Below are positions 1-64,000 of a stretch of DNA of 64,000 bases, in pieces. The notes under the pieces were generated by a model, which did not search any database, was not told the DNA's origin, and saw nothing but the letters and a program-made list of their open reading frames with translations. The stretch is from Halococcoides cellulosivorans (GTDB lineage Archaea > Halobacteriota > Halobacteria > Halobacteriales > Haloarculaceae). The DNA is taken from contig NZ_CP028858.1 in assembly GCF_003058365.1 (NCBI RefSeq), positions 2,220,836-2,284,835 of the forward strand. Reading direction: 5' to 3'. Within the stretch, counting starts at the first letter, position 1. Each line of letters opens with the position of its first letter. The translations under genes were made by a program, and so were the position numbers.

Positions 1-599
1 CGCGGATCGGACGTCTCGGCCGCCGCGGTCGCGAACCGTTCGAGCGTGGTCTCGACCGCCGCGCGACTGTCGACGATCGCATCGCCGGAGCGGTCGGCCA
101 CCGTGGTCTGGGCGTTCTGCGCGGTCGATCGATCGGCCCCCTGCTCGGGGACCAGCGGGTCGCGCCCGGCCTCCCCGGAGCGGTCGACGGTCGGGGAGCG
201 ATCGGCCGCCGACTGGTCGGCCGCGGCACGGTCGCCAGTCGACGGCTCGGCCGCGGCGGCGGACGCGTCGGACGGCGATCGGTCGCTCTGGGACGGATCG
301 GCGGACTGGGCGTCGGCAGCTCCGTCGGCATCGGCCTCACGCTGGGGAATCAGGTGGTCGACGTCGTCGGCCTCCGCGTCCGACTCCTCGACCGCGACGG
401 CCTCCTGGCAGGTCGGGCAGAACTCCTCGTCGTTCTGGCGGAAGATCGGATCGCCACACGTCCCACAGTGGGCGTTGGTCATCGTCGCCCCCTTGAGCAG
501 GAGGTCACTCATCCGCTGGGTCGACTCCCGATCGGCCTGATCCTGTTCGTACTGTTCGCGGAGGCGCTCGCGTTCGGCCTCCTCGTCGAACTCGCTCAT
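1..599 (-). CDS. UPF0148 / Sjogren autoantigen-1-type zinc-ribbon protein, 3' end outside window
   Basis: The ATG at 597-599 opens a frame that runs off the left edge, so only the first 199 residues are visible. The N-terminus is a charged helix (MSEFDEEAERERLREQYEQ). It is followed by a short conserved segment (MSDLLLKGATM) and a zinc ribbon with CGTCGDPIF and CPTC cysteine pairs at about residues 44-67. This helix, LLxGxTM, ribbon order is typical of the archaeal UPF0148/Sjogren-Scleroderma autoantigen 1 family, whose cellular role is not firmly established. The rest is a low-complexity acidic region rich in Asp, Ser, Ala and Gln, as is common in haloarchaea. It shares strand and orientation with tatCt upstream, separated by about 80 bases. 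Confidence 0.8.
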   Translation of the reverse strand, partial: MSEFDEEAERERLREQYEQDQADRESTQRMSDLLLKGATMTNAHCGTCGDPIFRQNDEEFCPTCQEAVAVEESDAEADDVDHLIPQREADADGAADAQSADPSQSDRSPSDASAAAAEPSTGDRAAADQSAADRSPTVDRSGEAGRDPLVPEQGADRSTAQNAQTTVADRSGDAIVDSRAAVETTLERFATAAAETSDP

Positions 600-677
600 A
601 CCGGACGTGAGGGTCCGAGCACCCAAAAGGATACGGAAGCGGGGATCGGCCGGGAGCGGGCCAGAACGGGCCGATCG

Positions 678-3032
678 CTACACGCGATCGCGGATGACTT
701 TGAGATTCTCCTCGGGCCCCCACCGGCCGCCGAACGTGAACAGCCACACGACGCCCAGGCCGATCACGTACGTCGCCGCGATGGGCAGGCCAAGGACGAG
801 CATCTTCGCGACGCCCTGTGAGGTGACCGCCATCGTCACCACGAACGACCCGAGCACGGCGACCCGCCAGTGCCGGCGGAGTGCGGCATAGGTGAGGATC
901 CCACCGTAGTGGAACAGGACCATCGAGACGGGCACCATCCCGAGCAGGCCCACGCCGACCGTGGTGTAGACCACCAGCCACCCGAAGTTCTTGATCTGGT
1001 AGGCGATGATCATGTTCGCGCGGACGGAGTCCTGAACCAGCCAGGAGATGATCGTCGGCGCGACGAGTGCGAACCCGACGATCCCGCCGACGGTCACGCC
1101 CAGGATCATCGACCCGCCCCAGACGAGCCAGGTCCGGCGATCGCCGCGGGCGTAACCGCGCTCTTTGAGCGCCGGCCAGGCGTAATAGAGGATCATCGGC
1201 ACCGTGAAGATCAACCCGACGAGCACGCCGACCTTGATCTCGAAGACCAGGTGTTCGACGGGGTGGAGCGTGACGATGTTGACAGCGCTCTCCTCGACGA
1301 GTGCGAGGCCGACGAAGTACTCTTTGATCGTCCCCATCCCGCCCTGGTAGAGCCACATGAAGATCGCGGCGCTGACCACCATGAACACGCCGACGATACG
1401 GAACGCCTTCGAGGTGAGCGAGTCGATGATGAACGTAACGTCGCGGTAGTAGCCACCGATATCGTCCTCGTCGGGTTCGTCGTCGACGAACGCGCCGAAC
1501 ATCCCCGTCGCGGTGTTCGTGAGGACGTTGCCCTCCTCGTCGGTCTCGGCGTCCTCACCAGCGGCCTCGCCCTCGGCACCGTCGGGGGCCTCACCGTCGG
1601 CAGCCTCACCCTCGACGGCCTCGTCGACAGACTGAGCGGCGTCGAACCGGGCGAGGATCGCTTCGGCTTTCTCGGGGTTGTCGTCTTGCAGCGCCATCCC
1701 GGCGTAGGCGGTCGCCTCGTCCTCGTCGAGCACACGGAACACGTCGAGCGGAGCGTCACGGACCTGCTGGGTCGAGAGCGCGCCGACGTCGACGTCTTCG
1801 GGATCGCGCACCGCGGCCATCGCGAGTTCGTCGCTGGCGAACACCTTCGAGACCGTCCGGTAGAGGACGACGAGCGCGACGAGCAGTCCGACCACGACGG
1901 CGAGGACGACCGCGACGGTCGGTCGCGAGACGCCCAGCGCCGCGGGCAGATCGGGGAACGGGTCGGTGAAGTAGACCGGATTCACCGTGCGACTCGCCTG
2001 GGCGGCCGCGTCGAACCCCGGCGCAGCCCCAGAGAGCAGACCCTCGGAGGTCCGGGCGAGGACGTCGTAGTTCGGCGTCGGCCGCGGGCGGTAGGCGTCG
2101 GGCAACGACGCGACCACGGTGTTGAGGTGGGTCAGCCCGCCCGAGACGACCGCGGCGTAGGTGACGACCCCGCCGACGAGTGCGCTCCCCGCGAGGACGT
2201 TCCAGTGCTGGCGTGCGATCACGCGGACGTCCAGTGCTTCGCCGCTCCGTTTGGCGATCACGAGGGTCTTCGTCATGCGGAGGCTGAGCGCGTACAGCCC
2301 GACGAGCGGGGTCGCCCACATCAGCTGCGTGATCGGGTCCGGCGGCGTGAACATCGCCCCACCGCCGTACAGCACCAGCACGGCGATCTTCCACTTGTCG
2401 CGGAACGTCTCGTACGGGACGATCTCCGCGAGCGAGAGCGATGCCATCACCAGCGGGAGTTGGGCAGCGAGCCCAAAGGATAGCGCCAGCAAGACGATGA
2501 AGTGCACCCACTTGACGATCGAGTACGCCGGCGTGAACCCGGCGTTGATCGCGTTCGTCGCCAGGAAGTCGAACATCAGCGGGAAGAAGAAGACGTAGGC
2601 GTACGCGACACCGCCGGTGAACAGGCCACCGACGGCGAGTGTGAAGCCGGCGACTTTCAGGATCGGCACGTCGTCCGGCCAGATCCCCCGGCTCCGCAGC
2701 GAGTCACTCGAATAGTAGACGATCACCGGAACGATCATGACGAGCCCAACGACGATGCCGATCTTGGCCTGGAGCAAGATGACGTCGAACGGCGTCTGAG
2801 CGACGACGCTCGTCTGGCGAAGGATCGGCGGCGGCATCCGCCCGAACAGATCGGCTCGAAGCTGTTCCCAGACGAACGCCCGCAGGATCCAGATCGAACC
2901 CATCAGCCCGACGACGAACACGATGAAGATGACCTGCAGCTTCCGCTGGGCCGTCGAGAGGAAGTCCCCCAGCGTCTCCCGCCCGGCCGCGACCGTGCGT
3001 TTCGTGTCCTCGTCGATCCCGAGGTCGGCCAT
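678..3032 (-). CDS. tatC: TatCt: fused double TatC twin-arginine translocase subunit
   Basis: 784-residue polytopic membrane protein with two TatC-like halves. The first (about residues 20-410) starts with the amphipathic segment LGDFLSTAQRKLQ. The second (about 525-770) starts at DSLTSKAFRIVGVF. An acidic cytoplasmic-type linker (about 415-525) rich in Glu/Ala/Asp joins them. In haloarchaea such a fusion is known as TatCt and works beside a single-domain TatCo. TatC is the receptor that recognises twin-arginine signal peptides and passes folded proteins across the membrane. The gene is divergent from tatCo (starts 109 bases apart), so they probably share a promoter region. No TatA is visible here. 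All six dockerin enzymes in the window carry twin-arginine signals, so this machinery is directly relevant to them. Confidence 0.93.
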   Translation of the reverse strand: MADLGIDEDTKRTVAAGRETLGDFLSTAQRKLQVIFIVFVVGLMGSIWILRAFVWEQLRADLFGRMPPPILRQTSVVAQTPFDVILLQAKIGIVVGLVMIVPVIVYYSSDSLRSRGIWPDDVPILKVAGFTLAVGGLFTGGVAYAYVFFFPLMFDFLATNAINAGFTPAYSIVKWVHFIVLLALSFGLAAQLPLVMASLSLAEIVPYETFRDKWKIAVLVLYGGGAMFTPPDPITQLMWATPLVGLYALSLRMTKTLVIAKRSGEALDVRVIARQHWNVLAGSALVGGVVTYAAVVSGGLTHLNTVVASLPDAYRPRPTPNYDVLARTSEGLLSGAAPGFDAAAQASRTVNPVYFTDPFPDLPAALGVSRPTVAVVLAVVVGLLVALVVLYRTVSKVFASDELAMAAVRDPEDVDVGALSTQQVRDAPLDVFRVLDEDEATAYAGMALQDDNPEKAEAILARFDAAQSVDEAVEGEAADGEAPDGAEGEAAGEDAETDEEGNVLTNTATGMFGAFVDDEPDEDDIGGYYRDVTFIIDSLTSKAFRIVGVFMVVSAAIFMWLYQGGMGTIKEYFVGLALVEESAVNIVTLHPVEHLVFEIKVGVLVGLIFTVPMILYYAWPALKERGYARGDRRTWLVWGGSMILGVTVGGIVGFALVAPTIISWLVQDSVRANMIIAYQIKNFGWLVVYTTVGVGLLGMVPVSMVLFHYGGILTYAALRRHWRVAVLGSFVVTMAVTSQGVAKMLVLGLPIAATYVIGLGVVWLFTFGGRWGPEENLKVIRDRV

Positions 3033-3140
3033 TCGTCCGCTGAGTTACGTCCTCGGCGTTATCAACCTATTCATCGCCAGACTCCGCACCGGCAGGCGAA
3101 AAGAAAGCTTACAACAGGGCGCACCAAAGCGCATGCCAGT

Positions 3141-4967
3141 ATGGGCGGAGCGCGGACCGGCGGGTTCGACGACGGCCCCGGCGGCATTCGACGTGACTGG
3201 CGAGCCGTGGAGGACCACGAGCCGCGCCGCCCGCTCGATCGACGGACGCGGGGCGCGGTCGGGGACAGCGCGTCGGTCGGCGGGGCGTTTTCTCCGCCCG
3301 ACCGGCCAGGGGCCGGTGCCCGACGGCGAGAGGGGCCCGACCGGCCGTACCGACCCGATCCCCGCCCGCGGCGGGACCCGGCGGCGGGACCGACCGGCGA
3401 GCCACAGCCGCCGAGCGATCTTGCGGCCCCACCGCAACGATCACCCGCGGCGCGTGGCCTACGCTCTGGTGAGCACGCGCGGCCCGGTGCGGCGGTCGCC
3501 TGGGTCGGACCCTCGCCACGAGTCGCCGCCGCGGCACCGTTCGCCGGCGGGCACGGCCCCGACGGCGATCTGGTGACCGGTCGACTCGGCCCCGATTACG
3601 AGGCGCCCGACGAGTCGCCCACTCGCGACTCCACCGAGGGCGACACCACCACGCCCGACACCCCCACGGGCAGCACGCAGACGACACGCGGCGGACGGGG
3701 CGATACCGATCCGCCTGCCGAGACCGGCGCGCCGGACGACCAGGAGATGCCGCTGGGCGCACACATCGAAGAGATGGTGCGCCGGCTGGGCATCGTCGTC
3801 CTCATCACCGGCGCTGTCGCGGCCGTCGCCTTCCCCTTTGGCGAGTACGTCATCAACTTCCTCTGGTTTTCCTACCTGCCGGGGACCGCCGCAGAGTGTC
3901 CCTCGACGGCTCAGGAACTGGCCTGTCCGCGGGTCTATCACCCGCTCTCTCTGATGTTCGCGCGGCTGAAGGTCGCGACGCTCGGCGGCTTCGTCGTCGC
4001 GCTCCCGGCGGCGGTCTATCAGATCTACCGGTTCATGCGACCGGGACTGTACCCCCGCGAGCGGCGCTACTATCTCGCCTCGGTGCCGACCAGCCTCGCG
4101 CTCGCGGTCGCCGGCCTCCTCTTTGCGCACGTGTTGATCCTGCCGATCCTCTTTACGTACTTCCACTTCTACACCCAGGGCGCGGCGGAGATCTGGTTCA
4201 GCCTCGGGCGGACGTTCGATCTGATCGTGATGATGCTCGGTCTGTTCGCGCTCGCCTTCCAGATCCCACTCCTGATCGTCCTCGCCGTGATGATGAACGT
4301 CACCTCGCGGCGCTGGCTCGCGAACAAGCGGATGTACTTCTGGGGCGCCTTCCTCGCGGTCTCCTTCATCTTCGGCGCGGATCCGACCGGGATGGGCCCG
4401 TTCCTCGTCGCGGGGACGATGGTCGGCCTGTTCGAGGGGACGCTCCTCTTGCTCCGCTGGTCGGGCAAGGGGACGATCTGGCCGACGCCCGAGGCGCTGA
4501 CCCGTCGGCGGCCGCTGGCGTGGCTCGCGGGCGCGATCGCGGGCTACGTCGCCAGCCCCGCCCCGCTGCCGACAGGCTACTACGCGGCGGTACCAACCTT
4601 CGTCAAGAACTACCTGGCGAACTACGACCTCGAACCCGTCACGCCGCTGATCGTCGCGCTCGTGATCGTGGCGATCTTCGAGTACATCGCCTACACGATC
4701 CGGCAGTACCGTGCCGGGGCGGGCTATCGCGGTGGAAGCAGAAAGCCCCGTGCCGACCAGTTCGACTGGGTCCTCCGCCGGGCGCGCTTCTCGGTGTGGG
4801 CGCTCGCCTTGCTCGCGGGGTATCTGTCCAGTCCCGACCCCGTCTTCCTGGACACGTTCCAGTCGGTGACGCTCCCGCCGCTGCGCGCGCTCGCGCTCGG
4901 TATCGGCATCGGCGTCGCCTACGAGATCCTGCTGCGGGGCTACCGGTTCTGGTGGGAACGGCGCTGA
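3141..4967 (+). CDS. tatC: TatCo: twin-arginine translocase subunit TatC with long hydrophilic N-terminus
   Basis: 608 residues from the ATG at 3141. The frame is open further upstream, but that part overlaps the tatCt gene and its promoter region, so I do not use it. Residues 1-200 are hydrophilic and low-complexity (Pro, Arg, Gly, Asp, Thr). The TatC core begins at LGAHIEEMVRRLG (about residue 205), matching the conserved N-terminal TatC helix. About six membrane segments follow. Extra hydrophobic segments lie in the C-terminal third (AWLAGAIAGYVA; FSVWALALLAGYL), so it is longer than bacterial TatC. The role is a Tat translocase core subunit at the cytoplasmic membrane. The exact start inside the hydrophilic region is uncertain; a Met at 3748 is too close to the core to be favoured. 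Confidence 0.88.
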   Translation: MGGARTGGFDDGPGGIRRDWRAVEDHEPRRPLDRRTRGAVGDSASVGGAFSPPDRPGAGARRREGPDRPYRPDPRPRRDPAAGPTGEPQPPSDLAAPPQRSPAARGLRSGEHARPGAAVAWVGPSPRVAAAAPFAGGHGPDGDLVTGRLGPDYEAPDESPTRDSTEGDTTTPDTPTGSTQTTRGGRGDTDPPAETGAPDDQEMPLGAHIEEMVRRLGIVVLITGAVAAVAFPFGEYVINFLWFSYLPGTAAECPSTAQELACPRVYHPLSLMFARLKVATLGGFVVALPAAVYQIYRFMRPGLYPRERRYYLASVPTSLALAVAGLLFAHVLILPILFTYFHFYTQGAAEIWFSLGRTFDLIVMMLGLFALAFQIPLLIVLAVMMNVTSRRWLANKRMYFWGAFLAVSFIFGADPTGMGPFLVAGTMVGLFEGTLLLLRWSGKGTIWPTPEALTRRRPLAWLAGAIAGYVASPAPLPTGYYAAVPTFVKNYLANYDLEPVTPLIVALVIVAIFEYIAYTIRQYRAGAGYRGGSRKPRADQFDWVLRRARFSVWALALLAGYLSSPDPVFLDTFQSVTLPPLRALALGIGIGVAYEILLRGYRFWWERR

Positions 4968-4995
4968 AAAGGGATTTTTCTCGGATATCGCCGCG

Positions 4996-5805
4996 TCACT
5001 CCTCCGGACTCACACTGCCCGTCCGATAGCCAGCGAGATCCAGCGTGACGTGGTCGAACCCGAGCGCACCGACGTGCTCGCGGGCCGCCGCCGCGAATTC
5101 GGGGTCGAGCGCCGCGTCGAGTTCCTCGGTGCCGACCTCGATGCGCGCGAGATCACCGTGATCGCGCACGCGGAACTGTTCGAACCCCCAGGTCCGCAGG
5201 AGGTCTTCGGCGCGTTCGACCCGCGAGAGTCGCTCGTCGGTGATCCGTTCGCCCGTGGGGATCCGCGAAGAGAGACACGCCATCGACGGCTTGTCGGCGA
5301 CCGAGAGGTCGTACGCGCGGGCGATCTCGCGGGCCTCCGCCTTCGTGATGTCGTGAGCGCGTAGTGGCGAGTAGGCGTCGCGCTCGGCGACGGCCTGGAG
5401 GCCGGGGCGGTGGCCGCCCTCGCCGTCGTCGGCGGTCGTCCCGTCACAGACAGTCGCGAGCCCTTCGCGCTCGGCGACCTGGCTCATCGCATCGAGTCGC
5501 ATCGATCGGCAGTGATAGCAGCGTTGCTCGTCGTTCGCGCGAAAGTCCGGGTCATCGAGTTCCGAAAAGGTGGTCTCGACGTGGCGAATCCCGATCTCGT
5601 CGGCCACCGACCGGGCGTCCGCGAGTTCCGCCTCGGGGAGCGTCTCGCTGCGCGCGGTGCAGGCCACCGCGCGGTCGCCCAGCGCCTCGTGGGCCATCGC
5701 GGCGACGACGCTCGAATCGACGCCGCCCGAGAACGCGACGAGCACGCCGTCGCGGTCAGCGAGGTCGGCCACGGCCTGGGTGCGTTTCTCGGCGGCGGTC
5801 GTCAT
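4996..5805 (-). CDS. larE: LarE-type ATP-dependent sacrificial sulfur transferase
   Basis: 269 residues from ATG 5803-5805. It has an N-type ATP pyrophosphatase PP-loop, FSGGVDSS (about residues 24-31), a CYHCR pair near residue 95, and ACLSSRIP. The Cys of ACLSSRIP corresponds to the catalytic cysteine position in LarE, where the sulfur is donated or an iron-sulfur cluster is held. LarE inserts sulfur into a pyridinium-dicarboxylate precursor of the nickel-pincer cofactor. No LarB/LarC partner is visible here, so the in vivo substrate could differ; older annotations call this family NAD synthase/GMP synthase-like. It converges with tatCo (stop codons 28 bases apart) and is divergent from the helicase gene. 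The same frame is open far upstream to 8142, but that stretch is antisense to the helicase and not coding. Confidence 0.85.
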   Translation of the reverse strand: MTTAAEKRTQAVADLADRDGVLVAFSGGVDSSVVAAMAHEALGDRAVACTARSETLPEAELADARSVADEIGIRHVETTFSELDDPDFRANDEQRCYHCRSMRLDAMSQVAEREGLATVCDGTTADDGEGGHRPGLQAVAERDAYSPLRAHDITKAEAREIARAYDLSVADKPSMACLSSRIPTGERITDERLSRVERAEDLLRTWGFEQFRVRDHGDLARIEVGTEELDAALDPEFAAAAREHVGALGFDHVTLDLAGYRTGSVSPEE

Positions 5806-5958
5806 GGCCAGCGCTACCGCATCGGCGGGCAAAAGTCCGGCGTCGTCGGCAGCGGTGGCCGAGCGGCGGTCCACCCACTCGGTTCGAGCAGTCGCTCGCC
5901 CCGGAACAGTTTCCCGTCCGGACGCGAACGGCCACGTGTGAGCGACGGTCCGGCCCCG

Positions 5959-8097
5959 ATGGACTACTTTCCGTACGACGAGCCCTACGGCCACCAGGCC
6001 GACGCGATCGACGCGATCGACGACGCGCTCGCCGACGGGCGCGATGTCCTGTTCGAGGGCCCCTGCGGAACGGGCAAGACACTCGCCGCGCTCGCGCCCG
6101 CGCTCGCCGAGGCCCACCGGACCGATCGGACCGTCCTGATCGCGACGACCGTCCACCAGCAACTCCGGCAGTTCGTCCGCGAAGCCCGTACGATCGCCGA
6201 CCACGAACCGATCAGCGCGTCGGTGTTCCGCGGGAAAGGCTCGATGTGTCACCGCGAGGTCGACTACGAGACCTGTCGCGTCCTCAAGGAGGCGACCCGC
6301 GATCTCGCCGACCTGGAGGAAGATCGCGACGAACTCCGCGAGCGGGCCGACGCACTCCTGGCGGCGAGTCGGGACGGTGACAGCGACGCCGCCGAGGCCC
6401 GGGCGGCCGTTCAGGACGAACGCGAGTCGGTCGCCGAGGAGATCAGCGATCTGCGCGAGGATCGCGAGATCTGTGAGTACTATTACGACAACCTGACGAG
6501 CGACACGATCGAGTTCGACGCGTGGCTCGCGGGGGGCGTCCGGACGCCCGACGAGGTGTTCGCCCGGGCCGAGAGCGCGGGGTTCTGTGGGTACGAACTC
6601 CTCAAGGAGGGACTGAGCGGGCTGGATCTGGTCTGCTGTAACTACAATCACGTCCTCGACCCGATGATCCGCGAGCACGTCTTTCGGTGGCTGGATCGCG
6701 ACCCCGAGGACGTGATCGTCGTCCTCGACGAGGCCCACAACGTGCCGAGCGCGGCCCGCGAGCACGCCCGGCGACGGCTGGCCAGCGAGACGATCGAGCG
6801 CGCGCTCGACGAGCTGGCGGACAGCGAGGACCCACGGGCCGACCCGGCGGCGAACCTGATCGCGACGGTGGGCGAGGCCCTCGATCGGGTCGCTCGCGAG
6901 CAGGCCAGCGATCCGGGATCGGAGTGGACCGAGCACAGCGTCGCGAATCCAGACGGCAAAGACGCACTCACGGTCGCAACGCTCCAGGCGTACTCGGGCC
7001 AGGGCTATCCCGCCGATCTGGAGGCCGCCCGAGAGTTGGGCGAGGCCCTCGAAGAGCGCTACGAACAGGCGTATCGCGACGGCGAGCACGACGTGCTCAG
7101 AGACTGCCCGACCGCGACCGTCGCGGACTTTCTCTCGGCGTGGTTCGACGCGCCCGCCGGAGCCCACCCGGTCGTCGGCGTGCGCCGAGAGGGCACCGAC
7201 CTCGACGCCCGCGCGGAGTTGTTCCACACGATGCCCGGATCGGTGACTCGACCGCTGTTCGACTCGGTCCACGCCACCGTCTGTATGAGCGCGACGCTGC
7301 GCCCGTTCGACGTCTTCGAGTCTGTCGTCGGGCTGGAGGATCCCGAACGGCTGGCGTACGACCAGCGGTTTCCCGCCGAACGACGCCGGAGCTACGCGGT
7401 CGCGACGCCCGCCCTGTTCGCCAGTCGGCGCGACGATAGATCGGTCGTCGAATCGGTCACGACCGCGCTCGGGGACACGATTCGGATGACGCCGGGCAAC
7501 GTCCTCGCGGTGTTTCCGAGCTACAGCGAGGCCGAACGGTATCACGACCGCCTCGACCCGGCGGGCCAGACCGTCCTGGACCGGGCGGGAACCGACGGCA
7601 AGGCGATCCGCGAGGAGTTCGTCGCGAGCGACGACGCGACGCTGTTCACCTCGCTGTGGGGGACGCTCACCGAGGGCGTCTCCTACGACGGCGACGATGC
7701 GCGGACGGTGGTCGTCGTCGGCGTCCCCTACCCCCGGCTTGACGACCGCCGCGAGGCCGTCCAGGCCGCCTACGGCGAGGCCTTTGCCGAGACAGGGGAC
7801 GATTCCGCAGACGTCGGCTGGGAGTACGCCGTCGAGATTCCGACCGTCCGGAAGACCCGCCAGGCGCTCGGGCGGGTGATCCGCTCGCCCGAGGACTTCG
7901 GCGCGCGCATCCTGCTGGACGAACGCTACACCCAGCGCGCCGAAATCGAGATGGGCGAGTACGCCGTCCGGCGATCGTTCCCGCCCGACGAGCGCGAACA
8001 ACTCGTCGACGTCGCCCCCGAGAAACTCCAGTTCGGCCTGCGGAACTTCTTCGCAGACCTCGATGCCTACGACGGCGACCCGCCCGCGCCGCGGTGA
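5959..8097 (+). CDS. XPD/DinG-type DNA helicase (Rad3 family) with iron-sulfur cysteines
   Basis: 712 residues from ATG 5959; an in-frame GTG at 5938 would add seven residues and cannot be excluded. It has a Q-type start (YDEPYGHQADAIDAI), Walker A GPCGTGKT (about residues 34-41) and DEAH box LDEAHNVPS (about 257). Four cysteines between them (GSMC, YETC, EIC, GFC, followed by VCCNYN) sit where XPD-type helicases hold a [4Fe-4S] cluster. The C-terminal helicase motifs include SATLRPFDVFE and QALGRVIRSPEDFG. Family members are 5'-3' DNA helicases in repair or restart; the substrate of this one cannot be read from sequence. It is a single gene, divergent from larE. Confidence 0.9.
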   Translation: MDYFPYDEPYGHQADAIDAIDDALADGRDVLFEGPCGTGKTLAALAPALAEAHRTDRTVLIATTVHQQLRQFVREARTIADHEPISASVFRGKGSMCHREVDYETCRVLKEATRDLADLEEDRDELRERADALLAASRDGDSDAAEARAAVQDERESVAEEISDLREDREICEYYYDNLTSDTIEFDAWLAGGVRTPDEVFARAESAGFCGYELLKEGLSGLDLVCCNYNHVLDPMIREHVFRWLDRDPEDVIVVLDEAHNVPSAAREHARRRLASETIERALDELADSEDPRADPAANLIATVGEALDRVAREQASDPGSEWTEHSVANPDGKDALTVATLQAYSGQGYPADLEAARELGEALEERYEQAYRDGEHDVLRDCPTATVADFLSAWFDAPAGAHPVVGVRREGTDLDARAELFHTMPGSVTRPLFDSVHATVCMSATLRPFDVFESVVGLEDPERLAYDQRFPAERRRSYAVATPALFASRRDDRSVVESVTTALGDTIRMTPGNVLAVFPSYSEAERYHDRLDPAGQTVLDRAGTDGKAIREEFVASDDATLFTSLWGTLTEGVSYDGDDARTVVVVGVPYPRLDDRREAVQAAYGEAFAETGDDSADVGWEYAVEIPTVRKTRQALGRVIRSPEDFGARILLDERYTQRAEIEMGEYAVRRSFPPDEREQLVDVAPEKLQFGLRNFFADLDAYDGDPPAPR

Positions 8098-8202
8098 ACA
8101 GGGACCAACACGAGCGGCGAGCGTCACGACTGTCGAGAGCACACGAAGATGTCGAGTCCGACCCCCGAACGATTTTCATTCACATCTTATACCGTTTATC
8201 CA

Positions 8203-8214
8203 ACGACACGTCGT
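8203..8214. promoter_or_regulatory. Palindrome upstream of the beta-helix dockerin gene
   Basis: ACGACACGTCGT: five-base arms with a two-base centre, 42 bases before the ATG at 8257. AT-rich TATA-like stretches (CTTATACC, GTTTATCC) lie just upstream at about 8186-8200. The position suits an operator near the transcription start. No regulator is known. Confidence 0.35.
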
Positions 8215-8256
8215 ATAGGTCAAGAAATATGAGTCTGGAACAGTTGTGTGTTAACG

Positions 8257-10206
8257 ATGGTTCACGAGGGGACCCACCAGACCGACGGCGCACCGACAGG
8301 ACGAACACGACGCGAGGCACTCGGGACGATCGCGGCCGCCGCGGGCGGTCTCGTCGGAGTCGCCGGGACGGCCTCGGCCGCGCCCGTGGCGACGGTCACC
8401 GGGTCGGGTGGGAGCTACGAGACGACGAGCGGCGGGTCGACCGTCCATACGGGCGGCGATCTCGCCGAGGCGATCCGCGCGGGCATCGACGCGCTGCCCG
8501 ACGGGCGATCGAGTCGAGAAGAGGTGCTCGTGGAGGCCTCGGGCGACATCTCGGAACAGATTTTCGTACCGAGCTATACCGATCTGAACCTGCAGGGCAG
8601 TTACTACGCGTCGGGCATCATCCCGTTTTACGCCGACCAGGTCGAGTCGATCACGATCCGGAATCTGACCCTCGAAGGCGACGTCTCGATGGGGATGCGG
8701 ATCCGACGGGCCGACGACGTCGTCGTCGACGGGATCACGATGGAGATCAGTTCGGGCATCGGGATCCGGATCGACGATGCGTACAACGACGCGACGCCCG
8801 AGCGGACCACGGACGTCCGGATCGGCACCGTCGAGATCAGCGGCGCAGGCCACCACTCCGTCGAGACCTACGGCGTGACTGGATTTACCGCCGACACCGT
8901 TCGCACCTGGGATTCGGGCGGGTGTGGACTCCTCTTGAACAATACCGACGACGCAGAGGTCGGCCTGGTCGACGCGACCCGTGCCAACGAGGGCGGCGGG
9001 TACGCGGGCTTCCGGTGTGCGAACGACGCCGGGCCGAACATTCACGTCGAGCGCGTCGAGGCCGTCGACTGCGGGCGTGGCATCTTCACCGTCTCGAACA
9101 GCGGCGGGATCACGATCGACGAGGTGTACCTGGAGGGCAACAGCGGGAACCTGATCCAGGACTCCCGGGACGTGACGATCCGAAGCGGGGAGATCACCGA
9201 GACCGGGAGTTCGGGCGTGCGTATCGACTCCCGGAACGACGACCGGCATCCCCACACGCGCAACGTGACGATCACCGGCTGTGACATCAACAACAACGCC
9301 GGCTACGGCGTCCGCGAGACCGGGCCGGACACCGAATCGAACCGCATCGAGGGCAACGGCTTCTGTTCGAACGGCGACGGCGCCGTCGAGACCTACGCCG
9401 ACTCGACGGTCGTCACGGGGAACACCTACGACTGCTCGGGCGTGCCCGGTGGTGGCGGTGTCCCGCCGGCGATCGATCCGTACCTCCGGGTCGACGGTGG
9501 CGAGTGGCAAGAGACCGCGACGGTCTCGATCGACGCGGGCCAGACCGTCGAATTCGGGCCGCACCCCACCGAGGGCGGGTCGTGGTCCTGGGAAGGCCCC
9601 GGGGTCGCCGCAGACACCCGCGCGATCGAGGTCTCACCGACCGAGACGAGCACCTACACCGCGACCTATACGGATTCCTCGGGCGAGTCCTCGACGCAGG
9701 AGTTCACCGTCGAGGTGTGTTCCCCGTCGACGCTCACCCCCTACGTCCGCGTCGACGGCGGCGAGTGGCGAGAGACCGCGTCGGTCTCGATCGATGCGGG
9801 CCAGACCGTCGAGATCGGGCCCCACCCCACGGAGGGTGGCTCGTGGGCCTGGGACGGGCCCGGTGTCTCCTCAGACACCCGCGAACTCACGGTCTCACCG
9901 ACCGAGACGGGGACGTTCACCGCGACACACACGAACGCGTGCGGCGCGACCGCGACACTCGACGTTCGGGTCACGGTCGGACCGGCGGGGCCAGCGGCGA
10001 TCGACGGGACCGTTCCGACCGATCCCAACGGCGACGCGTTGTACGAAGACCTCTCGGGGGACGGGACGCTGAACTTCCCCGACGTGAACACCCTGTTCCA
10101 GCACACCGACGACCCCGCCGTCCAGGATCACGTGTCGGCCTACGACTTCACCGGCGACGGCCTCGTCGACCAGCAGGACGTGCTCGCGCTGTTCGAGATG
10201 GTGTAG
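8257..10206 (+). CDS. Tat-exported beta-helix protein with two Ig-like modules and a C-terminal dockerin
   Basis: 649 residues from ATG 8257; a GTG three codons upstream is less likely. A twin-arginine signal (RTRREALG then AAAAGGLVGVAGTASAA, R18-R19) leads to a right-handed parallel beta-helix at about residues 85-395. The helix has repeated short strand-turn units such as ITIRNLTLEGD and VTITGCDINNNAGYG. Two near-identical 80-residue Ig-like modules follow (YLRVDGGEWQETATV and YVRVDGGEWRETASV). The last 70 residues are a dockerin with two calcium loops (DLSGDGTLNFPDV and DFTGDGLVDQQDV). Beta-helix folds occur in pectate and other polysaccharide lyases and in GH28, but I see no diagnostic catalytic set, so the activity is open. 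The dockerin predicts recruitment to a cohesin, probably the surface protein at 35348-40345. It lies about 37 kb from the other dockerin genes. Confidence 0.85.
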   Translation: MVHEGTHQTDGAPTGRTRREALGTIAAAAGGLVGVAGTASAAPVATVTGSGGSYETTSGGSTVHTGGDLAEAIRAGIDALPDGRSSREEVLVEASGDISEQIFVPSYTDLNLQGSYYASGIIPFYADQVESITIRNLTLEGDVSMGMRIRRADDVVVDGITMEISSGIGIRIDDAYNDATPERTTDVRIGTVEISGAGHHSVETYGVTGFTADTVRTWDSGGCGLLLNNTDDAEVGLVDATRANEGGGYAGFRCANDAGPNIHVERVEAVDCGRGIFTVSNSGGITIDEVYLEGNSGNLIQDSRDVTIRSGEITETGSSGVRIDSRNDDRHPHTRNVTITGCDINNNAGYGVRETGPDTESNRIEGNGFCSNGDGAVETYADSTVVTGNTYDCSGVPGGGGVPPAIDPYLRVDGGEWQETATVSIDAGQTVEFGPHPTEGGSWSWEGPGVAADTRAIEVSPTETSTYTATYTDSSGESSTQEFTVEVCSPSTLTPYVRVDGGEWRETASVSIDAGQTVEIGPHPTEGGSWAWDGPGVSSDTRELTVSPTETGTFTATHTNACGATATLDVRVTVGPAGPAAIDGTVPTDPNGDALYEDLSGDGTLNFPDVNTLFQHTDDPAVQDHVSAYDFTGDGLVDQQDVLALFEMV

Positions 10207-10305
10207 CGTTGCGGGCCAGGCCGTTCGTTACGAGAGGGTCGGTCGACGATAGATATACCAGACGTACTACCAAACGACTGAAATCGAAATGGAGCGTAGT
10301 GTGGG

Positions 10306-10572
10306 ATGATGGCTCGCGTCACGACCACCGGCACGGTGACCATCCCGACGCCGGTCCATGAGGAACTGGGGACCACAGCAGGCGACGAAGTGGCGTTCGA
10401 GTCGACGCCAGACGGATACGTTATCCGACCGGTGTCCCCACGAACGCCCGACGGTGAGGACCCGTTCGAGATCTATCGCGGAGTTGTCGAGGGAACGATG
10501 TCCGACCGAATGCGCCGATTGCGGGGCGACCAGGAAGTCGAACACAGCGACGAAACAGATTCTGACAAGTGA
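10306..10572 (+). CDS. AbrB/SpoVT-type DNA-binding protein
   Basis: 88 residues; the second Met (10309) is an equally good start. The N-terminal 45 residues follow the swapped-hairpin AbrB pattern: RVTTTGTVTIPTPVHEELG, then GDEVAFESTPDGYVI. The tail is charged and probably disordered. Such proteins act as transition-state regulators or as antitoxins paired with PIN-domain RNases. No PIN or other toxin gene follows; 10573-10709 holds nothing I can read as a gene. It is therefore either an orphan antitoxin or a stand-alone regulator. It lies directly downstream of the beta-helix dockerin gene on the same strand, 99 bases away. Confidence 0.75.
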   Translation: MMARVTTTGTVTIPTPVHEELGTTAGDEVAFESTPDGYVIRPVSPRTPDGEDPFEIYRGVVEGTMSDRMRRLRGDQEVEHSDETDSDK

Positions 10573-10709
10573 TAGAGTAGCCGGTGTGGGAACGACGACG
10601 TTCGATCGTGGGTTCCACGAGACGTATTTCCCGGCGGTATCCGTCCGACTGGCGTGACCGTGACCGAACACCCCACCCCCACTCCCCCGGGGGGCCAGAC
10701 TCGGCCGGT

Positions 10710-11033
10710 TCAGTTGTACTCTCGCCAGCGATGCCCACACGCTGTGCACTTGAAAAATCGCGTCGGTGGTTCGTCGGCCGACCCCGTCTGTTTGATCGTA
10801 TAATAGGCGACTCCGTGCCCACAGTCCTCACAGGTCACGTCGTCGCTCGTTGGCTTACCCTCGAAGGCAGCCCCCTCCTCGGTCTCGATCAGGTCGTCGT
10901 CCGATTGGGCGTCCGTGCTCACGAACTCGGCCGCACGGTCCTGGTCTTTGACCTCACGAGCGCCACACTCCGCACAGACCATCGCGTCGCCGTCCGCGTG
11001 CATCAGCGAGCCACAGTCCTCACAGAACTGCAT
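10710..11033 (-). CDS. tfs: Transcription elongation/cleavage factor TFS
   Basis: 107 residues from ATG 11031-11033. It has an N-terminal zinc ribbon (CEDCG and CAECG, residues 4-25) and a C-terminal zinc ribbon (CEDCGHG and CTACGHRW). The acidic SADEPPTRFF loop holds the Asp-Glu pair that reaches into the RNA polymerase active site to stimulate transcript cleavage in the TFS/Rpb9/TFIIS family. Between them is an acidic linker. The role is rescue of backtracked archaeal RNA polymerase. The length matches the family (about 100-110). It is the downstream member of a minus-strand run with the two small genes above it. Confidence 0.93.
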   Translation of the reverse strand: MQFCEDCGSLMHADGDAMVCAECGAREVKDQDRAAEFVSTDAQSDDDLIETEEGAAFEGKPTSDDVTCEDCGHGVAYYTIKQTGSADEPPTRFFKCTACGHRWREYN

Positions 11034-11070
11034 ACCGCCGTTCGGGCCCGGACCGGCAAAGAGTCCCCGA

Positions 11071-11595
11071 TCACCACTCGGCTTCGAGACGGTCGCGCTC
11101 TGCGACGATCGGACAGTCCGCGAGGCGGACGACGCCCATCGACGGGACGGCGAGGATCTCGCTTCCCTCGTAGGTACACGTGAACGCGGGCGGGTCGGCA
11201 ACGTGCGGGCAGTCCCGACAGTACGATTCGATGGGGACCTCGCGGACGTCGCGCTCGTCGTCGGTCTCGACGACCTGCTCCTCATGGGGCCCGATCGACG
11301 ACCAGATGTCGCCATCTGGCGTGGGCGCGTCGGTCAGCAGGTCATCGGTGACGTCGACTGGGGTCTCGGGCAGGCGGTCGAACGGGTCGGCCACGCCGAT
11401 GTCCGCCAACTCCGTCTCGGAGAGGTCTGCGGGGGCCCAGCTCTCCTGGACGGTGTCGGGGCCGGGCTCGTCGATTCCATCGGATCTGCCCGTTCTGTCC
11501 GGCCCCTCCCCGTCCGGTGCGTCCTCGGAATCCGGAGCCACGTCCGAATCGGGCGCGTCCTCGGGGTCGTGATCGTCCGCCGCGTCGTCACTCAT
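11071..11595 (-). CDS. Conserved haloarchaeal hypothetical with Cys-rich C-terminus
   Basis: 174 residues from ATG 11593-11595. The first 60 residues are acidic repeats (DPEDAPDSDVAPDSEDAPDG), likely disordered. The C-terminal 100 residues are ordered and contain YCRDCPHVADPPAFTCTYEG and ADCPIVAERDRLE. Four or five Cys could bind a metal or zinc. I do not recognise a function. Its start overlaps the stop of the upstream coiled-coil gene by 8 bases, so the two are probably translated together. Confidence 0.75.
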   Translation of the reverse strand: MSDDAADDHDPEDAPDSDVAPDSEDAPDGEGPDRTGRSDGIDEPGPDTVQESWAPADLSETELADIGVADPFDRLPETPVDVTDDLLTDAPTPDGDIWSSIGPHEEQVVETDDERDVREVPIESYCRDCPHVADPPAFTCTYEGSEILAVPSMGVVRLADCPIVAERDRLEAEW

Positions 11596-12235
11596 CGGGC
11601 GTGCCCTCCTCCAGACGAAGCGTCGCGGAGCCGAACCAGCCAGTGGGCGGGTCGAGATCGGAGAACGCGGCCTCACAGTGCGGACACGTACTCGCTCCGA
11701 GCAGTCCCAGATCGATCGCGCGTCCACAGCCCTCGCAGGCGGCGCGATCGACGTCTGCGGTGTGAGCGGCGCTGCGAATACGATCGAGGACGGGATCGCT
11801 CCCCACGCGCTCGCGCTCCTCGACGACGATCCAGGCGAGGCGATCGACCTTCTCGGACAGGTCGTCGAGTCTGGTCTCGACCGTCCGCTCGGTGTCGTCG
11901 ACCCGGTCTTCGAGCGTGCCGATCCGGTCGCGGAGGTGAGCCGGATCGGGGCCCTGACCGGATTCGAGCGCCCCGACGCGGTCTTCGAGGTCGTCGGCGG
12001 CCCAGTCGGTCGATTCGAGGTGTTCGATCACCGCGTCGGTGATCGAATCCATCCGATTGGCGAGGACGGACGCGACGGCGGGTTCGATCGACGCCTCCGG
12101 ATCGGTCGCGACGGACTGCTGAGCGATCAACAGCTCCGCGGCGGCCGTCTCGGCGTCGTCGCCGTGCCCGTCGAGCCAGTCAGCGACCGATTCGGGCACC
12201 GACAGGGTGAGCGTCCGTCCGGCGTCGTCGGCCAT
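11588..12235 (-). CDS. Hypothetical coiled-coil protein with C-terminal zinc ribbon
   Basis: 215 residues from ATG 12233-12235. The N-terminus (LTLSVPESVADWLDGHG) resembles a ribbon-helix-helix-like or DNA-binding haloarchaeal start. The middle (about residues 85-150) is heptad-like and charged (LRDRIGTLEDRVDDTERTVE), consistent with a coiled coil. The C-terminus holds CEGCGRAIDLGLLGASTCPHC, a clear two-pair zinc ribbon. The function is not known. It overlaps the following gene by 8 bases, forming a small operon that ends near tfs. Confidence 0.75.
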   Translation of the reverse strand: MADDAGRTLTLSVPESVADWLDGHGDDAETAAAELLIAQQSVATDPEASIEPAVASVLANRMDSITDAVIEHLESTDWAADDLEDRVGALESGQGPDPAHLRDRIGTLEDRVDDTERTVETRLDDLSEKVDRLAWIVVEERERVGSDPVLDRIRSAAHTADVDRAACEGCGRAIDLGLLGASTCPHCEAAFSDLDPPTGWFGSATLRLEEGTPDE

Positions 12236-12328
12236 GCCCGATCGGTTCACCGGTCGCGCCCAAAAGGGTTCGGTACCAAATACCACGACCGATAGCGAGT
12301 GTGGCGTCGTCGGCGGTCCCGTCGCCAG

Positions 12329-13159
12329 TCAGCGGATCTTCCGGACGTCGCTGACCGAAAAGCCCGAGTCGGTGATCTCGGTTTCGAACTGGACGATGTC
12401 CTCGGCCTCGATCTGGGCGAGCACGCCCCGGAACGACCGGACGACCATCGTCCGCTGGCGTTCGTTGCCCGCGCTCTCCCAGTCGAACTGGAGCACGCCG
12501 GTCGCGGCGTCGACCAGTCGGCCGTGCTGGATCGGTTCGAGCGCCTGTTCGTCGACGTGGACGAGGACGACCGCTCTCCAGGTCAGCGCCGCCCGCGTGA
12601 GCGCGCGCATCATGACCACGACGTCCCGCCAGTCGGCGGTCTCGCCCGGAGCGCCGACGAGGTCGGTCAGCGAGTCGACGACGACCAGACTCCCGGGGGC
12701 GTGGTCGCTGAAGAGGTGCCCGACGCGGGCGAGCAGACCCTCACGGTCGCCACTGGAGAGGTCGGTGATCGAGTCGGCGGCCTCGCCGTACCAGTCCCGC
12801 GGGATCGGACTGGGCTCGAAATACCGCGACGCGAGGTCGTGGACGGTCATCTCGTCGAACGCCGCACTGATCGAGGCGTCGACCATGCGATCGATCTCCC
12901 AGCGAACCTGGTCGGAACTCGACGTGACCGAGAGGTAGTGCACCGCGTCGGGGAGGCGCGCCTCCGCGGAGAGATCACCGTAATAGAGGTCGTAACTCTC
13001 GGGGTCGGACAGCGCGAGCGCGTTCATGATCGCCGTCGTCTGGACGAACGACCGCGCTCCCGCTCCGGCCTCGCCCGAGCAGAGGACGACGCTCCCCACC
13101 GGTGGGCCACCCCCCATGAGGCGATCGAGTCTGCGGATACCGAACGGGATCCGCTCCAT
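12329..13159 (-). CDS. RadA/KaiC-like ATPase homologue with degenerate P-loop
   Basis: 276 residues from ATG 13157-13159. The N-terminus (GIRRLDRLMGGGPPVGSVVLCSG) is typical of the RecA/KaiC superfamily entry strand. The Walker A region reads GEAGAGARS, so the expected lysine is missing. Walker B is intact (SLVVVDSLTDL, about residue 165). The C-terminal region keeps the RecA-like core (VVLVHVDEQALEPI). Haloarchaea have several RAD55-like or HTR-like proteins of this type with unclear roles. Loss of the P-loop lysine suggests weak or absent ATP hydrolysis. The gene stands alone on the minus strand between the coiled-coil gene and the amidohydrolase. Confidence 0.8.
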   Translation of the reverse strand: MERIPFGIRRLDRLMGGGPPVGSVVLCSGEAGAGARSFVQTTAIMNALALSDPESYDLYYGDLSAEARLPDAVHYLSVTSSSDQVRWEIDRMVDASISAAFDEMTVHDLASRYFEPSPIPRDWYGEAADSITDLSSGDREGLLARVGHLFSDHAPGSLVVVDSLTDLVGAPGETADWRDVVVMMRALTRAALTWRAVVLVHVDEQALEPIQHGRLVDAATGVLQFDWESAGNERQRTMVVRSFRGVLAQIEAEDIVQFETEITDSGFSVSDVRKIR

Positions 13160-13234
13160 ACCCCGCGTTCACACCCCGCGCGTTTGGCCGTTGTGGCCCG
13201 CGGCGTGGTCAAAACGCGCCGGCCGTGCCCACCC

Positions 13235-14041
13235 TCAGGGCGCCAGCGACTCGAACACCCGGCCGGGATTCGTCGAGAACACCCGTCGCATCGCGTCTTC
13301 GGGCACGTCCAGGGTGAGAATCTCCATGATCGCGACGTTGGGGTGGGCCATGGGCGCGCCGCTGCCGAACAGGATCTGGCCCGGGTGTTCCATGATCGCG
13401 CGTTCGAGTGGGTCACGGAAGCGCACGAAACTCGTGTCGAGATAACAGTCGTCGTAGCTGCCGAGCAGGTCGATCGCCTCGTGGGTCAGTGCGTCGTCGA
13501 GTGGGTAGCCACCGAAGTGCGCGACGATCACCGGCATCGACCGGTCGAGCAGTGTCGCAGCGATCCGGTCGGGCGGGAATCGTCGCCCGCCGTGGACGAT
13601 CACCGGGAGGCCGACCGATTCCAGGCGGTCGAGGACCGCCGGCGCGGGCAAGCCGTCGACCCCGGGGTCGAGTTTGAACCCCTCGAAGCGGTCGTCGTAG
13701 GCGTACTGTTCGACGTCTTCGGGAGGCGTTCCCCCGCCGGTGACTCGTCGCCCGGCGTTGACGGCACGGTCGAGTGGTCCGTCACCCGGCCGGCGAGCGC
13801 CGTCCAGACGGGCGATCGGAACGAGCGAGCGATCGACACAGAGGCGGGCGACCGCGTTGTTCGCCGCGAGATAGCCGTCCTGGCGGGCCGCCGGGAACAC
13901 GAGCGAGCGGACGATGCCGGCCTGGTGCATCTCGCGTTCGAGGCCGTCCGGATCCGGCGCGTCGCGCGGTCGGCGCTCGGGGTCCGGCTCGAATCGCGTG
14001 TGGACGTCGACCACCCGGAACTCGTGTTCCAGTTCGAGCAT
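13235..14041 (-). CDS. Amidohydrolase-2-type metal-dependent hydrolase (TIM barrel)
   Basis: 268 residues from ATG 14039-14041. The start VVDVHTRFEPD is near the usual metal-binding DxHxH strand, but the second His is replaced, giving DVHTR. Later strands read LPVIVHGGRRFP, MPVIVAHFGGYPLDDA and CYLDTSFVRF. The C-terminus ILFGSGAPMAHPNVAIMEI, followed by VFSTNPGRVFES, matches the final barrel strand of the family, where FGSDxP would be usual; here Asp is Ala-flanked. The fold is confident but the altered metal ligands make catalysis doubtful. The substrate is unknown. It is divergent from the thermosome gene. Confidence 0.75.
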   Translation of the reverse strand: MLELEHEFRVVDVHTRFEPDPERRPRDAPDPDGLEREMHQAGIVRSLVFPAARQDGYLAANNAVARLCVDRSLVPIARLDGARRPGDGPLDRAVNAGRRVTGGGTPPEDVEQYAYDDRFEGFKLDPGVDGLPAPAVLDRLESVGLPVIVHGGRRFPPDRIAATLLDRSMPVIVAHFGGYPLDDALTHEAIDLLGSYDDCYLDTSFVRFRDPLERAIMEHPGQILFGSGAPMAHPNVAIMEILTLDVPEDAMRRVFSTNPGRVFESLAP

Positions 14042-14151
14042 CACCCGAGTCGGGGGGCGCCGGAGCCTTAACTGACCGGCCCAGAGTATCAATATAAACC
14101 CCGTGCGGCGGACCAACCAGGGGACGCTCCGGGGGCCACGCGCGGTCGCCA

Positions 14152-14190
14152 GACGGCGCGGTGAGCGCCGTCGATGAACACTTTTATATA
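14152..14190 (+). promoter_or_regulatory. Thermosome promoter with upstream inverted repeat
   Basis: A perfect inverted repeat with GACGGCGC arms and a five-base centre (14152-14172) lies 10 bases before a strong TATA box TTTATATA (14183-14190). The ATG at 14227 is about 37 bases further, with a short GTGAGG Shine-Dalgarno-like stretch at 14211-14216. The other thermosome gene has the same TATA core, so heat-shock-type control is plausible. Confidence 0.65.
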
Positions 14191-14226
14191 GAACCGCTAA
14201 CGACCATTGAGTGAGGAATTCCAATC

Positions 14227-15804
14227 ATGTCATCTGGTCAGCGCCGCATGGGGGGTCAACCCCTTTTCGTTCTCAACGAGGACAGTGAGCGGACCCACGG
14301 GAAAGACGCGCAGTCGTCGAACATCTCTGCGGGCAAGGCGGTCAGCGAGACCGTCCGGACCACACTCGGTCCGCGCGGAATGGACAAGATGCTCGTCTCC
14401 GACGACGGTGAGGTCGTCATCACCAACGACGGGGCGACGATTCTCGAAGAGATGGATATCGAACACCCCGCCGCACAGATGATCGTCGAGGTCGCCCACA
14501 CCCAGGAAGACGACGTGGGCGACGGCACCACGACGGCGTCTGTGCTCGCGGGCGAACTGCTCTCGAAAGCCGAAGACCTGCTCGACGACGAGGTTCACCC
14601 GACCTCGATCGTCGAGGGGTATTACGACGCCGCCGATCTGGCTCACGAGGCCGTCGACGACGTCGTCATTTCCGGCGATCTGAGCGACGAGCAGTTGATC
14701 CAGGTCACGAAATCCTCGATGACCGGCAAGGGCACCGGCGACATCGAGGCCGGGCCGCTCGCCGAGACCGCCGTCGAGGCCGTCCGCCACGTCGACCAGT
14801 ACGGCGGAGGCCGTGACGACATCGACATCGAGGGGAAAGTCGGGGGCGCGTCCTCGAACACCGAACTCATCGAGGGCGTCCTGATCGAGGAGGACCCCGC
14901 CCACGAGAACATGCCCACGTCGATCGACGACGCGACGATCGCGATCGTCGACGACGAGATCAATCTGGCCGAAAGCGAGATCGACGCCTCCTACGACGTC
15001 ACGAGCGTCGACCAGTTCGACGCCGCCCTCGAATCCGAACAGGACGAACTCGACAGCTACGTCGAGGCGATCGACGAGGCGGGCGTCGACGTGCTCGTCG
15101 CAGGCCGGAAGGTCGCCGATCGCGTCCAGGTCGGGCTCGCACGAGCGGGCATTCTCGCGCTCCAGAACGTCAAAGACCAGGACATGGCGTCGATCCACCG
15201 CTCGACCGGGGCGTCCCGCGTCAGTAGCGTCTCGGAACTCGAAAGCGACGACCTCGGGACCGCCGACAGCGTCCACGTCGAGGGCCCGAAAGGCGACGAA
15301 GTCGTCTTCTTCGAAGGCGGGTCGGGATCGGAATCCGTCACGCTGTACGCCCGTGGTGGGACCGAACACGTCGTCGACGAACTCGTCCGCGCGCTCTCGG
15401 ACGCCGTCGACGTCGCGCTCGCCGCGATCCAGAGCGGAAACGTCGTGCCCGGCGCTGGCGCGACCGAGATCACCGTCAGTGACTATCTGCGCGCCGAGGC
15501 CGCGAGCATCGACGGCCGGAAACAGCTCGCCGTCGAGGCGTTCGCCGACGCCATCGACGTGATCCCCCGGACGCTCGCAGAGAACACCGGGATGGACTCG
15601 ATCGACGCGCTCGTCGAACTGCGCGCCGCCAACGAGGAGGGCGACACCGTCGGGATCATCTCCGAGGGCCAGACGGGCGTCATCGACGACCCCGCCGACT
15701 ACGGCATCCTCGACCCCGCCGCGGTGAAACACGAGGCCATCGATTCGGCGACCGAGGCCTCGACGATGATCGTCCGGATCGACGACGTCATCTCCGCGAA
15801 CTGA
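14227..15804 (+). CDS. cct: Thermosome (group II chaperonin) subunit lacking the GGM tail
   Basis: 525 residues. It has clear group II chaperonin motifs: [15 protein letters not shown] (residues 39-53), [34 protein letters not shown] with the catalytic Asp in the ATP site, and [18 protein letters not shown] near residue 405. It forms double-ring, ATP-driven protein-folding complexes in the cytoplasm. Unlike the subunit at 61736, it stops just after [11 protein letters not shown] with no Gly-Gly-Met tail. The GGA replaces GGG in the VVPGGGAPE motif. It is likely a minor or regulatory subunit within hetero-oligomeric rings. It has its own strong promoter and is a single gene. Confidence 0.95.
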
Positions 15805-15885
15805 TCGGCCGTTTCGGTTCTGTTGTTCGAGTGTTATATATCCCACCGGGACCAGCTATATACCCACTCCGTCGGAACCGCAGCC

Positions 15886-16755
15886 ATGGCCGTCGGTCCC
15901 GACCTCGTCACCCAGTTCGAGCCACTCCTCGACCAGTACAGCGAGTGGTTGCGCACGGCCGGGATCTTCCTGGGGACGTTCGTGGGCACGTACTTGCTCG
16001 GCCGAATCGTCCTCGTCCCGCCCGTGGTCCGGGCGGTCGCCAGCCGGAACCCCGACAACGAGACGCTGGTCGGCGCGATCGGACTCTATCTCCGGGTGGC
16101 GATCGCCATCCTCGCGGTGCCGATCGCCGTCACGGCGGCCGGCTTCGGCGGCGTCGCGGTCGGCTCGAGTGTGATCCTCGCGGCCGCGACGCTCGCGTTC
16201 GGTATCGCCGGCCAGGACGTCATCGGCAACTTCGTCAGCGGGATCTTTCTGGTCACCGACCCGGATTTCAACGTCGGGGACTACGTCGAGTGGGACGAGG
16301 AGTGTGCCGGCACGATCGATCGGATCTCGCTGCGGGTCACGCGGATGCGCACGCCGTCGGGCGAGGTCATCGTCGTCCCGAACACCGAACTCGCGACCGC
16401 CGCCGTCCGCCATCCGTACGCCCAGGACCGGTATCGGATCAGCCAACGGCTGGTCGTCGGGTACGGCGACGACATCGCGAGTGTCAGAGCGTTGCTCGTC
16501 GAGGAAGCCGCGGCCGACGAGCGAGTGCTCGCTGAGCCCGCACCCGTGGCGAACGTCACCGATCTGGGCCCGAGTGCGATCGAACTGACGGTGCTGTTCT
16601 GGGTCGGCGATCCGAAGGATCGCAACATCGGCGACGTGCGGACCGCCTTCGCGACGCGGGCGAAAGAGCGGCTGCTGGCCGAGGGCGTGGATCTCGCACC
16701 GACCGGGACCCAGGAGCTCTCGGGTGAACTGGGGATTTCCGAGCGCAGCGGGTGA
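15886..16755 (+). CDS. Small-conductance mechanosensitive channel, MscS family
   Basis: 289 residues from ATG 15886. Three membrane segments (about residues 22-45, 62-85 and 90-110) precede a pore helix with the MscS signature LAFGIAGQDVIGNFVSGIFL (about 101-120). A beta domain follows (FNVGDYVEW...GTIDRISLRVTRMRTPSGEVIVVPN), then an alpha/beta C-terminal domain. It should open under membrane tension to release solutes on hypo-osmotic shock, which is relevant for a halophile. A TATA-like GTTATATA lies at about 15833. It is followed by the methyltransferase gene, 107 bases on. Confidence 0.9.
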   Translation: MAVGPDLVTQFEPLLDQYSEWLRTAGIFLGTFVGTYLLGRIVLVPPVVRAVASRNPDNETLVGAIGLYLRVAIAILAVPIAVTAAGFGGVAVGSSVILAAATLAFGIAGQDVIGNFVSGIFLVTDPDFNVGDYVEWDEECAGTIDRISLRVTRMRTPSGEVIVVPNTELATAAVRHPYAQDRYRISQRLVVGYGDDIASVRALLVEEAAADERVLAEPAPVANVTDLGPSAIELTVLFWVGDPKDRNIGDVRTAFATRAKERLLAEGVDLAPTGTQELSGELGISERSG

Positions 16756-16862
16756 CGCTGCGGCGGGTGACGTGGTCGATCTTGTCGTCAGCACGTTTTC
16801 GCCGCGGTCCGCGTCAGCGCCAGCCCGGCTATCTTTACATCAGCCCGCACGAAGAGGCCGCC

Positions 16863-17441
16863 ATGATCAGTCGGTTGGTCGAACAATCGAGACGACCAGA
16901 CGGACTCCTGGGTCGGGTGCTGCTCTGTACGATGGGGCTCGCTCACCGGCGACTCACCGCGTGGGGCCTGGAGCAGGTGGACCTGGGGGCCGACGACACC
17001 GTCCTCGACGTTGGCTGTGGCGGTGGTGGAGCGCTCGATCGGTTGTCTCAATCGGTGACCGATGGCCACCTCCACGGGCTCGACCTGTCCCGGACGGCGC
17101 TCACGAAAGCGCGACGGATGACCCAGGCCGACGACGCGACGGTGCGCCTCACACAGGGCACAGTCTCGACGATGCCGTTTCCAGACGAGAGGTTCGACAT
17201 GGTCACGGCGTTCCAGACGCACTATCACTGGCCAGCTCTCGACACTGATCTCGCCGAAATCTATCGCGTCTTGCGTCAGGGTGGGCGGCTCCTGATCGTC
17301 GGCGAAAAAGTCAAACTTCAGTACCACCTCGAAGACTACGAGACGACCACGGCGACGGCAGATCTGCTCGACGCTGTCGGATTCTCCGAGTCTGAGACAG
17401 TCGATCACCCGGAATGGCTCTGCGTGATCGGCGTTCGGTGA
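16863..17441 (+). CDS. Class I SAM-dependent methyltransferase
   Basis: 192 residues from ATG 16863. Motif I is VLDVGCGGGGALDRL (about residues 46-60), the acidic SAM-binding residue is in LHGLDLSRTAL, and post-motif III is FPDERFDMVTAFQTHYHWP. The C-terminal half is typical for the Methyltransf_11/25 group (YRVLRQGGRLLIVGEKVK). The substrate cannot be read. It converges with the FMN glutamate-synthase-like gene, whose stop lies 4 bases beyond this one. Confidence 0.85.
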   Translation: MISRLVEQSRRPDGLLGRVLLCTMGLAHRRLTAWGLEQVDLGADDTVLDVGCGGGGALDRLSQSVTDGHLHGLDLSRTALTKARRMTQADDATVRLTQGTVSTMPFPDERFDMVTAFQTHYHWPALDTDLAEIYRVLRQGGRLLIVGEKVKLQYHLEDYETTTATADLLDAVGFSESETVDHPEWLCVIGVR

Positions 17442-17445
17442 CCGC

Positions 17446-19116
17446 TCAGTCGTCGGCCGTGACCGGCTCACTCGCCGACTTCAGCAACGCCTTCGCTTCC
17501 TCGTCGTACGCTTCGGTCAGCAACGGCAGGTCGGTCACCCGCGCGGTCTCCTCGTTTTCGGCCATCAGATCCGAGCGCTCGATGGCGTCGATGCTGAACT
17601 TGCGTGCGCCGGCCATGAGCTGTTTCAGCCCGGCACCGAGTTTGTCGGTCAGGTTCCAGAGCGCGACCGCGCCGTAGGGGATGTCCTCGACCGACTGCTC
17701 GCCCAGCGCCTCGTCGACGTCCTGCCAGCCCGAGAAGATCTGTTCGGGCGTCTCGCCGTACTCGGTGACCGTCGGGGGCAGGTCCTCCCAGGTGCCGTTG
17801 ATCTGCTCGCGGCGGTCGGGGTGGAGCGCACCCTCGACGTTCGTCCCGACGAACCCGGGGATCATCAGCGCCCGGCCCATGCAGACGAGCTTGACGTACG
17901 GGGAGCCAAGCGCGAGCGTCTTGAAGATCTGATCCTCGGTGGCGATCCCACCCGCGAACGCCAGATCGGGCACGAACTGGCCCTCGTCGTCCATCAGTTC
18001 GGCGTATTCGAGCGCTTTCGAGTGGATGTGGACCGACGGTGTGCCCCACTCTTGCATCATGTTCCAGGGGCTCATGCCGGTGCCACCGCCCGCGCCGTCG
18101 ATCGTCAGGAGGTCGAGTTCGGCCTTCGAGGCACACCGCATCGCCAAGGCGAGGTCTTCGTTCGAGTACGCCCCCGTCTTGAGCGTGATGCGCTCGAAGC
18201 CGAGTTCGCGGAGGTATTCGACGGTCTCCAGGAACGACCGCTCGACGTCTTCGGGTTCGGGAGCCTCGGTCGCGCCCAGGCGGCTGTGTCGGGCGAAATG
18301 CTCCAGATTGCCCTCGCGATAGGCCTTCTGGACTGCCTCTTTCGTCGGGTCGGGGTCGACGACGTAGCCCCGATCCTTGAGGAACTGGGCGTACTCGATG
18401 GAGTCGACCTGGATCTCGCCGCCGATGTCTTTGGCACCCTGGCCCCACTTGAGTTCGATGATGACGTCGTTACCGTGCTCCTCGGCGACGTACTCCGCGA
18501 CGCCGTTGCGCTGGTCCTCGACGTTCATCTGGACGATGATCGCACCGTACTCGTCGTCGGCGTACTCGTTGTACGTCTCGATCCGGCGGTCGAGTTCCGG
18601 CGAATCGACGACGCGGCCGTCTTCCATCGTCGACTCTCGATCGACAGCGACGACGTTTTCGCCGATCACGATCGGGAATCCGCGCAGCGCCGCGCCCACC
18701 GCGAACGATTCCCAGTATTTTTCCGCGATAAACGTCGACCCGAGCGCACCCGTCATCAGCGGGAGCTTGCACTTCGTGGTCGTCTCGGCCCCGAATTCGG
18801 TTTCGAGGTCGACGTTCGTGTACAGCGCGTCGTCGGCCGATGCGGAGACGCCCTCCGGCAGGCCCTCCGCGCCGTGGGCGTACCCCTGGATGCGCATCGA
18901 CTCGTAGCTCACGCCGTCGGTGGTCGCGTTGCGTGCGCCCGCCGTGATATCGCCGTACCGGCGCGGATACAGCATCTCACGGCCGCGCAACGACGACATC
19001 CAGGTCTCACACGACCCCACGCAGTCGGAGGTACACAGCGTACACAGTCCCGACTCGGCGGGGTCGCCACGGTTGGTCGTGTCGAGCACGTCGTCACGCT
19101 TGTCGTATTGTGGCAT
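17446..19116 (-). CDS. FMN-binding glutamate-synthase-family protein
   Basis: 556 residues from ATG 19114-19116. The N-terminal CTLCTSDCVGSC (C25, C28, C32, C36) could carry an iron-sulfur cluster. The core is the GltB FMN/TIM-barrel domain: PLMTGALGSTFIAEKYWESF, ELKWGQGAKDIGG, LTIDGAGGGTGMSPWNMM and LAFAGGIATEDQIFKTLALG. There is no glutaminase domain and no GltB C-terminal GXGXG domain, so it is the short stand-alone form found in archaea. Its substrate (glutamate synthesis or another oxidation-reduction) is unproven. An AT-rich stretch ACTTAAAT just upstream probably contains its TATA box, giving a short leader. Confidence 0.88.
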   Translation of the reverse strand: MPQYDKRDDVLDTTNRGDPAESGLCTLCTSDCVGSCETWMSSLRGREMLYPRRYGDITAGARNATTDGVSYESMRIQGYAHGAEGLPEGVSASADDALYTNVDLETEFGAETTTKCKLPLMTGALGSTFIAEKYWESFAVGAALRGFPIVIGENVVAVDRESTMEDGRVVDSPELDRRIETYNEYADDEYGAIIVQMNVEDQRNGVAEYVAEEHGNDVIIELKWGQGAKDIGGEIQVDSIEYAQFLKDRGYVVDPDPTKEAVQKAYREGNLEHFARHSRLGATEAPEPEDVERSFLETVEYLRELGFERITLKTGAYSNEDLALAMRCASKAELDLLTIDGAGGGTGMSPWNMMQEWGTPSVHIHSKALEYAELMDDEGQFVPDLAFAGGIATEDQIFKTLALGSPYVKLVCMGRALMIPGFVGTNVEGALHPDRREQINGTWEDLPPTVTEYGETPEQIFSGWQDVDEALGEQSVEDIPYGAVALWNLTDKLGAGLKQLMAGARKFSIDAIERSDLMAENEETARVTDLPLLTEAYDEEAKALLKSASEPVTADD

Positions 19117-19304
19117 TACTTTCCGGTTCTCAATCTTCGTACTTAAATGGACCGGATTTTGTCCCAAATATCCCCGGTTTTGGCCCACAAAACCCGACCA
19201 ATCGTCAACTAATAGCGTCGGATCGGTCGAGAACCACCCTCAAACGAGCGGGAGCGTCACGAACGTCACCCCGATTACTCGTCCGATGGTCGATCGACCA
19301 GTTC

Positions 19305-21188
19305 TTACTCGTCGTCCGAGGCCCCGGGCCCGGTCGGGAAGTAGAACTCGTGTTCGGAGTCGGTCTCGAAGCGACTGAGCACGTCGTCCAGCGGCCGAGC
19401 GTACCGCGTGAGGTCCTCGGCACGCTGAGAGACTTCCGAGAGTTCGGCGGCCTGTTCCTCGGCGGCGCCAGAGACGGTCTCGGCCTCTGCCATGGTGTCT
19501 TCTGCGAGCGCGAGGATCTCGTCGATCGCGTCAGCGATCGTCTGGAGGTTCTCGATCGAGTCGTCGAACTCGACGTCGGGGCTCTCGATGCCCTCGAACG
19601 CATCGATCGCGGCGTCGAGGTCGTCACGAACGGCTTCGAGGCGTTCGATCTGGTCGTCAGTGTCCGCGGAGATCTGCTGGACCGAGTCGGCGGCCTGTTC
19701 GGAGGCTTCCCGGACGTTCGCGGCGGACTCGAAGACGACCTCGCCGCTGGTCTCGACCTCGTCGGCAAAGGTCGCGAGTTGCCCCGTGGTCTTTTCGAGT
19801 TCCGCGATCATCTCGTTGAACGACGCGGCGATCCGGTCCATCGACTCGTTCTCGCCGTCGGGGTCCATCCGCTGGGTGAGATCGCCCGCCGCACACCGCT
19901 CCATGGTCTTGGAGTACTCCTCGGCCTTGCGTTCGAGGTACTGATTCATCTCCATGGCCTCGGCCCGGGAGACCTCGGCCTCTTTGCGGGCCTGCTGGGC
20001 CTCGTCGATCTGGATCGACAAGGCCTTGCGCATGCTGTCGAGACTGCCGTACAGCTGTCCGATCGCGTCGATGCGGTCGGTCTCGATGTCGACGTCGAGG
20101 TTGCCCTGCTCCATCTCGACGGCTTTCCCGCGAAGCCGATCGATCGAGCGGGTGACCGACAGTCCGAGGCCGGCCCCGACGATGCCGAAGAGGACGAACC
20201 CGACGATCGTCGCGAGGAATCCGAGCGTCCGGAGCGTGCTCACGAACGAGAACGCCTCGTCGGTGGGCGTGTGGACCGCGACGACCCAGCCTTCCGTGAG
20301 GTCCTCGACCTGCACACGGGAGGTCGCGACGGTGTACTCGCCGCCGTAGACGTCGTTCGGACCCGTGCGTGGTGAGAAGCACGTCTCACCGACGCCGGGC
20401 GTCTCGAACACACAGTCGATCGGCGCCGACCCATCACCGCCCGTGTAGGCGGTCCCGACCTCGGAGTCGGTCGATGCGGCCTGGACGACGCCCGACCCAC
20501 CGACGATCTGGGTGAACTGCTGGGACGACTCGGCGTCCTGGCTCACTTCGGCCAGCGTATTGCGGAGCCCTTCGACGCTGAACTCCGCGACGAGATACCG
20601 GTCCGAGGTGAATCGGACGGGACTGACGAACCCGATCACGTTCCGATCGCCAGTCCGGTAGACCTCCGACATCGCCACTTTGCTCTCGGGCATGTCCGCC
20701 GGGGCAGCCTCGGTGACCCAGCCCCGGTCGGCCGAGGAGAGCGTCGCGCCCTTCTCGATGGTCGCGCTCTCGATCGTCCGGAACTCACCCGACTCGGTGC
20801 GCTCGACGAGGTGAAGCTGGTCGACGCCGAACATCACCGTCCAGGTGTCCGTCCGGGCCGATCTGAGTGCGGCATCCCGTTCCGCGGGAACACCCCAGAC
20901 CTCGTTTTGCGAAGAGAGCCGGACCGACACCGCGTTTCGCTCGATCCAGGTCTCGACGGTCGAGGCCTGCTGCATCGCGATCTGTCGGTGCTCGTCCTCG
21001 ACGGTCTGTTCGACCTGCCCGGCCAGTAGCTGGGTCGCTCCCAGCCCGACCGCGACGACGATCAGCCCCATGACGAACAGCACGAGAACGAACTTGAGAG
21101 CGAAACTTCGACGGATCGGGTCCGGCACGATCGACGCGACTATGCCCGACGGTTCGCTCGAATCGTCCGTGTCTGAAACACCACTCAT
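19305..21188 (-). CDS. Chemotaxis-type transducer with shortened signalling domain
   Basis: 627 residues from ATG 21186-21188. A membrane segment is at about 29-55 (FALKFVLVLFVMGLIVVAV). An extracellular sensing domain (about 60-320, Cache-like) follows, with a second membrane segment at about 325-350. Two HAMP-type segments come next (SIDRLRGKAVEMEQGNLDV and MERCAAGDLTQRMD...MDRIAASFNEMI), then coiled coil (NVREASEQAADSVQQIS). The C-terminus restarts with ETVSGAAEEQAAELSEVS, typical of the far end of Htr proteins. The conserved hairpin tip that binds CheA/CheW is missing: only about 60 residues separate the two arms. It may be a sensor without a kinase contact or a dominant modifier. No che genes are nearby. 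Confidence 0.82.
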   Translation of the reverse strand: MSGVSDTDDSSEPSGIVASIVPDPIRRSFALKFVLVLFVMGLIVVAVGLGATQLLAGQVEQTVEDEHRQIAMQQASTVETWIERNAVSVRLSSQNEVWGVPAERDAALRSARTDTWTVMFGVDQLHLVERTESGEFRTIESATIEKGATLSSADRGWVTEAAPADMPESKVAMSEVYRTGDRNVIGFVSPVRFTSDRYLVAEFSVEGLRNTLAEVSQDAESSQQFTQIVGGSGVVQAASTDSEVGTAYTGGDGSAPIDCVFETPGVGETCFSPRTGPNDVYGGEYTVATSRVQVEDLTEGWVVAVHTPTDEAFSFVSTLRTLGFLATIVGFVLFGIVGAGLGLSVTRSIDRLRGKAVEMEQGNLDVDIETDRIDAIGQLYGSLDSMRKALSIQIDEAQQARKEAEVSRAEAMEMNQYLERKAEEYSKTMERCAAGDLTQRMDPDGENESMDRIAASFNEMIAELEKTTGQLATFADEVETSGEVVFESAANVREASEQAADSVQQISADTDDQIERLEAVRDDLDAAIDAFEGIESPDVEFDDSIENLQTIADAIDEILALAEDTMAEAETVSGAAEEQAAELSEVSQRAEDLTRYARPLDDVLSRFETDSEHEFYFPTGPGASDDE

Positions 21189-21271
21189 TGCGTTAATCCC
21201 CCGTGAGAGCGACGGCCGAGACCAGTAGAACCGGCCAGTCACACGGTCACGTTCCACGAGATTACCCCTCA

Positions 21272-21287
21272 GAATACAAAAGTATTC
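21272..21287. promoter_or_regulatory. Palindrome in the transducer/FttA intergenic region
   Basis: GAATACAAAAGTATTC: six-base arms with an AAAA centre, in the 281-base gap between the divergent transducer and fttA genes. It is AT-rich enough to overlap a TATA element on the minus strand. It may be an operator for the transducer; this is position-based inference. Confidence 0.3.
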
Positions 21288-21469
21288 GGGAACCCGTCGG
21301 CCGCTGACGACAGGTTTTTGTACGCCAGAGAGGCAAAGACCGACCAGACGTCGGTTTTCCGGAGCGTCCGGATCGCAATCCCGACACCCAGCGATACAAC
21401 CTATGATTATCAGTGCCAGCCGACGGCGCGGGCTCCCCGCTGGAGCCGTGCCGGGCACCCCTACGAGCC

Positions 21470-23395
21470 ATGAGTAGAGTCGACGAGCGTCTCGACGAGA
21501 TGGAACGAACCGTCGTCCGGGAAGTGCCCGACGACATCACGATCACGGACGTCGCCTTCGAGGGTCCCGAACTGGTCATCTACACCCAGGATCCGCGTGC
21601 GTTTGCCGAGCGCGGCGACCTCGTTCGACACCTCGCCTCCGAGTTGCGCAAACGGATTACCGTCCGGCCCGATCCCGCCGCGCTCGACCCGCCCCGGGAG
21701 GCCGAATCCGACGTCCAGGCGGTCATTCCCGACGACGCGGGCGTGACCGATCTGGACTTTCACCAGGACACCGGCGAGGTGATCATCGAGGCCGAAAAGC
21801 CCGGCATGGTGATCGGGAGCCGGGGATCGACACTCCGTGAGATCACCAGCGCGACGGGCTGGACACCCGAAGTCGTCCGGACGCCACCGATCGAGTCCGC
21901 GACGGTCTCGAACGTCCGGGATTTCCTGATGCAAGAACGCGAGGATCGCCGTGACATCCTCGAACGGGTCGGCCGGCAGATCCACCGCGAGGAGATGTCC
22001 GACGACCAGTGGGTCCGGATCACCACGCTCGGCTGCTGTCGCGAGGTCGGCCGCGCGAGTTTCATCCTCTCGACGCCCGAAACACGCGTGTTGATCGACT
22101 GTGGCGACAAGCCGGGCGCCGAAGACGAGGTGCCGTACCTGCAGGTGCCCGAGGCGCTCGGCAGCGGCGCGAGTTCGATCGACGCCGTCGTCCTGACGCA
22201 CGCTCACCTCGACCACTCCGCGCTCGTTCCCCTCCTCTTCAAGTACGGCTACGACGGGCCGATCTACACGACCGAGCCGTCCCGGGATCTGATGGGCCTG
22301 CTCTCGCTGGACTATCTCGACGTCGCCGCCAAGGAAGGGCGAACGCCGCCCTACGATTCGGAGATGGTCCGCGAGGCGATCAAACACACCATCCCGATCG
22401 AGTACGGCAACGTCACCGACATCGCCCCGGACATCAAACTGACGCTGCACAACGCGGGCCACATCCTGGGCTCGTCGATCGCACACTTCCACATCGGCAA
22501 CGGCCGGTACAACGTCGCCTTCTCGGGTGACATCCACTACAGCGACACGCGATTGTTCAACGGGGCCGTCAACGAGTTCCCGCGGGTGGAGACGCTCGTG
22601 CTCGAATCGACCTACGGCGGGCGCAACGACTACCAGACCGACCAGGAAGATTCCGAACGCGAGTTGAAGAAGGTCATCAACCGGACGATCGAGCGGGACG
22701 GCAAGGTGCTCATCCCGGCCTTCGCGGTCGGGCGTGCCCAGGAGTTGATGCTCGTCCTCGAAGAGGCCATGCGCGAGGGCGACATTCCCGAAGTGCCGGT
22801 CCACCTCGACGGGATGATGTGGGAGGCGACGGCGATCCACACGACTTACCCCGAGTACCTCCGCGACGAGTTGCAAGAACGCATCTTCCACGACGACACC
22901 AACCCGTTTTTGGCCGACCAGTTCAACCACATCGACGGCGGCGAAGAGGAACGCCAGGAGGTCGCAGACGGCGGGCCCGCGATCGTCCTCTCCACCTCTG
23001 GGATGGTCAACGGCGGGCCGATTATGTCATGGCTCGAACATATCGCACCCGATCCCGACTCGACGCTGACCTTCGTGGGCTATCAGGCCCAGGGGACGCT
23101 CGGGCGGCGCATCCAGAACGGCCGTGACGAGATTCCCGTCGGGAATAGCAACGGGCGCGGACGACAGAACACCGTCGCGCTCAACATGGACGTCGAGACC
23201 GTCGACGGCTTCTCGGGGCACGCCGACCGGCAGGGCCTGGAGAACTTCGTGAAGACGATGAACCCCCGCCCGGAGAAGGTCCTCTGTGTCCACGGGGACG
23301 AATCGTCGGTGCAGGACCTCTCCTCGGCGCTGTATCACGACTACAACATGCGGACGTTCGCGCCGAAGAACCTCGAAACGTTCCGTTTCGTCTAG
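21470..23395 (+). CDS. fttA: FttA/aCPSF1 transcription termination factor (KH, metallo-beta-lactamase, beta-CASP)
   Basis: 641 residues from ATG 21470. Two KH-type RNA-binding domains occupy about 1-150 (IIEAEKPGMVIGSRGSTLREI is the GxxG loop). A metallo-beta-lactamase domain follows with THAHLDHS (about 243-250), AGHILGS and FSGDIHYS. The beta-CASP region includes ESTYGGRNDY, PAFAVGRAQE and LSTSGMVNGG, and the last motif is FSGHADRQGL. Archaeal FttA/aCPSF1 is a 5'-3' exonuclease/endonuclease that terminates transcription at U-rich sites and is near-universal and essential in archaea. The length and domain order fit the family exactly. Confidence 0.96.
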   Translation: MSRVDERLDEMERTVVREVPDDITITDVAFEGPELVIYTQDPRAFAERGDLVRHLASELRKRITVRPDPAALDPPREAESDVQAVIPDDAGVTDLDFHQDTGEVIIEAEKPGMVIGSRGSTLREITSATGWTPEVVRTPPIESATVSNVRDFLMQEREDRRDILERVGRQIHREEMSDDQWVRITTLGCCREVGRASFILSTPETRVLIDCGDKPGAEDEVPYLQVPEALGSGASSIDAVVLTHAHLDHSALVPLLFKYGYDGPIYTTEPSRDLMGLLSLDYLDVAAKEGRTPPYDSEMVREAIKHTIPIEYGNVTDIAPDIKLTLHNAGHILGSSIAHFHIGNGRYNVAFSGDIHYSDTRLFNGAVNEFPRVETLVLESTYGGRNDYQTDQEDSERELKKVINRTIERDGKVLIPAFAVGRAQELMLVLEEAMREGDIPEVPVHLDGMMWEATAIHTTYPEYLRDELQERIFHDDTNPFLADQFNHIDGGEEERQEVADGGPAIVLSTSGMVNGGPIMSWLEHIAPDPDSTLTFVGYQAQGTLGRRIQNGRDEIPVGNSNGRGRQNTVALNMDVETVDGFSGHADRQGLENFVKTMNPRPEKVLCVHGDESSVQDLSSALYHDYNMRTFAPKNLETFRFV

Positions 23396-23416
23396 ATTTC
23401 TTCGAGAGTGCGGCCG

Positions 23417-24502
23417 TCAGGCCGTGACGGACGCTCGGCCCACCCACCACCGCACGACGAGGTACGCGACCGTCGCGCCCGCGACGATCACGAGCAGGTG
23501 CACCCAGGTACCGACCGTCGCGCTGCCGACGCCGAGTTTCGCGACGGTGTTCACGGGGTGTTCGGGCAACGCGGCCGTCGCCGCGAGCAGTGCCAGGCCG
23601 AGGATCGAATACAGCAGTTGCGCGGGGCGTCGCCGACGGAAGGCGAGCGCGAGGCCGCCGCCGAGTGCGCCCAGTGCGAGTGCCACGCCCGTGACGAGCG
23701 CGAGCAAAGCGACCGGGCGGGCGACGCTGATCCCGTTGACCGCAAAGAGGGCGAGCCAGGCGGCGGCCTGCAGGGGTGCGAGCGCGACGAGACCCAGGGT
23801 CTTCCCGTCGAGGATCGTCCGGCGGTCGATCGGCGCGACGTCGAGTAGTTCGATCGTCGCCCGCTCGAACTCCTCGGAGAGCGTGTCCACGACGACCGAC
23901 CCCATGATGAAGGGGGGCAGGAACATCAACAGTGGGACGAGCACGGTGTAGACGAACGAATAGTACTGGTTCGACTCGACTGGCTGGGGCACCTCCAGGA
24001 CCTGCTGCTCGATGGCGTCCGAGCGGACGATCCGCTCCTGGCGTTCGAGCGTTTCGAGTACGTCTCTGACCGTCGCGACGTACACCGTCGGCCCGACACT
24101 GCCCTCCGGGATGTACGCCGTCACGGCGATGCGCCCGTCGACGATGTCAGTATGCAAGGCCACGTCGACCACCCGACCCTGGAGCGCCCCCAGCGCGGCC
24201 GACTCGCTCTCGTACGGCGATATCGCGACGGCGTCGTGTTCGCGCGCCGCGCGCTGGAGTTCCTCGACGGCGTCGCCCGAGACCGCCGCCTCGATGGCCT
24301 GTTCGCCGCCGGTCGAGGCGGGATCGTACAGCGTCGTCAGGCCGACGACCAGAAACGACGAGAACGCCGCGACGAACAACTGGATCAAGATTGCGAGGAC
24401 GATCGTCTTCTCGCGACCGAGCGAATCGATCTCGCGGCGCGCGATCCGAACGCGCGGGCGACGCCCCCACGCGGCGATCCGCTGACGAAGGCGGTCAGGC
24501 AA
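23417..24502 (-). CDS. ABC-2-type transporter permease
   Basis: 361 residues starting at a TTG (24500-24502) that overlaps the stop of the upstream permease by 8 bases; no in-frame ATG or GTG is close, so coupled translation from TTG is likely. The first membrane segment is at about 33-55. A large extracellular loop (about 60-175) follows, then about five segments. The loop after the second segment has ABC-2 character (LSEEFERATIELLDVAPIDRRTILDGKTLG). It forms an exporter with the ATPase at 26306 and the larger permease-protease fusion. The transported substrate is unknown. Confidence 0.85.
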   Translation of the reverse strand: MPDRLRQRIAAWGRRPRVRIARREIDSLGREKTIVLAILIQLFVAAFSSFLVVGLTTLYDPASTGGEQAIEAAVSGDAVEELQRAAREHDAVAISPYESESAALGALQGRVVDVALHTDIVDGRIAVTAYIPEGSVGPTVYVATVRDVLETLERQERIVRSDAIEQQVLEVPQPVESNQYYSFVYTVLVPLLMFLPPFIMGSVVVDTLSEEFERATIELLDVAPIDRRTILDGKTLGLVALAPLQAAAWLALFAVNGISVARPVALLALVTGVALALGALGGGLALAFRRRRPAQLLYSILGLALLAATAALPEHPVNTVAKLGVGSATVGTWVHLLVIVAGATVAYLVVRWWVGRASVTA

Positions 24503-26303
24503 GCGCCATCACCACCACGAGGTTGTAGGCCAGGTGGACGACGACCGCGAGCGAATAGCCGACGGCGTAGCGGCGCCGCCCGCCGATCGCGCCGAGTGCC
24601 GACAGCGTCGCCGTGCCCGCGTGGAGGACGAGTGGCGCGAGCAGGAAGCCGATCAGCACCGGAACGGACTCGGGCACGCCGCCGGTCACGAGCGCGGCCT
24701 CCTGGACGGCGGGCGTCTCACCCCCCGCGAGCGCGACGATCAGGACGAACTTCTCGGCGACGAAAAAGCCCAGGCCGCTGGCGATACCGATCTTCAGGGC
24801 GCTCGCTCGCGTCCTGGGATACAGGTCGTGGACTACGCCCGCGTAGAGATGAATACTCTTGGCGGCCTCCTCGACGAGCGCGACGACGACGAGCACGAGC
24901 ACGATCGCGACCGTCGGATAGGACAGCGAGACCGGAAAGAGTGCGGCGACGCCGATCAGTTCCGCGACGAACACGAACGGGATCAGGGCGGCGCTCAACA
25001 GGGCGGCCGACCGGACGCCCGTGATCCGCCCCGCGAACGCGTCCAGGACCTTCCAGGGCACCGGGCGCTGGGTGAACAGGTCTTCCTCGCGATAGAGGCC
25101 CATGCCCAATCCGAACGCGATCAGCGCGACCAGCGCGGGCGGGCCCATCGAGAACAGCGCCGCGCCGGGCTCGATCGGCAGGCCCTGGAGGTCCCGCACG
25201 ACGATCGTTAGCGGCGAGATCAGCGCGATCGGCAACTGATCGGTGAAGATCGCCGGGACGAACGCATACGAGGTGACGCCGACGGTGATCGTCACCGTGA
25301 GGAAGGTGAGTTCCTTGAACGAGCGCGCGAACATCGCCGCGAGGAAGGTCAGGCCGAGAAAGAGGCCGACGATCGGGAGCACCGCGAGCACGGCCAGCGG
25401 GCCCGCCCCCGAGCCGCCACGGAGCACACCGATCCCGACCGCGAGCAGGACCTCGAACCCGACGGCGATAGCGAGGTAGGGCAGGGTCTTGCCCGCGACG
25501 ATCTCACTCGGCGTGACGGGCGCGACGAGCGTCAACTCCCCGCGACGATTCAGCCGCTCGCGCAGCATCGAACTGCCGTACGCCTGGATCACGAAGTTCA
25601 ACGGGAGGACGAACAGAAAGGCGAAGATCAGCGATCGAAACGGGAACGGTGGGTCGATCGAGGATGGATCGCTTCTGGAGGAGTTCTGGGTCGCGAGCAG
25701 GCCACCGAGCCCGCCCAGCGACCCGCCGGCGTCCGAGACCTCGCCGTCGCTCGCGTCACCCGTACCGCCGTCGCCAGTACCGCCGGGGCCGTCGCCGCCC
25801 GTCCCGCCGGTGGACCCGTCACCGACTGACCCATCGCCAGCGTCGCCAGCGTCGAGGTCGATCGCCGACCGTTCGACGTACTGGACGGCGACCGTGACGG
25901 GAAAGGCGGCGGACTGATCGGCCTCCGCGCGCATGCGGACATCGTTGTACGTCCCGATCGCGCCCCGGAAGTCGGTGTAGGCGGCCCGGCCTTTTTCGCT
26001 GTCGGCGAGGCTGATCTGGTGGGGCTGAACGAGCACGTCGATCTCGCCGTTGTCGGGCGATCGGACGGCGAGCGCGGGCGCGGGAACGGGATCGTCGTCG
26101 ACGACCGGGTGGTAGGGGCTGGTCTCCTCGACGCCGATCCGGAACAACCCGGACTCGGGGCTGACCCCACCGATGGCCGCGACCGGGAGCGTCGCGCTCG
26201 CGAGGAGGAGGGCGACGGCGATCATCGCGCCCGTCCGGCGGTCGATCGCGACCGATCCGGCGAGTTCCCACCGCGCGATCCGGGCGATCGGACGCCAGCG
26301 CAC
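24495..26303 (-). CDS. ABC-2 permease fused to PrsW-type intramembrane protease
   Basis: 602 residues from a GTG at 26301-26303, two bases after the ATPase stop. The N-terminal 400 residues are an ABC-2-type permease: a membrane segment at about 27-47, an extracellular domain containing a Gly/Asp/Ser low-complexity stretch (about 170-225), and several segments with GELTLVAPVTPSEIVAGKTLPY. The C-terminal 180 residues match PrsW-type proteases: VEEAAKSIHLYAG (E478, E479), FFVAEKFV (E517), LVLHAGTATL (H561) and VVHLAYNLVVV (H590). These Glu and His residues are the ones conserved in that glutamic-type membrane protease family. The protein may cleave a substrate as it is exported. It forms the middle gene of a three-gene operon. 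Confidence 0.8.
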   Translation of the reverse strand: MRWRPIARIARWELAGSVAIDRRTGAMIAVALLLASATLPVAAIGGVSPESGLFRIGVEETSPYHPVVDDDPVPAPALAVRSPDNGEIDVLVQPHQISLADSEKGRAAYTDFRGAIGTYNDVRMRAEADQSAAFPVTVAVQYVERSAIDLDAGDAGDGSVGDGSTGGTGGDGPGGTGDGGTGDASDGEVSDAGGSLGGLGGLLATQNSSRSDPSSIDPPFPFRSLIFAFLFVLPLNFVIQAYGSSMLRERLNRRGELTLVAPVTPSEIVAGKTLPYLAIAVGFEVLLAVGIGVLRGGSGAGPLAVLAVLPIVGLFLGLTFLAAMFARSFKELTFLTVTITVGVTSYAFVPAIFTDQLPIALISPLTIVVRDLQGLPIEPGAALFSMGPPALVALIAFGLGMGLYREEDLFTQRPVPWKVLDAFAGRITGVRSAALLSAALIPFVFVAELIGVAALFPVSLSYPTVAIVLVLVVVALVEEAAKSIHLYAGVVHDLYPRTRASALKIGIASGLGFFVAEKFVLIVALAGGETPAVQEAALVTGGVPESVPVLIGFLLAPLVLHAGTATLSALGAIGGRRRYAVGYSLAVVVHLAYNLVVVMALA

Positions 26304-26305
26304 GG

Positions 26306-27199
26306 TCAGGCCTCCCGGGTCCGCTCGGTGGCCTGCTCGCGCTCGGCGACGTTCAAGAAGACCTCTTCGAGGCTGGACTCCTCGGTGCGGATGTCCAGGA
26401 CGCGCCCGTCGCGGTCGGTGGCCGCCTCGCGGATCGCCTCGACGGCGTCCATACTCGATGCGACAGAGTGGTACTGCCCGCCCTCGCTGGTCGCGCCCGA
26501 CACCTCGACGTCGGTGTAGACGTGATACCGGCGCTCGCCGTGCTCTCGACGGAGTTCCTCCAGCCCACCGCGCGCGACGATCGCACCGTCGTTCATGATC
26601 GCGACGCGATCGCAGATCGACTCGACGTGAAACAGGTTGTGCGCGCTGAACAGGATGGTCTTGCCCGCGTCGGCCAGATCGCTGGTGAACTCGATGATGT
26701 AGTTGGTCGTCAGCGGGTCGAGGCCACTCGCTGGTTCGTCGTAGATCAACACCTCGGGGTCGTTGATCAGCGATCGCGCGATGGCGACCTTCCGGGTCAT
26801 CCCCTTGGACATGTCCCCGATCCGGCGGTCGCGATGCTCCAGATCGAGATCGGTCAGCGTCTCGTCGATGCGCCGATCGGCCACGTCGCGGGGGACGTCG
26901 TACAGATCCGCGAAAAAATGGAGATACGAGGTCGCGGTCATCTCCTCGTACAGCGGGGATTCCTCGGGGAGAAAGCCCAGATGGCGGCGCATCTCGGTGG
27001 TGGCGACGTCGTGGCCCGCGACGGTCGCCGACCCGCCGGTCGGTTCGATCAGGCCCGCGAGCATCTTCAGTGTCGTCGTCTTGCCCGCGCCGTTCGGGCC
27101 GACGATGCCGAACACCTCGCCCGAATCGACCTCGAAGGTCGACCCCTCGACGGCGACGAAGCCGCCGTAGGTTTTGCGCAGGCCGTCCGCGGAGATCAT
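26306..27199 (-). CDS. ABC transporter ATP-binding protein
   Basis: 297 residues from ATG 27197-27199; a GTG two codons earlier is possible. Walker A is GPNGAGKTTT (about 36-45), the signature-like motif is DMSKGMTRKVAIARSL, Walker B is VLIYDEPASGLDP and the switch His is in FSAHNLFH. The C-terminal 70 residues after the core follow the CcmA/NatA-type export ATPases (RTEESSLEEVFLNVAE). It powers the two permeases encoded immediately downstream, with gaps of 2 bases and an 8-base overlap. The role is export; the cargo is unknown. Confidence 0.9.
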   Translation of the reverse strand: MISADGLRKTYGGFVAVEGSTFEVDSGEVFGIVGPNGAGKTTTLKMLAGLIEPTGGSATVAGHDVATTEMRRHLGFLPEESPLYEEMTATSYLHFFADLYDVPRDVADRRIDETLTDLDLEHRDRRIGDMSKGMTRKVAIARSLINDPEVLIYDEPASGLDPLTTNYIIEFTSDLADAGKTILFSAHNLFHVESICDRVAIMNDGAIVARGGLEELRREHGERRYHVYTDVEVSGATSEGGQYHSVASSMDAVEAIREAATDRDGRVLDIRTEESSLEEVFLNVAEREQATERTREA

Positions 27200-27331
27200 G
27201 GCCACTGATTGGACCTCACGGTGTTTGTAGCCACCGGCGATCAGCCTTCCTTCCGGCTGTTTTCGGGCGAATCGAAGGTCGCCCTCGCGGTTCGGCTGGC
27301 GATCCAGTCACGCACCAACCGTCGATCCCGG

Positions 27332-27916
27332 TCACGCGTCGATCAACGAGTCGAACAGCGCGTCCGCGTCGGCGGGCACGTCGAAGTCGTGGTAGTGCTC
27401 GCCCTTTTCCTTCGAAAGAATGTTGAGCGCCGCGGCGGCCCCGTCGCCGGCGGCGATGACCGCCTGCCACTCCTCGACGCGGACCACCGCACCGGTCGCG
27501 TAGGCGTCCGCGACGGAGGTCTCCATCGTCACGTCCACGTCGACGACGTCCTCGGCGGTCGTTTCACAGCCCAGATCGGTCGCGAGCGAGCGGTCCGCCC
27601 CCGTCGCAAACACGACGTAGTCGGCGGTCTCGGAGCCCTCGGTCGTCTCGACAGAAAAGCCGTCGTCGGTCGTCGTGACGCGCTCGACGGCCGTGCCCTG
27701 GCGACGGTCGACGTCGAAGTCGTCGACCTGATCGCGGAGTGTCTCCATGTACACCGAGCCGTCGATAGACCCGATCCCGGGGTAGTTGAACAGGTGCGCC
27801 TTGTGCATCCAGGTCTCGTCGGTGTCGAAGACCGTCGTTTCGAGTCCGTTCTTGGCGGTGAACAGCGCCGCGCTCAGTCCGGCGGGGCCGCCCCCGACGA
27901 CGATGACGTGTGTCAT
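27332..27916 (-). CDS. Short FAD-dependent oxidoreductase (thioredoxin-reductase-like)
   Basis: 194 residues from ATG 27914-27916. The dinucleotide motif VVGGGPAGLSAALFTAKNG is at the N-terminus and a second FAD motif (TGAVVRVEEWQAVIAAGDGAAAALNI) is near residue 140. The NADPH domain and CxxC of true thioredoxin reductases are absent, so it is about half the normal length. Several haloarchaeal proteins have this single-domain form; the electron donor is unknown. The next gene upstream on the same strand (rhodanese) is 251 bases away. Between them, 27917-28167 contains no gene I can support. Confidence 0.8.
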   Translation of the reverse strand: MTHVIVVGGGPAGLSAALFTAKNGLETTVFDTDETWMHKAHLFNYPGIGSIDGSVYMETLRDQVDDFDVDRRQGTAVERVTTTDDGFSVETTEGSETADYVVFATGADRSLATDLGCETTAEDVVDVDVTMETSVADAYATGAVVRVEEWQAVIAAGDGAAAALNILSKEKGEHYHDFDVPADADALFDSLIDA

Positions 27917-28167
27917 GGAGGGGGCTCTCGCGCCGTGGTGTTAAAGCTACGTCACGGGGCGAGAGGGTGTCGGCACGGGCACGGCGACCCCACCCCCGCG
28001 GACGGTCCAACATCGAGGGTAGATACCGGCCATTTTAGAGCACCGACGATATACAGCCTGACGGTGGCGATGACGAGCAGTTACCCCCACCGAGCCCCGT
28101 GTGACGAGGCCCACTGACCGAGCCACCGTCTTTCGACACAGACGCCCACCAGCGCCCGCTTCACAGG

Positions 28168-28512
28168 TCACTCCGCGTCGACGGCCGTGCCGGTCACCGG
28201 TCCGTCCCAGGCGTCGATCCCGCCGGTGAGGTTGTAGACGTGATCGCCGTCGATACCGCCGTGGGCCGCGAGGAGCCGCGCGCCCTGCTGGCTGGCGATC
28301 CCGTGGGCACAGACCGTCACGATCCGGTCGGGGTCCCGGTCGGCGATCGCGTCGCTGTGCTCTGGAATCGTCCCCAGCGGGACGTTCTCGCTGTCGGGGA
28401 TGTGCCCGCGCTCGAAATCGGCGGACGCGCGCACGTCGACGAGCAGCGTGTCGTGGTCCTCGCGGACCGCGGGGAGGTCGTCCGGATCGATAGCTGCGAC
28501 CATGCGAGACAT
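28168..28512 (-). CDS. Rhodanese-like protein
   Basis: 114 residues from ATG 28510-28512; MVAAID at 28503 is an alternative start. One rhodanese domain: LLVDVRASADFERGHIPDSENVPL, then the active-site loop VTVCAHGIASQQGA with Cys68, and LTGGIDAWDGPVTG at the end. Such single-domain proteins move sulfane sulfur between thiol acceptors or act in redox signalling; the partner here is unknown. It lies between the Nudix gene and the short oxidoreductase on the same strand. Confidence 0.88.
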   Translation of the reverse strand: MSRMVAAIDPDDLPAVREDHDTLLVDVRASADFERGHIPDSENVPLGTIPEHSDAIADRDPDRIVTVCAHGIASQQGARLLAAHGGIDGDHVYNLTGGIDAWDGPVTGTAVDAE

Positions 28513-28578
28513 CGCGGTGGTGGAGACAAACCCGTGGCGGTCGCGGCAGGCAGTCGCGACACGCGACCAGCGGGGGCC

Positions 28579-29106
28579 CTACAGCAGGCCCTCCTCGGCG
28601 GCGAGCAACAGTCCCTCGATCGTGGCGTCGTTGGCGGGATCCGCGCGAGCGCGGTCGAGGGCCTCGTCGATCGGCACCCGGACGATATCGAGGAACTCGT
28701 TGTCGTCGCGGTCGATCTCCACGGGGTGGAGTCCCTCCGCGAAGACGATGGCGCGTTCGTGGCGCAACACGCCCGTCGCCACCCAGAACTGTTCGAGCAG
28801 GGCGAGCCCCGACGGATCGAGACCGGTCTCCTCGCGGAGTTCGCGCGCGGCGGCCTGCGTGTACGATTCGCCGTCTTCGACGATCCCCGCGGGCAGTTCG
28901 AGACAGGACTCGCCGATCACCGGCCGGTACTGCTCGACCATCACCAGATGGTCGCCCGCCCTGGCGACGACGACCACCGCCGGCGGGAGTTCGGCCCAGT
29001 AGTAGCGTTTGGTCGACCCGTCGGGCTGACGAACGCGGTCGTATCCCCCGGTGTACCAGCCAGTCTCGTACTCGACGACGGACTCCTCGACCTCGAATTC
29101 GTCCAT
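28579..29106 (-). CDS. Nudix hydrolase, ADP-ribose pyrophosphatase-like
   Basis: 175 residues from ATG 29104-29106. A Nudix box is complete: Gly of AGIVEDGES, then AAARELREETGLD (about residues 80-102), giving the GX5EX7REUXEEXGU pattern. The preceding MVEQYRPVIGESCLELPAG is typical of the ADP-ribose/NDP-sugar pyrophosphatase subgroup. The enzyme would hydrolyse a nucleoside-diphosphate compound using Mg2+; the exact substrate is not readable. Same strand as the small zinc protein 49 bases upstream. Confidence 0.88.
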   Translation of the reverse strand: MDEFEVEESVVEYETGWYTGGYDRVRQPDGSTKRYYWAELPPAVVVVARAGDHLVMVEQYRPVIGESCLELPAGIVEDGESYTQAAARELREETGLDPSGLALLEQFWVATGVLRHERAIVFAEGLHPVEIDRDDNEFLDIVRVPIDEALDRARADPANDATIEGLLLAAEEGLL

Positions 29107-29155
29107 GCCGGCGCTCGGCCCCTCACACACTCAAGGCTACCGCCAGCGCGGGCGG

Positions 29156-29482
29156 TCACTCGTCGGCGTCGGTCCGTTCGTCGGCGTCGGTCCGTTCGTC
29201 GGCGTCGGACCCGTCGGTCGCGTCGAGCCCCGCCTGGAAGGCGTCACGGGCCTGTTCGGCTCTCCGATCCACGCCCGGCGCGTCCGGTCCGGGATCGATC
29301 GGTTGGACCGACTCCGCGATCCGGTCAGCGAGCGCCGCGGTCGTCAGATCGGGCCAGTCACTCGCGTGAGCGTCCAGCCAGCGCTCGTGGTCGTCGCCCT
29401 CGATACTCGCGGTGATCGCGACGTGATCGGTGAGATGGTCGAGATCGGCCTGCCGATCGCCACAGACCGGGCACTCGTACAT
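29156..29482 (-). CDS. Small haloarchaeal zinc-finger-like protein (DUF5810-like)
   Basis: 108 residues from ATG 29480-29482. The N-terminal MYECPVCGDRQADLDHLTDHVAITA has a Cys pair followed by two His, a C2H2-like metal site. Then HERWLDAHASDWPDL and a helical region. The last 15 residues are an exact DNA triplication of ADERTD (codons GCCGACGAACGGACCGAC). I recall similar haloarchaeal proteins called DUF5810 next to rimI; that name is from memory. Function unknown. It lies 25 bases downstream of rimI. Confidence 0.75.
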   Translation of the reverse strand: MYECPVCGDRQADLDHLTDHVAITASIEGDDHERWLDAHASDWPDLTTAALADRIAESVQPIDPGPDAPGVDRRAEQARDAFQAGLDATDGSDADERTDADERTDADE

Positions 29483-29507
29483 ACGCGCCCATCGGCGCCG
29501 CGGTCTA

Positions 29508-29963
29508 TCAACCTGACCGTCGATGGACGAAGAGCACGGCGTCCTCGCCGTCCTCGTAGTACGCGGCTTCGCGGCCGTGCTCGCGATACCCGACCGCCCG
29601 GTAGCAGGCGATCGCCGCGGCGTTCGAGGGCCGGACTTCGAGGCCGACCACACCTGCGCCCGCGTCGTGAAGCCGCTCGGTCGCCACCCCACAGAGGTGG
29701 CGGCCGACGCCCGCGCCACGGGCCGCCGGCGCGACCGCGAGATCCTTGATGTGTCCGCACGGGCCGTCGGGGCAGGATTCGAGCGTCCCGACGACGAACC
29801 CCTCGATCGCATCGCGACGATCGTAGACCAGAAATCCTGGCGCGTCCACCAGCGCCGCGAACGCCTCCCGTGGCCATGGGGCGTCGAACGAGGCGCGCTC
29901 GATCGCCGCCACGGCGTCGAGATCGCGTCGGCGTGCACCCCGAACGACGGGCGAATCGCTCAC
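29508..29963 (-). CDS. rimI: GNAT acetyltransferase, RimI-like
   Basis: 151 residues from a GTG at 29961-29963 (VSDSPVVRGARRRDL); no ATG is near the GNAT start. The GNAT core has the acetyl-CoA motif VAPAARGAGVGRHL (about residues 80-93), followed by VGLEVRPSNAAAIACYRAVGYRE, which closely matches RimI/Naa10-type N-terminal acetyltransferases. They acetylate the N-termini of ribosomal or other proteins. An AT-rich promoter-like stretch (ATTCAAGTAC, ATAATTGCG) lies at 30050-30080. Confidence 0.85.
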   Translation of the reverse strand: MSDSPVVRGARRRDLDAVAAIERASFDAPWPREAFAALVDAPGFLVYDRRDAIEGFVVGTLESCPDGPCGHIKDLAVAPAARGAGVGRHLCGVATERLHDAGAGVVGLEVRPSNAAAIACYRAVGYREHGREAAYYEDGEDAVLFVHRRSG

Positions 29964-30118
29964 GGCCGCCGTTCGACCCGACGGGATTTGTGCCCGTCGA
30001 CCCGACGGAACGCTGACGGCCCGAAGATATTCGGCCCCGAGTTTCGAATGCGATAATTGCGAACGAACATTCAAGTACAACGACCGATCATATCCAGGTG
30101 CACCCAACCGGGTGCCAT

Positions 30119-30141
30119 CCCCACCCACCCCCCCCCCACCC
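30119..30141 (-). other. G-quadruplex-type G-run on the minus strand
   Basis: The plus strand reads C4 A C3 A C10 A C3, so the minus strand carries four G-tracts separated by single T residues. Beside it at 30102-30117 is a small inverted repeat (GCACCC, AACC, GGGTGC), and a T6 run lies at 30150-30155. The block lies 132 bases beyond the stop of the DUF2892-like gene on the minus strand, and no gene is encoded over it. Confidence 0.55.
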
Positions 30142-30272
30142 TCTTTCCGTTTTTTACCTGAGAAGCGATAGCGCCGAGCGTCCAGTCCCGTCACTGAGCG
30201 TGGCGTTCCATCGATTCGAGCGCCGACTCCGTCACTCAGAGCGTCGCGTCCCGGACGAAAGCAGTGGCGCCG

Positions 30273-30497
30273 TCAGTCGCTGGTGTCGACGCCGATCAGC
30301 GAATAGAGCGCACACGTCTGTGTCACGCCAGTCCCGATCAACACGAGTCCGATCAGTCCGACGACAGCCGCCACGACGAGATCGACCGGCGATCCCAGGC
30401 CGGCGACGCCCATCGCCACGACGACGGCGACGATTACGGCGACGAGGCCGGCGGCGATCCGAACGATGCGATCCGTCTGTCCCACGTTGTGGTTCAT
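30273..30497 (-). CDS. DUF2892-type two-helix membrane protein
   Basis: 74 residues from ATG 30495-30497. MNHNVGQTDRIVRIAAG is the characteristic start of the YgaP-type DUF2892 family. Two membrane segments follow (IAAGLVAVIVAVVVAMGVAG and VDLVVAAVVGLIGLVLIGTG), then TQTCALYSLIGVDTSD. The family often accompanies rhodanese domains; a rhodanese gene is 1.8 kb away. The 300 bases downstream (29964-30272) include the G-run and rimI promoter but no other gene. Confidence 0.88.
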   Translation of the reverse strand: MNHNVGQTDRIVRIAAGLVAVIVAVVVAMGVAGLGSPVDLVVAAVVGLIGLVLIGTGVTQTCALYSLIGVDTSD

Positions 30498-30609
30498 GGT
30501 GTCTCCGGTCGGCAGTGCGTCGGGCACCTACTTAAGATAAGGTGGCGAGATTCGATCGAACGGGGCGAGAACCGATCCGTTCGCGTCCGAGGACTCCCCG
30601 CGGAGTTCG

Positions 30610-32337
30610 TCAGGCCGCCGCCCCGGACTCCGGGGTCCGATCGGCCTCGATGATCGTCGCGAGGCGCTCGGCACTGAGCACCGTCAGTCCGCGCTCGGTC
30701 GCCCGATCGTGGACTGGCGGTGGGATCTCCGGTGCGACGAGAACGCCGACGTCGGCACCCGACGTGGCGTCGGCGGCGTCGGCCAGTCGTGTCACGTCAC
30801 GTGTCGTCGGCGTCCCGTCGTCACCGACCACACAGACGAGAATCCGGATGTCGAACGGGTCGTCCCGCGACGCGATCAGATCGTACGGGTCGTCGTCGCC
30901 CGCGACCGTCGTGGTCGACCAGCCGTTGCGTGTGACAACGTCCGCGAGAAGGTCGGTCAGATCGGCCGAATCGAGAGCGTCGAGTTGGTGGTCGAACCCG
31001 CCCGCCGAGAGTGGTTGGACCTCGGCGCTGGGTTCGGGAACGCCGTCGGGGCTGGCGGTCGACGGGGCGTCGAGCGATTCGAGGCGATCGTCGACGGCCT
31101 CGAACCACGGATCCAGGTCGCTATCCAGGTCGGGATGGAGTTCGCGTGTCACCGCTCGGGCGCGATCGAGATGCGTGCGGGCGTCGTCGTAGTGTGTCCG
31201 GGCGCGGTCGTCGTCGCCCTGGTCCGCATACGCGTCACCGTCGACCAGTCGATCCCACGCGAGGTTGGTCCACGCCTCGTAGATGCCCTCGACGATTTCG
31301 ATGATGCGCTCGCGAATCGCCTCGGGATCACCGTCGAACTGGTCGCCACGGTCGCCCCAACAGACCGACAGTGCATCCCGATACTCCTCTAAGGCCTCTT
31401 CTAAGGCGATCGCTCGGCCCATCCCGTCGAGTTCGAGGGCGTGTTCGTACGCCGATCGAGCGTCCGCGAGTGGTCGCCGGGAGAGATCAGCCAGATCGCG
31501 TTTCACGGTGGCGAGTCGGTCCTCTACCGGTTCGTCCAGCGAGGGTGGCTGAAGATCGGCCGCTCGCTGCAGGGCGTCCCGGGCCGTCGTCATCGCGTCG
31601 TGGGCATCGTGATACGCTCCCGCTTCGATCGCGTCCTGAGCGCGCTCGTGGTGGCGTTCGCCCCGATCGAGATGGACTCGTGTCCGGAGCATCGCCACGT
31701 CGTCCTCCCCGGCGAGTCGTGTCAGCGACTGCATCGCGCCCGGTCCGAGCGATTCCAACCGTGACTGGGCCTGCATGAGCGCCGCTTCGGCGGCGTCGGC
31801 CCGGTCGAGTGCCGCGTCGTACTCAGAGGCGTCGAGGCGGTCGAGCGCGTCGGACATCCGCTCGCGGAACGACTCGATCGCCGTGCGCGCGCCCGACCAC
31901 GCACTCAATGCCCGTTCGAGGTACGCCTCGACACGTTCGAGGTCGCCTTTGAACGGGACCTCCCAGCGCTGAGCGGGCGTGACGAGCACCAACCGCTCCG
32001 AGAAGAAACTCTCCTCGCGCCGGACCGCGACGATCTCGACGTAGGGGACGTTGACGACGCGGTCGTCCGTGCCGTCGGCCCCACCGACGACGAACAGCGT
32101 CCGCACGTCCGTGAGGATCACGACCGTGTTGTGGCCCGCACTCGGCTCGATCTCCTCACAGTCGCCGTCGTCGTCCAGAATCAGTCCGCGCTGCCCGTTC
32201 GTGAGGAGGTACTGTGGCTCCTCGTCCTCACCGAGATACTGGTCGAGAACGCGCCGTGCGCCCTCGATCCCGGCGGCGTCGACTGTGTCGCCGGGATGAC
32301 CCCGACGACCGTCCGCGATTTCGATGATCTCCCCCAT
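30610..32337 (-). CDS. PH-like / helical-repeat / endonuclease-fold protein
   Basis: 575 residues from ATG 32335-32337. The N-terminal 110 residues (QYLLTNGQRGLILDDDGDCEEIE, VVILTDVRTLFVVGG, VNVPYVEIVAVRREESFFSERLVLVTPAQRWEVPF) resemble bacterial PH/GRAM-like domains. The middle (about 140-430) is helical with TPR-like spacing of Ala, Leu and Arg. The C-terminal 120 residues (LTDLLADVVTRNGWSTTTV, IRILVCVVGDDGTPTTRDV, VGVLVAPEIPPPVHDRATERGLTVLSAERL) match restriction-endonuclease-like Mrr-type folds, but the usual D-(E/Q)-x-K residues are not clear. The role is unknown. It has an AT-rich promoter with TACAAAAATAATGCC at 32380-32402. Confidence 0.7.
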   Translation of the reverse strand: MGEIIEIADGRRGHPGDTVDAAGIEGARRVLDQYLGEDEEPQYLLTNGQRGLILDDDGDCEEIEPSAGHNTVVILTDVRTLFVVGGADGTDDRVVNVPYVEIVAVRREESFFSERLVLVTPAQRWEVPFKGDLERVEAYLERALSAWSGARTAIESFRERMSDALDRLDASEYDAALDRADAAEAALMQAQSRLESLGPGAMQSLTRLAGEDDVAMLRTRVHLDRGERHHERAQDAIEAGAYHDAHDAMTTARDALQRAADLQPPSLDEPVEDRLATVKRDLADLSRRPLADARSAYEHALELDGMGRAIALEEALEEYRDALSVCWGDRGDQFDGDPEAIRERIIEIVEGIYEAWTNLAWDRLVDGDAYADQGDDDRARTHYDDARTHLDRARAVTRELHPDLDSDLDPWFEAVDDRLESLDAPSTASPDGVPEPSAEVQPLSAGGFDHQLDALDSADLTDLLADVVTRNGWSTTTVAGDDDPYDLIASRDDPFDIRILVCVVGDDGTPTTRDVTRLADAADATSGADVGVLVAPEIPPPVHDRATERGLTVLSAERLATIIEADRTPESGAAA

Positions 32338-32468
32338 TGATTGGCCCCACCAGGGCTCGGCCGTTGGTACAACAATGAGGCTGCTAGTACAAAAATAATG
32401 CCTATGAAAACAAAGTGATTTTTCTCACGCCACACGGCGTGAATCGATCGCCGTCTACCGATCGGGGG

Positions 32469-33026
32469 CTACCGGCGGAGTTCGAGAACAGTCAATCGTT
32501 CGAACGGAAACGACTGCTCAGCGACCGCCCGAGCGGAAAATCCCGCGTCGGCGGCCCGCTCGCGGACGGCGTCGAGGCCCGTAAGTGTGCTCACGAGCAG
32601 ATACGCCCGTCCGCGCGGGCGGAGCGCGCGCCCCAGATCGTCGAGAAACGGGTCGATCACGCGGCGGCCGTCCGGCCCACCGGAGAGGGCCCGCGCGAGC
32701 CAGTCGTCGCGTTCCTCGTCGGCCGGCGTCGGGAGATAGGGCGGGTTGAACGCGATCACGTCCGCCGCGTCGGTGGCGATCGGATCCAGGAGGTTCGCCC
32801 GCACGATCGGGAGACCGCGATCGTGAGCGCGCCGGCAGGCGTGCGGGTTCAGATCCGTCGTGATCAGGCGGCCGGGACGGTCAGCGACGCTGGCGGCGAC
32901 CTCGCCGCTGCCGGTCCCGACTTCGAGCAGGGTCTCGCCCGCCCGGAGGTGCTCGTCGATGACCTCCGCCAGGAGATGGGAGTCCTCGGCCGGCTCGTAG
33001 ACGTCCGGAAGGTCGTCGGGAACCAT
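32469..33026 (-). CDS. HemK2/Mtq2-type protein glutamine methyltransferase
   Basis: 185 residues from ATG 33024-33026. It has YEPAEDSHLLAEVI, motif I LLEVGTGSGEVAAS and the catalytic NPPY (AFNPPYLPTP). NPPY methyltransferases of this small type modify the glutamine of release-factor GGQ motifs (in archaea aRF1 with Trm112). It is the last gene of the conserved L21e operon; the rsmA stop is 3 bases upstream. The length of about 185 fits the archaeal HemK2 family. Confidence 0.92.
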   Translation of the reverse strand: MVPDDLPDVYEPAEDSHLLAEVIDEHLRAGETLLEVGTGSGEVAASVADRPGRLITTDLNPHACRRAHDRGLPIVRANLLDPIATDAADVIAFNPPYLPTPADEERDDWLARALSGGPDGRRVIDPFLDDLGRALRPRGRAYLLVSTLTGLDAVRERAADAGFSARAVAEQSFPFERLTVLELRR

Positions 33027-33029
33027 CGG

Positions 33030-33869
33030 TCAGGCGAGACGCGCGATCCGGGCGAACGTCTCGGGCGCGAGCGATCCCGGGCGCGCGTCGAGAATCTCCT
33101 CGTCGAGCGCGTCGAGCACGGCCGCGGGGTCGTCGATGCCCGTGATGTGAGTCGTGTTGCGGATCGCGTTGCGCGTCGTCTTCCGGCGCTGCGTGAACAC
33201 GCCCCGCACCACGTCGAAAAACCGGTCGTCGTCCGAAACCTCGTAGGTCGGCGTTCGGGGGTCGAGCCGGACGACCGCGCTCTCGACGGCGGGTTGTGGA
33301 TCGAACGCCGTCGGCGGGACGGGCTCTTCGATCGTCACCGCGGCGTAGTGGCCCGCCGTGACCGACAGCCGGCCGTACTCGTCCTCGCCGGGGCCGGCAG
33401 CCATCCGCTCGGCGAACTCCCGCTGGACGAGGACGACGGCGGGCCGCCCCCGCGGGAGCATCTCGAAGAGGAGTTCACTCGACGGCCCGTAGGGCAGATT
33501 CGACACCGACGCCGTGTATGCGGGCCACTCCGCGTCGAGGGCGTCACCCTCGATCACGGTCAGCCGATCGGCAGCGATCGCGTCGACGAACTCCCGCCGG
33601 AGGAAGGCCGCGAGCTCGGAATCGCGCTCGATCGCGACGACGTGGTCGGCGACTGCGAGCAGGCGATCCGTGAGCGCGCCCGTCCCCGCGCCGATCTCCA
33701 GGACGGTCGTGGTGTCCATCCCGGCCTCGACGGCGTACCCGACGATCCGATCGAGCACGCGGTCGTCGATCAGGAGGTGTTGATCGTCGCGTGGGTCGGG
33801 GTCGAGGCCCGCCCGATCGCGGAGTGCGTCCGGGTCGCGACCGTCGTGGTCGTCGAGTGGATCAGTCAT
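33030..33869 (-). CDS. rsmA: RsmA/KsgA 16S rRNA dimethyladenosine methyltransferase
   Basis: 279 residues from ATG 33867-33869. DQHLLIDDRVLDRIVGYA is the typical RsmA entry helix; motif I is VLEIGAGTGALTDRLL; the catalytic NLPY is at about residue 125 (VSNLPYGPSSELL). The C-terminal FTQRRKTTRNAIRNTTHI belongs to the RNA-contact domain. It dimethylates the two adjacent adenines near the 3' end of 16S rRNA during small-subunit assembly. The start overlaps the stop of the DUF655 gene by 8 bases. Confidence 0.95.
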   Translation of the reverse strand: MTDPLDDHDGRDPDALRDRAGLDPDPRDDQHLLIDDRVLDRIVGYAVEAGMDTTTVLEIGAGTGALTDRLLAVADHVVAIERDSELAAFLRREFVDAIAADRLTVIEGDALDAEWPAYTASVSNLPYGPSSELLFEMLPRGRPAVVLVQREFAERMAAGPGEDEYGRLSVTAGHYAAVTIEEPVPPTAFDPQPAVESAVVRLDPRTPTYEVSDDDRFFDVVRGVFTQRRKTTRNAIRNTTHITGIDDPAAVLDALDEEILDARPGSLAPETFARIARLA

Positions 33870-34428
33870 CGTCGACGAAGATTCGGTATTTGAGATCGTC
33901 TTCGCGGATCTCTTCGAGGATGCGATCGAGGACGACCTCGCGAGGCGTGTGGAGGCCGTCGACCCGCTCGGAGAGGTCCTCGAACGACTCGAACGGACCG
34001 CGTTTGCGCTCGTCGAGGATCGCGTTCCGGAGTTTCTTCCCGATCCCCGGCAGCAGGTTCAGCGCGTGCAGCCGCGTGGTGATCGGCTGGGCCTCGGTGT
34101 AGAAATCGACGAACCGTCGCTCGTCGGTCGCGACGATCTCGTCGATGGCGTACTCCAGTTCGGACTGGGCACCGCTCGGCAGGTCGTCGTATGCGATCTG
34201 GTTGGCTCGCTCGATGACGTCCGCGTACAGCGGAACGCGATCACCGATCGAGACGTCGCCGTCCTCGGAGCACACGCACTCGAACAGTCGAAAGCCCTCG
34301 ACGGTCACCACGTAGGCCAGCGGCTGTTTTTGATACTGCGGGCGGTCGTCCTCGGTGCGACCGTGGGGCAAATGATCCAGTACGACCGCCGTCGGGGACT
34401 CAGAATCCCCCTCACCCGCGCCGTTCAT
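33862..34428 (-). CDS. DUF655 family protein with helix-hairpin-helix
   Basis: 188 residues from ATG 34426-34428. Starts with a short variable segment, then VVLDHLPHGRTEDDRPQYQKQPLAYVV. A helix-hairpin-helix (LHALNLLPGIGKKLRNAILDE, about residues 120-140) suggests nucleic-acid binding. DUF655 is conserved in archaea exactly in this position between rpoF and rsmA. The biochemical role is not established. A promoter-like TTTTAAGTA on the minus strand (34452-34460) lies 24-32 bases before the ATG, so it may also be transcribed on its own. Confidence 0.93.
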   Translation of the reverse strand: MNGAGEGDSESPTAVVLDHLPHGRTEDDRPQYQKQPLAYVVTVEGFRLFECVCSEDGDVSIGDRVPLYADVIERANQIAYDDLPSGAQSELEYAIDEIVATDERRFVDFYTEAQPITTRLHALNLLPGIGKKLRNAILDERKRGPFESFEDLSERVDGLHTPREVVLDRILEEIREDDLKYRIFVDDD

Positions 34429-34536
34429 GACGGTCAGGTACGCAGAGCGGATACTTAAAAGCTCTCTGGTCGGACCGTCGCAGTCCGGCGACGCGAGTCG
34501 CCACGCCGGCCCGACGGTCCGGCCGGACGACGCGCG

Positions 34537-34893
34537 TCAGGCGTACTTCGCGACGACGTTGAGGATCTCGTCGAGTTCGTCGCCGGAGAGCGTGTACCGC
34601 TCCTGGGCGAAGACGGCCCGGAGTTCGTCCCGATCGCGAGGTTTGAGATCGACGATCTTGTGGGCCGTCCGCTCGTCGATCTTCTCGATGTCGTCGAGTT
34701 CCGCGAGGAACTCCTGAGCCTCCTCGGGGTCGAGCGTGGCGAACCGGTTCACGTGCTCGACCGCGCGCGTGAGTTCGTACCGCATCTCGCGGTCCTCGTC
34801 GAGCGCGCGGTCGGTCTCGATGTCACCGAGGATCGTCTTGGCCTCCGCGATGGTGAGGTACTGCTCGTCGACGATCTCGTCGAAGATCGTCAT
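34537..34893 (-). CDS. rpoF: RNA polymerase subunit Rpo4 (RpoF)
   Basis: 118 residues from ATG 34891-34893. Sequence features include [35 protein letters not shown] and [20 protein letters not shown], all typical of archaeal Rpb4. With Rpo7 it forms the polymerase stalk. It overlaps the L21e gene by 4 bases (ATGA). The 108 bases downstream of it, up to the DUF655 start, contain only promoter-like sequence. Confidence 0.96.
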
Positions 34894-35183
34894 TCGTTCT
34901 GTTGCTGGAGGTGGGCCGGTTTCGCGACGATCGTCTTCGGCGTGTCACCGTCGACGATCTCGACTTTGTACGCCGAGCCCTGCGAGCCGACGACTGTGCC
35001 GGTGTGACCGTTGAATCGCGGGTGGAACCGGCCCTCACTCACGCTCGGGTCGAGTGCGAGGTGGACCGAATCGCCGTCGTCGAACTGCTCGACGACCTGC
35101 TGGGGCGGCGTCGTGCCGCGGTTACGCGAATCGTTCTGGAGTTTGTTGCGCGTCCCCTGGAGCGGACCGTTGGAGTTGGGCAT
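34890..35183 (-). CDS. rpl21e: 50S ribosomal protein L21e
   Basis: 97 residues from ATG 35181-35183. [20 protein letters not shown], followed by [35 protein letters not shown], is a clear eukaryotic/archaeal L21. First gene of the conserved L21e-RpoF-DUF655-RsmA-HemK2 order. It is divergent from the cohesin-bearing surface protein, and 164 bases separate their starts. Confidence 0.97.
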
Positions 35184-35314
35184 AGATACGGACTGTTACC
35201 CCTCTGGCCGTAATAAAACGTGCGTTCCCGTCCCGACGACTGCCCCCACCGTTCGGAAGACGAGACAGAGATCAGACAAGTAGGCCGCCATCCCATTTTC
35301 TATGATGGTCTTCC

Positions 35315-35325
35315 AATAAAAAATA
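35315..35325 (+). promoter_or_regulatory. TATA box of the scaffoldin-like gene
   Basis: AATAAAAAATA lies 23-33 bases before the ATG at 35348, in an AT-rich stretch unlike the surrounding GC-rich DNA. This spacing predicts a leaderless transcript beginning at or near the start codon, as is common in haloarchaea. Confidence 0.6.
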
Positions 35326-35347
35326 GCGACAGGTATGCGAAAAATCT

Positions 35348-38300
35348 ATGTCGGAATCGATCGTACAGTTAGGGAGAGCGATGGATCCGGATTTTGATCG
35401 ACCAGGGGTGGCGGGGGCATTGGCAGTCGTAATGACATTAGCCGCGATAACAGGGGGTATCGCGGTGTCGAGCGTCACTGGAGCGGACGCAGCCGTTCAG
35501 CCCGATCTGGCGGTCGACACGACCGTCTCGGGCCAGGAAGTGACGATTTCGGTCGACTACACCAACGCCTCCGCGATCAACATCAAGGAGGTGCCAAACA
35601 CCTGGACCGTCGTCGATAGTTCGGACGGTCTGGCCGAGAAATCACCAGAGGGAGAGAGTTATCGCAACGTCGGCTGGGTCTGGATGGACAGCCAGACCGG
35701 CACGGAGACCGTGACCCTCGAAGTCCCCGAGGGTGAGAGCGGGCCCTTCTCGCTCCCGGTCGAGGCCGAGAATATCGACGGCGGAACGGTCTCGGAGACG
35801 GCCGAGTTCTCACTCGACGAGAGCACCGACACCGAGACGACCGACAGTGCGGGCGACACCGCCCCGGGCCTGACGGTCCAGGGCGATGCCGTCGCCCCCG
35901 GTGAGACCGCGACGGTCTCGGTGACCGCCGAGAACGTCGGTCTCCTCTCGCTCGACGGCATCCCGACCGACTGGACGATCGAGAGCTACGACACGGCCGG
36001 CGGGTCACCGATCGAGGAGACCACCGACGGCACCGACGAGATCGCCTGGGCCTGGGATCAGAACCAGGACAGCGTCACCGTCGTGGTCGCACTGGCCGTC
36101 CCCGCGGACGCCGCGATCGGTGAGACGGCACTCACCGCCGAGGCCGCCAACGACGCCGAGGGGACAACCACCGCACCGATCGGCATCGACGTGATCGAAG
36201 AGGAGGAAACGGTACACACCCACCAATCCGGTGAAACGACCGACACACCCGATGTCACCGACGAGCCGACGGATTCCACTGGTGACGATCCGACCGAGAC
36301 GGTGACGCCGACCGACGAACCGGCCGTCAGTCTCGAAGGAGCAGTCGTCGCGCCCGGCGAGACCGCGACCGTCACGGTGACTGCCGAGAACGTCGGCTTG
36401 CTCTCGCTCGACGGCATCCCGACCGACTGGACGATCGAGAGCTACGACGCGGCCGGTGGGTCGCCGGTCGTCGAGACCACCGACGGCACCGACAAGATCG
36501 CGTGGACGTGGGATCAGAACCAGGACAGCGTCGCCATCGACGTGGCCCTGTCCGTCCCTGCGGACGCCGCGATCGGTGAGACGGCACTCACCGCCGAAGC
36601 CGCCAACGACAACGAGCTGATCGCCAGCCACACCGCGTCTGTGCTGGTGAGCGAGGGCGTCCCGACCGACGAGACGCCGACCGACGAACCGACGACCGAG
36701 GAGACACCTGGCGACGAACCGACGACCGAAGTCGGTGACGAACCGACCGAGCAGACCCCGAGTGACAACCCGACGACCGTCTCACCCGGGAGCCCCGCCC
36801 TCAGCGTCGGGAGCGGAGTCGTCGCCCCCGGTGAGAGCGTCACTGTCTCGCTCGTCGCGGAGAACGTCGGCCTCCTCTCGCTCGACGGCATCCCGACCGA
36901 CTGGACGATCGAGAGCTACGACGCGGCCGGGGGATCACCGATCGTCGAGCCCACCGACGGCACCGACAAGATCGCCTGGACCTGGGATCAGAATCAGGAT
37001 CGGGTCGAGATCGGCGTGACCCTGTCCGTGCCCGCGGACGCCGCGCTCGGTGAGACGGCACTCACCGTCGAGGCCGCCAACGACAACGACATCTCGGTCA
37101 CCGACACCGCCACCGTCTCGGTGACCGACGAGACGTCGACCGACGAACCGACGCCCGTCCCCGGGAGTCCGTCCGTCAACGTCGAGGGAGGCGCAGTCAT
37201 GCCCGGTGAGACCACGACGGTCTCGCTGACTGCCGAGAACGTCGGCCTCCTCTCGCTCGACGGCATCCCGACCGACTGGACGATCGAATCCATCGACGAC
37301 GCCGGCGGGTCACCGATCGACGAGACCACCGACGGCACCGACAAGATCGCCTGGACCTGGGACCAGAACCAGGACAGCGTCGCCATCGACGTGACCCTGT
37401 CCGTGCCCGCGGACGCCGCGCTCGGTGAGACGGCACTCACCGCCGAAGCCGCCAACGGGGCTGATCTCTCGGCCACCGACACCGCCACCGTCTCCGTGAC
37501 CGACGAGGAGGTCCCGACCCAGGAGACGCCCGAAGAGGCCGTCCTGAGCATCGAACCCGTCGAGACCGAGGACGGGTACGCGGCCTCGCTCGTGCTCTCC
37601 GAGGCTCCGAACGGCATCTCTGGCTACGAGGTGACGCTGGCCAGCGACAACACGGACGTCCTGCAAGTCGCCGGCAGTGACCGAGTGAGTCCGGTCACCT
37701 GGGGCGACGCGTTCGACACGATCAACACGGTGAATCGGGCCGACGACGGCTCCGCGATCACGCTGAAAGCCACCAATTCGGAGGACATGCACGAACCGGT
37801 GACGGACATCGAACTCGCGACGATCGACCTCGACGCGATGGGTGAGGGGTACGCTGAGCTCGACGTCGGCGTCCACGATATCCAGGACGGTGGAGGATAC
37901 ACCATCCCGGTGACCACCGAGTCCGAAGTCCTCGCCGTCGGTGGCGCGCCCGAGACGACCGACCCGGGCACCGACGAGCCGAGCGAGACGACGGTCACGC
38001 CCGTCGATAATCCGGGCTCCAGTGAGGACCCGGCCGTCAGCGTCACTGGCGGCACGGTCCGCCCCGGTGAGACCGTCACGGTCGACATCACCGCCGACAA
38101 CGTCGACGCGCTCTGGTTGGGAGGCATCCCGAACAGCTGGACGGTCGAGTCCGTCGACGACCAGGGCACGACGCCGATCGTCCAATCCTACGACCACGGT
38201 CAACAGATCGCCTGGAACTGGGGCAGCACGGTGACCGACGTCTCGGTCTCCGCGACGGTCGCCATTCCGGAGAACGCGACGATTGGCGACACGACACTCA

Positions 38301-40345
38301 ACGCGACAGGGAATCTGGCGGGCCTCCCCCAAACGAGTGACACGGCGACCGTCTCGGTCGTCGACGAGGTCCCGACCGACGAGCCGACCACCGACGAGAC
38401 GCCCGAGCCGGCCGTCCTGAGCATCGAACCCGTCGAGACCGAGGACGGCTACGCGGCCTCGCTCGTGCTCTCCGAGGCCCCGAACGGCGTCTCTGGCTAC
38501 GAGGTGACGCTGGCCAGTGACAACGCGAGTGTCCTGCAGGTCGCCGGCGGCGATCGAGTGAGCCCGGTCACCTGGAGCGACGCGTTCGACACGATCAACA
38601 CGTACTCGCGGGCCGACGACGGCTCCGCGATCACGATAGAAGCCACGGATCCGAACGAGATGGTTCAGGACGGGGCCGAGGACATCGAACTCGCGACGAT
38701 CGAGATGGACGCGATGAGTGAGGGGTACGCCGGACTCTCCGTCGGCGTCCACGAACTCCAGGACGACACTGGCGCCGACATCCCGGTGACCACCGCGTCC
38801 GAAGTCGTCGCCGTCGGTGGCGCGCCCGAGACGACCGACCCGGGCACCGACGAGCCGAGCGAGACGACGATCACGCCCGTCGACGAGCCCGGCTCCGGTG
38901 ACGATCCGACCGTCGACGCCACCGATGGCACGGTCCGCCCCGGAGAGACCGTCACGGTCGACATCACCGCCGACAACGTCGACTCGCTCTGGTTGGGAGA
39001 CATCCCGAACAACTGGACGATCGAGTCCGTCGACGATCAGGGCACGACGCCGATCATCCAAACGTTCGACAGCGGCCAGGAGATCGCCTGGAACTGGGGC
39101 GGCACGGTGTCCGACGTCTCGATCTCCGTGACGTTCGCCATTCCGGAGAACGCGTCGATCGGTGATACCACGCTCACCCTCGGAGCGAACGGTCTGGACT
39201 CCGTCGACACGTCGACCATCTCGGTCGTCGAGGAGCTCCCGACTGACGAACCGACTACCGAGCCCGGCACGGACGAACCCGGCACGGACGAGCCTGGCAC
39301 GGACGAGCCTGGTACGGACGAGCCCGGTACGGACGAGCCTGGTACGGACGAACCTGGCACCGACGAGCCTGGTACGGACGAGCCTGGTACGGACGAGCCT
39401 GGCACGGACGAACCCGGTACGGACGAACCTGGCACCGACGAGCCTGGTACGGACGAGCCTGGTACGGACGAGCCTGGTACGGACGAGCCTGGTACGGACG
39501 AGCCTGGTACGGACGAGCCTGGTACGGACGAGCCTGGTACGGACGAACCCGGTACGGACGAGCCTGGTACGGACGAACCCGGTACGGACGAACCCGGTAC
39601 GGACGAACCCGGTACGGACGAGCCTGGCACCGACGAGCCGAGTGACGCACTCTCGGTCTCTGTCGCGAACGCGAGCGTCGCACCCGGTGAGAACGCGACC
39701 CTGACTCTGACGGCCGAGAACGCCGGCATGCTCTCGCTCGACGACATCCCGGCCAACTGGACGATCGAATCCGTCGAGGCTGGCGGAGCCACGTCGATCG
39801 ACGAGACAGTCAACGACAGCCAGGAACTCGCCTGGACCTGGGATCAGAACCAGGACAGCCTCAGCCTGAACGTCACGCTCGGCGTGCCGGCGAACGCCTC
39901 GACCGGAGCGGTCACGCTCACGGCCACCGCGTGGTCGAGTGACGACAGCAGCGTGACCGACACCGCCACCGTGTCGGTGACCGAGTCGGCCTCGGAGACG
40001 CCGACCGAAACGGATACCCAGGACGACGAGGGTGACAGCGGCGGGAATGGCGGCGGCGTCGGCGGCGGTGGAAAGAAAGAGATCCCGACGGACGACGACT
40101 CGGGGTCCGACGACGGTGACACCGAACCGATCGACCCGATCGACCCGGACACCGAGTCTGACGACGACTCCGGTGGTGCGGCGGAACCCTCGACCGACGA
40201 CGCGGCCTCGACCGCGACGACGACCGGTGAGGCAGTCGACCCGCAGACGGAGTCCCAGACCGACGCCGGTGGGCCTGGCTTCGGGCCGCTGGTCGCGCTG
40301 ATCGCACTCGTCGCCGCCACGCTCGTCGCCGTGCGTCGAGACTAA
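35348..40345 (+). CDS. Scaffoldin-like surface protein: two cohesin-like domains, eight repeat modules, PGF-CTERM-like anchor
   Basis: 1665 residues. The N-terminus (VAGALAVVMTLAAITGG) is a Sec-type signal without a twin-arginine motif. Eight copies of a roughly 105-residue module follow (residues 50-156, 175-283, 326-435, 484-592, 609-717, 896-1004, 1188-1293, 1434-1544). Their core is VAPGETATVTVTAENVGLLS then IPTDWTIESYDAAGG and IAWTWDQNQDS. Two 135-residue domains (732-866, 1023-1158) resemble type I cohesins. They show GISGYEVTLASDNTDVLQV, a tail IELATIDLDAMGEGYAELDV and a final VLAVGG. Thr/Asp/Glu/Pro linkers separate the domains, with 25 PGTDE repeats at 1306-1430. The C-terminus GPGFGPLVALIALVAATL then RRD resembles a PGF-CTERM archaeosortase signal. 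The likely role is a cell-surface scaffold docking dockerin enzymes. The cohesin call rests on pattern and on the six dockerins in the window. Confidence 0.85.
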   Translation: MSESIVQLGRAMDPDFDRPGVAGALAVVMTLAAITGGIAVSSVTGADAAVQPDLAVDTTVSGQEVTISVDYTNASAINIKEVPNTWTVVDSSDGLAEKSPEGESYRNVGWVWMDSQTGTETVTLEVPEGESGPFSLPVEAENIDGGTVSETAEFSLDESTDTETTDSAGDTAPGLTVQGDAVAPGETATVSVTAENVGLLSLDGIPTDWTIESYDTAGGSPIEETTDGTDEIAWAWDQNQDSVTVVVALAVPADAAIGETALTAEAANDAEGTTTAPIGIDVIEEEETVHTHQSGETTDTPDVTDEPTDSTGDDPTETVTPTDEPAVSLEGAVVAPGETATVTVTAENVGLLSLDGIPTDWTIESYDAAGGSPVVETTDGTDKIAWTWDQNQDSVAIDVALSVPADAAIGETALTAEAANDNELIASHTASVLVSEGVPTDETPTDEPTTEETPGDEPTTEVGDEPTEQTPSDNPTTVSPGSPALSVGSGVVAPGESVTVSLVAENVGLLSLDGIPTDWTIESYDAAGGSPIVEPTDGTDKIAWTWDQNQDRVEIGVTLSVPADAALGETALTVEAANDNDISVTDTATVSVTDETSTDEPTPVPGSPSVNVEGGAVMPGETTTVSLTAENVGLLSLDGIPTDWTIESIDDAGGSPIDETTDGTDKIAWTWDQNQDSVAIDVTLSVPADAALGETALTAEAANGADLSATDTATVSVTDEEVPTQETPEEAVLSIEPVETEDGYAASLVLSEAPNGISGYEVTLASDNTDVLQVAGSDRVSPVTWGDAFDTINTVNRADDGSAITLKATNSEDMHEPVTDIELATIDLDAMGEGYAELDVGVHDIQDGGGYTIPVTTESEVLAVGGAPETTDPGTDEPSETTVTPVDNPGSSEDPAVSVTGGTVRPGETVTVDITADNVDALWLGGIPNSWTVESVDDQGTTPIVQSYDHGQQIAWNWGSTVTDVSVSATVAIPENATIGDTTLNATGNLAGLPQTSDTATVSVVDEVPTDEPTTDETPEPAVLSIEPVETEDGYAASLVLSEAPNGVSGYEVTLASDNASVLQVAGGDRVSPVTWSDAFDTINTYSRADDGSAITIEATDPNEMVQDGAEDIELATIEMDAMSEGYAGLSVGVHELQDDTGADIPVTTASEVVAVGGAPETTDPGTDEPSETTITPVDEPGSGDDPTVDATDGTVRPGETVTVDITADNVDSLWLGDIPNNWTIESVDDQGTTPIIQTFDSGQEIAWNWGGTVSDVSISVTFAIPENASIGDTTLTLGANGLDSVDTSTISVVEELPTDEPTTEPGTDEPGTDEPGTDEPGTDEPGTDEPGTDEPGTDEPGTDEPGTDEPGTDEPGTDEPGTDEPGTDEPGTDEPGTDEPGTDEPGTDEPGTDEPGTDEPGTDEPGTDEPGTDEPGTDEPGTDEPGTDEPSDALSVSVANASVAPGENATLTLTAENAGMLSLDDIPANWTIESVEAGGATSIDETVNDSQELAWTWDQNQDSLSLNVTLGVPANASTGAVTLTATAWSSDDSSVTDTATVSVTESASETPTETDTQDDEGDSGGNGGGVGGGGKKEIPTDDDSGSDDGDTEPIDPIDPDTESDDDSGGAAEPSTDDAASTATTTGEAVDPQTESQTDAGGPGFGPLVALIALVAATLVAVRRD
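37541..37945 (+). other. Cohesin-like domain 1
   Basis: Residues 732-866 of the surface protein. It starts VLSIEPVETEDGYAASLVLS and shows the cohesin-like strand pair GISGYEVTLASDN then VLQV. A middle charged strand (DDGSAITLKATNSEDM) follows, and then ELATIDLDAMGEGYAELDV before the final strand. It is about 85 percent identical by eye to domain 2, which argues for recent duplication. Confidence 0.7.
38414..38821 (+). other. Cohesin-like domain 2
   Basis: Residues 1023-1158. It is nearly the same as domain 1 up to VTLASDN, and differs mainly in the loops (DASV, SDAFDTINTYSRADD, DPNEMVQDGAED). It sits between repeat modules 6 and 7, so each cohesin is flanked by the spacer modules. Confidence 0.7.
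39263..39637 (+). repeat. 25 tandem 15-base repeats encoding PGTDE
   Basis: The unit is 15 bases with consensus CCTGGTACGGACGAG, varying at third codon positions only (CCC/CCT, GGC/GGT, ACG/ACC, GAA/GAG), so the encoded PGTDE is invariant in all 25 copies. It forms an extended Pro/Thr/Asp/Glu spacer of 125 residues between repeat modules 7 and 8, likely O-glycosylated or simply rigid. The number of copies probably varies between strains by slippage. Confidence 0.97.
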
Positions 40346-40384
40346 CCCCAATCGCTTTTTGTCGCGCCGTCGCCTCGTTCGTGT

Positions 40385-41287
40385 ATGGAGAGAACAGCGA
40401 CCCACGGCGAGGGGGTGGCCCGCGTCGCGACGCTCGCGGTCGTCGTGATCCTCGTGGCCAGTCTGGCCGGGCCGGCGCTGGCCGACCCGACCCAGGAGTC
40501 GTTTCCGAGAGCCTCGGGGAGCGATCACGTCGTCGCGCCGGGCGAGACGGTCACCATAGAACTGGCGGTCCAGGACGTCAATAGCATCAAATTCGAGCCA
40601 GTGCCGACCGACTGGGAGATCGTCTCCAGCACCAGTGACGGGACCGACGGGCAAGTCGAGCAGTTGGACTCCGGCGACCGGGTCGTCGGATGGGTGTTCC
40701 CCGAGGCCGTGGCGAATCGAACCGCGACGGTCACACTGCGCGTCCCCGAGGACGCCGCCACCGACCAGTATCGGTTCAACGTGAGCGCCGAACACGTCGA
40801 GAACGGCATGGCGCACGCCTCGACGATCGTCAACGTGAACCCGGACGCCGATTCACTCGTCATCCCCGAACCGAACGCCCACGGCCCATACACTGTCGTC
40901 GAGGGCGAGTCCGCCCCACTCGACCCGGTCTGGAGTGAAGACCCCGACGGCACGGTCGCGGGCGTCACATGGCTCCAGTTGGGTGGCAACGGCGAAATCG
41001 ACAACCAACACTTCTTCCCGCCGAACGTCATCGCCACGAACGAAACGGCGACCGTCGAGTTGCAGATCCTCGACAACGACGGCCTGCTGGCGACCCAATC
41101 CGCACAGATCCTCGTTCTCCAGTCGGAGTTCGCCCCCGAGACCCCGACGCCCGAGGAGTCGACGCCACGCGACCCGCCCCGGACGCCACTCGACGACGAG
41201 AGCGGGGCCTCACCAGTGATCGGCGGGATCGGAACGCTGGTGTTGGTCTTCTTGCTGGTCGTGCTCGTCTACCACCGCCGCGAGTGA
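40385..41287 (+). CDS. Membrane-anchored companion of the scaffoldin, sharing its repeat module
   Basis: 300 residues from ATG 40385. A Sec-type signal (VATLAVVVILVASLAGPALA) ends near residue 33. Residues about 48-155 repeat the scaffoldin module (VVAPGETVTIELAVQDVNSI, PVPTDWEIVSS, VVGWVFPEAVANRTATVTLRVPEDA). A PKD/Ig-like domain follows (VVEGESAPLDPVWSEDPDGTV). The C-terminus has a membrane segment (VIGGIGTLVLVFLLVVLVYH) with a short cytoplasmic RRE tail. It lies 39 bases after the scaffoldin, and probably shares its transcript. It may be an anchoring or assembly partner; no catalytic motif is present. Confidence 0.85.
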   Translation: MERTATHGEGVARVATLAVVVILVASLAGPALADPTQESFPRASGSDHVVAPGETVTIELAVQDVNSIKFEPVPTDWEIVSSTSDGTDGQVEQLDSGDRVVGWVFPEAVANRTATVTLRVPEDAATDQYRFNVSAEHVENGMAHASTIVNVNPDADSLVIPEPNAHGPYTVVEGESAPLDPVWSEDPDGTVAGVTWLQLGGNGEIDNQHFFPPNVIATNETATVELQILDNDGLLATQSAQILVLQSEFAPETPTPEESTPRDPPRTPLDDESGASPVIGGIGTLVLVFLLVVLVYHRRE

Positions 41288-42427
41288 CTAGCGCTCTCGA
41301 TCGAGAGTGGTCTGTGTCTCGTTCGGGCCACAGGTGACCGGCGGGCGGTGACGGTCGTCTGCGATGAACGCCCACTCGTCGCGGCCCAGATCACCGGAGC
41401 CATCGGAGAATTCGAGTGACGTGTAGAGGCCGTTGTAGTTCATCACGCTCGGGTACTCGTCGAGGGAGTATCTCTCAGAATCGACGCCGGGCAAACTCTC
41501 GTCGAACCCGAAGGCGTGGCCGAGTTCGTGAACGAGCAGCGACGCCGTGAGGAACGGGTCGGGGTAGGATTCGAACATGACGACGCCGGGTTGGCCCGCC
41601 CCGACGTACTCCGGGTCGCCGTCGTACGCCACCTTGTCAGCGACCAGGACGTAGTAATGCCCCGCAGTCCGGTAATCGCGGTGCGCAGTGGTCACGTCAC
41701 CGATGTCGTCGGCCGAGCCAGGCCGGTCGATCGTGTCGACGGGCGACCCGAGGGTCAGATCGCCGTCGTCACGCCGGACGTGGAGGTCGATCCCGCTCTG
41801 GCCGTCCGGGTTCGAGACGGGCGCCTCGGCAAAGGCCGCCTCGGCCCGTTCGATCGCCCCGTCGCTCAGCGACTCGCCCGACTCCGAGTCGACTTCGAGA
41901 TAGAGGTCCTGGTGGAGCGGGTCCGCTCCCGGCAGCGCGTCGGTGCAGGTCGCCTCCGCACCGTCCGGCAGGCCGTCCCCGTCGGTGTCGGCGTCGTGGG
42001 GATCGGTGCCCAGGCGCTGTTCGACGATGGTCGCCAGTCCGTCATCGTCCGGATCAGCGAACAGCTCCGACCCGCCGGCTTGTGCGGCGGAGCGTTCGTC
42101 TGCCGGGGACGGCATCATCGACCACGTCTCCGGTGCTGGCCCGCCACCCTGGGTGGGCGCCCCGGCCGAGTCCGCCGGGGGCGCCGAAGCGTCCGACGGG
42201 GCCGCCGGAACGGCGACGCTCGCCCCGAAGCCGGCGATCGCTGGAGCCATCAACACGACGAGCGCGACCGTCACGACCAGTCGCGACCCGTCGCGTCGAA
42301 GCCCACGGCCCTGCGAGCGCGGTGCTCGATCGACGGCAACGCCAGCATTCAGATATCGATATACAGAATGAAAGGGAGACTGGAGAGCTGAGCGGGGCGC
42401 GCCACGATCAGACGATTTGGAGTTCAT
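41288..42427 (-). CDS. Secreted metalloprotease (HExxH) with calcium-type repeats
   Basis: 379 residues from ATG 42425-42427; the hydrophobic segment GSRLVVTVALVVLMAPAIAG is at 48-66, so the true start may be internal. The zinc motif HELGHAFGFDE (H300-E301, H304) is followed by SVMNY at 327-331, a Met-turn, so this is metzincin-like. The usual third ligand position is an acidic residue rather than His. A thrombospondin-3-type segment (ADPDDDGLATIVEQRL then DADTDGDGLPDGAEA) is at about 124-158 and likely binds calcium. It converges with the scaffold companion and could process exported surface proteins. The longer open frame upstream to 43438 is antisense to hisH and is ignored. Confidence 0.78.
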   Translation of the reverse strand: MNSKSSDRGAPRSALQSPFHSVYRYLNAGVAVDRAPRSQGRGLRRDGSRLVVTVALVVLMAPAIAGFGASVAVPAAPSDASAPPADSAGAPTQGGGPAPETWSMMPSPADERSAAQAGGSELFADPDDDGLATIVEQRLGTDPHDADTDGDGLPDGAEATCTDALPGADPLHQDLYLEVDSESGESLSDGAIERAEAAFAEAPVSNPDGQSGIDLHVRRDDGDLTLGSPVDTIDRPGSADDIGDVTTAHRDYRTAGHYYVLVADKVAYDGDPEYVGAGQPGVVMFESYPDPFLTASLLVHELGHAFGFDESLPGVDSERYSLDEYPSVMNYNGLYTSLEFSDGSGDLGRDEWAFIADDRHRPPVTCGPNETQTTLDRER

Positions 42428-42577
42428 GCCCTGTTTTCTCCCAGAATTGCCCGTAGTAATGACTACGGAGCAGAGAGACTTGAGCGGCATGACCTCAATA
42501 CTAGTAGTGATAATAGCGGTTGGCGCGATCCGGGCGGGTGACGGAAGGAACTTGACGATGGCCGGTGAAGCGACGCT

Positions 42578-43225
42578 ATGAACCGGTCTCGAGACGTTTC
42601 GATCGCGATCGTGGACTACGGGCTCGGAAACCTCAGGAGCGTCAAGAGCGGCCTCGAACGCGCCGACGCGACGGTGGCGGTCGTCGATGACCCTGGCGCG
42701 CTCTCGACGGCCGACGGCGTCGTCCTCCCGGGCGTGGGAGCGTTCGCGGAGGGCATGGACAACGCCGGGCCGTATCGCGACGCGATCCGCGAGGTCGTCG
42801 AGACGGGCACGCCACTCTTTGGCATCTGTCTGGGGATGCAGATGCTGCTGACGGGCAGCGAGGAGTCCACACACGCGGGCCAGGGCGACGTCGAAGGACT
42901 GGATCTGGTCCCGGGCCAGAACCGGCGGTTTTCGACCGAGATGACCGTCCCGCACATGGGCTGGAACACCCTCTCGGTCGAGCGCGAACACCCGCTGTTG
43001 GAGGGCGTCGACGGCGAGTACGCCTACTTCGTCCATTCGTACTACGCCGACCCCGACGACGACGGCGCGGCCGTCGCGACGACGGAGTACGGCGAGCGGT
43101 TCGCGAGCGTCGTCAGCGACGACTCGGGGCAGGTCTTCGGCACGCAGTTCCACCCCGAGAAATCCGGCGAGACGGGGCTGCGCATTCTCCGGAACTTCGT
43201 GGAGTTGGCCGATCCGACACGGTAA
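42578..43225 (+). CDS. hisH: Imidazole glycerol phosphate synthase glutaminase subunit HisH
   Basis: 215 residues from ATG 42578. AIVDYGLGNLRSV opens the class I glutaminase fold. The nucleophile is Cys84 (LFGICLGMQMLL). The other triad members are in FGTQFHPEKSGETG. With HisF it forms the fifth step of histidine synthesis. HisF is not in the window. It is followed by the KH protein 25 bases on. Confidence 0.95.
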   Translation: MNRSRDVSIAIVDYGLGNLRSVKSGLERADATVAVVDDPGALSTADGVVLPGVGAFAEGMDNAGPYRDAIREVVETGTPLFGICLGMQMLLTGSEESTHAGQGDVEGLDLVPGQNRRFSTEMTVPHMGWNTLSVEREHPLLEGVDGEYAYFVHSYYADPDDDGAAVATTEYGERFASVVSDDSGQVFGTQFHPEKSGETGLRILRNFVELADPTR

Positions 43226-43250
43226 TGGCGACCGCCGCCATAGCACCGGT

Positions 43251-43799
43251 ATGCAGCACGTGACGATTCCGCAGGACCGAATCGGGGTGCTGATCGGTGA
43301 GGGCGGGGAGACGATGCGGGAGATCGAATCGGCCGCAGAGGTGCGACTCGATATCGACTCCGAGACCGGATCGGTCGCCGTCGAGACCGTCGGTGACCCG
43401 GTGATCGGGCTGAAAGGGCCAGACGTGGTCAAGGCCATCGGGCGCGGGTTCGCCCCCGATCAGGCGCTCGAACTGCTCGCTGACGACCTCGTCATGCTCG
43501 ACGTGATCGACGTCGAGGCCGCAGCGCGCAACGACCGCGATTTGCGACGCATCAAGGGCCGACTCATCGGTGAGGACGGCCGCACCCGGGAGTTGATGGA
43601 GGACCTCAGCGGTGCGAACGTCCGGATCTACGGGTCGACGCTGTCGGTCATCGGTGAACCCGAGCAGGTCGACGCCGTCCGGGAGGCCACCCAGATGCTG
43701 ATCGACGGTGCACCACACGGCTCGGTGTACGCCTTCCTGGAGCGGCGGCACAACGAGATGGCCGACCCCGGCATCGAGTACCACCAGTTCACCGGGTGA
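43251..43799 (+). CDS. KH-domain protein, Pno1/Dim2-like ribosome assembly factor
   Basis: 182 residues from ATG 43251. Two KH domains are visible: VTIPQDRIGVLIGEGGETMREIE and RIKGRLIGEDGRTRELMED, each with its GxxG loop (the second is GEDG). The DVIDVEA...GFAPDQALELL segment between them is typical of the archaeal Pno1/Krr1 group, which helps mature small-subunit rRNA. Its length and architecture match. It follows hisH on the same strand. Confidence 0.9.
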   Translation: MQHVTIPQDRIGVLIGEGGETMREIESAAEVRLDIDSETGSVAVETVGDPVIGLKGPDVVKAIGRGFAPDQALELLADDLVMLDVIDVEAAARNDRDLRRIKGRLIGEDGRTRELMEDLSGANVRIYGSTLSVIGEPEQVDAVREATQMLIDGAPHGSVYAFLERRHNEMADPGIEYHQFTG

Positions 43800-43913
43800 T
43801 CGGCGTCCGCCGGCGGCCAGTACTGTCAGCGAGCGACTGCGTCACCCCGGTCCGCCCGCCGGCCCGCCCAAAAATATAACAGATTGCCCCGCCGAATTCT
43901 TCATCGGAGCCCA

Positions 43914-43919
43914 GGAGGT
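43914..43919 (+). promoter_or_regulatory. Shine-Dalgarno site setting the GTG start of the AAA ATPase
   Basis: GGAGGT lies 4 bases before the GTG at 43924, the best site in this region, and favours this start over upstream open-frame codons. A TATA-like AAAAATATAAC is at about 43870-43880. Confidence 0.6.
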
Positions 43920-43923
43920 CACC

Positions 43924-44997
43924 GTGTCTCACGAATCCGAACAGACCGGGGGACTCGATCCCCCCGCCCCCGACGAGACGAGCGATGCCCAGCAGATCGG
44001 TGAACTGGTCGAGCGGTTACGGGAGTTCCGCGACCCACACCAGTCCGATCCAGCCAGCGACGGCGTCCTGATCGACCAACTCGAAGAGGTCGAACAGCGA
44101 CTGCTGGCCTTCGGGCGCGCGCTCGGTGGCGACCCCAACGACGTGACTGACCTCCCCTTCACCGAGGAGGCGGCCCTCCACAGCATGCCCGAGCCACTGT
44201 ACGTCCGTCACGACCGGGAGATGCTCAACCAGATCACGAGCTGGCTGCTTCAAGACCAGCACATCGGGTTGATCAGTCCCTACGGCACGGGCAAGACCGC
44301 GTTCCGCGAGATCGTCCGTCGTGATCTGGGCAATCACGACGACTTCGTCGTCGCCTTCCTGGACAATCCCGAACAGACCACGCCCCGAAAGCTGTACGCG
44401 ACCGCGCTCGAAGCCGCCTACGACGCGGGCTATCGCATCGACACCAGTGAGTTCCGGCAGGTCCGAGACGGCATTCCGTGGGTGACCGAGGACACCAAAG
44501 CCGCCGTCAGCGCCATCGTCGACATGATCCGCGACGACGGCGGGACACTCCTGCTCGTCATCGACGAGATCGAAGTCCTGCCCGAACAGCTCATGTCGAC
44601 GATCCAGGTCGCCGGCGACACCGGCGTTCGCCTGTTCTTGCTCGGGACGCCCGAGGGCAAGCGCCGCCTGGCGGAGTTGCGCGGCACGCTCGATTCACGA
44701 TTGCGCTACTACGAGGGGATCGATCCGTTCGACCCGAAACACGTCTCGGAGTACATCGCGCGCTCGATCGCGTACTTCCGCGGCGAGGAGTTCGACGGCA
44801 CGCGCCCGGGGCTGTTCACCGAGGACGCGATCAAAGACATCCAACGGCGGACCGACGGCGTCCCCCGCGAGGTCCGCATCGAGTGTCGCGAACTGTTCAC
44901 GCGCGCGGCGTTCGTCTGGTATCGCACCGGCCAGGACATCGACCGCATCAAGATCACACCCGAACTCCGGCATCGGCGGTTCGGGATGGGCCGTTAG
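43924..44997 (+). CDS. AAA+ ATPase of unknown role
   Basis: 357 residues from GTG 43924 (VSHESEQTGG). The first 75 residues are acidic and probably disordered. Walker A is SPYGTGKTAF (about 121-130), Walker B is LLLVIDEIEVL (about 200-210), and the sensor-like LFLLGTPEGKRRLAELRGTLDSRLRYYEGIDPF follows. The C-terminus contains a winged-helix-like stretch (LFTEDAIKDIQRRTDGVPREVRIECRELF). It resembles Orc1/ExeA-type ATPases, but the replication motif set is incomplete; the function is open. It overlaps the GH5 stop by 2 bases, tail to tail. Confidence 0.75.
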   Translation: MSHESEQTGGLDPPAPDETSDAQQIGELVERLREFRDPHQSDPASDGVLIDQLEEVEQRLLAFGRALGGDPNDVTDLPFTEEAALHSMPEPLYVRHDREMLNQITSWLLQDQHIGLISPYGTGKTAFREIVRRDLGNHDDFVVAFLDNPEQTTPRKLYATALEAAYDAGYRIDTSEFRQVRDGIPWVTEDTKAAVSAIVDMIRDDGGTLLLVIDEIEVLPEQLMSTIQVAGDTGVRLFLLGTPEGKRRLAELRGTLDSRLRYYEGIDPFDPKHVSEYIARSIAYFRGEEFDGTRPGLFTEDAIKDIQRRTDGVPREVRIECRELFTRAAFVWYRTGQDIDRIKITPELRHRRFGMGR

Positions 44998-46409
44998 ATC
45001 CGCTCGAACAGCGCCAGCACGTCCTGGGAGTCGACGTCGCCGTCGCCATCGAAATCGAACATCGTGGGCGTGTTCTGGACCGCCGGCGCGTCGGTGTTCT
45101 GGAACAGCGTGTTCACGTCGGGGAAATCGAGGTCGCCGTTCCCACTCACGTCCTCGAACACCCCGTCGCCGTCGGGATCGGTCGGGCGAGCGTCCCCGAG
45201 AATCGGGGGTTCCGGGGGCGAATCGCCCCCACTCGCGGCGTCCGCGAGCCACTGGCGGATGAAGCCGCCGTGCTCCTCGGGGCCGTCTTTGAGGGCCCAG
45301 GGCTGACTACTGTCGCCGGTCTCCTCGAAGAAGGTCGGCGCCCACGAGTGATCAAAACACCAGCCGAACCAGCCCACGTTGTCGTACGAATCGACCCACT
45401 CGCGGAACGGCTCACCCCACCCCGAGGTCGTCCCGTAGCCCTCGTCGTCCTCGGGGAGGCTCGGGTCCCAGCCGAACTCCGTGATGGCGACGGGCACGTC
45501 CTCGGCGGGCGCGCCGTACACCGAGTCGAACTCCGAGGGCTGGCCGTTCGGCGGGTAGATATGGCCGGCGTAGACGAGATTGTCGCCCTCGAAGGGGTAC
45601 TCCGGGGCGAAGTCCGTCCGGGAGGTCCAGGACGGCGAGCCGACAATAATCGGCGTCTCGGGCGCGTGCGCGCGGATCTCGTCGACCCAGGGCTGGGCGG
45701 TCTTCTGCCAGAGTGTCCACGACTCCTGGCGGTTCGACACGTCGCTACTGCCGTACGATGACCACGCCACCGGCAGCGTCGGCTCGTTGAACAGTTCGTA
45801 CAGCACGTGGTCGTCGTCAGCGAACGCGGGCGCGACGGCGCTCCAGAAGTCCATCAGCAACTCGTCGGTCGGCACGCTCGCGTCGAAGCCCAGATCGTCG
45901 ATCGTCTCGGCCCACCCGTCCGCGACCATCCCCTCGGCGTTCGCCCGTGTCTCGACGTACGGCCGGATCAGATGGAAGTCGATCATGGCGTACACGCCCC
46001 GATCGGCCAGAACGTCGACCGCCGGGCGCAGCAACTCCTCGACGACGTACGCTGGGCCCTGCTCGATGAAGGGCCACTCCGTGACGGGCAGTCGGATCGC
46101 GTTCGGCTGCCACTGTTCGCCGTCGGTCGCCCGCTCCAGGACCTCCGTCGTCGAGAACGGGTACCAGTCGTTGGCGATGAAATCGAGCCCCGCGGTCGCG
46201 AAGCCTCGCAACTCCACGTTCTCGCCGGCCGGATCTCTGATCCAGCGGCCCTCGGTGTGCAACGGTGGCGTCGACCCGCCGACCGCGCCCGCCGTCCCGA
46301 CGAGGCCGCCCGTCGTGACGCCGGCGACGCCCGCCCCCGTCGCCCGGAGGAAGGTTCGTCGATCGATCGTGCGCTCGATACCGTCGATGGCGCTGCGGTC
46401 CCCTCGCAT
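44994..46409 (-). CDS. GH5-type glycoside hydrolase (cellulase-like) with C-terminal dockerin
   Basis: 471 residues from ATG 46407-46409. A Tat signal (DRRTFLRATGAGVAG, R17-R18) leads to the catalytic domain (about 45-390). It has the GH5 pattern: proposed acid/base Glu209 in YELFNEP and nucleophile Glu311 in AITEFGWDP. The C-terminal 65 residues are a dockerin with two calcium loops (DVSGNGDLDFPDV and DFDGDGDVDSQDV). GH5 enzymes cleave beta-1,4-linked glucans and mannans by a retaining mechanism; the exact substrate is not shown. There is no separate carbohydrate-binding module. Its promoter includes AATCAAACT and a TATA box on the minus strand. Converges with the AAA gene and is followed upstream by GH43 in the same orientation. 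Confidence 0.9.
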   Translation of the reverse strand: MRGDRSAIDGIERTIDRRTFLRATGAGVAGVTTGGLVGTAGAVGGSTPPLHTEGRWIRDPAGENVELRGFATAGLDFIANDWYPFSTTEVLERATDGEQWQPNAIRLPVTEWPFIEQGPAYVVEELLRPAVDVLADRGVYAMIDFHLIRPYVETRANAEGMVADGWAETIDDLGFDASVPTDELLMDFWSAVAPAFADDDHVLYELFNEPTLPVAWSSYGSSDVSNRQESWTLWQKTAQPWVDEIRAHAPETPIIVGSPSWTSRTDFAPEYPFEGDNLVYAGHIYPPNGQPSEFDSVYGAPAEDVPVAITEFGWDPSLPEDDEGYGTTSGWGEPFREWVDSYDNVGWFGWCFDHSWAPTFFEETGDSSQPWALKDGPEEHGGFIRQWLADAASGGDSPPEPPILGDARPTDPDGDGVFEDVSGNGDLDFPDVNTLFQNTDAPAVQNTPTMFDFDGDGDVDSQDVLALFERI

Positions 46410-46436
46410 CGTCCGTCGTGTTCGGTCCCCGGCCCC

Positions 46437-46462
46437 AAATATATTCGTACAAAAGTTTGATT
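46437..46462 (-). promoter_or_regulatory. GH5 promoter with AATCAAACT element
   Basis: On the minus strand AATCAAACT (46454-46462) precedes the TATA box AATATATTT (46437-46445) by 8 bases. The TATA box is 28-36 bases before the ATG, so a short or leaderless transcript is predicted. The same AATCAAACT occurs near the GH10 TATA box. Confidence 0.6.
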
Positions 46463-46492
46463 AAATTATCCAGTACGCAGATCGAACGCCGA

Positions 46493-47755
46493 TCAGACCG
46501 ACTCGAACAGCGCGAGCACGTCCTGGGCGTCGACCGTCCCGTCGCCCGAGAAGTCGTACGCGTCGGCGTGGTCCTGGACGGACGCCGACTCGATGTTCTG
46601 AAACAGCCGATTCACGTCCGGGAAGTTCAGCGTCTCGTCGCCCGAGAGGTCCTCGTATCGGCCGTCGCCGTCCAGGTCTCGCGGGACGGTCCCGTCGATC
46701 GGATCGGGGCCCGTCGGCGCGGAATCGACCGTCGGACGCGGATGCTCCCGACAGGGCTGGCCGTCACAGCCGACGACCGGCCAGTCCGCGTCGTCGAACC
46801 GAATCCGGTCGACCATCAGCCGTCGCCCCGGATCGTCTCCGAGCGCTTCGATGTGATACAGCATCCACCAGTCGCCCGCCGCGTCCCGAATGGCCGTGTT
46901 GTGACCCGTCCCGACGAACTCCTCGGTCGGGGAGAGGACGGCCTGGCCGGCGTGGTGGTCGTGAATCGTTCGGAGATCGCGGCCGTCACGCGTGCGATAC
47001 GGGCCGAACAACGATTCGGACCGGCCGACCTCGATTTCGTAGGTACTCTCCACCCCGTCACAGCAGTGCCCCGTCGAGCAAAACAGGTAGAAGTAGTCGT
47101 TCTCACGGACGAGCATCGCGCCCTCACGGTTGTCGCCCGCCAACTGCCAGGCGGTCCCGGGGACGTAGTCCATCCCGTCGGGCGTCAACTCGACGCCCCA
47201 GATGCCGAAGAAACTCCCCCAGATCAGGTACGGCGTGCCATCCAGGACGACCAACTCAGAGTCGATGCAGTTGGTCTGCGAGAGGTCCTCGTTCCGGAAG
47301 ACCGGGCCGTGGTCGGTAAAGGGGCCCTCGGGGTGGTCGGCGGTCGCGACTCCGATCCCCGGGTTGTCCTGACTGCCCCACGTCGAGTGCGAATAATAGA
47401 GATACACGCGATCGTCGAAACGGTTGACGTCGGGAGCCCAGAAACCCGCCTCGGGGTCGCCGTGCCAGTCGGGGTCCCAGTCGACGGCCTTGCCCTGTGG
47501 CTCCCAGGTCACCAGGTCGTCCGACCGGGCGAACGCCCGCCCGGTGCCGTAGACGTAGTACGTGCCCGACCACTCGATCACCGAGACGTCACCGAACCCC
47601 GGCGGGCCCGTCGGATTGTGGAACTGCCCGCCGGTCTCGTCGGCCACCCCCGATCGGGTGGCCGTCCCGATTCCCCCGAGTGCCGCCGTCGCGCCCCCTA
47701 TTCGGGCCAGCATCGACCGACGACTGAGTCCCCCCGCGCCCGGATCCCCGTGCAT
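46493..47755 (-). CDS. GH43-type arabinanase/xylosidase-like enzyme with C-terminal dockerin
   Basis: 420 residues from ATG 47753-47755. A Tat signal (LSRRSMLARIGGATAALGGIG, R12-R13) precedes a five-bladed propeller. Proposed GH43 catalytic residues are Asp56 (GFGDVSVIEW), Asp165 (CIDSELVV) and Glu211 (NREGAML). Other marks are WAPDVNRFDDRVYLYY and GTGHNTAIRDAAGDWWMLYH. GH43 enzymes invert beta-xyloside or alpha-arabinoside bonds. The last 70 residues are a dockerin (DLSGDETLNFPDV, where one loop position is changed, and DFSGDGTVDAQDV). The gene runs with GH5 and GH10 on the minus strand, separated by 83 and 81 bases. Confidence 0.88.
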   Translation of the reverse strand: MHGDPGAGGLSRRSMLARIGGATAALGGIGTATRSGVADETGGQFHNPTGPPGFGDVSVIEWSGTYYVYGTGRAFARSDDLVTWEPQGKAVDWDPDWHGDPEAGFWAPDVNRFDDRVYLYYSHSTWGSQDNPGIGVATADHPEGPFTDHGPVFRNEDLSQTNCIDSELVVLDGTPYLIWGSFFGIWGVELTPDGMDYVPGTAWQLAGDNREGAMLVRENDYFYLFCSTGHCCDGVESTYEIEVGRSESLFGPYRTRDGRDLRTIHDHHAGQAVLSPTEEFVGTGHNTAIRDAAGDWWMLYHIEALGDDPGRRLMVDRIRFDDADWPVVGCDGQPCREHPRPTVDSAPTGPDPIDGTVPRDLDGDGRYEDLSGDETLNFPDVNRLFQNIESASVQDHADAYDFSGDGTVDAQDVLALFESV

Positions 47756-47800
47756 GGCTCCGTACTACGGTGTCCACCGACAAATGAATTTCTGCAGAGC

Positions 47801-47815
47801 CGTTCGCAGCGAACG
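47801..47815 (-). promoter_or_regulatory. 6-3-6 palindrome upstream of GH43
   Basis: CGTTCGCAGCGAACG has perfect six-base arms around CAG. A TATA-like AATTCATTTG lies 10 bases nearer the gene at 47781-47790, 26-35 bases before the ATG. The arm and spacing pattern matches that near GH10 (6-3-6), though the bases differ. Confidence 0.45.
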
Positions 47816-47836
47816 TAACGGTAGCGCGAGGACCGA

Positions 47837-49549
47837 TCAGACCGACTCGAACAGCGCCAGGACGTCCTGGGAGTCGAGGTCGCCGTCGCCGTCGAAGTCG
47901 TAGTACTGGGTGTTGTCCTGGGCCACCGTCGAATCGGTGTTCTGGAACAGCGTGTTCACGTCGGGGAAGTTCAGTTCACCGTCGCCCGAGAGGTCCTCGT
48001 ACAGGCCGTCGTCGTCGGGGTCGGTCGCGCCCTCGGGCCAGTCGGGGCCCTCGGGCGTCGGATCGACCGACCCTTCGGCGTCGACGGTGACCGTGACCTG
48101 CGTCGTCCCGCTCGAATCGGTGACCTCGACGCTCGTCGTACTCGACTCGCCGTCCGCCGTGGCGGTGATCTCGTGACTTCCCAGGTAGGCACTCGTCACG
48201 AACACGCCCGACCCGTCGGCGGTGCCGGACTCGCTGGTCCACCACTCGTCGAAGACGAGGTTCTTCCAGACGTCGAGCGCGGGCTTTTCGGACCAGTCGT
48301 CCTGGAAGAACGGCGCCTCGTTCTCCCAGTGGCGACCGTCCCAGAACCCCCAGATGATGAAGTCGGTCACGTTGGGGTGACCGTACGCCGTCTTCATCCA
48401 GGTGTACATCAGATCGGCGCGTTCGTCCTGGCCGTTCCAGTCGCTGCCGTTGTACATGTCGAACTCGGTGATCTTCAGGTCGGCGTCGTAGTCGGTGAAA
48501 TTCGAGAGGCGCTCGTTGATCTCGCTGTAAGTCAGCCGACCGTCCGGATCACTGTTGTTCTCGCCGGGGTTAGAACTCCGCGCCCCCACGTGGCTCTGGA
48601 ACCCGATCATGTCGATATCGATGCCGTCGTCGATCAGCGACTCGATCTGGCTCTGATATCGGCCCTCGGTGTACGGCCACTGGCCTTCGAGGGTGTTGAA
48701 GTCGTTCACCCCGATATCGATGTCCTCACCGGCGACGTTCTGGGCCGTCTCGTACCAGTCGGTGAGTTGATCTGACGTCCACGGGAGCACGTCGCCGGTC
48801 CAGGGCTCTTCGGAGTCGATCTGGTCGCCGTAGATCGCCTTCTGCATCGCGAAGTGATGCATCGCCTCGTTTACAATTTCCCACTCGTCGACCTGGCCCT
48901 CGTAGTGGGTGATGATCTCTTCGATGTGCTCGGTCGAGCGCTGTTTGATCGTCTCGGCGTCGCCGTTGTCGATCGCCGTCTGGACGTCGTTGGGGATGGC
49001 TCCGACGCCGGTCCGGCCCCAGACACAGACGTGGCCACGGACGTACAGGTCGTGGTCGACCAGCCACTCCGTACACCGGTCGGCACGGTCGGTGTTGTCC
49101 TCCCAGAACTTCCACTTGTGGCCGTTCTCCAGCACCGCGGTGTTGAACAGTTCGGGGATGACCTGCCGGTACTGGTCCCCGTCGCTGTACTGGTCCCAGA
49201 CACGGGCGTTGACCGCCGTCCCGAACCCGTAGTCGTGCTCGGTCATCTCGACCGAGACGTCGGCGTTCGGGATCGGTCGCCCCTCGGGGTCCTCGACGAC
49301 GACTTCGAGGTCGCTGGTCTGGTTCTCGGCAATCCGCTGGTCGGCCAGTTGTTCCCAGTCGGGGTCACGCCGGTCCTTCCAGTGAGTCTCGGCGCTCGCC
49401 GGCGTTGCCGACGCGCCCAGCAGCGTCGCCCCACCCGCGACGCCCGCCGATTTGACGAACGATCGCCGGTCGACGTCGAGGTCTGTCAGTCGCTCGGTGC
49501 CCTCCGCCGCGCCGCCCGCGTCCGCGTGAGTATCGGGTGTCTCAGTCAT
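47837..49549 (-). CDS. GH10 endo-beta-1,4-xylanase with C-terminal dockerin
   Basis: 570 residues from ATG 49547-49549. Tat signal DRRSFVKSAGVAGGATLLGA (R28-R29). The N-terminal region after the signal (about 78-105) includes an Ig-like strand (LEVVVEDPEGRPIPNADVSVEM). Then comes the GH10 barrel with acid/base Glu228 (DEWEIVNEAMHH), nucleophile Glu362 (KITEFDMYNG) and FAMQKAIYG and FQSHVGARSS loops. A short Ig-like linker leads to the dockerin (DLSGDGELNFPDV, DFDGDGDLDSQDV). GH10 enzymes cleave xylan by retention. A very long leader with a hairpin lies before the start, described separately. Confidence 0.93.
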   Translation of the reverse strand: MTETPDTHADAGGAAEGTERLTDLDVDRRSFVKSAGVAGGATLLGASATPASAETHWKDRRDPDWEQLADQRIAENQTSDLEVVVEDPEGRPIPNADVSVEMTEHDYGFGTAVNARVWDQYSDGDQYRQVIPELFNTAVLENGHKWKFWEDNTDRADRCTEWLVDHDLYVRGHVCVWGRTGVGAIPNDVQTAIDNGDAETIKQRSTEHIEEIITHYEGQVDEWEIVNEAMHHFAMQKAIYGDQIDSEEPWTGDVLPWTSDQLTDWYETAQNVAGEDIDIGVNDFNTLEGQWPYTEGRYQSQIESLIDDGIDIDMIGFQSHVGARSSNPGENNSDPDGRLTYSEINERLSNFTDYDADLKITEFDMYNGSDWNGQDERADLMYTWMKTAYGHPNVTDFIIWGFWDGRHWENEAPFFQDDWSEKPALDVWKNLVFDEWWTSESGTADGSGVFVTSAYLGSHEITATADGESSTTSVEVTDSSGTTQVTVTVDAEGSVDPTPEGPDWPEGATDPDDDGLYEDLSGDGELNFPDVNTLFQNTDSTVAQDNTQYYDFDGDGDLDSQDVLALFESV

Positions 49550-49853
49550 GAATGGAAAGTTGGGCGCTCGATTTCGAGCGCCCGTGTGATCGGACCGAAA
49601 GCGAGGGGAACCGCCAGTCCGTGTTCGTCCGCCGATGCAGTGGGGGACGGCCCTGGTCCGCACGATCGCGGACGGTGAGTCGGACCGGCCCAAGATGGTG
49701 TGGGTCGACGATCGTCTCGTGGACCCACCCCCGGACCGATCGTCGGGTGCGGCCGATCTCCCCGGTATTAATTTCGGCACGGCGTGAGTAAATATTTGTC
49801 GGTAGTTTGATTCGACATGTGATGTCGGAGACTCGAATCACCACGGAGCGACA
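49550..49853 (-). promoter_or_regulatory. GH10 leader and promoter region (304 bases without a gene)
   Basis: A perfect hairpin (GGGCGCTCG arms, ATTT loop) sits at 49562-49583, 12 bases before the ATG. Two TATA candidates (minus strand) lie at 49767-49775 and 49790-49798, implying a leader of about 180-220 bases. Upstream of the second lies AATCAAACT (49804-49812) and, adjoining it, the 6-3-6 palindrome CGACATGTGATGTCG (49813-49827). No protein-coding frame is convincing here. Confidence 0.6.
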
Positions 49854-50915
49854 TCACTCGTCGCGGTGTTCGAGTGTGACCGACCGGGCGACGTAGTCCT
49901 CGACGCTCGCGCCGGGACTCGCGATCGTGACCTCCCTGTCGCCGGTATCGAGCACGAGCACGCGTTCGAGGGAGAACCGTTTCTCGCCCGGTTCGATCAT
50001 GCCCTGGGACACGTCGACGACATCGCCAGTCAGCGTCTCCGTCCGCCCGGTGTCCGTCGAGGTCCCCTCGACGGTCGCCGTGAGCGGGGTGCCCTCTCGC
50101 CGGTGGAGTGTCGCGTGGACCAGCGCCCACGGGAACACCTCGAAGGTGTGAGGGAGTTCGACGGCATCGGGAACGGCGATTTCGGTGCCGAGACGCCACT
50201 CGTTGCCCAACAGCGACCCGATGACCCGGGGGGCCATGTTCCGCTGTTCGAGATAGATCGCCGGGCTGTACGATCCCGCGGATGCGCCGGCGGCGTTCGG
50301 GATGACATAGAGCGCCTGGAAGTAATCGACACCCAGGCCCGCCTCGTCCCACGTCGCGAGGTCCTCCCAGACCCGGACGACGCTGGCGATCTCACCGAGC
50401 GGGCGGCCCTCGATGTCCGCGCCGTCTTCGGTGACGACCAAGACGAGGACGCCGCGGTCGACCGCCTCGCGGAGTTCGGGCGCGAGGTCTTCCAGCAAGT
50501 CCCGCCGCGCGACGAGGATGAGCCACTCGGTCGCACTGGTGATCATCGACCGGCAGCGATCGACGACCGCCGGGCGGTGGTTGAGCACGTCGACGTTCCC
50601 GATCGGATCGCTGGGTTTGGCGTACTGGCTCTCGATCCGGTCGAGGATCTTGTCGTGGCTTTTCGACATCACGGTCTCGACGTGGTCCGGTGGCGACGCC
50701 TGGATCACCGTCGGCTGGAGGTGATCGTTCACGTCGACCAGACCGCGCCGCTCCAGTCGCTCGACGATGCGATAGACGTGTCTCGACGTGACCTCTGCTC
50801 GATCGGCTACGTCAGACACGCGCGCCTCGTTGAGATCCAAAACGGCGACGTAGACGTCGATCTCCGCCTCGGAGAACCCCCACCGTTTCAGCTCCCGCCG
50901 GAGCTCGTCCGCCAT
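49854..50915 (-). CDS. TrmB-family sugar-responsive transcription regulator
   Basis: 353 residues from ATG 50913-50915. The N-terminal winged helix (LKRWGFSEAEIDVYVAVLDLNEARVSDVADRAEV then HVYRIVERLERRGLVDV) is typical of TrmB. The rest (about 100-353) resembles the TrmB sugar-binding domain. It includes ATEWLILVARRDLLEDLAPELREAVDRGV and a beta-rich C-terminal part. TrmB-type proteins repress or activate sugar and polysaccharide genes. The gene sits between GH10 and the PL14-like lyase and is transcribed in the same direction. The most likely targets are the surrounding dockerin enzymes. Confidence 0.9.
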   Translation of the reverse strand: MADELRRELKRWGFSEAEIDVYVAVLDLNEARVSDVADRAEVTSRHVYRIVERLERRGLVDVNDHLQPTVIQASPPDHVETVMSKSHDKILDRIESQYAKPSDPIGNVDVLNHRPAVVDRCRSMITSATEWLILVARRDLLEDLAPELREAVDRGVLVLVVTEDGADIEGRPLGEIASVVRVWEDLATWDEAGLGVDYFQALYVIPNAAGASAGSYSPAIYLEQRNMAPRVIGSLLGNEWRLGTEIAVPDAVELPHTFEVFPWALVHATLHRREGTPLTATVEGTSTDTGRTETLTGDVVDVSQGMIEPGEKRFSLERVLVLDTGDREVTIASPGASVEDYVARSVTLEHRDE

Positions 50916-50981
50916 TCGTTGCAGCTACGGTCTCGACGCACAAATAAGGGGTCGTCTTCGGGGCGCGGCGTCGGCCAGCGA

Positions 50982-52145
50982 TCAGATCGACTCGAACAGC
51001 GCGAGCACGTCCTGGAGGTCGACCACGCCGTCACCCGAGACGTCGTACGCCTCGACGTGGTCCTGGACCGCCGCCGACTCGGTGTGCTGGAACAGGCGGT
51101 TCACGTCGGGGAACGCAACTTTGCCGTCGCCGTCGATGTCCTCGTGGAGGCCATCGCCGTCGAGATCGCGCGGCGTCTCGCCCTCGATCGGGTCGAGATC
51201 CGGGGTCGGGTCGGTCGTCGTCTCCGGAGTCGTGGTCGACCGATCGGGCCCGTTCCAGATCGGCGCCTCGGAGATCACGAACTCGTCGTAGTAGATGTGT
51301 TCGTCCCGGGAGTGCGCCCACTTCGGCGTGTTCCCGCCGCCGAAAAACGAGGAGAAATAGAATCGGTTGATCCCCCGGTCGGGGACGTCCCAGAAGCGGA
51401 GATCGCGCCGCTCGAAGACCTTCTCGCCGTCGAACCAGCCTTCGAGGACGCCGTCGTGTTCGCCGGGCGTGTTCATCACGACGTGGTGTTCGATCTCGTG
51501 GGTGCGATCACGCTCGAAGTAGACCTGCTCACCGCCGTCGTCCCAGTGCATGTTCTCGCCGTACTCGCCGGGTTGATCGGGGTGATAGACGTAGAACATC
51601 GCGAGCCCACGGTCCGGGTCCTCGTCGATCGGGTCGCGCCACATCATCCGGGCAGACCAGCCGTTCGTCCCGTCGGGGTCGTCACCGCCCGTGACCGCAT
51701 ACACGCCGTCGGCCGACCCGATCAGACCGGGGAGTTTCCCGCCCGCGTTCGAGAACTCGAAGCCCGCGCCGAACCGGACGCGGTAGCCCAGATACAGTTC
51801 GTCGTAGTGACGGCCGAGCGGGACCATCATGTCGACGCCGCCATTGCCGTTCCCGGCCTCGCCCGCGGGATACTGGGTGTCGAGCATCGTCGCGCCGTCC
51901 TCGCGGACGACGTCGACGTAGGTGGTATCGACACTCCAGGGGTTCAGGCCGTCCCACTGGGACTCGTCGACCGTCCAGTCGCCCACCGGACGGTCCTCGA
52001 AATCACGGTGGAGCACGACGGGATCGTCGCTCCGGACCGACGCCGGAAGGCCCGCACCGAGGACGCCGACCCCGAGCGCGGCCAGCACCGCTCGCCGGGT
52101 GGGCGTCGCGTGTCCGTGCAGTCGTGGTCTGGTCGGTCGGGCCAT
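50982..52145 (-). CDS. PL14-like polysaccharide lyase with C-terminal dockerin
   Basis: 387 residues from ATG 52143-52145. The Tat signal is TPTRRAVLAALGVGVLGAGLPA (R17-R18). Residues 45-300 form a beta-jelly-roll with the PL14-type motif GGKLPGL (135-141) and the strand WSARMMWRD. Such lyases cleave uronate-containing polymers (alginate, glucuronan) by beta-elimination; assignment from this motif is moderate. A Thr/Pro linker (TTTPETTTDPTPDLDP) leads to a dockerin (DIDGDGKVAFPDV and DVSGDGVVDLQDV). It lies upstream of the TrmB gene, separated by 66 bases. Confidence 0.82.
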   Translation of the reverse strand: MARPTRPRLHGHATPTRRAVLAALGVGVLGAGLPASVRSDDPVVLHRDFEDRPVGDWTVDESQWDGLNPWSVDTTYVDVVREDGATMLDTQYPAGEAGNGNGGVDMMVPLGRHYDELYLGYRVRFGAGFEFSNAGGKLPGLIGSADGVYAVTGGDDPDGTNGWSARMMWRDPIDEDPDRGLAMFYVYHPDQPGEYGENMHWDDGGEQVYFERDRTHEIEHHVVMNTPGEHDGVLEGWFDGEKVFERRDLRFWDVPDRGINRFYFSSFFGGGNTPKWAHSRDEHIYYDEFVISEAPIWNGPDRSTTTPETTTDPTPDLDPIEGETPRDLDGDGLHEDIDGDGKVAFPDVNRLFQHTESAAVQDHVEAYDVSGDGVVDLQDVLALFESI

Positions 52146-52548
52146 GAGTTGGTTTCGACCGCTCACTGTATGGTTAGATCGTGGAGGATCATAATCGTGT
52201 CCCCGTCCTCGGACCGGGTCGTGACGCTACGCGGCCAACTCCGAACGGCGCGCACGTCGGGGTCGTCGGCCCCGAGGCGCGCGTCGACGCCGTGGTGGGC
52301 CCCCCCACTCGGCCGGTGCCCTCCCCACTCGACCGTACAGACGGGCGTGTTTGAATACTCCTGAACCGGTCCCGCATCCGACAGACCGGGTGTTCAGGAC
52401 CCCCGACGCGGTGGCCGGGGCGCCACCGAAGACCGGCGTGCCAACCCGACCCGACGCACGGATCGCGTCCGGACGAGGTCAGGATCGCACGACGCCGTTC
52501 CGACCGTCGGAACGAACTGTTTTCGGTGTCGGCCGACTGTGTCGACGT
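52146..52548. other. 403-base gene-free stretch between lyase and Orc1-like gene
   Basis: It holds two divergent promoter regions. An imperfect inverted repeat (arms CTGAACCGGTC at 52361-52371 and GACCGGGTGTTCAG at 52384-52397, with a 3-base bulge) lies near a TATA-like TTTGAATAC. I looked for a repeated origin-type binding motif and saw none. The open frame upstream of 52549 is Pro/Arg/Thr-rich and looks non-coding. Confidence 0.4.
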
Positions 52549-53682
52549 ATGGCGTCCGCATCGTCGGATCGGGTGTTCACCGATCGGTCACTGCTGGATC
52601 CGGACACGATTCCGGCGGTCTTCGAGCATCGCGATGCGGAGCGTGACGCGCTCCGGACGGTCCTCTCGCCCGCGCTGTGGGGGTCCGGCCCGGCGACGGC
52701 ACTGATCACCGGTCCGCCGGGCGCGGGCAAGCGCACCACGGTCGCGGTCGTCACCGCCCGGACCGACACCCCCGGCGATCGGCCCGCGCCGCGACTCGTC
52801 CCCGTCGCGTGTACGGGAGAGGCGACGGCCTACGACCTCGCGATCACCACGACGAACACGCTCGCCGGCGAGGACGTTCTCGCCGCGAGTGGGTACACGC
52901 GCGAAGCGGCGTTCGGTCGGCTGCGCGACCGGATCGTCGACGCTGCGGCCCCGCCCGTCGTCCGACTCGACGGCGTCGAGCGACTCGACCCCGCCGAACT
53001 GGAGGGGTTTCTCGGCGGGCTGTGCGACGAATCGGCCGCCTGTGGAGTGGTCGCCGTCGCTGACGACCGCGAAAGCCTCCCGCGTGGCGTGCGAGAGCGG
53101 TTTCACGGCGCGATCGACGTCGCGCCCTACGACACGGCGACCGAACGGGCGATCCTCAGCGACCGTGCCGAGCGGGCGTTCACGGACGGGGCCTGTCCGG
53201 CCGCGACCGTCGAGCGAGCGCTCGACCGCGCCGACCGCGGACTCCGGGACGCGCTTCGACTGCTCGACAGTGCTGGTGACCGGGTCGCGTCCGCAGGCCG
53301 CGAGACGGTCGCCCCCGACGACGTCGACGCCGCCGACCGCACCCTCCGCGAGCAACGCCTGCGCGACCGGATCGACGACCGATCGCGCCACGAGCGACTC
53401 ACGCTGGCGGCCGTACTCGACGGCGATGGAGCCCAGCGGTTCGCGGACCTGTACGCGAACTATTGCGATCGATGTGCGGCCGCCGACGTCGACCCCAACC
53501 GCGAGCGGTCGGTCCACAACTACCTCGACGCGCTCGTCACCAGCGGCCTGCTGACAGCCGAGCGTCGCCGCTCACCGGCGGCTGGCACGCACTTCGCCTA
53601 TCAGGCGGCCGTCGACCGCACCGTCCTCCGGCAGTCGCTCGTCGCCGTCGACGACGCAGTCAGTAGATCCGAACGCCAGTGA
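52549..53682 (+). CDS. Orc1/Cdc6-like AAA+ ATPase with altered Walker B
   Basis: 377 residues from ATG 52549. It opens with the Cdc6 linker RSLLDPDTIPAVFEHRDAERDALR. Walker A is intact (TGPPGAGKRTT, about 51-61), while Walker B reads VVRLDGVERLD, lacking the catalytic DE pair. The C-terminal winged helix (LYANYCDRCAAADVDPNRERSVHNYLDALVTSGLL) fits. Haloarchaea have many orc1/cdc6 paralogues, some at replication origins and others as stray copies. Without the DE residues it may bind but not hydrolyse ATP. No origin repeats are visible. Tail overlaps the kinase gene by 23 bases. Confidence 0.82.
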   Translation: MASASSDRVFTDRSLLDPDTIPAVFEHRDAERDALRTVLSPALWGSGPATALITGPPGAGKRTTVAVVTARTDTPGDRPAPRLVPVACTGEATAYDLAITTTNTLAGEDVLAASGYTREAAFGRLRDRIVDAAAPPVVRLDGVERLDPAELEGFLGGLCDESAACGVVAVADDRESLPRGVRERFHGAIDVAPYDTATERAILSDRAERAFTDGACPAATVERALDRADRGLRDALRLLDSAGDRVASAGRETVAPDDVDAADRTLREQRLRDRIDDRSRHERLTLAAVLDGDGAQRFADLYANYCDRCAAADVDPNRERSVHNYLDALVTSGLLTAERRRSPAAGTHFAYQAAVDRTVLRQSLVAVDDAVSRSERQ

Positions 53683-55348
53683 ACGTCACTCGGGCGCCAC
53701 CGCTCGGGCCGTCACCGATCGTCAGCGTCCAGCCGTGAGCGCGGGCGATCGCCGCGACGACCGCCAGCCCCGACCCCAGGCGGTCGTCGCGCTCGGACCT
53801 GCCGTACTGGAGGACCTCCGAGCGACGCCCCGGGGGGATGCCGGGGCCGTCGTCAGCGACGAAAAACCCCTCGTCGATCGTCCCGATTCGAACGGTCGGG
53901 GCGGGCCCGGCGTACGTGGACGCGTTCTCGAACAGTTCCGCGAGCAGCGTTTCGAGCAGGCCTGGATGGGCGTCGATCACCGCCGAGTCCACCACGTCGA
54001 GCGTCGAGTCTGCTCCCGGACTGACGCGGTCCTCGTCCGGGCTCCGATCGCCCCCGCCCGTCCAGACCGCTCGCGCCCGGTCAGCGAGGTCGGTCGCCGC
54101 GGCGGCGTCGGGCAACTGGCGTGTCTGGAGCAGCGTCCGGAGGTCCGCCACGGCCGCCCGAATCGCCGGTCGGTCGTCCGGGTCATCGCCCCCGAGTCGC
54201 GAGGCCAGGTCGGTGCGGAGGATCGTCTCGACGGTCTCCAGGACGTCGGCCTGGATCGCGGCCCGTCGCTTGGCCCGCCAGCTATCGGTGTCGTCGATGG
54301 CGATGCCGATCACGCCCGCGATCTCGCCGTCGCGGTACCACGGCACCTTGAGGTCGGTGACGGCGAACCGCTGCTCGTCGGCCGTCAGACGGACGTTCTC
54401 GCGCTCGATCACCGGCTCGCCGGTCTCGACGACACGCTCGTCGGTCTCGCGGAACCGCTCGGCGTTGGCGTCGGGGTACAGATCGAAGTCGGTCTTACCG
54501 ATCACGTCGGCAGGGACGTGGTGGATCGTCCCGTCGGGCGCGTCGATCGTCGACGTGTCGTCGGCCATCCCACCGACCAGCGCGTGGCTGACGGCGACGT
54601 GTCGGCCCTGTCGGTCCTTGACGTAGATTGACAGCGGCATCTGATCGAGCAGCGAGTCGAACATCGACACCGACGGGTGTGTGCCACGGTCGGCCCCGGT
54701 CGGAGCGCCGAGCGCGCCGACGAGACGCTCACCGTCGCGTCCGACCCACAGCAAGCGGGACGGAGCGGACTCCTCGGCGGGCAGCGTCACCGACAGCGGG
54801 CGACTATCGGTCGCCGCGCTCGCGAGGTCCGTCGCGCGCTGGTCGAACACACTCGACACCGGCGCGTCGATCAGCGCCGCGGCCGACCGGCCCACGCAGT
54901 CGGAAAAAGCCGCGTTGACCGCGCGGAATCCGCCGTCGTAGACGAACGCGGGCACCGGGATCGACGCGATATCGACCGTCGCCGCCCGGTGGGACGCGGT
55001 GAGTTCACGCAGGTGGTGTGCGACGATGCGGGCCGTGCGATCGGTACCGTCGTCCCGAACCGCCCGGATCGACGGCTCGTCGAGCAGGTCGGCGGGCATC
55101 GCTGCCGCCTCGCCCACCAGGACGATCGGGAGATCGGGTGCTCGGGCCCGGAGGTCGACGGCACGCTCGACGTGTGGGCCGGCGAGCACGACCGCGTCGC
55201 CGTCGGCGGCCCCCTGAACGGTCTCGAACTCCCCGACCGCCCGCACGTCGAGTGCGGCCATCTCCTCGACGACACGGCCGGGTGGTGTGACGGGATCACC
55301 GAACGTGCCGACCGTGAGGACCGTCACTCGGTCTGTGCCACCGGTCAT
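53660..55348 (-). CDS. PAS-domain sensor histidine-kinase-like protein without the phospho-acceptor His
   Basis: 562 residues from ATG 55346-55348. Residues 1-110 look like a receiver-type or Rossmann N-terminus (VTVLTVGTFGDPV, VVLAGPHVERAVDLRARAPDLPIVLVG). Two PAS-type segments follow (about 130-220 and 225-360, with VPWYRDGEIAGVIGIAIDDT). The ATPase domain has an N box (LAELFENAS), G1 (DDGPGIPPG) and G2 (GSGLAV). Between PAS and ATPase the only His is in DAHPGLL; the helix where the usual phospho-His lies reads ETVETILRTDLASRL. It may be a degenerate or ATP-binding regulator, or a bypass kinase. No receiver gene adjoins. Confidence 0.82.
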   Translation of the reverse strand: MTGGTDRVTVLTVGTFGDPVTPPGRVVEEMAALDVRAVGEFETVQGAADGDAVVLAGPHVERAVDLRARAPDLPIVLVGEAAAMPADLLDEPSIRAVRDDGTDRTARIVAHHLRELTASHRAATVDIASIPVPAFVYDGGFRAVNAAFSDCVGRSAAALIDAPVSSVFDQRATDLASAATDSRPLSVTLPAEESAPSRLLWVGRDGERLVGALGAPTGADRGTHPSVSMFDSLLDQMPLSIYVKDRQGRHVAVSHALVGGMADDTSTIDAPDGTIHHVPADVIGKTDFDLYPDANAERFRETDERVVETGEPVIERENVRLTADEQRFAVTDLKVPWYRDGEIAGVIGIAIDDTDSWRAKRRAAIQADVLETVETILRTDLASRLGGDDPDDRPAIRAAVADLRTLLQTRQLPDAAAATDLADRARAVWTGGGDRSPDEDRVSPGADSTLDVVDSAVIDAHPGLLETLLAELFENASTYAGPAPTVRIGTIDEGFFVADDGPGIPPGRRSEVLQYGRSERDDRLGSGLAVVAAIARAHGWTLTIGDGPSGGARVTFTGVRIY

Positions 55349-55389
55349 CACCCGTCGTTCGCCGGTCGAGAACAAAGGTCGTTCGACAC

Positions 55390-56562
55390 TCAGACCGACT
55401 CGAACAGCGCGAGCACGTCCTGGGAGTCGACCACGCCGTCACCCGAGAAGTCGTACGCGTCGACGTGGTCCTGGACCGCCGGCGAGTCGGTGTGCTGGAA
55501 CAACGCGTTCACGTCGGGGAAGTCGAGTTTGTCGTTGCCCGAGACGTCCTCGTACAGGCCGTCACCGTCGAGGTCCTGCGGGACGCGACCGTCGATCGGG
55601 TCGACCTCGGGGGTCGGCGTCGTGGTCGGCTCCTCGGTCGTGGTCGTCGTCGGCGTCGACTCGACGGCCTCGAACTGGCGGACGTAGTCGACGGTCATCC
55701 GCTGTGGGAACTCCGTGGAGGCGTCGGGGTAGCCCGGCCAACTGCCGCCGACGGCGACGTTGAGCAGGAAGAAAAACTCGTGATCGAACACCCACTGGTT
55801 GCCTGCATCCTCGACCTCCGAACGGGTGACGTCGTGGAAGTGGGTGCCGTCGACGTACCAGTCGATCCGGTCTGGCTGCCAGACGATCGAGTAGGTGTGC
55901 GCCGACTGCGAGAAGTCCGTCCCGGCGTCGGTGTGGGAGGTGTTGATCCCGTCGGCGCCCGAGTAGCCGGGGCCGTGGACGGTCGCGTGGATCGTGTCTG
56001 TATTGTGACCGAGAAACTCCGCGACGTCGATCTCGCCGTCGTCGGGCCAGCCGTAGCCGCCGAGCATCCAGATCGCCGGCCAGAGCCCCTGGCCCTCGGG
56101 AAAGGTCGCGCGGACGTCCAGGCGCCCGTACTGCATCGTGTGTGCGCCCTGAGTCTTCAGACGACCGGAGGTGTACTCGTTGACCCCGTTCGGGGCGGTC
56201 TCCTCGCGGGCCTCGATGACGAGTGATCCGTCCTCGACGAAGGCGTTGTCACCCGCCGTGTAGTACTGTTCTTCCTCGTTGCCCCACGGACAGGTGCTCT
56301 TGTGGCGTCGGTTTTCACCACAGCCACCGCCGGTCTCGTGTGTCCAGGCGTCGTCGATCGATCCGTCGAACTCGTCGCGCCAGACCATCTGCCAGGACTG
56401 ATCGCCGGGGGCGTCGATCGCGGGCGCATCGTCCGGGACCGCCCGTGCGGCACCCATGGCGGCGAGGCCGCCGACCACGCCCGCCCCGACCGTCGAGAGG
56501 AAGCTCCGGCGAGTTCGGTCACGGGTCGATACTGTGCGTCGATCGGTGTTGTCGTCGGTCAT
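55390..56562 (-). CDS. GH16 laminarinase-like enzyme with C-terminal dockerin
   Basis: 390 residues from ATG 56560-56562. A Tat signal (RTRRSFLSTVGAGVVGGLAA, R18-R19) leads to a GH16 jelly-roll (about 55-295). The retaining catalytic signature is DGEIDVAEFLGH with Glu177 nucleophile, Asp179 and Glu182 acid/base. Other marks are WPAIWMLGG and WQPDRIDWYVDGT. Such enzymes cleave beta-1,3- or mixed-linked glucans. A Thr-rich linker (TPTTTTTEEPTTTPTPE) precedes the dockerin (DVSGNDKLDFPDV and DFSGDGVVDSQDV). The first calcium loop has Asn-Asp in place of Gly-Asp-Gly. It is separated from the kinase gene by 41 bases. Confidence 0.92.
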   Translation of the reverse strand: MTDDNTDRRTVSTRDRTRRSFLSTVGAGVVGGLAAMGAARAVPDDAPAIDAPGDQSWQMVWRDEFDGSIDDAWTHETGGGCGENRRHKSTCPWGNEEEQYYTAGDNAFVEDGSLVIEAREETAPNGVNEYTSGRLKTQGAHTMQYGRLDVRATFPEGQGLWPAIWMLGGYGWPDDGEIDVAEFLGHNTDTIHATVHGPGYSGADGINTSHTDAGTDFSQSAHTYSIVWQPDRIDWYVDGTHFHDVTRSEVEDAGNQWVFDHEFFFLLNVAVGGSWPGYPDASTEFPQRMTVDYVRQFEAVESTPTTTTTEEPTTTPTPEVDPIDGRVPQDLDGDGLYEDVSGNDKLDFPDVNALFQHTDSPAVQDHVDAYDFSGDGVVDSQDVLALFESV

Positions 56563-56577
56563 GGTGGGATAGGGTCG

Positions 56578-56595
56578 CGGTCCGCTCGCGGACCG
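56578..56595 (-). promoter_or_regulatory. 8-2-8 inverted repeat at the GH16 start
   Basis: CGGTCCGCTCGCGGACCG, perfect eight-base arms around TC, 15 bases before the ATG. A TATA candidate (GAGAGAATAGAC, 56605-56616) places the repeat over or just after the predicted transcription start. It could be an operator or a leader hairpin like that of GH10. Confidence 0.5.
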
Positions 56596-56704
56596 GACAC
56601 AGGTGTCTATTCTCTCAACGGGACGCACAATGAAAAGATCTTCCTGAACGGCCACTCGACGACCGATCGAGTGAGCGACCACTCGTTCAGCACCCCGTCC
56701 CCAC

Positions 56705-59700
56705 TCAGACGCGGCGCACGACGAGTGCCGCCGCGACGAACGCGAGGACGCCGACGAGCGCACTGATCGGGCCGAGCGGGAGGCCGCCGTCGGCGGGGCC
56801 AGCACCACCCGCGTCGGTCGTGCTCTCCGTCTCCGGGGTCGACGTCGCCGTCGGATCGGGCGCACTCGTGGTGGTGGGCGTCGCGGTGGTCGGGACCGGC
56901 GTGCGGACCGCGTCCGTCGGTGCCTCCGTGGTGATCTCGATGCGGTCGTCGACCGCGACGCCACCACCGCCCGAGTCGTCGGTCGCGGGCGCGGACTGGA
57001 CGGCGAGCGAGGTCGCGACCGACTCGTTCGCGCTCGCGAGGCCGACGGTATGCTCACCGGCGTCGACCGCGTGTCGAACGGTGATCGTCCGACGCTGCCC
57101 CGGTGCGAGTGTGATCGATCGAGAGGCGACGACGCGGTCGTCGACGGACAGTTCGATCGGCGCGGTCCAGTCCGCACGGCCCAGATTCGTCACCGTCGCG
57201 GTGGCCGTCACCGAGCCATCGGCCGACCCGATGTCGACCGCAGAGAGGCCCAGATACCGCGCGCGCTGGCGGAGCCGAACGATCGCGCTTTCGTTGCCCC
57301 CGACGGTGCGCGATTCGGTCGTGTAGCCCGCTCGCTCGACGGTGAGCGTGTACGACCGATCGGGCAGCAGGCCGTCGACGGCGAACGCACCGGTCGCGTT
57401 CGTCGAGACGGTCCGGCCCTGGGGGCCTTCGACGGCGACCGTCGCGTTCGCGACGGCGTGGTCGTCGCGGTCCCCGAGCACGCGACCCGCGATCCGACCC
57501 GTCGGTGCCTCGACGGTGAGGGGGGCTGTGAGGCCACTGCCACCGGCGGCGATCCGCTGGGTGTGAGCGCCCAGCGTCGCGTTCGCGGGGACAACCCAGG
57601 AGAGTCCGACCGTTCGCGTCTCGTTCGGAGCGAGTGCAATCGTCGTCGAATTGCGCTCGACACCGTCGGCCGAGTACCGGATCTCGTCGGTCACGGTCGT
57701 CGCGCCGGCGTTCTCGACCGTGGCGCCGAGCCGCACGCGCTCGCCAGGCCGGGCCCGATCTGGCAGATCGATCGCGGTGACCTGGAGGCCCTCGGATGGC
57801 TCACCGAGGAGTGCGTAGGTGCCCGGCAACGCGACGTCGTCGGCCGCGGCCCGGCGGTCGTCGTCGGCAGCGGCCGTCGCGGTCCAGCCCCCCGACGCGT
57901 AGCGCGAGAGGGCGAGCGTCGTGAGATCCACGGCCCCGATCGGCCCGGTGTCTCGAACGCCGAGGTCGAGTGTGGCCGACGGCCCCCGCTCGGTCGCGCG
58001 GAGCGCGGGACTGACACGCTCGCGGTCGTCGGGCAGGGCCGGCGGCGTCGTCCGCCGAACGGTCACGTTCCGGCCGCTCGCGGCGATACTGGCCGACCCG
58101 CGGACCGAGAGATTCCGAACGGTCGCCGTCGACGGATCGACCGCGCCGAAGGAGATCGACCCGTTGGTCACCCGAGCGTCGTCGATCGTGGCCTCGCTGC
58201 CGTTCTCGATCGCGATCGCCCGGTCGGCCCCGGAGACGGTCGCTCCCGAGACCGAGACGTTCCGCGTCGTCTCGGGGAGGGCTGCCGAGGAGCCGTTGTA
58301 CGCTCCGACACGAAGGCCCTCCGGAGCGTCCTGAACGGTCAGATCGGTGATCGTGGTCCCGCGGACCGACTCGATGTCGACGCCGGCGCCCCGGACCGTC
58401 GCCGCGGAGACGGTGGCCTTCGACTCGACGATCTGGATGCCCGACACGGCGGTGGGGTCGTCGACACGCACGTCGACGTCGCGCACCGTCCCGTCCGTGA
58501 CGAGAAACAGTCCGCGTGGCCGGAGTTCGGCCAGTCCAGACGGCGACCGAGAGGGTCGAGACGAGTTCTCGACGTCGACATCGAGGTCACGGACGGACAC
58601 GTTCGACCCCTGGACGATAGCGCCGATCTGAGACACGTCGGCCGAGGCGTTCCGAACGCTGACACCGTTCGAAAAGAGCCAGTAGCCGGTCCTCGCGTCC
58701 CGAACGGTCGTGTTGGAGATCGATCGCATCGGTCCGTAGGTATCCACCCCCAAAGAGACGTTCTCGAACTGCGAGTCCGTGATCGACCCGCCCGCCGCGT
58801 CGGCCCCACCGAGCGAGTAGAACAGCGGGTAGTGTCGGAATCCAGTGGTGACGTCACGAACCGTGGTGTTCCGGACGGTCACGCTCGGGCCCTCGTTGGC
58901 GATGCCCGTCGTCACGTTCCCCTCGATCGTGAGGTTCGTGATCGTCACCTGGGGACTGCTCGCGATGGTCGCGATGGCGGTCGAACTCCCGCGCGTCCGA
59001 CTGACGAAGCGCAGCGGGGCCGCGTCGGGACTCGCGGTGATCGTCATCGGCCGCACCACGGCGAGTCCGGTGTCGAACACGGGCCCGGCCTGTGTCGATT
59101 CGGCCGACGCGTTCGGCGTGACGGGGATCGTCATCCGCTCGTCGTTCTCGAACCGGACCGTGGTGCCCGTCCCGGCAATGTTCAGCGCCGACTGGAGGTT
59201 CTCGGAGCCGACGTCGTCCGGGACGACGATCGGATCGGGGTGAATCCGGAGCGGGCCGACCGTCCAGTTCGATCTCGCAGTCCCGTCGCTGGCGACGAGT
59301 GTCAGGCCAACCTCCCCCACGTAGCCCGCGTCGGGCCGCATCGTGACGTCGACCGTCGACGCGTTCTCGGGCAGTCCGACGGTCTCGTTCGGGCGGACCG
59401 ACTGGCCCGCCACCGACAGACCGAGGCCCGCCGACTCGGAGATCGGGTCGCCGTGGACGACCGGCGTGAGTTCCTCGGCGCTCGCCACGCGGACGCGCGT
59501 GGTGATGGTCTCGTTCGGGGACGCGTACTGATCGGGCCCGGACGACAACGCGATGGCGGGCGACCGCTCGGTGATCGAGAGGTTCACACGCGTCCGCTCG
59601 GCCGAGTCGACGGTCTCACTGGCGCGTTCCCACCCGAACTGGTCGGCCGAGACGGTGACCGCGCCGGCGGGGACCCGAACCGAGTAGGCCCCGCTCTCGT

Positions 59701-61318
59701 CGGTCGTCGTCGTGTATCCCGCCGCCCGGACGGTGACGTTGTCCGCCGGACGACCGTCGATGTGGACGACGCCGCTCACGGTCTCGGATCGGGGCTCCAG
59801 CGCCGCCGTGAGGTCGATTACGCCGTGCCCGGCCCGCCGGTTGACGGTACCGTTGCCGTGATACTGCTCGGCGGTCGATTCGAGGCGATATTGGACGCCG
59901 GCCACCGTCAGGTCGGGGTGTTCCGAGCGGAGCAGAGCGACCGCTCCGGCGACGTGGGGGGCGGCCATGCTGGTCCCGGACATCCGCCCGTAGCCGCTCG
60001 GAACCGCGCTGTAGACCTCGTACCCCGGTGCGACGACGTCCGGCACGACGTACTCGTCGGGCCAGTCGTCGGGCGCGTACAGGCCCCACGTGCGCGACGT
60101 CTGGACGCGCCGCCCACTCGAAAAGTCAGTCACGCGGCCGGTGTCGTCGACGGCACCGACCGACAGCGACGGATAGATCGACGCTGGCGATCCGGACGTT
60201 CCGACGCCCGAATTCCCGCTGGAGACGACGACGACCGTGCCGGCCGCACGCGCCCGCTGGACGGGTTCGATGAACAGCCCCCGAGCCGAGAGCCCGAGAC
60301 TCAGCGAGATGGCGTCCGGCCGGGGCCGCTGTTCGATCGCCCACTCCATGCCGGCGATCACCGACGCGTAGGACGCGGATCCACTCCCGGTGGCGACCTT
60401 CCCGTGATACAGTGTCGCGTTCGGCGCGACGCCGTAGTGGGTACCGTTGGGTGTCGTCGCCCCGACGGCCGTGCCGCTCGTGTGCGTGCCGTGGCCGTGG
60501 GGATCGTAGGGCTCCGAGGGGACGTGGCCCCCGTCCATCGCGAACTCGGACCAGGCCTGCGGTTCGAGGTCCGGATGGGCCGTCGGATCGACACCGGTGT
60601 CGAGGACGGCGACGGTCGCGTTCCCGCCGCGCTGGTCGTACGACTGCCAGGCGGCGGTGGCGTTGATCAGTTCCAGGCCACCCGTCGCAGAGCCGTTCGG
60701 ACGCCCAGTAGCCGCGAGCGCACGCGATTCAGTCGGCCCGACGCCGTCCGGGCGCGGCGCGATTCCGTCTGGCTGGCGCTGTGTCGCCCCCGGGACCGGC
60801 CGAACGCTCTGAGTCCCCGCGGCCCCCGTGACCGGAACGCGGACGTTCGGGTGGATGGCCGTGACGCCCGGAACCCCGGCGAGACGGTCGAGCGGCAGAC
60901 GGTCGGTGTCGACCGTGACGAGCAGCGCCTGGCTCAGCCAGAACGTCCGATCGACGGTGATCCCGGATTGCGTCGCTGCAAACTGCTCGACCGGGCGACG
61001 GGCCTGCTCGGCCCGGGATTTGAGGTGTGAGATCGACGCCTGACCGCCGTGTCGTGAGTCCGGTTCGACCCGGACGATCACCTCGACGGTCCCGTTGGCG
61101 TCCCGAAGCGGAGGGGCGATCGCTTGCTCGTCGCTGGACGAGAGGGGACCGTCCGCCCCGCCGTCGTCGACGGGAGCGGTCTGGTTTCCGAGGGTTCGAT
61201 CGGAGACCGACCGATCGATCGGTGACTGTCCATCGTCGAGGGGCACCGCCCCCGCGACCCCGCTCGAACCGACGAGCAGGGCCACGACGAGCGCGCCCAG
61301 GAGGGCTCTCGATGTCAT
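56705..61318 (-). CDS. Large secreted subtilisin-type (S8) protease with beta-helix and C-terminal anchor
   Basis: 1537 residues from ATG 61316-61318. A Sec-type signal (SRALLGALVVALLVGSSGVAGA) and an inhibitor-like prodomain (about 75-165) precede the S8 domain. Its triad is Asp240 (VAVLDTGVDP), His276 (HGHGTHTSG) and Ser450 (GTSMAAPHVAG). Then come a carboxypeptidase-regulatory-like domain (about 535-600), a long beta-helix of Asn/Val-rich repeats (about 790-1120), CARDB-type domains, and a second regulatory-like domain. The C-terminus reads GGLPLGPISALVGVLAFVAAALVVRRV, a PGF-CTERM-like anchor. The likely role is processing or degradation of surface proteins. It is divergent from the GGM-tailed thermosome gene. 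Confidence 0.9.
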   Translation of the reverse strand: MTSRALLGALVVALLVGSSGVAGAVPLDDGQSPIDRSVSDRTLGNQTAPVDDGGADGPLSSSDEQAIAPPLRDANGTVEVIVRVEPDSRHGGQASISHLKSRAEQARRPVEQFAATQSGITVDRTFWLSQALLVTVDTDRLPLDRLAGVPGVTAIHPNVRVPVTGAAGTQSVRPVPGATQRQPDGIAPRPDGVGPTESRALAATGRPNGSATGGLELINATAAWQSYDQRGGNATVAVLDTGVDPTAHPDLEPQAWSEFAMDGGHVPSEPYDPHGHGTHTSGTAVGATTPNGTHYGVAPNATLYHGKVATGSGSASYASVIAGMEWAIEQRPRPDAISLSLGLSARGLFIEPVQRARAAGTVVVVSSGNSGVGTSGSPASIYPSLSVGAVDDTGRVTDFSSGRRVQTSRTWGLYAPDDWPDEYVVPDVVAPGYEVYSAVPSGYGRMSGTSMAAPHVAGAVALLRSEHPDLTVAGVQYRLESTAEQYHGNGTVNRRAGHGVIDLTAALEPRSETVSGVVHIDGRPADNVTVRAAGYTTTTDESGAYSVRVPAGAVTVSADQFGWERASETVDSAERTRVNLSITERSPAIALSSGPDQYASPNETITTRVRVASAEELTPVVHGDPISESAGLGLSVAGQSVRPNETVGLPENASTVDVTMRPDAGYVGEVGLTLVASDGTARSNWTVGPLRIHPDPIVVPDDVGSENLQSALNIAGTGTTVRFENDERMTIPVTPNASAESTQAGPVFDTGLAVVRPMTITASPDAAPLRFVSRTRGSSTAIATIASSPQVTITNLTIEGNVTTGIANEGPSVTVRNTTVRDVTTGFRHYPLFYSLGGADAAGGSITDSQFENVSLGVDTYGPMRSISNTTVRDARTGYWLFSNGVSVRNASADVSQIGAIVQGSNVSVRDLDVDVENSSRPSRSPSGLAELRPRGLFLVTDGTVRDVDVRVDDPTAVSGIQIVESKATVSAATVRGAGVDIESVRGTTITDLTVQDAPEGLRVGAYNGSSAALPETTRNVSVSGATVSGADRAIAIENGSEATIDDARVTNGSISFGAVDPSTATVRNLSVRGSASIAASGRNVTVRRTTPPALPDDRERVSPALRATERGPSATLDLGVRDTGPIGAVDLTTLALSRYASGGWTATAAADDDRRAAADDVALPGTYALLGEPSEGLQVTAIDLPDRARPGERVRLGATVENAGATTVTDEIRYSADGVERNSTTIALAPNETRTVGLSWVVPANATLGAHTQRIAAGGSGLTAPLTVEAPTGRIAGRVLGDRDDHAVANATVAVEGPQGRTVSTNATGAFAVDGLLPDRSYTLTVERAGYTTESRTVGGNESAIVRLRQRARYLGLSAVDIGSADGSVTATATVTNLGRADWTAPIELSVDDRVVASRSITLAPGQRRTITVRHAVDAGEHTVGLASANESVATSLAVQSAPATDDSGGGGVAVDDRIEITTEAPTDAVRTPVPTTATPTTTSAPDPTATSTPETESTTDAGGAGPADGGLPLGPISALVGVLAFVAAALVVRRV

Positions 61319-61735
61319 GTATGGGTATCTACGGGTTTTTGCCGCCCCTGGCCCACCCGCAAAGGTCCCAGGGCGTCCGCATCTGTGATGAAACCGACAG
61401 CAACATATAAAAAATAATCGATCTGTACAGATGATATGGGTCGCCGTACTGTGATTCACGGCCCACGCCGACGCCACCACGCGCGTCGATCACCGGGTGG
61501 GCCCATCGACGACCTCTCGCTACGGTCCGAGCAGAAACACGACCGGTCGATCCGACTCGGTCGGTAGGGGTGAACGACATGCGGGTAAACGACGTGCGGG
61601 CGTGAACACACCAGACGGGCCGAACTTAAACCCGAGCGTGGCACGCGGGCACACGTCCGTACCGCATCCGGACGGGCCAGCGTTCGAACGAGACCACAGG
61701 GTTTATATAGAAGCACTTTCAATCCTCGGTTGATT
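61319..61735. promoter_or_regulatory. 417-base divergent promoter region of the subtilase and the thermosome
   Basis: On the minus strand a TATA element is at 61405-61418 (ATATAAAAAATAAT on the plus strand). Just upstream is a perfect 12-base palindrome ATCTGTACAGAT (61421-61432), a plausible operator. On the plus strand TTTATATA (61702-61709) serves the thermosome, with the palindrome CGTTCGAACG (61681-61690) 11 bases upstream. Two near-identical 14-base stretches (AACGACATGCGGGT and AACGACGTGCGGGC) are at 61573-61602. I see no gene. Confidence 0.6.
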
Positions 61736-63436
61736 ATGGCACAACAGATGGGAAACCAGCCGCTCATCGTTCTTTCCGAGGACAGCCAGCGAACGTCCGG
61801 CAAGGACGCTCAGTCGATGAACATCTCCGCGGGCAAGGCCGTCGCGGAGTCCGTGCGGACCACACTCGGTCCGAAGGGCATGGACAAGATGCTCGTCGAC
61901 GACGCGGGCAACGTCGTCGTCACGAACGACGGCGTGACCATCCTCGACGAGATGGACATCGAGCACCCGGCCGCGAACATGGTCGTCGAGGTCGCCCAGA
62001 CCCAGGAAGACGAGGTCGGTGACGGCACGACCACCGCCGTCGTCATCTCGGGCGAACTCCTCTCGAAAGCGGAAGACCTCCTCGACCAGGACATTCACGC
62101 GACGATCCTCGCCCAGGGGTACCGCGAGGCCGCCAACGAGGCCCGCGAGATCCTCAACGACATGGCGATCGACGTGGACGCGAGCGACACCGACACCCTC
62201 GAACGCATCGCCTCGACGGCGATGACGGGCAAGGGTGCCGAGAGCGCGAAGGACACGCTCTCGGAACTCGTCGTGCGCGCCGTGCAGGCCGTGGCCGACG
62301 GCGACACCGTCAAGACCGACAACGTCAGCCTCAAGACGGTCGTCGGCGGGTCGATCGACGAGTCCGAACTCGTCGAGGGCGTCCTCCTGGACAAGGAGCG
62401 CGTCCACGAGAACATGCCGTTCATGGTCGAGGACGCCGACGTGGCCGTGCTCGACACGGCGATCGAGGTTCGCGAGACCGAACTCGACGCCGAAGTGAAC
62501 GTCACCGACCCCGACCAGCTTCAGGACTTCCTCGACCGCGAGGAAGAGCAGCTCCGCGAGATGGTCGACGCAGTCGACGCCGCGGGCGCGGACGTCGTCT
62601 TCTGCCAGAAAGGCATCGACGACATGGCCCAGCACTTCCTCGCGGAGAAGGGCATCTTCGCCGCCCGCCGCGTGAAGAAATCCGACACCGAGTCGGTCGC
62701 CCGCGCGACGGGCGCACGCATCATCTCGAACGTCGAAGACCTCACCGCCGACGACCTGGGGTCGGCCGGCACGGTCGCTCAGCGCCCGGTCGGCGGCGAC
62801 GACCACATCTTCGTGGAGGACATCGAGGACGCCAAGGCGGTCACGATGTTGCTGCGGGGCGGCACCGAGCACGTCGTCGACGAGGTCGAGCGTGCCATCG
62901 AGGACGCCCTCGGCGTCGTCTCCGTCACGCTCGAAGACGGGAAAGTCGTCCCTGGCGGCGGCGCTCCCGAGGCAGAGCTCACGCTCGGACTGCGTGATTA
63001 CGCCGACTCCGTGGGTGGGCGCGAACAGCTCGCCGTCGAGGCGTTCGCGGACGCCATCGACGTCGTGCCGCGCACGCTCGCAGAGAACGCTGGCCTCGAC
63101 CCGATCGACTCGCTGGTCGAACTCCGCAGTGCCCACGACGGCGGCGACACCACGGTCGGGCTGGACGCCTACACCGGCGACATCGTCGACATGGAAGAAG
63201 ACGGCGTCGTCGAGCCGCTCCGCGTGAAGACCCAGGCCGTCGAGAGCGCGATGGAGGCCGCCGTGATGATCCTCCGCATCGACGACGTGATCGCCGCGGG
63301 CGACCTCAAGGGTGGCCAGACCGGCGACGACGATGACGAGGGCGGACCCGGTGCCGGCGGCCCTGGCGGTATGGGCGGCGGCATGGGCGGTATGGGCGGC
63401 ATGGGCGGTATGGGTGGCATGGGCGGTGCGATGTAA
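61736..63436 (+). CDS. cct: Thermosome (group II chaperonin) subunit with GGM tail
   Basis: 566 residues from ATG 61736; a TTG two codons upstream is not favoured. Motifs: [57 protein letters not shown] and [12 protein letters not shown]. The C-terminal 30 residues are repeated GGMGG units after an acidic DDDDEGG stretch, typical of chaperonin tails that line the cavity. This is the usual major subunit and would form mixed rings with the tail-less protein at 14227. The TATA box is 26-34 bases from the ATG. Confidence 0.97.
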
Positions 63437-63715
63437 GCGAGATTCGAACGAAGTGAGAATCTCGATACGGCGAGCGGGCCGTCAGGCCCGCGAGCAGCGA
63501 GAGTCTGAAAGACTCTCGACGACGCGAACGGGCCGCAGGCCCGTGAGCGGGAGAGGCGACGCGTAGCGAGGCTCTCCGATAGCGAGCGGGCGGCGAGGCG
63601 GTTGAAAACCGCCTCGAATTCGCGGCGCGGAGCGCCGCGCGATGCCCGCGAGCAGCGAGGTCGTGAACGAAGTGAACGACCTCGGAATGGCGAGCGGCGA
63701 ACGGTAGAGAGCCGC
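63437..63715. repeat. Array of about nine short DNA hairpins
   Basis: Successive inverted repeats with stems of 5-10 bases: 63438-63464, 63474-63491, 63498-63518, 63528-63544, 63550-63577, 63594-63616, 63621-63639, 63656-63684 and 63694-63715. Most are perfect. Hairpins 1 and 8 share the same 11-base loop GAACGAAGTGA. Linkers contain GCGAGC or GCGAGCAGCGAG. Frames crossing it translate into Ala/Arg/Glu repeats with no gene character. The first hairpin directly follows the thermosome stop codon. Confidence 0.85.
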
Positions 63716-63889
63716 GAGCAGCGAGCCCGGAAATCGCCTGACCCACTCTCCGCTCTGGAACCACCCCGACCCACTGCGGTCGGCGCTGTTGAATTGCGAT
63801 TTTTCGACGAGTTCTCGTCTGGAGCAGTCGTTCGCTGAATTCTACCGGTGAGCCGAAATGTTTTGATGTGCTACCGAGATTGTCCCGCT
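63716..63889 (+). promoter_or_regulatory. Gene-free spacer and putative promoter of the last gene
   Basis: Lower-GC sequence with GCGATTTTTCGACG and AATGTTTTGATGTG upstream of the ATG at 63890. The latter is a possible TATA region. No reading frame is convincing. Confidence 0.35.
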
Positions 63890-64000
63890 ATGGAGACAAT
63901 AGAATCAGGGATTCTCGGTGTGCAGATAACGCTCGTCGGGTTGTTTCTCGTCGTATTCTTCGAGGGAGTGCATCCGTATCCGCTGGTGGGCCTCCTGTTC
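63890..64000 (+). CDS. Small predicted membrane protein, 3' end outside window
   Basis: Begins with METIESGILGVQITLVGLFL and continues VVFFEGVHPYPLVGLLF to the edge, with 37 codons visible. One hydrophobic helix is evident. I recall small two-helix haloarchaeal proteins of this type, but the function is unknown. AT-richer than the hairpin array upstream. Confidence 0.6.
   Translation, partial: METIESGILGVQITLVGLFLVVFFEGVHPYPLVGLLF

Follow-up and report, generated by a model that had tools for sequence, protein, structure and literature searches.

A predicted cell-surface anchoring scaffoldin and a cellulosome-like gene repertoire in the haloarchaeon Halococcoides cellulosivorans

Cellulosomes are known from anaerobic bacteria. 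In the clostridial and ruminococcal systems (CipA, OlpB and SdbA; ScaA-ScaE), cohesins are carried by scaffoldins and dockerins by the C-termini of enzymes, an anchoring scaffoldin attaches the assembly to the cell surface, a scaffoldin bears a carbohydrate-binding module (CBM) and a dockerin unlike those of the enzymes, and the recognition segments are species-specific. We describe here a haloarchaeal system that, as read from sequence, resembles them in these respects. It differs from them in being archaeal, aerobic and salt-saturated, in having cohesins that score below the Pfam threshold, and in having a PGF-CTERM anchor rather than an SLH or sortase one. It also has Tat-type signals on most of its dockerin proteins and Ig-like spacers from another family, and in its relatives the multi-cohesin scaffoldin is fused to GH5.

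Among archaea, binding has been reported for cohesin-dockerin pairs (PMC9012536 and references therein). The same paper, a comparison of ANME archaea from 2022, states with reference to earlier work that archaea possessing cohesins or dockerins have no multi-cohesin scaffoldins (PMC9012536). The Archaeoglobus fulgidus cohesin 2xdh and the ANME and Methanosarcina proteins share the archaeal cohesin fold with the proteins described below–2xdh is among the top fold matches–but H. cellulosivorans combines multi-cohesin proteins with anchors and polysaccharidases. The polysaccharidase island of Natronoglomus mannanivorans (MCU4972 2716-2735; PMC10963439) has a scaffoldin, an anchor and dockerin enzymes of the same family as ours. 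The paper describing this island mentions neither cohesin nor scaffoldin; it treats the dockerin as substrate-binding and a putative CBM, and what appear to be the scaffoldin and anchor genes are tabled there as a "GH5/CBM6 endoglucanase, 1,755 aa" and an "S-layer glycoprotein, 258 aa, 2 TMH", respectively (PMC10963439). The scaffoldin system of the bacterium Paenibacillus guangzhouensis resembles ours in having enzymes that bear a cohesin-dockerin pair, but there nearly every dockerin belongs to a protein with a cohesin (PMC11557425), whereas most of those in H. cellulosivorans are on cohesin-free enzymes. H. cellulosivorans HArcel1 is a cellulose specialist (PMC10267330), and it and related strains have been described as attaching firmly to cellulose, with cell-associated activity. 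In the non-subscription literature searched, no archaeal cellulosome is named, and haloarchaea, dockerin and cohesin occur together only in an unrelated review.

The H. cellulosivorans genome is a single contig of 2,723,120 bp, of which the window analysed here is a stretch of 64,000 nucleotides. One gene in this window very probably encodes an anchoring scaffoldin belonging to a cellulosome-like system of haloarchaea; its product would carry dockerin enzymes either directly or via an adaptor. The computed basis for this assignment consists of cohesin fold, distant homology, dockerin identity, anchor signal, gene repertoire, co-occurrence, and clustering in relatives; from these we infer the physical binding of cohesins to dockerins, its specificity (direct or two-tier) and surface display. 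The gene, its parts and the gene that follows it are listed here in window coordinates.

35348-40345, plus strand: putative cell-surface anchoring scaffoldin, 1665 aa (open frame, modules by HMM, PGF-CTERM match)
35501-35821, plus strand: Ig-like spacer module 1, divergent N-terminal type (spacer HMM, E 1.5e-32)
35864-36202, plus strand: Ig-like spacer module 2 (spacer HMM)
36317-36655, plus strand: Ig-like spacer module 3 (spacer HMM)
36794-37132, plus strand: Ig-like spacer module 4 (spacer HMM)
37166-37507, plus strand: Ig-like spacer module 5 (spacer HMM)
37529-37945, plus strand: predicted cohesin domain 1, about residues 728-866 (sequence and HMM search, AlphaFold, Foldseek)
38027-38368, plus strand: Ig-like spacer module 6 (spacer HMM), the one modelled by AlphaFold (pLDDT 95.8)
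38402-38821, plus strand: predicted cohesin domain 2, about residues 1019-1158 (sequence and HMM search)
38903-39235, plus strand: Ig-like spacer module 7 (spacer HMM)
39259-39639, plus strand: 15-bp tandem repeat, 25.4 copies, encoding a (GTDEP)n linker
39650-39985, plus strand: Ig-like spacer module 8 (spacer HMM)
40259-40342, plus strand: PGF-CTERM surface-anchoring signal (TIGR04126)
40385-41287, plus strand: gene after the scaffoldin, encoding a signal, one spacer-type module (about 40505-40843; spacer HMM, E 5.2e-39) and a C-terminal hydrophobic segment

The 1665-aa open reading frame is free of stop codons and encodes a signal, eight Ig-like spacers of about 112 aa arranged around two cohesins of about 138 residues each, the (GTDEP)n linker and the PGF-CTERM anchor. 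The original prediction had placed a protein of this length here, with cohesin-like domains at residues 732-866 and 1023-1158, repeated spacer modules flanking them, and a PGF-CTERM-like end, and each of these elements was recovered. The two domains lie where they had been predicted, at about residues 729-866 and 1020-1158, and share 77% identity, and all eight spacers were found by HMM. At the C-terminus, the TIGR04126 model scores 38.4 bits (cut-off 24.5), the Pfam PGF-CTERM model scores slightly below its cut-off, and the PGF motif, hydrophobic helix and basic tail that characterise archaeosortase substrates are all present. Its two cohesins and its anchor suggest that the protein is an anchoring scaffoldin and not the main scaffold on which multiple enzymes gather. 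The product of the gene that follows, which has neither a cohesin nor a dockerin by sequence, is possibly a companion or accessory surface protein. The 15-bp repeat is likely to be a hot spot for strain-to-strain variation in linker length.

That the two domains are cohesins was the part of the prediction that fared unevenly, because neither of them matched PF00963 (Cohesin) in a Pfam search at E <= 10, whereas the expected jelly-roll was found. The Pfam search matched no CBM family to either domain. A sequence search with the two domains as queries picked up eight more places in the genome, and a profile search gave 15 in total; these copies, together with the high identity between the two domains, put them far from chance. 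An iterated HMM search yielded 14 family members in the genome stretches around the matches and 15 genome-wide. The AlphaFold model of domain 1, built from the 14-row alignment (pLDDT 86.6, pTM 0.81), has the nine-stranded jelly-roll of cohesins, and when it was compared to the PDB by Foldseek the matches at ranks 1-34 were all cohesins (best E 5e-7, TM about 0.73). They include cohesins of types I, II and III, those of Clostridium perfringens, and Archaeoglobus 2xdh, and there was no CBM among the 50 matches listed. As a control, the model of an adjacent spacer module (pLDDT 95.8) gave mixed, generic Ig-like fold matches with a single cohesin among them, so the cohesin result is not shared by every beta-sandwich. 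We also considered whether the spacers might themselves be diverged cohesins, and rejected this because they lack profile similarity and have generic Ig-like fold matches.

At the sequence level, the 14-member profile found its best PDB matches in CBM2-type exoglucanase domains, which were weak (E 0.027), and its hhalign comparison to the two cohesins of this genome that Pfam does recognise gave a probability of 20. When the profile was deepened to 55 sequences with relatives from other haloarchaea, the probability in the latter comparison was 85 over the full length, and the top match in an hmmsearch of the PDB was the Ruminococcus flavefaciens ScaC cohesin 5lxv (E 3.1e-6). Below it came CipA, ScaA and other scaffoldin cohesins with far weaker E-values, and most of the matches that followed were cohesins too. 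Homology to known cohesins is thus detectable by profile. Pfam Cohesin was also the commonest family among searches with single members (10 of 55, best E 1.7e-6), and relatives score up to 18.9 bits with it, against a cut-off of 24.1. A position slightly under the Pfam threshold would explain why the family has been overlooked. What identifies the two domains as cohesins is their modelled fold taken together with the profiles of the wider family.

The six genes in the window that had been noted as ending in dockerins were all found to do so.

8248-10206, plus strand: dockerin protein with a right-handed beta-helix (dockerin 10009-10203)
44994-46409, minus strand: dockerin enzyme, GH5 (dockerin 44997-45188)
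46493-47755, minus strand: dockerin enzyme, GH43 (dockerin 46496-46687)
47837-49780, minus strand: dockerin enzyme, GH10 (dockerin 47840-48028)
50982-52166, minus strand: dockerin enzyme, PL14 (dockerin 50985-51176)
55390-57177, minus strand: dockerin enzyme, GH16 (dockerin 55393-55584)

A further gene between these enzymes (49854-50915, minus strand) appears by eye to encode a winged-helix (TrmB-like) regulator, possibly of polysaccharidase genes.

Genome-wide, a haloarchaeal dockerin profile has 71 matches, and a PF00404 search finds 56 places at E <= 0.001, most of them above the cut-off. The domains combine a Pfam match with the two calcium-loop/helix repeats of type I dockerins; among 64 dockerin proteins that we scanned with Pfam, taken from the stretches around matches, a strict calcium-loop pattern is present in repeat 1 of 53 and in repeat 2 of 58. 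Model matches in this set are to GH5 (19), GH10 (5), GH9 (3) and GH43 (2), and CBM3, CBM6, CBM35 and ricin-type lectin domains are found on other proteins of the 64. Dockerins of the enzyme type share a common recognition motif, xFPDVNxLFQ...QDVLALFE. An RRxFL-like Tat motif is present in at least 46 of the 64 proteins, which suggests that many dockerin enzymes are exported in a folded state; the anchors look Sec-type. With proteins of two or three cohesins and 71 dockerin matches, polysaccharidases included, the H. cellulosivorans system can be called cellulosome-like on paper. Canonical haloarchaeal dockerins (for example, 44997-45188) also have an extra acidic loop, similar to DPDGDGLYED, on the N-terminal side of both classical repeats. 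It falls outside the span of the Pfam model and is possibly a third calcium site.

Other proteins with cohesins of this family are encoded elsewhere in the genome, at the genomic coordinates given here.

C1:381575-383884: 770-aa protein with an N-terminal CBM-like domain, three cohesins and a dockerin
C1:1864740-1865735: protein with a signal, one cohesin, a Thr-rich linker and a PGF-type tail
C1:2061183-2063921: 913-aa anchor with one cohesin, five spacer modules from the family seen in the 1665-aa protein, a hydrophobic C-terminus and a basic tail
C1:2063939-2066095: three-cohesin Tat protein adjoining the 913-aa anchor

The CBM-like domain of the 770-aa protein was assigned by eye and has no Pfam match. 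Its dockerin (EYMDVILFIDHL) deviates from the enzyme consensus NFPDVNxLFQ and has a median identity of 43% to the enzyme dockerins, the lowest of the canonical set, as compared to 62% among the enzyme dockerins themselves. In being atypical it resembles the type II dockerins borne by clostridial scaffoldins. The three cohesins of the 770-aa protein and the two of the 1665-aa protein fall into separate, supported subclades of the family tree. The single-cohesin proteins have hydrophobic tails, and the PGF-CTERM model has no match in the 913-aa anchor. In the three-cohesin protein that adjoins this anchor, the C-terminal 45 or so residues (LQPSEVMEAKGDYLIGDISLEDAVTVMRAYFF) resemble an unusual or degenerate dockerin half. 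Four further dockerin proteins carry one or two cohesins, and for the cohesin-like domains within dockerin proteins of 566, 495 and 1298 aa a plain accessory role is possible.

We then compared 394 genomes of Halobacteria. The cohesin family is present in 161 of them, dockerins in 178, and both in 151: dockerins occur in 151 of the 161 genomes with a cohesin domain versus 27 of the 233 without one (odds ratio 115, uncorrected for phylogeny). The number of cohesins is higher in dockerin-rich genomes, two of which are those of Natronoglomus mannanivorans and Natronobiforma cellulositropha. At 24 of 28 sampled loci, a frame that ends in a cohesin and a dockerin lies beside a frame of about 240-515 aa that has a single cohesin and, at its C-terminus, a hydrophobic segment. 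The larger frame is PhoX at L056, the sole locus scanned by Pfam, and has a similar look at the others read; an enzyme-like frame beside a small cohesin membrane frame is what one would expect if an enzyme and the protein that anchors it at the surface were encoded side by side. This pair of a PhoX-like phosphatase and a small cohesin protein is conserved at L048-L075 (for example, L056:483-3372), and may reflect a widespread retention of extracellular phosphatase at the surface.

Scaffoldins and enzymes are clustered in related genera. In Natronoglomus mannanivorans a GH5-(cohesin)8-CBM-like protein (a frame of 1801 aa) lies amid a row of dockerin proteins, and in Natronobiforma cellulositropha another such row surrounds a GH5-(cohesin)5+ protein whose frame ends at the end of the contig. 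Each cluster has a single-cohesin membrane protein near the scaffoldin. A third genome, G266, from another genus, encodes a CBM-like-(cohesin)5-dockerin protein, likewise within a cluster of dockerin proteins and close to its own single-cohesin membrane anchor, and the dockerin on this scaffoldin is similarly deviant (EFTDVIKF). The link between surface scaffold and dockerins, initially proposed from the window, is strengthened by the 71 dockerin matches and other cohesin proteins of the genome, by co-occurrence across the 394 genomes and by these clusters. Further multi-cohesin and dockerin proteins, at G300:C3:124-135 kb, G357:C103, and G347:C6 and C42, may belong to systems with other cargo.

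Dockerins from six species were compared at two recognition segments, using positions borrowed from clostridial dockerins. Identity in the segments is 0.81 within species and 0.38 between them, and in the rest of the dockerin domain it is 0.58 within and 0.45 between. Segments that are uniform within species and different between them are what one would expect if partners recognised each other in a species-specific way. In the tree, cohesins of the family tend to cluster by species.

We propose the following mechanism. After export, the 1665-aa protein would undergo cleavage and anchoring via the archaeosortase route, as its PGF-CTERM suggests, and the rod of Ig-like spacers together with the long acidic linker would place the two cohesins well beyond the envelope. 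There they would bind the calcium-loaded C-terminal dockerins of secreted glycoside hydrolases and lyases directly. By an alternative route, the 770-aa protein would dock via its deviant dockerin, bringing both enzymes and a CBM. The outcome would be many enzymes held on a cell attached to cellulose. That the operon of the 1665-aa protein is separate from the dockerin enzyme genes counts against this explanation, as do the lack of a direct Pfam Cohesin match and the possible accessory role of the cohesin-like domains within dockerin proteins.

Some of the results could be read otherwise. If the two domains were CBMs or generic beta-sandwich spacers, and the dockerins worked alone, for example in substrate binding, then the lack of a direct Pfam Cohesin match, the weak CBM2-type matches of the 14-member profile, the location of several family domains within dockerin enzymes, and the published view of the dockerin as a substrate-binding, putative CBM (PMC10963439) would all make sense. 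This is very improbable, however, given that the top 34 fold matches are exclusively cohesins, that the best PDB match of the deeper profile and most of its later ones are cohesins, and that the domain tracks dockerins across genomes. In many genomes, moreover, it occurs alone on a small membrane-anchored protein beside a dockerin enzyme, where an anchor fits better. It is also unlikely, if slightly less so, that these are true cohesins with a non-cellulosomal role at the surface (S-layer or adhesion architecture, or retention of PhoX-type enzymes) to which polysaccharidase attachment is incidental. Although most of the sampled haloarchaeal loci do pair an enzyme frame bearing a cohesin and a dockerin (PhoX at the locus scanned) with a small membrane-anchored cohesin protein, nearly all dockerins of H. 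cellulosivorans have a single recognition motif, many are on GH5, GH9, GH10, GH43, GH16 or PL14 enzymes, and the scaffoldin clusters were found in polysaccharide degraders. Such a role may be ancestral rather than exclusive.

A weightier alternative, to which we give somewhat less than an even chance, is that the cohesins are genuine and the system has two tiers, in which the sole partner of the 1665-aa protein is the deviant dockerin carried by the CBM-(cohesin)3-dockerin protein, and enzymes never bind to it directly. The type II cohesins of C. thermocellum are the model for binding of a scaffoldin-borne dockerin in this way. The distinct clades of the 1665-aa protein's cohesins and the adaptor's favour a two-tier arrangement without proving it, and it would agree with the departure of EYMDVILFIDHL from the enzyme consensus, its low identity to the other canonical dockerins, and the similar layout and similarly deviant dockerin in the different genus of G266. 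It fits less well with the relatives: no dockerin was seen on the Natronoglomus scaffoldin or on that of Natronobiforma (as far as its truncated frame extends), and the Natronoglomus anchor cohesin clusters with the cohesins of its own scaffoldin, which makes it likely that enzymes in Natronoglomus dock to the anchor directly. The evidence for two tiers is also thin, comparing one scaffoldin dockerin to two anchor cohesins.

If the 1665-aa protein is indeed an anchoring scaffoldin that carries enzymes directly or via an adaptor, then an extreme halophile, an aerobic archaeon whose genome measures 2.7 Mb, has both a dockerin set (71 matches) and the cohesin proteins to hold it. This would explain how cells attached to fibres in brine retain their cellulases, offer salt-stable cohesin-dockerin pairs for engineering, and change how "S-layer glycoproteins" and "endoglucanases" are annotated in a number of haloarchaeal genomes already published. 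Judging by the genes and the modelled fold, enzyme assemblies resembling cellulosomes probably occur in Archaea and have so far escaped notice. We lean slightly towards a broader proposal, that haloarchaea have a full, independently elaborated cellulosome that operates in near-saturated salt. It would comprise anchoring scaffoldins such as the 1665-aa protein, adaptor or primary scaffoldins that carry as many as eight cohesins, and dozens of mostly Tat-exported dockerin enzymes, with PGF-CTERM anchoring and species-specific recognition codes, and would be derived from a simpler cohesin-dockerin pair, widespread in the class, in which a small membrane anchor retains an enzyme at the surface.

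The two cohesins of this genome that are recognised by Pfam (C1:2197182-2198077), which have an odd dockerin between them, were treated as a separate system and kept out of the family. The region around them (C1:2196186-2198359) consists of a 513-aa frame with beta-helix repeats, a cohesin and a deviant dockerin, followed by a 227-aa frame with a single cohesin and a C-terminal membrane segment.

Follow-up and report, generated by a model that had tools for sequence, protein, structure and literature searches.

Among the polysaccharide-degrading enzymes encoded in the window, a 64,000-nucleotide stretch of the Halococcoides cellulosivorans genome, lies the gene of a TrmB-type sugar sensor. This raises the question of which genes are controlled together here, through which DNA element and by which protein. 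A sequence-only reading had proposed a local regulon, marked by palindromes upstream of GH10 and GH43 and by the word AATCAAACT before the TATA boxes of GH10 and GH5. The genes concerned are the following.

44994..46409, minus strand: GH5 enzyme (PF00150, 1e-28) with a dockerin-like module whose match is under the cut-off
46493..47755, minus strand: GH43 enzyme with a dockerin module (PF04616, 6.8e-55)
47837..49549, minus strand: GH10 endo-xylanase with a Tat-like signal and a C-terminal dockerin-like module (PF00331, 1.1e-36; matches to PF10518 and PF00404 are both under their cut-offs)
49854..50915, minus strand: TrmB-family regulator of the HVYR clade described below, candidate reader of the operator (PF11495, 2.6e-32; PF01978, 5.3e-14)
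50982..52145, minus strand: PL14 polysaccharide lyase with a dockerin module, 5' of trmB (PF21294, 5.3e-33; PF00404, 9.5e-6)

The palindrome noted upstream of GH10, CGACATGTGATGTCG, is present at 49813-49827 and exceeds chance. Its pattern CGACATNNNATGTCG occurs at three places in the 2,723,120 bp genome, compared with about 0.09 expected from base composition, and the reversed control occurs at none. All three places carry the same 15-mer, CGACATCACATGTCG, spacer included, and in each the palindrome is followed after 10 nt by CCGAYAAWWW, the BRE/TATA core, so that all three sites share one offset. A genome-wide search for the whole pattern of palindrome, spacing and core, allowing up to three mismatches, returned these three perfect matches and no fourth, with none in the control. 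A dyad at a fixed distance just 5' of the BRE in several promoters, as expected of an archaeal upstream activator site, was thus found at 3/3 sites. The GH10 copy (site C) and its core promoter are arranged as follows.

49813..49827, minus strand: operator candidate CGACATCACATGTCG, a 6-3-6 dyad, one of three identical genome copies with constant core-promoter spacing
49803..49812, minus strand: 10-nt A/T-rich spacer AATCAAACTA, which contains AATCAAACT, from the comparison of sites A, B and C
49788..49802, minus strand: GH10 BRE/TATA core CCGACAAATATTTAC, score 19.2 in the promoter model
49764..49777, minus strand: -10 or WW-like element CCGAAATTAATACC of GH10, lying 3' of its TATA box and corresponding to the promoter model's second block

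Site A precedes a GH11 xylanase gene (PF00457, 1.3e-76) 1.85 Mb from GH10 in contig coordinates. Site B precedes a further promoter about 160 bp past GH11, behind which no recognisable gene was found. The 70 nt upstream of the sites are only 23-27% identical between sites, and most gapped alignments of the flanks were no better than shuffles. The upstream flanks being unrelated, the three copies are not one duplicated segment. Elsewhere the exact 15-mer is rare, with one copy each in 2 of 391 other genomes of the taxonomic order that were searched. One of the five GH10 genes among 299 sampled genes carries the element, a point against the regulon. Taken together, the copies make CGACATCACATGTCG a strong candidate for a xylanase operator in activator position, and GH10 and GH11 likely form a xylanase regulon. 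Of the earlier proposal, a regulon defined by the palindrome of GH10 is thus supported, though not as a local one, since GH11 is encoded 1.85 Mb away. Its extension to the whole cluster is not supported, GH43, GH5, PL14 and GH16 lacking the element.

The promoter model rests on the upstream regions of 66 dockerin genes. In these promoters the GAAAATTTTAT block is enriched; it was considered as a new upstream element and then reread as the BRE/TATA core itself, because several genes have their start codons within a few bases of the second block. Its enrichment in dockerin genes over controls (p about 1e-8 to 3e-15) is inflated, as the controls include intra-operon genes.

From general dyad counts we had first judged both palindromes to be chance occurrences, a verdict that the genome-wide search overturned for GH10. 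The GH43 palindrome and the GH5 promoter are different cases.

47801..47815, minus strand: palindrome CGTTCGCTGCGAACG of GH43, showing no relation to the GH10 site and with its other genome copies in coding sequence
46459..46471, minus strand: likely GH5 TATA block GGATAATTTAATC (block score 15.5), its 3' end overlapping AATCAAACT at 46454-46462

The GH43 palindrome had been given as CGTTCGCAGCGAACG and does exist, but it neither matches the GH10 palindrome, sharing only the outer CGs among 12 half-site letters, nor behaves as a promoter element. Its pattern CGTTCGNNNCGAACG occurs at five genome places (0.3 expected from base composition), of which the four besides GH43 fall within predicted genes, with differing spacers. 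The window holds 76 perfect 6-3-6 dyads when any sequence is allowed, and some 6-arm dyad is present in 109 of 222 control upstream regions. An operator role for the GH43 palindrome is not supported by these comparisons.

The word AATCAAACT stands on the minus strand at 46454-46462 (GH5) and 49804-49812 (GH10), so its positions were read correctly. In GH10, however, it belongs to the spacer between CGACATCACATGTCG and the core, which is constant in length and variable in sequence across the three sites; TAATATATG at site A and TATAATAAA at site B stand in its place. In GH5 it overlaps the likelier TATA block, since the promoter model scores GGATAATTTAATC at 15.5 and CGAATATATTTGG at 8.6, and the TATA box assumed earlier is thereby outscored. 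The genome holds five copies of the word, with about 2.5 expected and three of the reversed word. It was rejected as a genome-wide regulon mark: only two of the five are in the cluster, two are in coding sequence (judged by eye) and one is in an A/T-rich stretch poor in predicted genes. When six promoters were shuffled, some common 9-mer arose in 849/1000 cases and an A/T-rich one in 27/1000 plain and 42/1000 block shuffles. Words within one mismatch of AATCAAACT occur in 8/66 dockerin-gene and 2/233 other upstream regions, where the eight include two -10 elements and one site counted for two divergent genes, and both control matches are one site. Among 60 letter permutations none reached eight and one reached the ratio. 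These counts weakly suggest an excess over chance.

We next consider the regulator. The protein encoded between GH10 and the PL14 lyase is confirmed as a TrmB family member by an N-terminal winged helix (PF01978, residues 9-76, 52.2 bits against a cut-off of 25.6) and a C-terminal sugar-binding domain (PF11495, residues 108-349, 112.4 bits against 22.2). The protein is under the cut-off of the haloarchaeal TrmB equivalog NF047392 (82.6 bits against 500). TrmB is the sole Pfam transcription-regulator family among the 11 predicted genes at 42.5-57 kb of the window. The promoter model finds no core promoter in the 66-nt gap 5' of trmB (score -0.5), and the gene is therefore probably co-transcribed with PL14.

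Three TrmB paralogues of the genome, the window TrmB among them, are 45-47% identical and form a single clade with support of 100/100. All three have an Arg after the conserved VY of the recognition helix (HVYR), as opposed to none of 51 other homologues with a readable helix (six were unread). A fourth clade member, found in another family, again has the Arg. Dockerin-bearing glycosidases adjoin 4/4 clade members found, compared with 0/20 other TrmB neighbourhoods examined. This gene neighbourhood, seen in two families, supports a tie between HVYR-type TrmB proteins and dockerin glycosidases.

Further searches covered known and new motifs. Exact matches to TACT-N7-8-GAGTA and to five published TrmB-type patterns were sought in the 299 upstream regions, which cover TrmB loci, further dockerin genes and controls; none was found. 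Dyads in 19 promoters of four TrmB loci were compared with 40 null sets. Those with 4-letter arms common to these promoters were equalled by 4/40 null sets, none with 5-letter arms was common to at least three promoters, and those with 5-letter arms and one mismatch were equalled by 7/40. With 6-letter arms and one mismatch, TCGATC-N1 and CGTGAC-N0 each occurred in three promoters and in 0/40 null sets, at differing positions; they are a weak lead. No alternative dyad shared among the four loci clearly exceeds the null, which counts against the window TrmB as reader. An Rfam search of the cluster gave nothing above gathering, and a search for named relatives of the locus found none.

We propose, with a probability of about 0.5, that a small xylanase regulon has CGACATCACATGTCG as its operator, most likely read by the TrmB protein of the window. 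A dimeric regulator would bind the palindrome directly 5' of the BRE, the palindrome ending 10 nt from CCGA, and would sit on a fixed helix face beside TFB and TBP. It would most likely activate transcription when a xylan-derived sugar is present or a preferred sugar is absent. The most likely reader of the palindrome would be the TrmB-type protein whose gene lies immediately 5' of the GH10 site, considering that its clade stands beside dockerin hemicellulases, that it has the PF11495 domain and that the half-sites are 3 nt apart as in Pyrococcus and Thermococcus TrmB sites. Binding of the palindrome by this protein is plausible; we infer it, as we do the operator function, the sign of regulation and the ligand.

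That the palindrome is non-regulatory, arising by chance, as a repeat or as a transcript-end hairpin, is very improbable. Short GC-rich dyads are indeed as common as the window count indicates, but three identical 15-mers at one core-promoter offset, two of them before xylanases and with unrelated upstream flanks, argue against it. Control of GH10, GH43 and GH5 by TrmB through both palindromes and AATCAAACT is similarly hard to sustain. The near-match excess of AATCAAACT in dockerin-gene regions favours it, whereas the two palindromes differ, recurrence at promoters is seen for that of GH10 only, and the word is an unconserved spacer in one gene and overlaps a better TATA block in the other, its count being raised by the -10 elements and the doubly counted site.

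It is quite possible that CGACATCACATGTCG is a true operator of the two xylanase promoters but is read by another protein, for example an XacR-like IclR pentose regulator encoded elsewhere or the canonical TrmB encoded 5 kb from the GH11 gene, and that the window TrmB has other targets. No CGACATCACATGTCG palindrome lies near the genes of the other two paralogues or the fourth clade member, where related sites would be expected because the recognition helices of the clade are alike; this counts against the window TrmB as reader. No HVYR-clade TrmB lies near sites A and B. The nearest TrmB, 5 kb off at genome position 423399-424442, is the canonical haloarchaeal one (NF047392, 543.3 bits, above the cut-off of 500). 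The IclR protein XacR activates xylose and arabinose catabolism in Haloferax, according to the available parts of PMC10448506 and PMC11519228. Against these readers, the canonical site TACT-N7-8-GAGTA is unlike CGACATCACATGTCG, and the Pfam scan of 16 of the 17 predicted genes at 408001-427000, around sites A and B, found no IclR effector domain, its regulator-like proteins being the canonical TrmB and a riboflavin-kinase/HTH protein only. Moreover, about 27 nt separate site C from the end of the TrmB gene of the window.

Returning to the window TrmB as reader, a wider reading is possible, which we offer tentatively: an HVYR branch of TrmB may have been recruited and multiplied as regulators of dockerin hemicellulases in cellulose-using haloarchaea, one member reading CGACATCACATGTCG and switching on the unlinked GH10 and GH11. 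If true, an archaeon would control a plant-polysaccharide regulon with a protein of the maltose-regulator fold. The locus offers a single exact site that is simple to test, together with a single candidate protein, in a cellulose-living archaeon, and predicts that the same factor acts at two xylanase genes distant on the chromosome.

The activators of pentose use so far described in haloarchaea belong to the IclR type, according to the available portion of PMC11519228. The XacR-type proteins of Haloferax activate pentose use, as the regulator proposed here would, but they belong to a different protein family, and their targets in the accessible text are xylose and arabinose catabolism, with secreted xylanases unmentioned. 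In the parts available of the literature on cellulose- and mannan-using haloarchaea, we found no regulator linked to the use of cellulose or of xylan; a mannan cluster with an IclR gene is mentioned in one such study.

The TrmB of Halobacterium and Haloarcula (VNG1451C, TrmB-Har; NF047392) has the same two Pfam domains as the window TrmB and responds to sugar. TrmB sites 5' of the BRE/TATA accompany activation, and its activated genes have their sites there, as CGACATCACATGTCG does here (PMC4158304 and PMC10817205, available parts). Unlike it, the window TrmB has another recognition helix, and the genome also encodes a canonical TrmB. The targets of the Halobacterium and Haloarcula protein in the published portions are gluconeogenesis, transport and related genes, without xylanases.

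The TrmB of Pyrococcus furiosus and Thermococcus litoralis, acting on the trehalose-maltose operon, recognises TACT-N3-AGTA according to the accessible parts of the same two papers. The 3-nt spacer is that of CGACATCACATGTCG, whereas the half-site letters differ. That site lies at the BRE/TATA and represses, whereas CGACATCACATGTCG lies 10 nt upstream of the BRE CCGA. Among solved structures with E up to 0.01, PDB 3qph alone matches the window TrmB (E 3e-4). In the alignment, Asp51 of the P. furiosus recognition helix is Arg in the window TrmB. The findings as a whole suggest that an alpha-glucan regulator family may have been redirected to beta-linked plant polymers by an altered DNA-reading helix.

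The palindromes and the A/T-rich 9-mer AATCAAACT, which a sequence-only reading had joined into a local regulon of the enzyme cluster (GH10, GH43 and GH5) under a TrmB regulator, sit where that reading placed them. The GH10 palindrome, a dyad with 6-nt arms and a 3-nt spacer, is genuine: the genome has three matches to CGACATNNNATGTCG versus about 0.09 expected from composition, and none to the reversed CGACATNNNATGTCG, taken as a control. The three copies are one identical 15-mer, spacer included, and exactly 10 nt separate each from a BRE/TATA core.

Matches to CGACATNNNATGTCG, with the spacer and core of each
Site A: genome 416191-416205; TAATATATGT-CCGATAAATTATTC
Site B: genome 418066-418080; TATAATAAAT-CCGATAATTTTATG
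Site C: window 49813-49827; AATCAAACTA-CCGACAAATATTTAC

A genome search for palindrome-N10-CCGAYAAWWW with up to three mismatches returned sites A, B and C only, each with zero mismatches. Sequence comparison speaks against a copied segment, since the 70 nt upstream of the palindrome share 23-27% identity and the flank alignments mostly stay within shuffles. Of the six gapped alignments, four were matched by 75-183 of 300 shuffles, B-C upstream by 21 and B-C downstream, a flank that includes the core promoter, by one. A search through 392 genomes from the order found the 15-mer, without mismatch, three times in this genome and once each in two of the 391 others; its frequency in the others is about the chance level from composition (0.003 per genome of this size). 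We consider the GH10 palindrome to be an operator, with a probability of roughly 0.9.

Site C lies upstream of the GH10 xylanase (predicted leader roughly 215 nt) and site A upstream of a GH11 xylanase (PF00457, 1.3e-76; predicted leader roughly 130 nt) that also carries CBM6 and is dockerin-like at its end. Site B is on the same strand, about 160 bp past the stop of GH11, and downstream of it on that strand there were weak ORFs only and no Pfam or Rfam match above cut-off. From genome 418066 on (10066-10700 of the extracted locus), site B is an operator candidate with a core promoter but no recognisable gene, possibly driving a small protein or an RNA that belongs to the candidate regulon. 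A dyad one half-site mismatch from the palindrome, CGACACTCGATGTCG, lies 84 bp upstream of it. Among 299 genes examined, about 13% of the genome and picked around dockerin genes, the element was on one of the five GH10 genes and the single GH11 gene found. Because it is present at GH10 and GH11 and missing from the GH5, GH43, PL14 and GH16 genes of the window, the regulon, if there is one, concerns xylanases, and the cluster-wide regulon proposed earlier is unlikely. The GH10 leader also contains a perfect dyad with 10-bp arms (GGGCGCTCGATTTCGAGCGCCC, window 49562-49583) ending 12 nt ahead of the start codon; the region around it folds better than 200 of 200 shuffles (z -3.3), and dyads with arms of this length, allowing gaps of 0-8 and including overlapping ones, number 22 in 359 kb.

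The second dyad, upstream of GH43 (window 47801-47815), is present, but its proposed role as an operator is not supported. CGTTCGNNNCGAACG occurs at five genome places versus 0.3 expected from composition; the other four copies all lie within predicted genes, and the spacers differ, two being complements of each other. Perfect 6-3-6 dyads are common, with 76 in the window and 0.74 per kb upstream at TrmB loci, 0.90 at other dockerin genes and 0.95 in controls. Dyads with 6-nt arms and gaps of 0-10 were slightly denser at TrmB loci (9.6 per kb, versus 5.5 and 7.9).

A core-promoter model trained on sequence upstream of 66 dockerin-matching genes gave GAAAATTTTAT (BRE/TATA), about 12 nt and then CGAAT, which sits where PMC6085418 puts the haloarchaeal WW element, at -10. 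Controls seeded with this model gave a weak form in an estimated 45% (159 of 233 regions were long enough), and 15 random seeds gave GC-rich words instead. AATCAAACT had been placed ahead of the TATA box of both GH10 and GH5. This stands for GH10, where it occupies the palindrome-BRE spacer (minus strand, 49804-49812). In GH5 (46454-46462) it overlaps the end of the best core, GGATAATTTAATC, whose TATA block scores 15.5 bits versus 8.6 for the CGAATATATTTGG chosen earlier; the two copies are therefore differently placed. Words within one mismatch of AATCAAACT occurred in 8/66 dockerin upstream regions versus 2/233 others, two of the eight being -10 elements and one site, like a control site, being counted twice. 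None of 60 letter permutations reached the count of eight, and one reached the ratio. On the coding strand, GGGGA occurred in 40/66 dockerin regions, often shortly after the -10 element, versus 30/233 others, with differing region lengths.

The genome is a single contig of 2,723,120 bp, 64 kb of which form the window. On the minus strand the transcription order is PL14, TrmB, GH10, GH43, GH5, with GH16 further up, and all five enzymes carry C-terminal dockerin-like modules, some below the Pfam cut-off.

Pfam Dockerin_1 copies in the window
10042-10191
45000-45155
46508-46657
47852-48001
50997-51143
55405-55554

Genome-wide, this 2.72-Mb archaeon has 67 Dockerin_1 matches at E 0.1 or better, 49 of them flagged above cut-off and most being a very uniform C-terminal module, but only two cohesin matches above cut-off, both in one place (2197182-2198077). 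A predicted 1665-aa protein built of repeated units and including a long GTDEP repeat (window 35348-40345), adjoined by a smaller relative (40385-41287), is cohesin-like by eye only and has no cohesin match in Pfam.

The window TrmB has both TrmB domains, but its score of 82.6 falls far short of the 500 set as cut-off for the haloarchaeal TrmB equivalog, which another gene of the genome (423399-424442) exceeds. Two paralogues are 47 and 45% identical to it.

The window TrmB and its paralogues
Window 49854-50915 (-): between GH10 and PL14
Genome 2461808-2462857: directly downstream of a GH5
Genome 523610-524695: within a run of GH5, GH43 and GH10 genes

The three form a single clade (support 100/100) in a tree of 54 rows that carried a long-branch warning and from which 6/60 proteins were left out beforehand. 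Their recognition helix is V[ST][SAR]RHVYR. The residue after VY was Ser in 30, Asp in 12, Asn in 6, Gly in 2, Glu in 1 and Arg in 3 of 60 proteins, many being near copies, six not being read and one Asn (L025) being a misreading outside the helix; among the proteins read, Arg was confined to this clade. It aligns with Asp51 of Pfu TrmB, which together with Tyr50 matters for DNA binding in the accessible part of PMC4158304. A three-TrmB profile over the 392 genomes, with five candidates scored per genome, found one further close member (453 bits; next 313), and none appeared at E 1e-95 in 28 other genomes of its genus. RHVYR is also present in this fourth member, which has two GH10 genes on one side and an Sde182/malectin protein on the other; each of the three has a dockerin match. 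In its genome (L189:5470-5898), an open frame looks by eye like a second TrmB's C-terminal end run into a GH5 piece, the remains of a second regulator-enzyme pair. Neither a dockerin nor any of the five enzyme types turned up in twenty other TrmB neighbourhoods (19-20 kb each, best match per genome). Inspection of their protein starts by eye pointed to alpha-glucan and ABC-transport genes in many and housekeeping genes in others.

Since neither the window trmB (66 nt after PL14, score -0.5) nor the GH5-linked paralogue (-5.6) has a core promoter of its own, both are probably co-transcribed with an enzyme; the third paralogue has a strong one (26.4). Of the 11 predicted genes of window 42.5-57 kb, only trmB matches a transcription-regulator family in Pfam. 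Around sites A and B, where 16/17 predicted genes were scanned, no clade TrmB was found, and apart from the canonical TrmB the one regulator-like protein was of riboflavin-kinase/HTH type. An IclR-type regulator might read the palindrome instead: the known haloarchaeal pentose activators are of this type, and no palindrome was found near the other three clade members. For this and any other reader jointly, the canonical TrmB included, we put the chances somewhat below even. Searches of the open literature on haloarchaeal TrmB, on TrmB in connection with xylan or glycoside hydrolases, on Halococcoides and on haloarchaeal dockerins turned up nothing on the palindrome or the clade regulators, and "TrmB", "dockerin" and "regulat" have zero occurrences each in the main text of PMC10267330.

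The likeliest reader is the window TrmB, with about an even chance. A TrmB dimer, sugar-loaded or sugar-free, would bind the palindrome and help TFB/TBP at the GH10 and GH11 xylanases. In the accessible parts of PMC4158304 and PMC10817205, activators, TrmB-family ones included, sit just upstream of the BRE. The Pyrococcus/Thermococcus TrmB site has a 3-nt half-site spacer, the same as in the GH10 palindrome.
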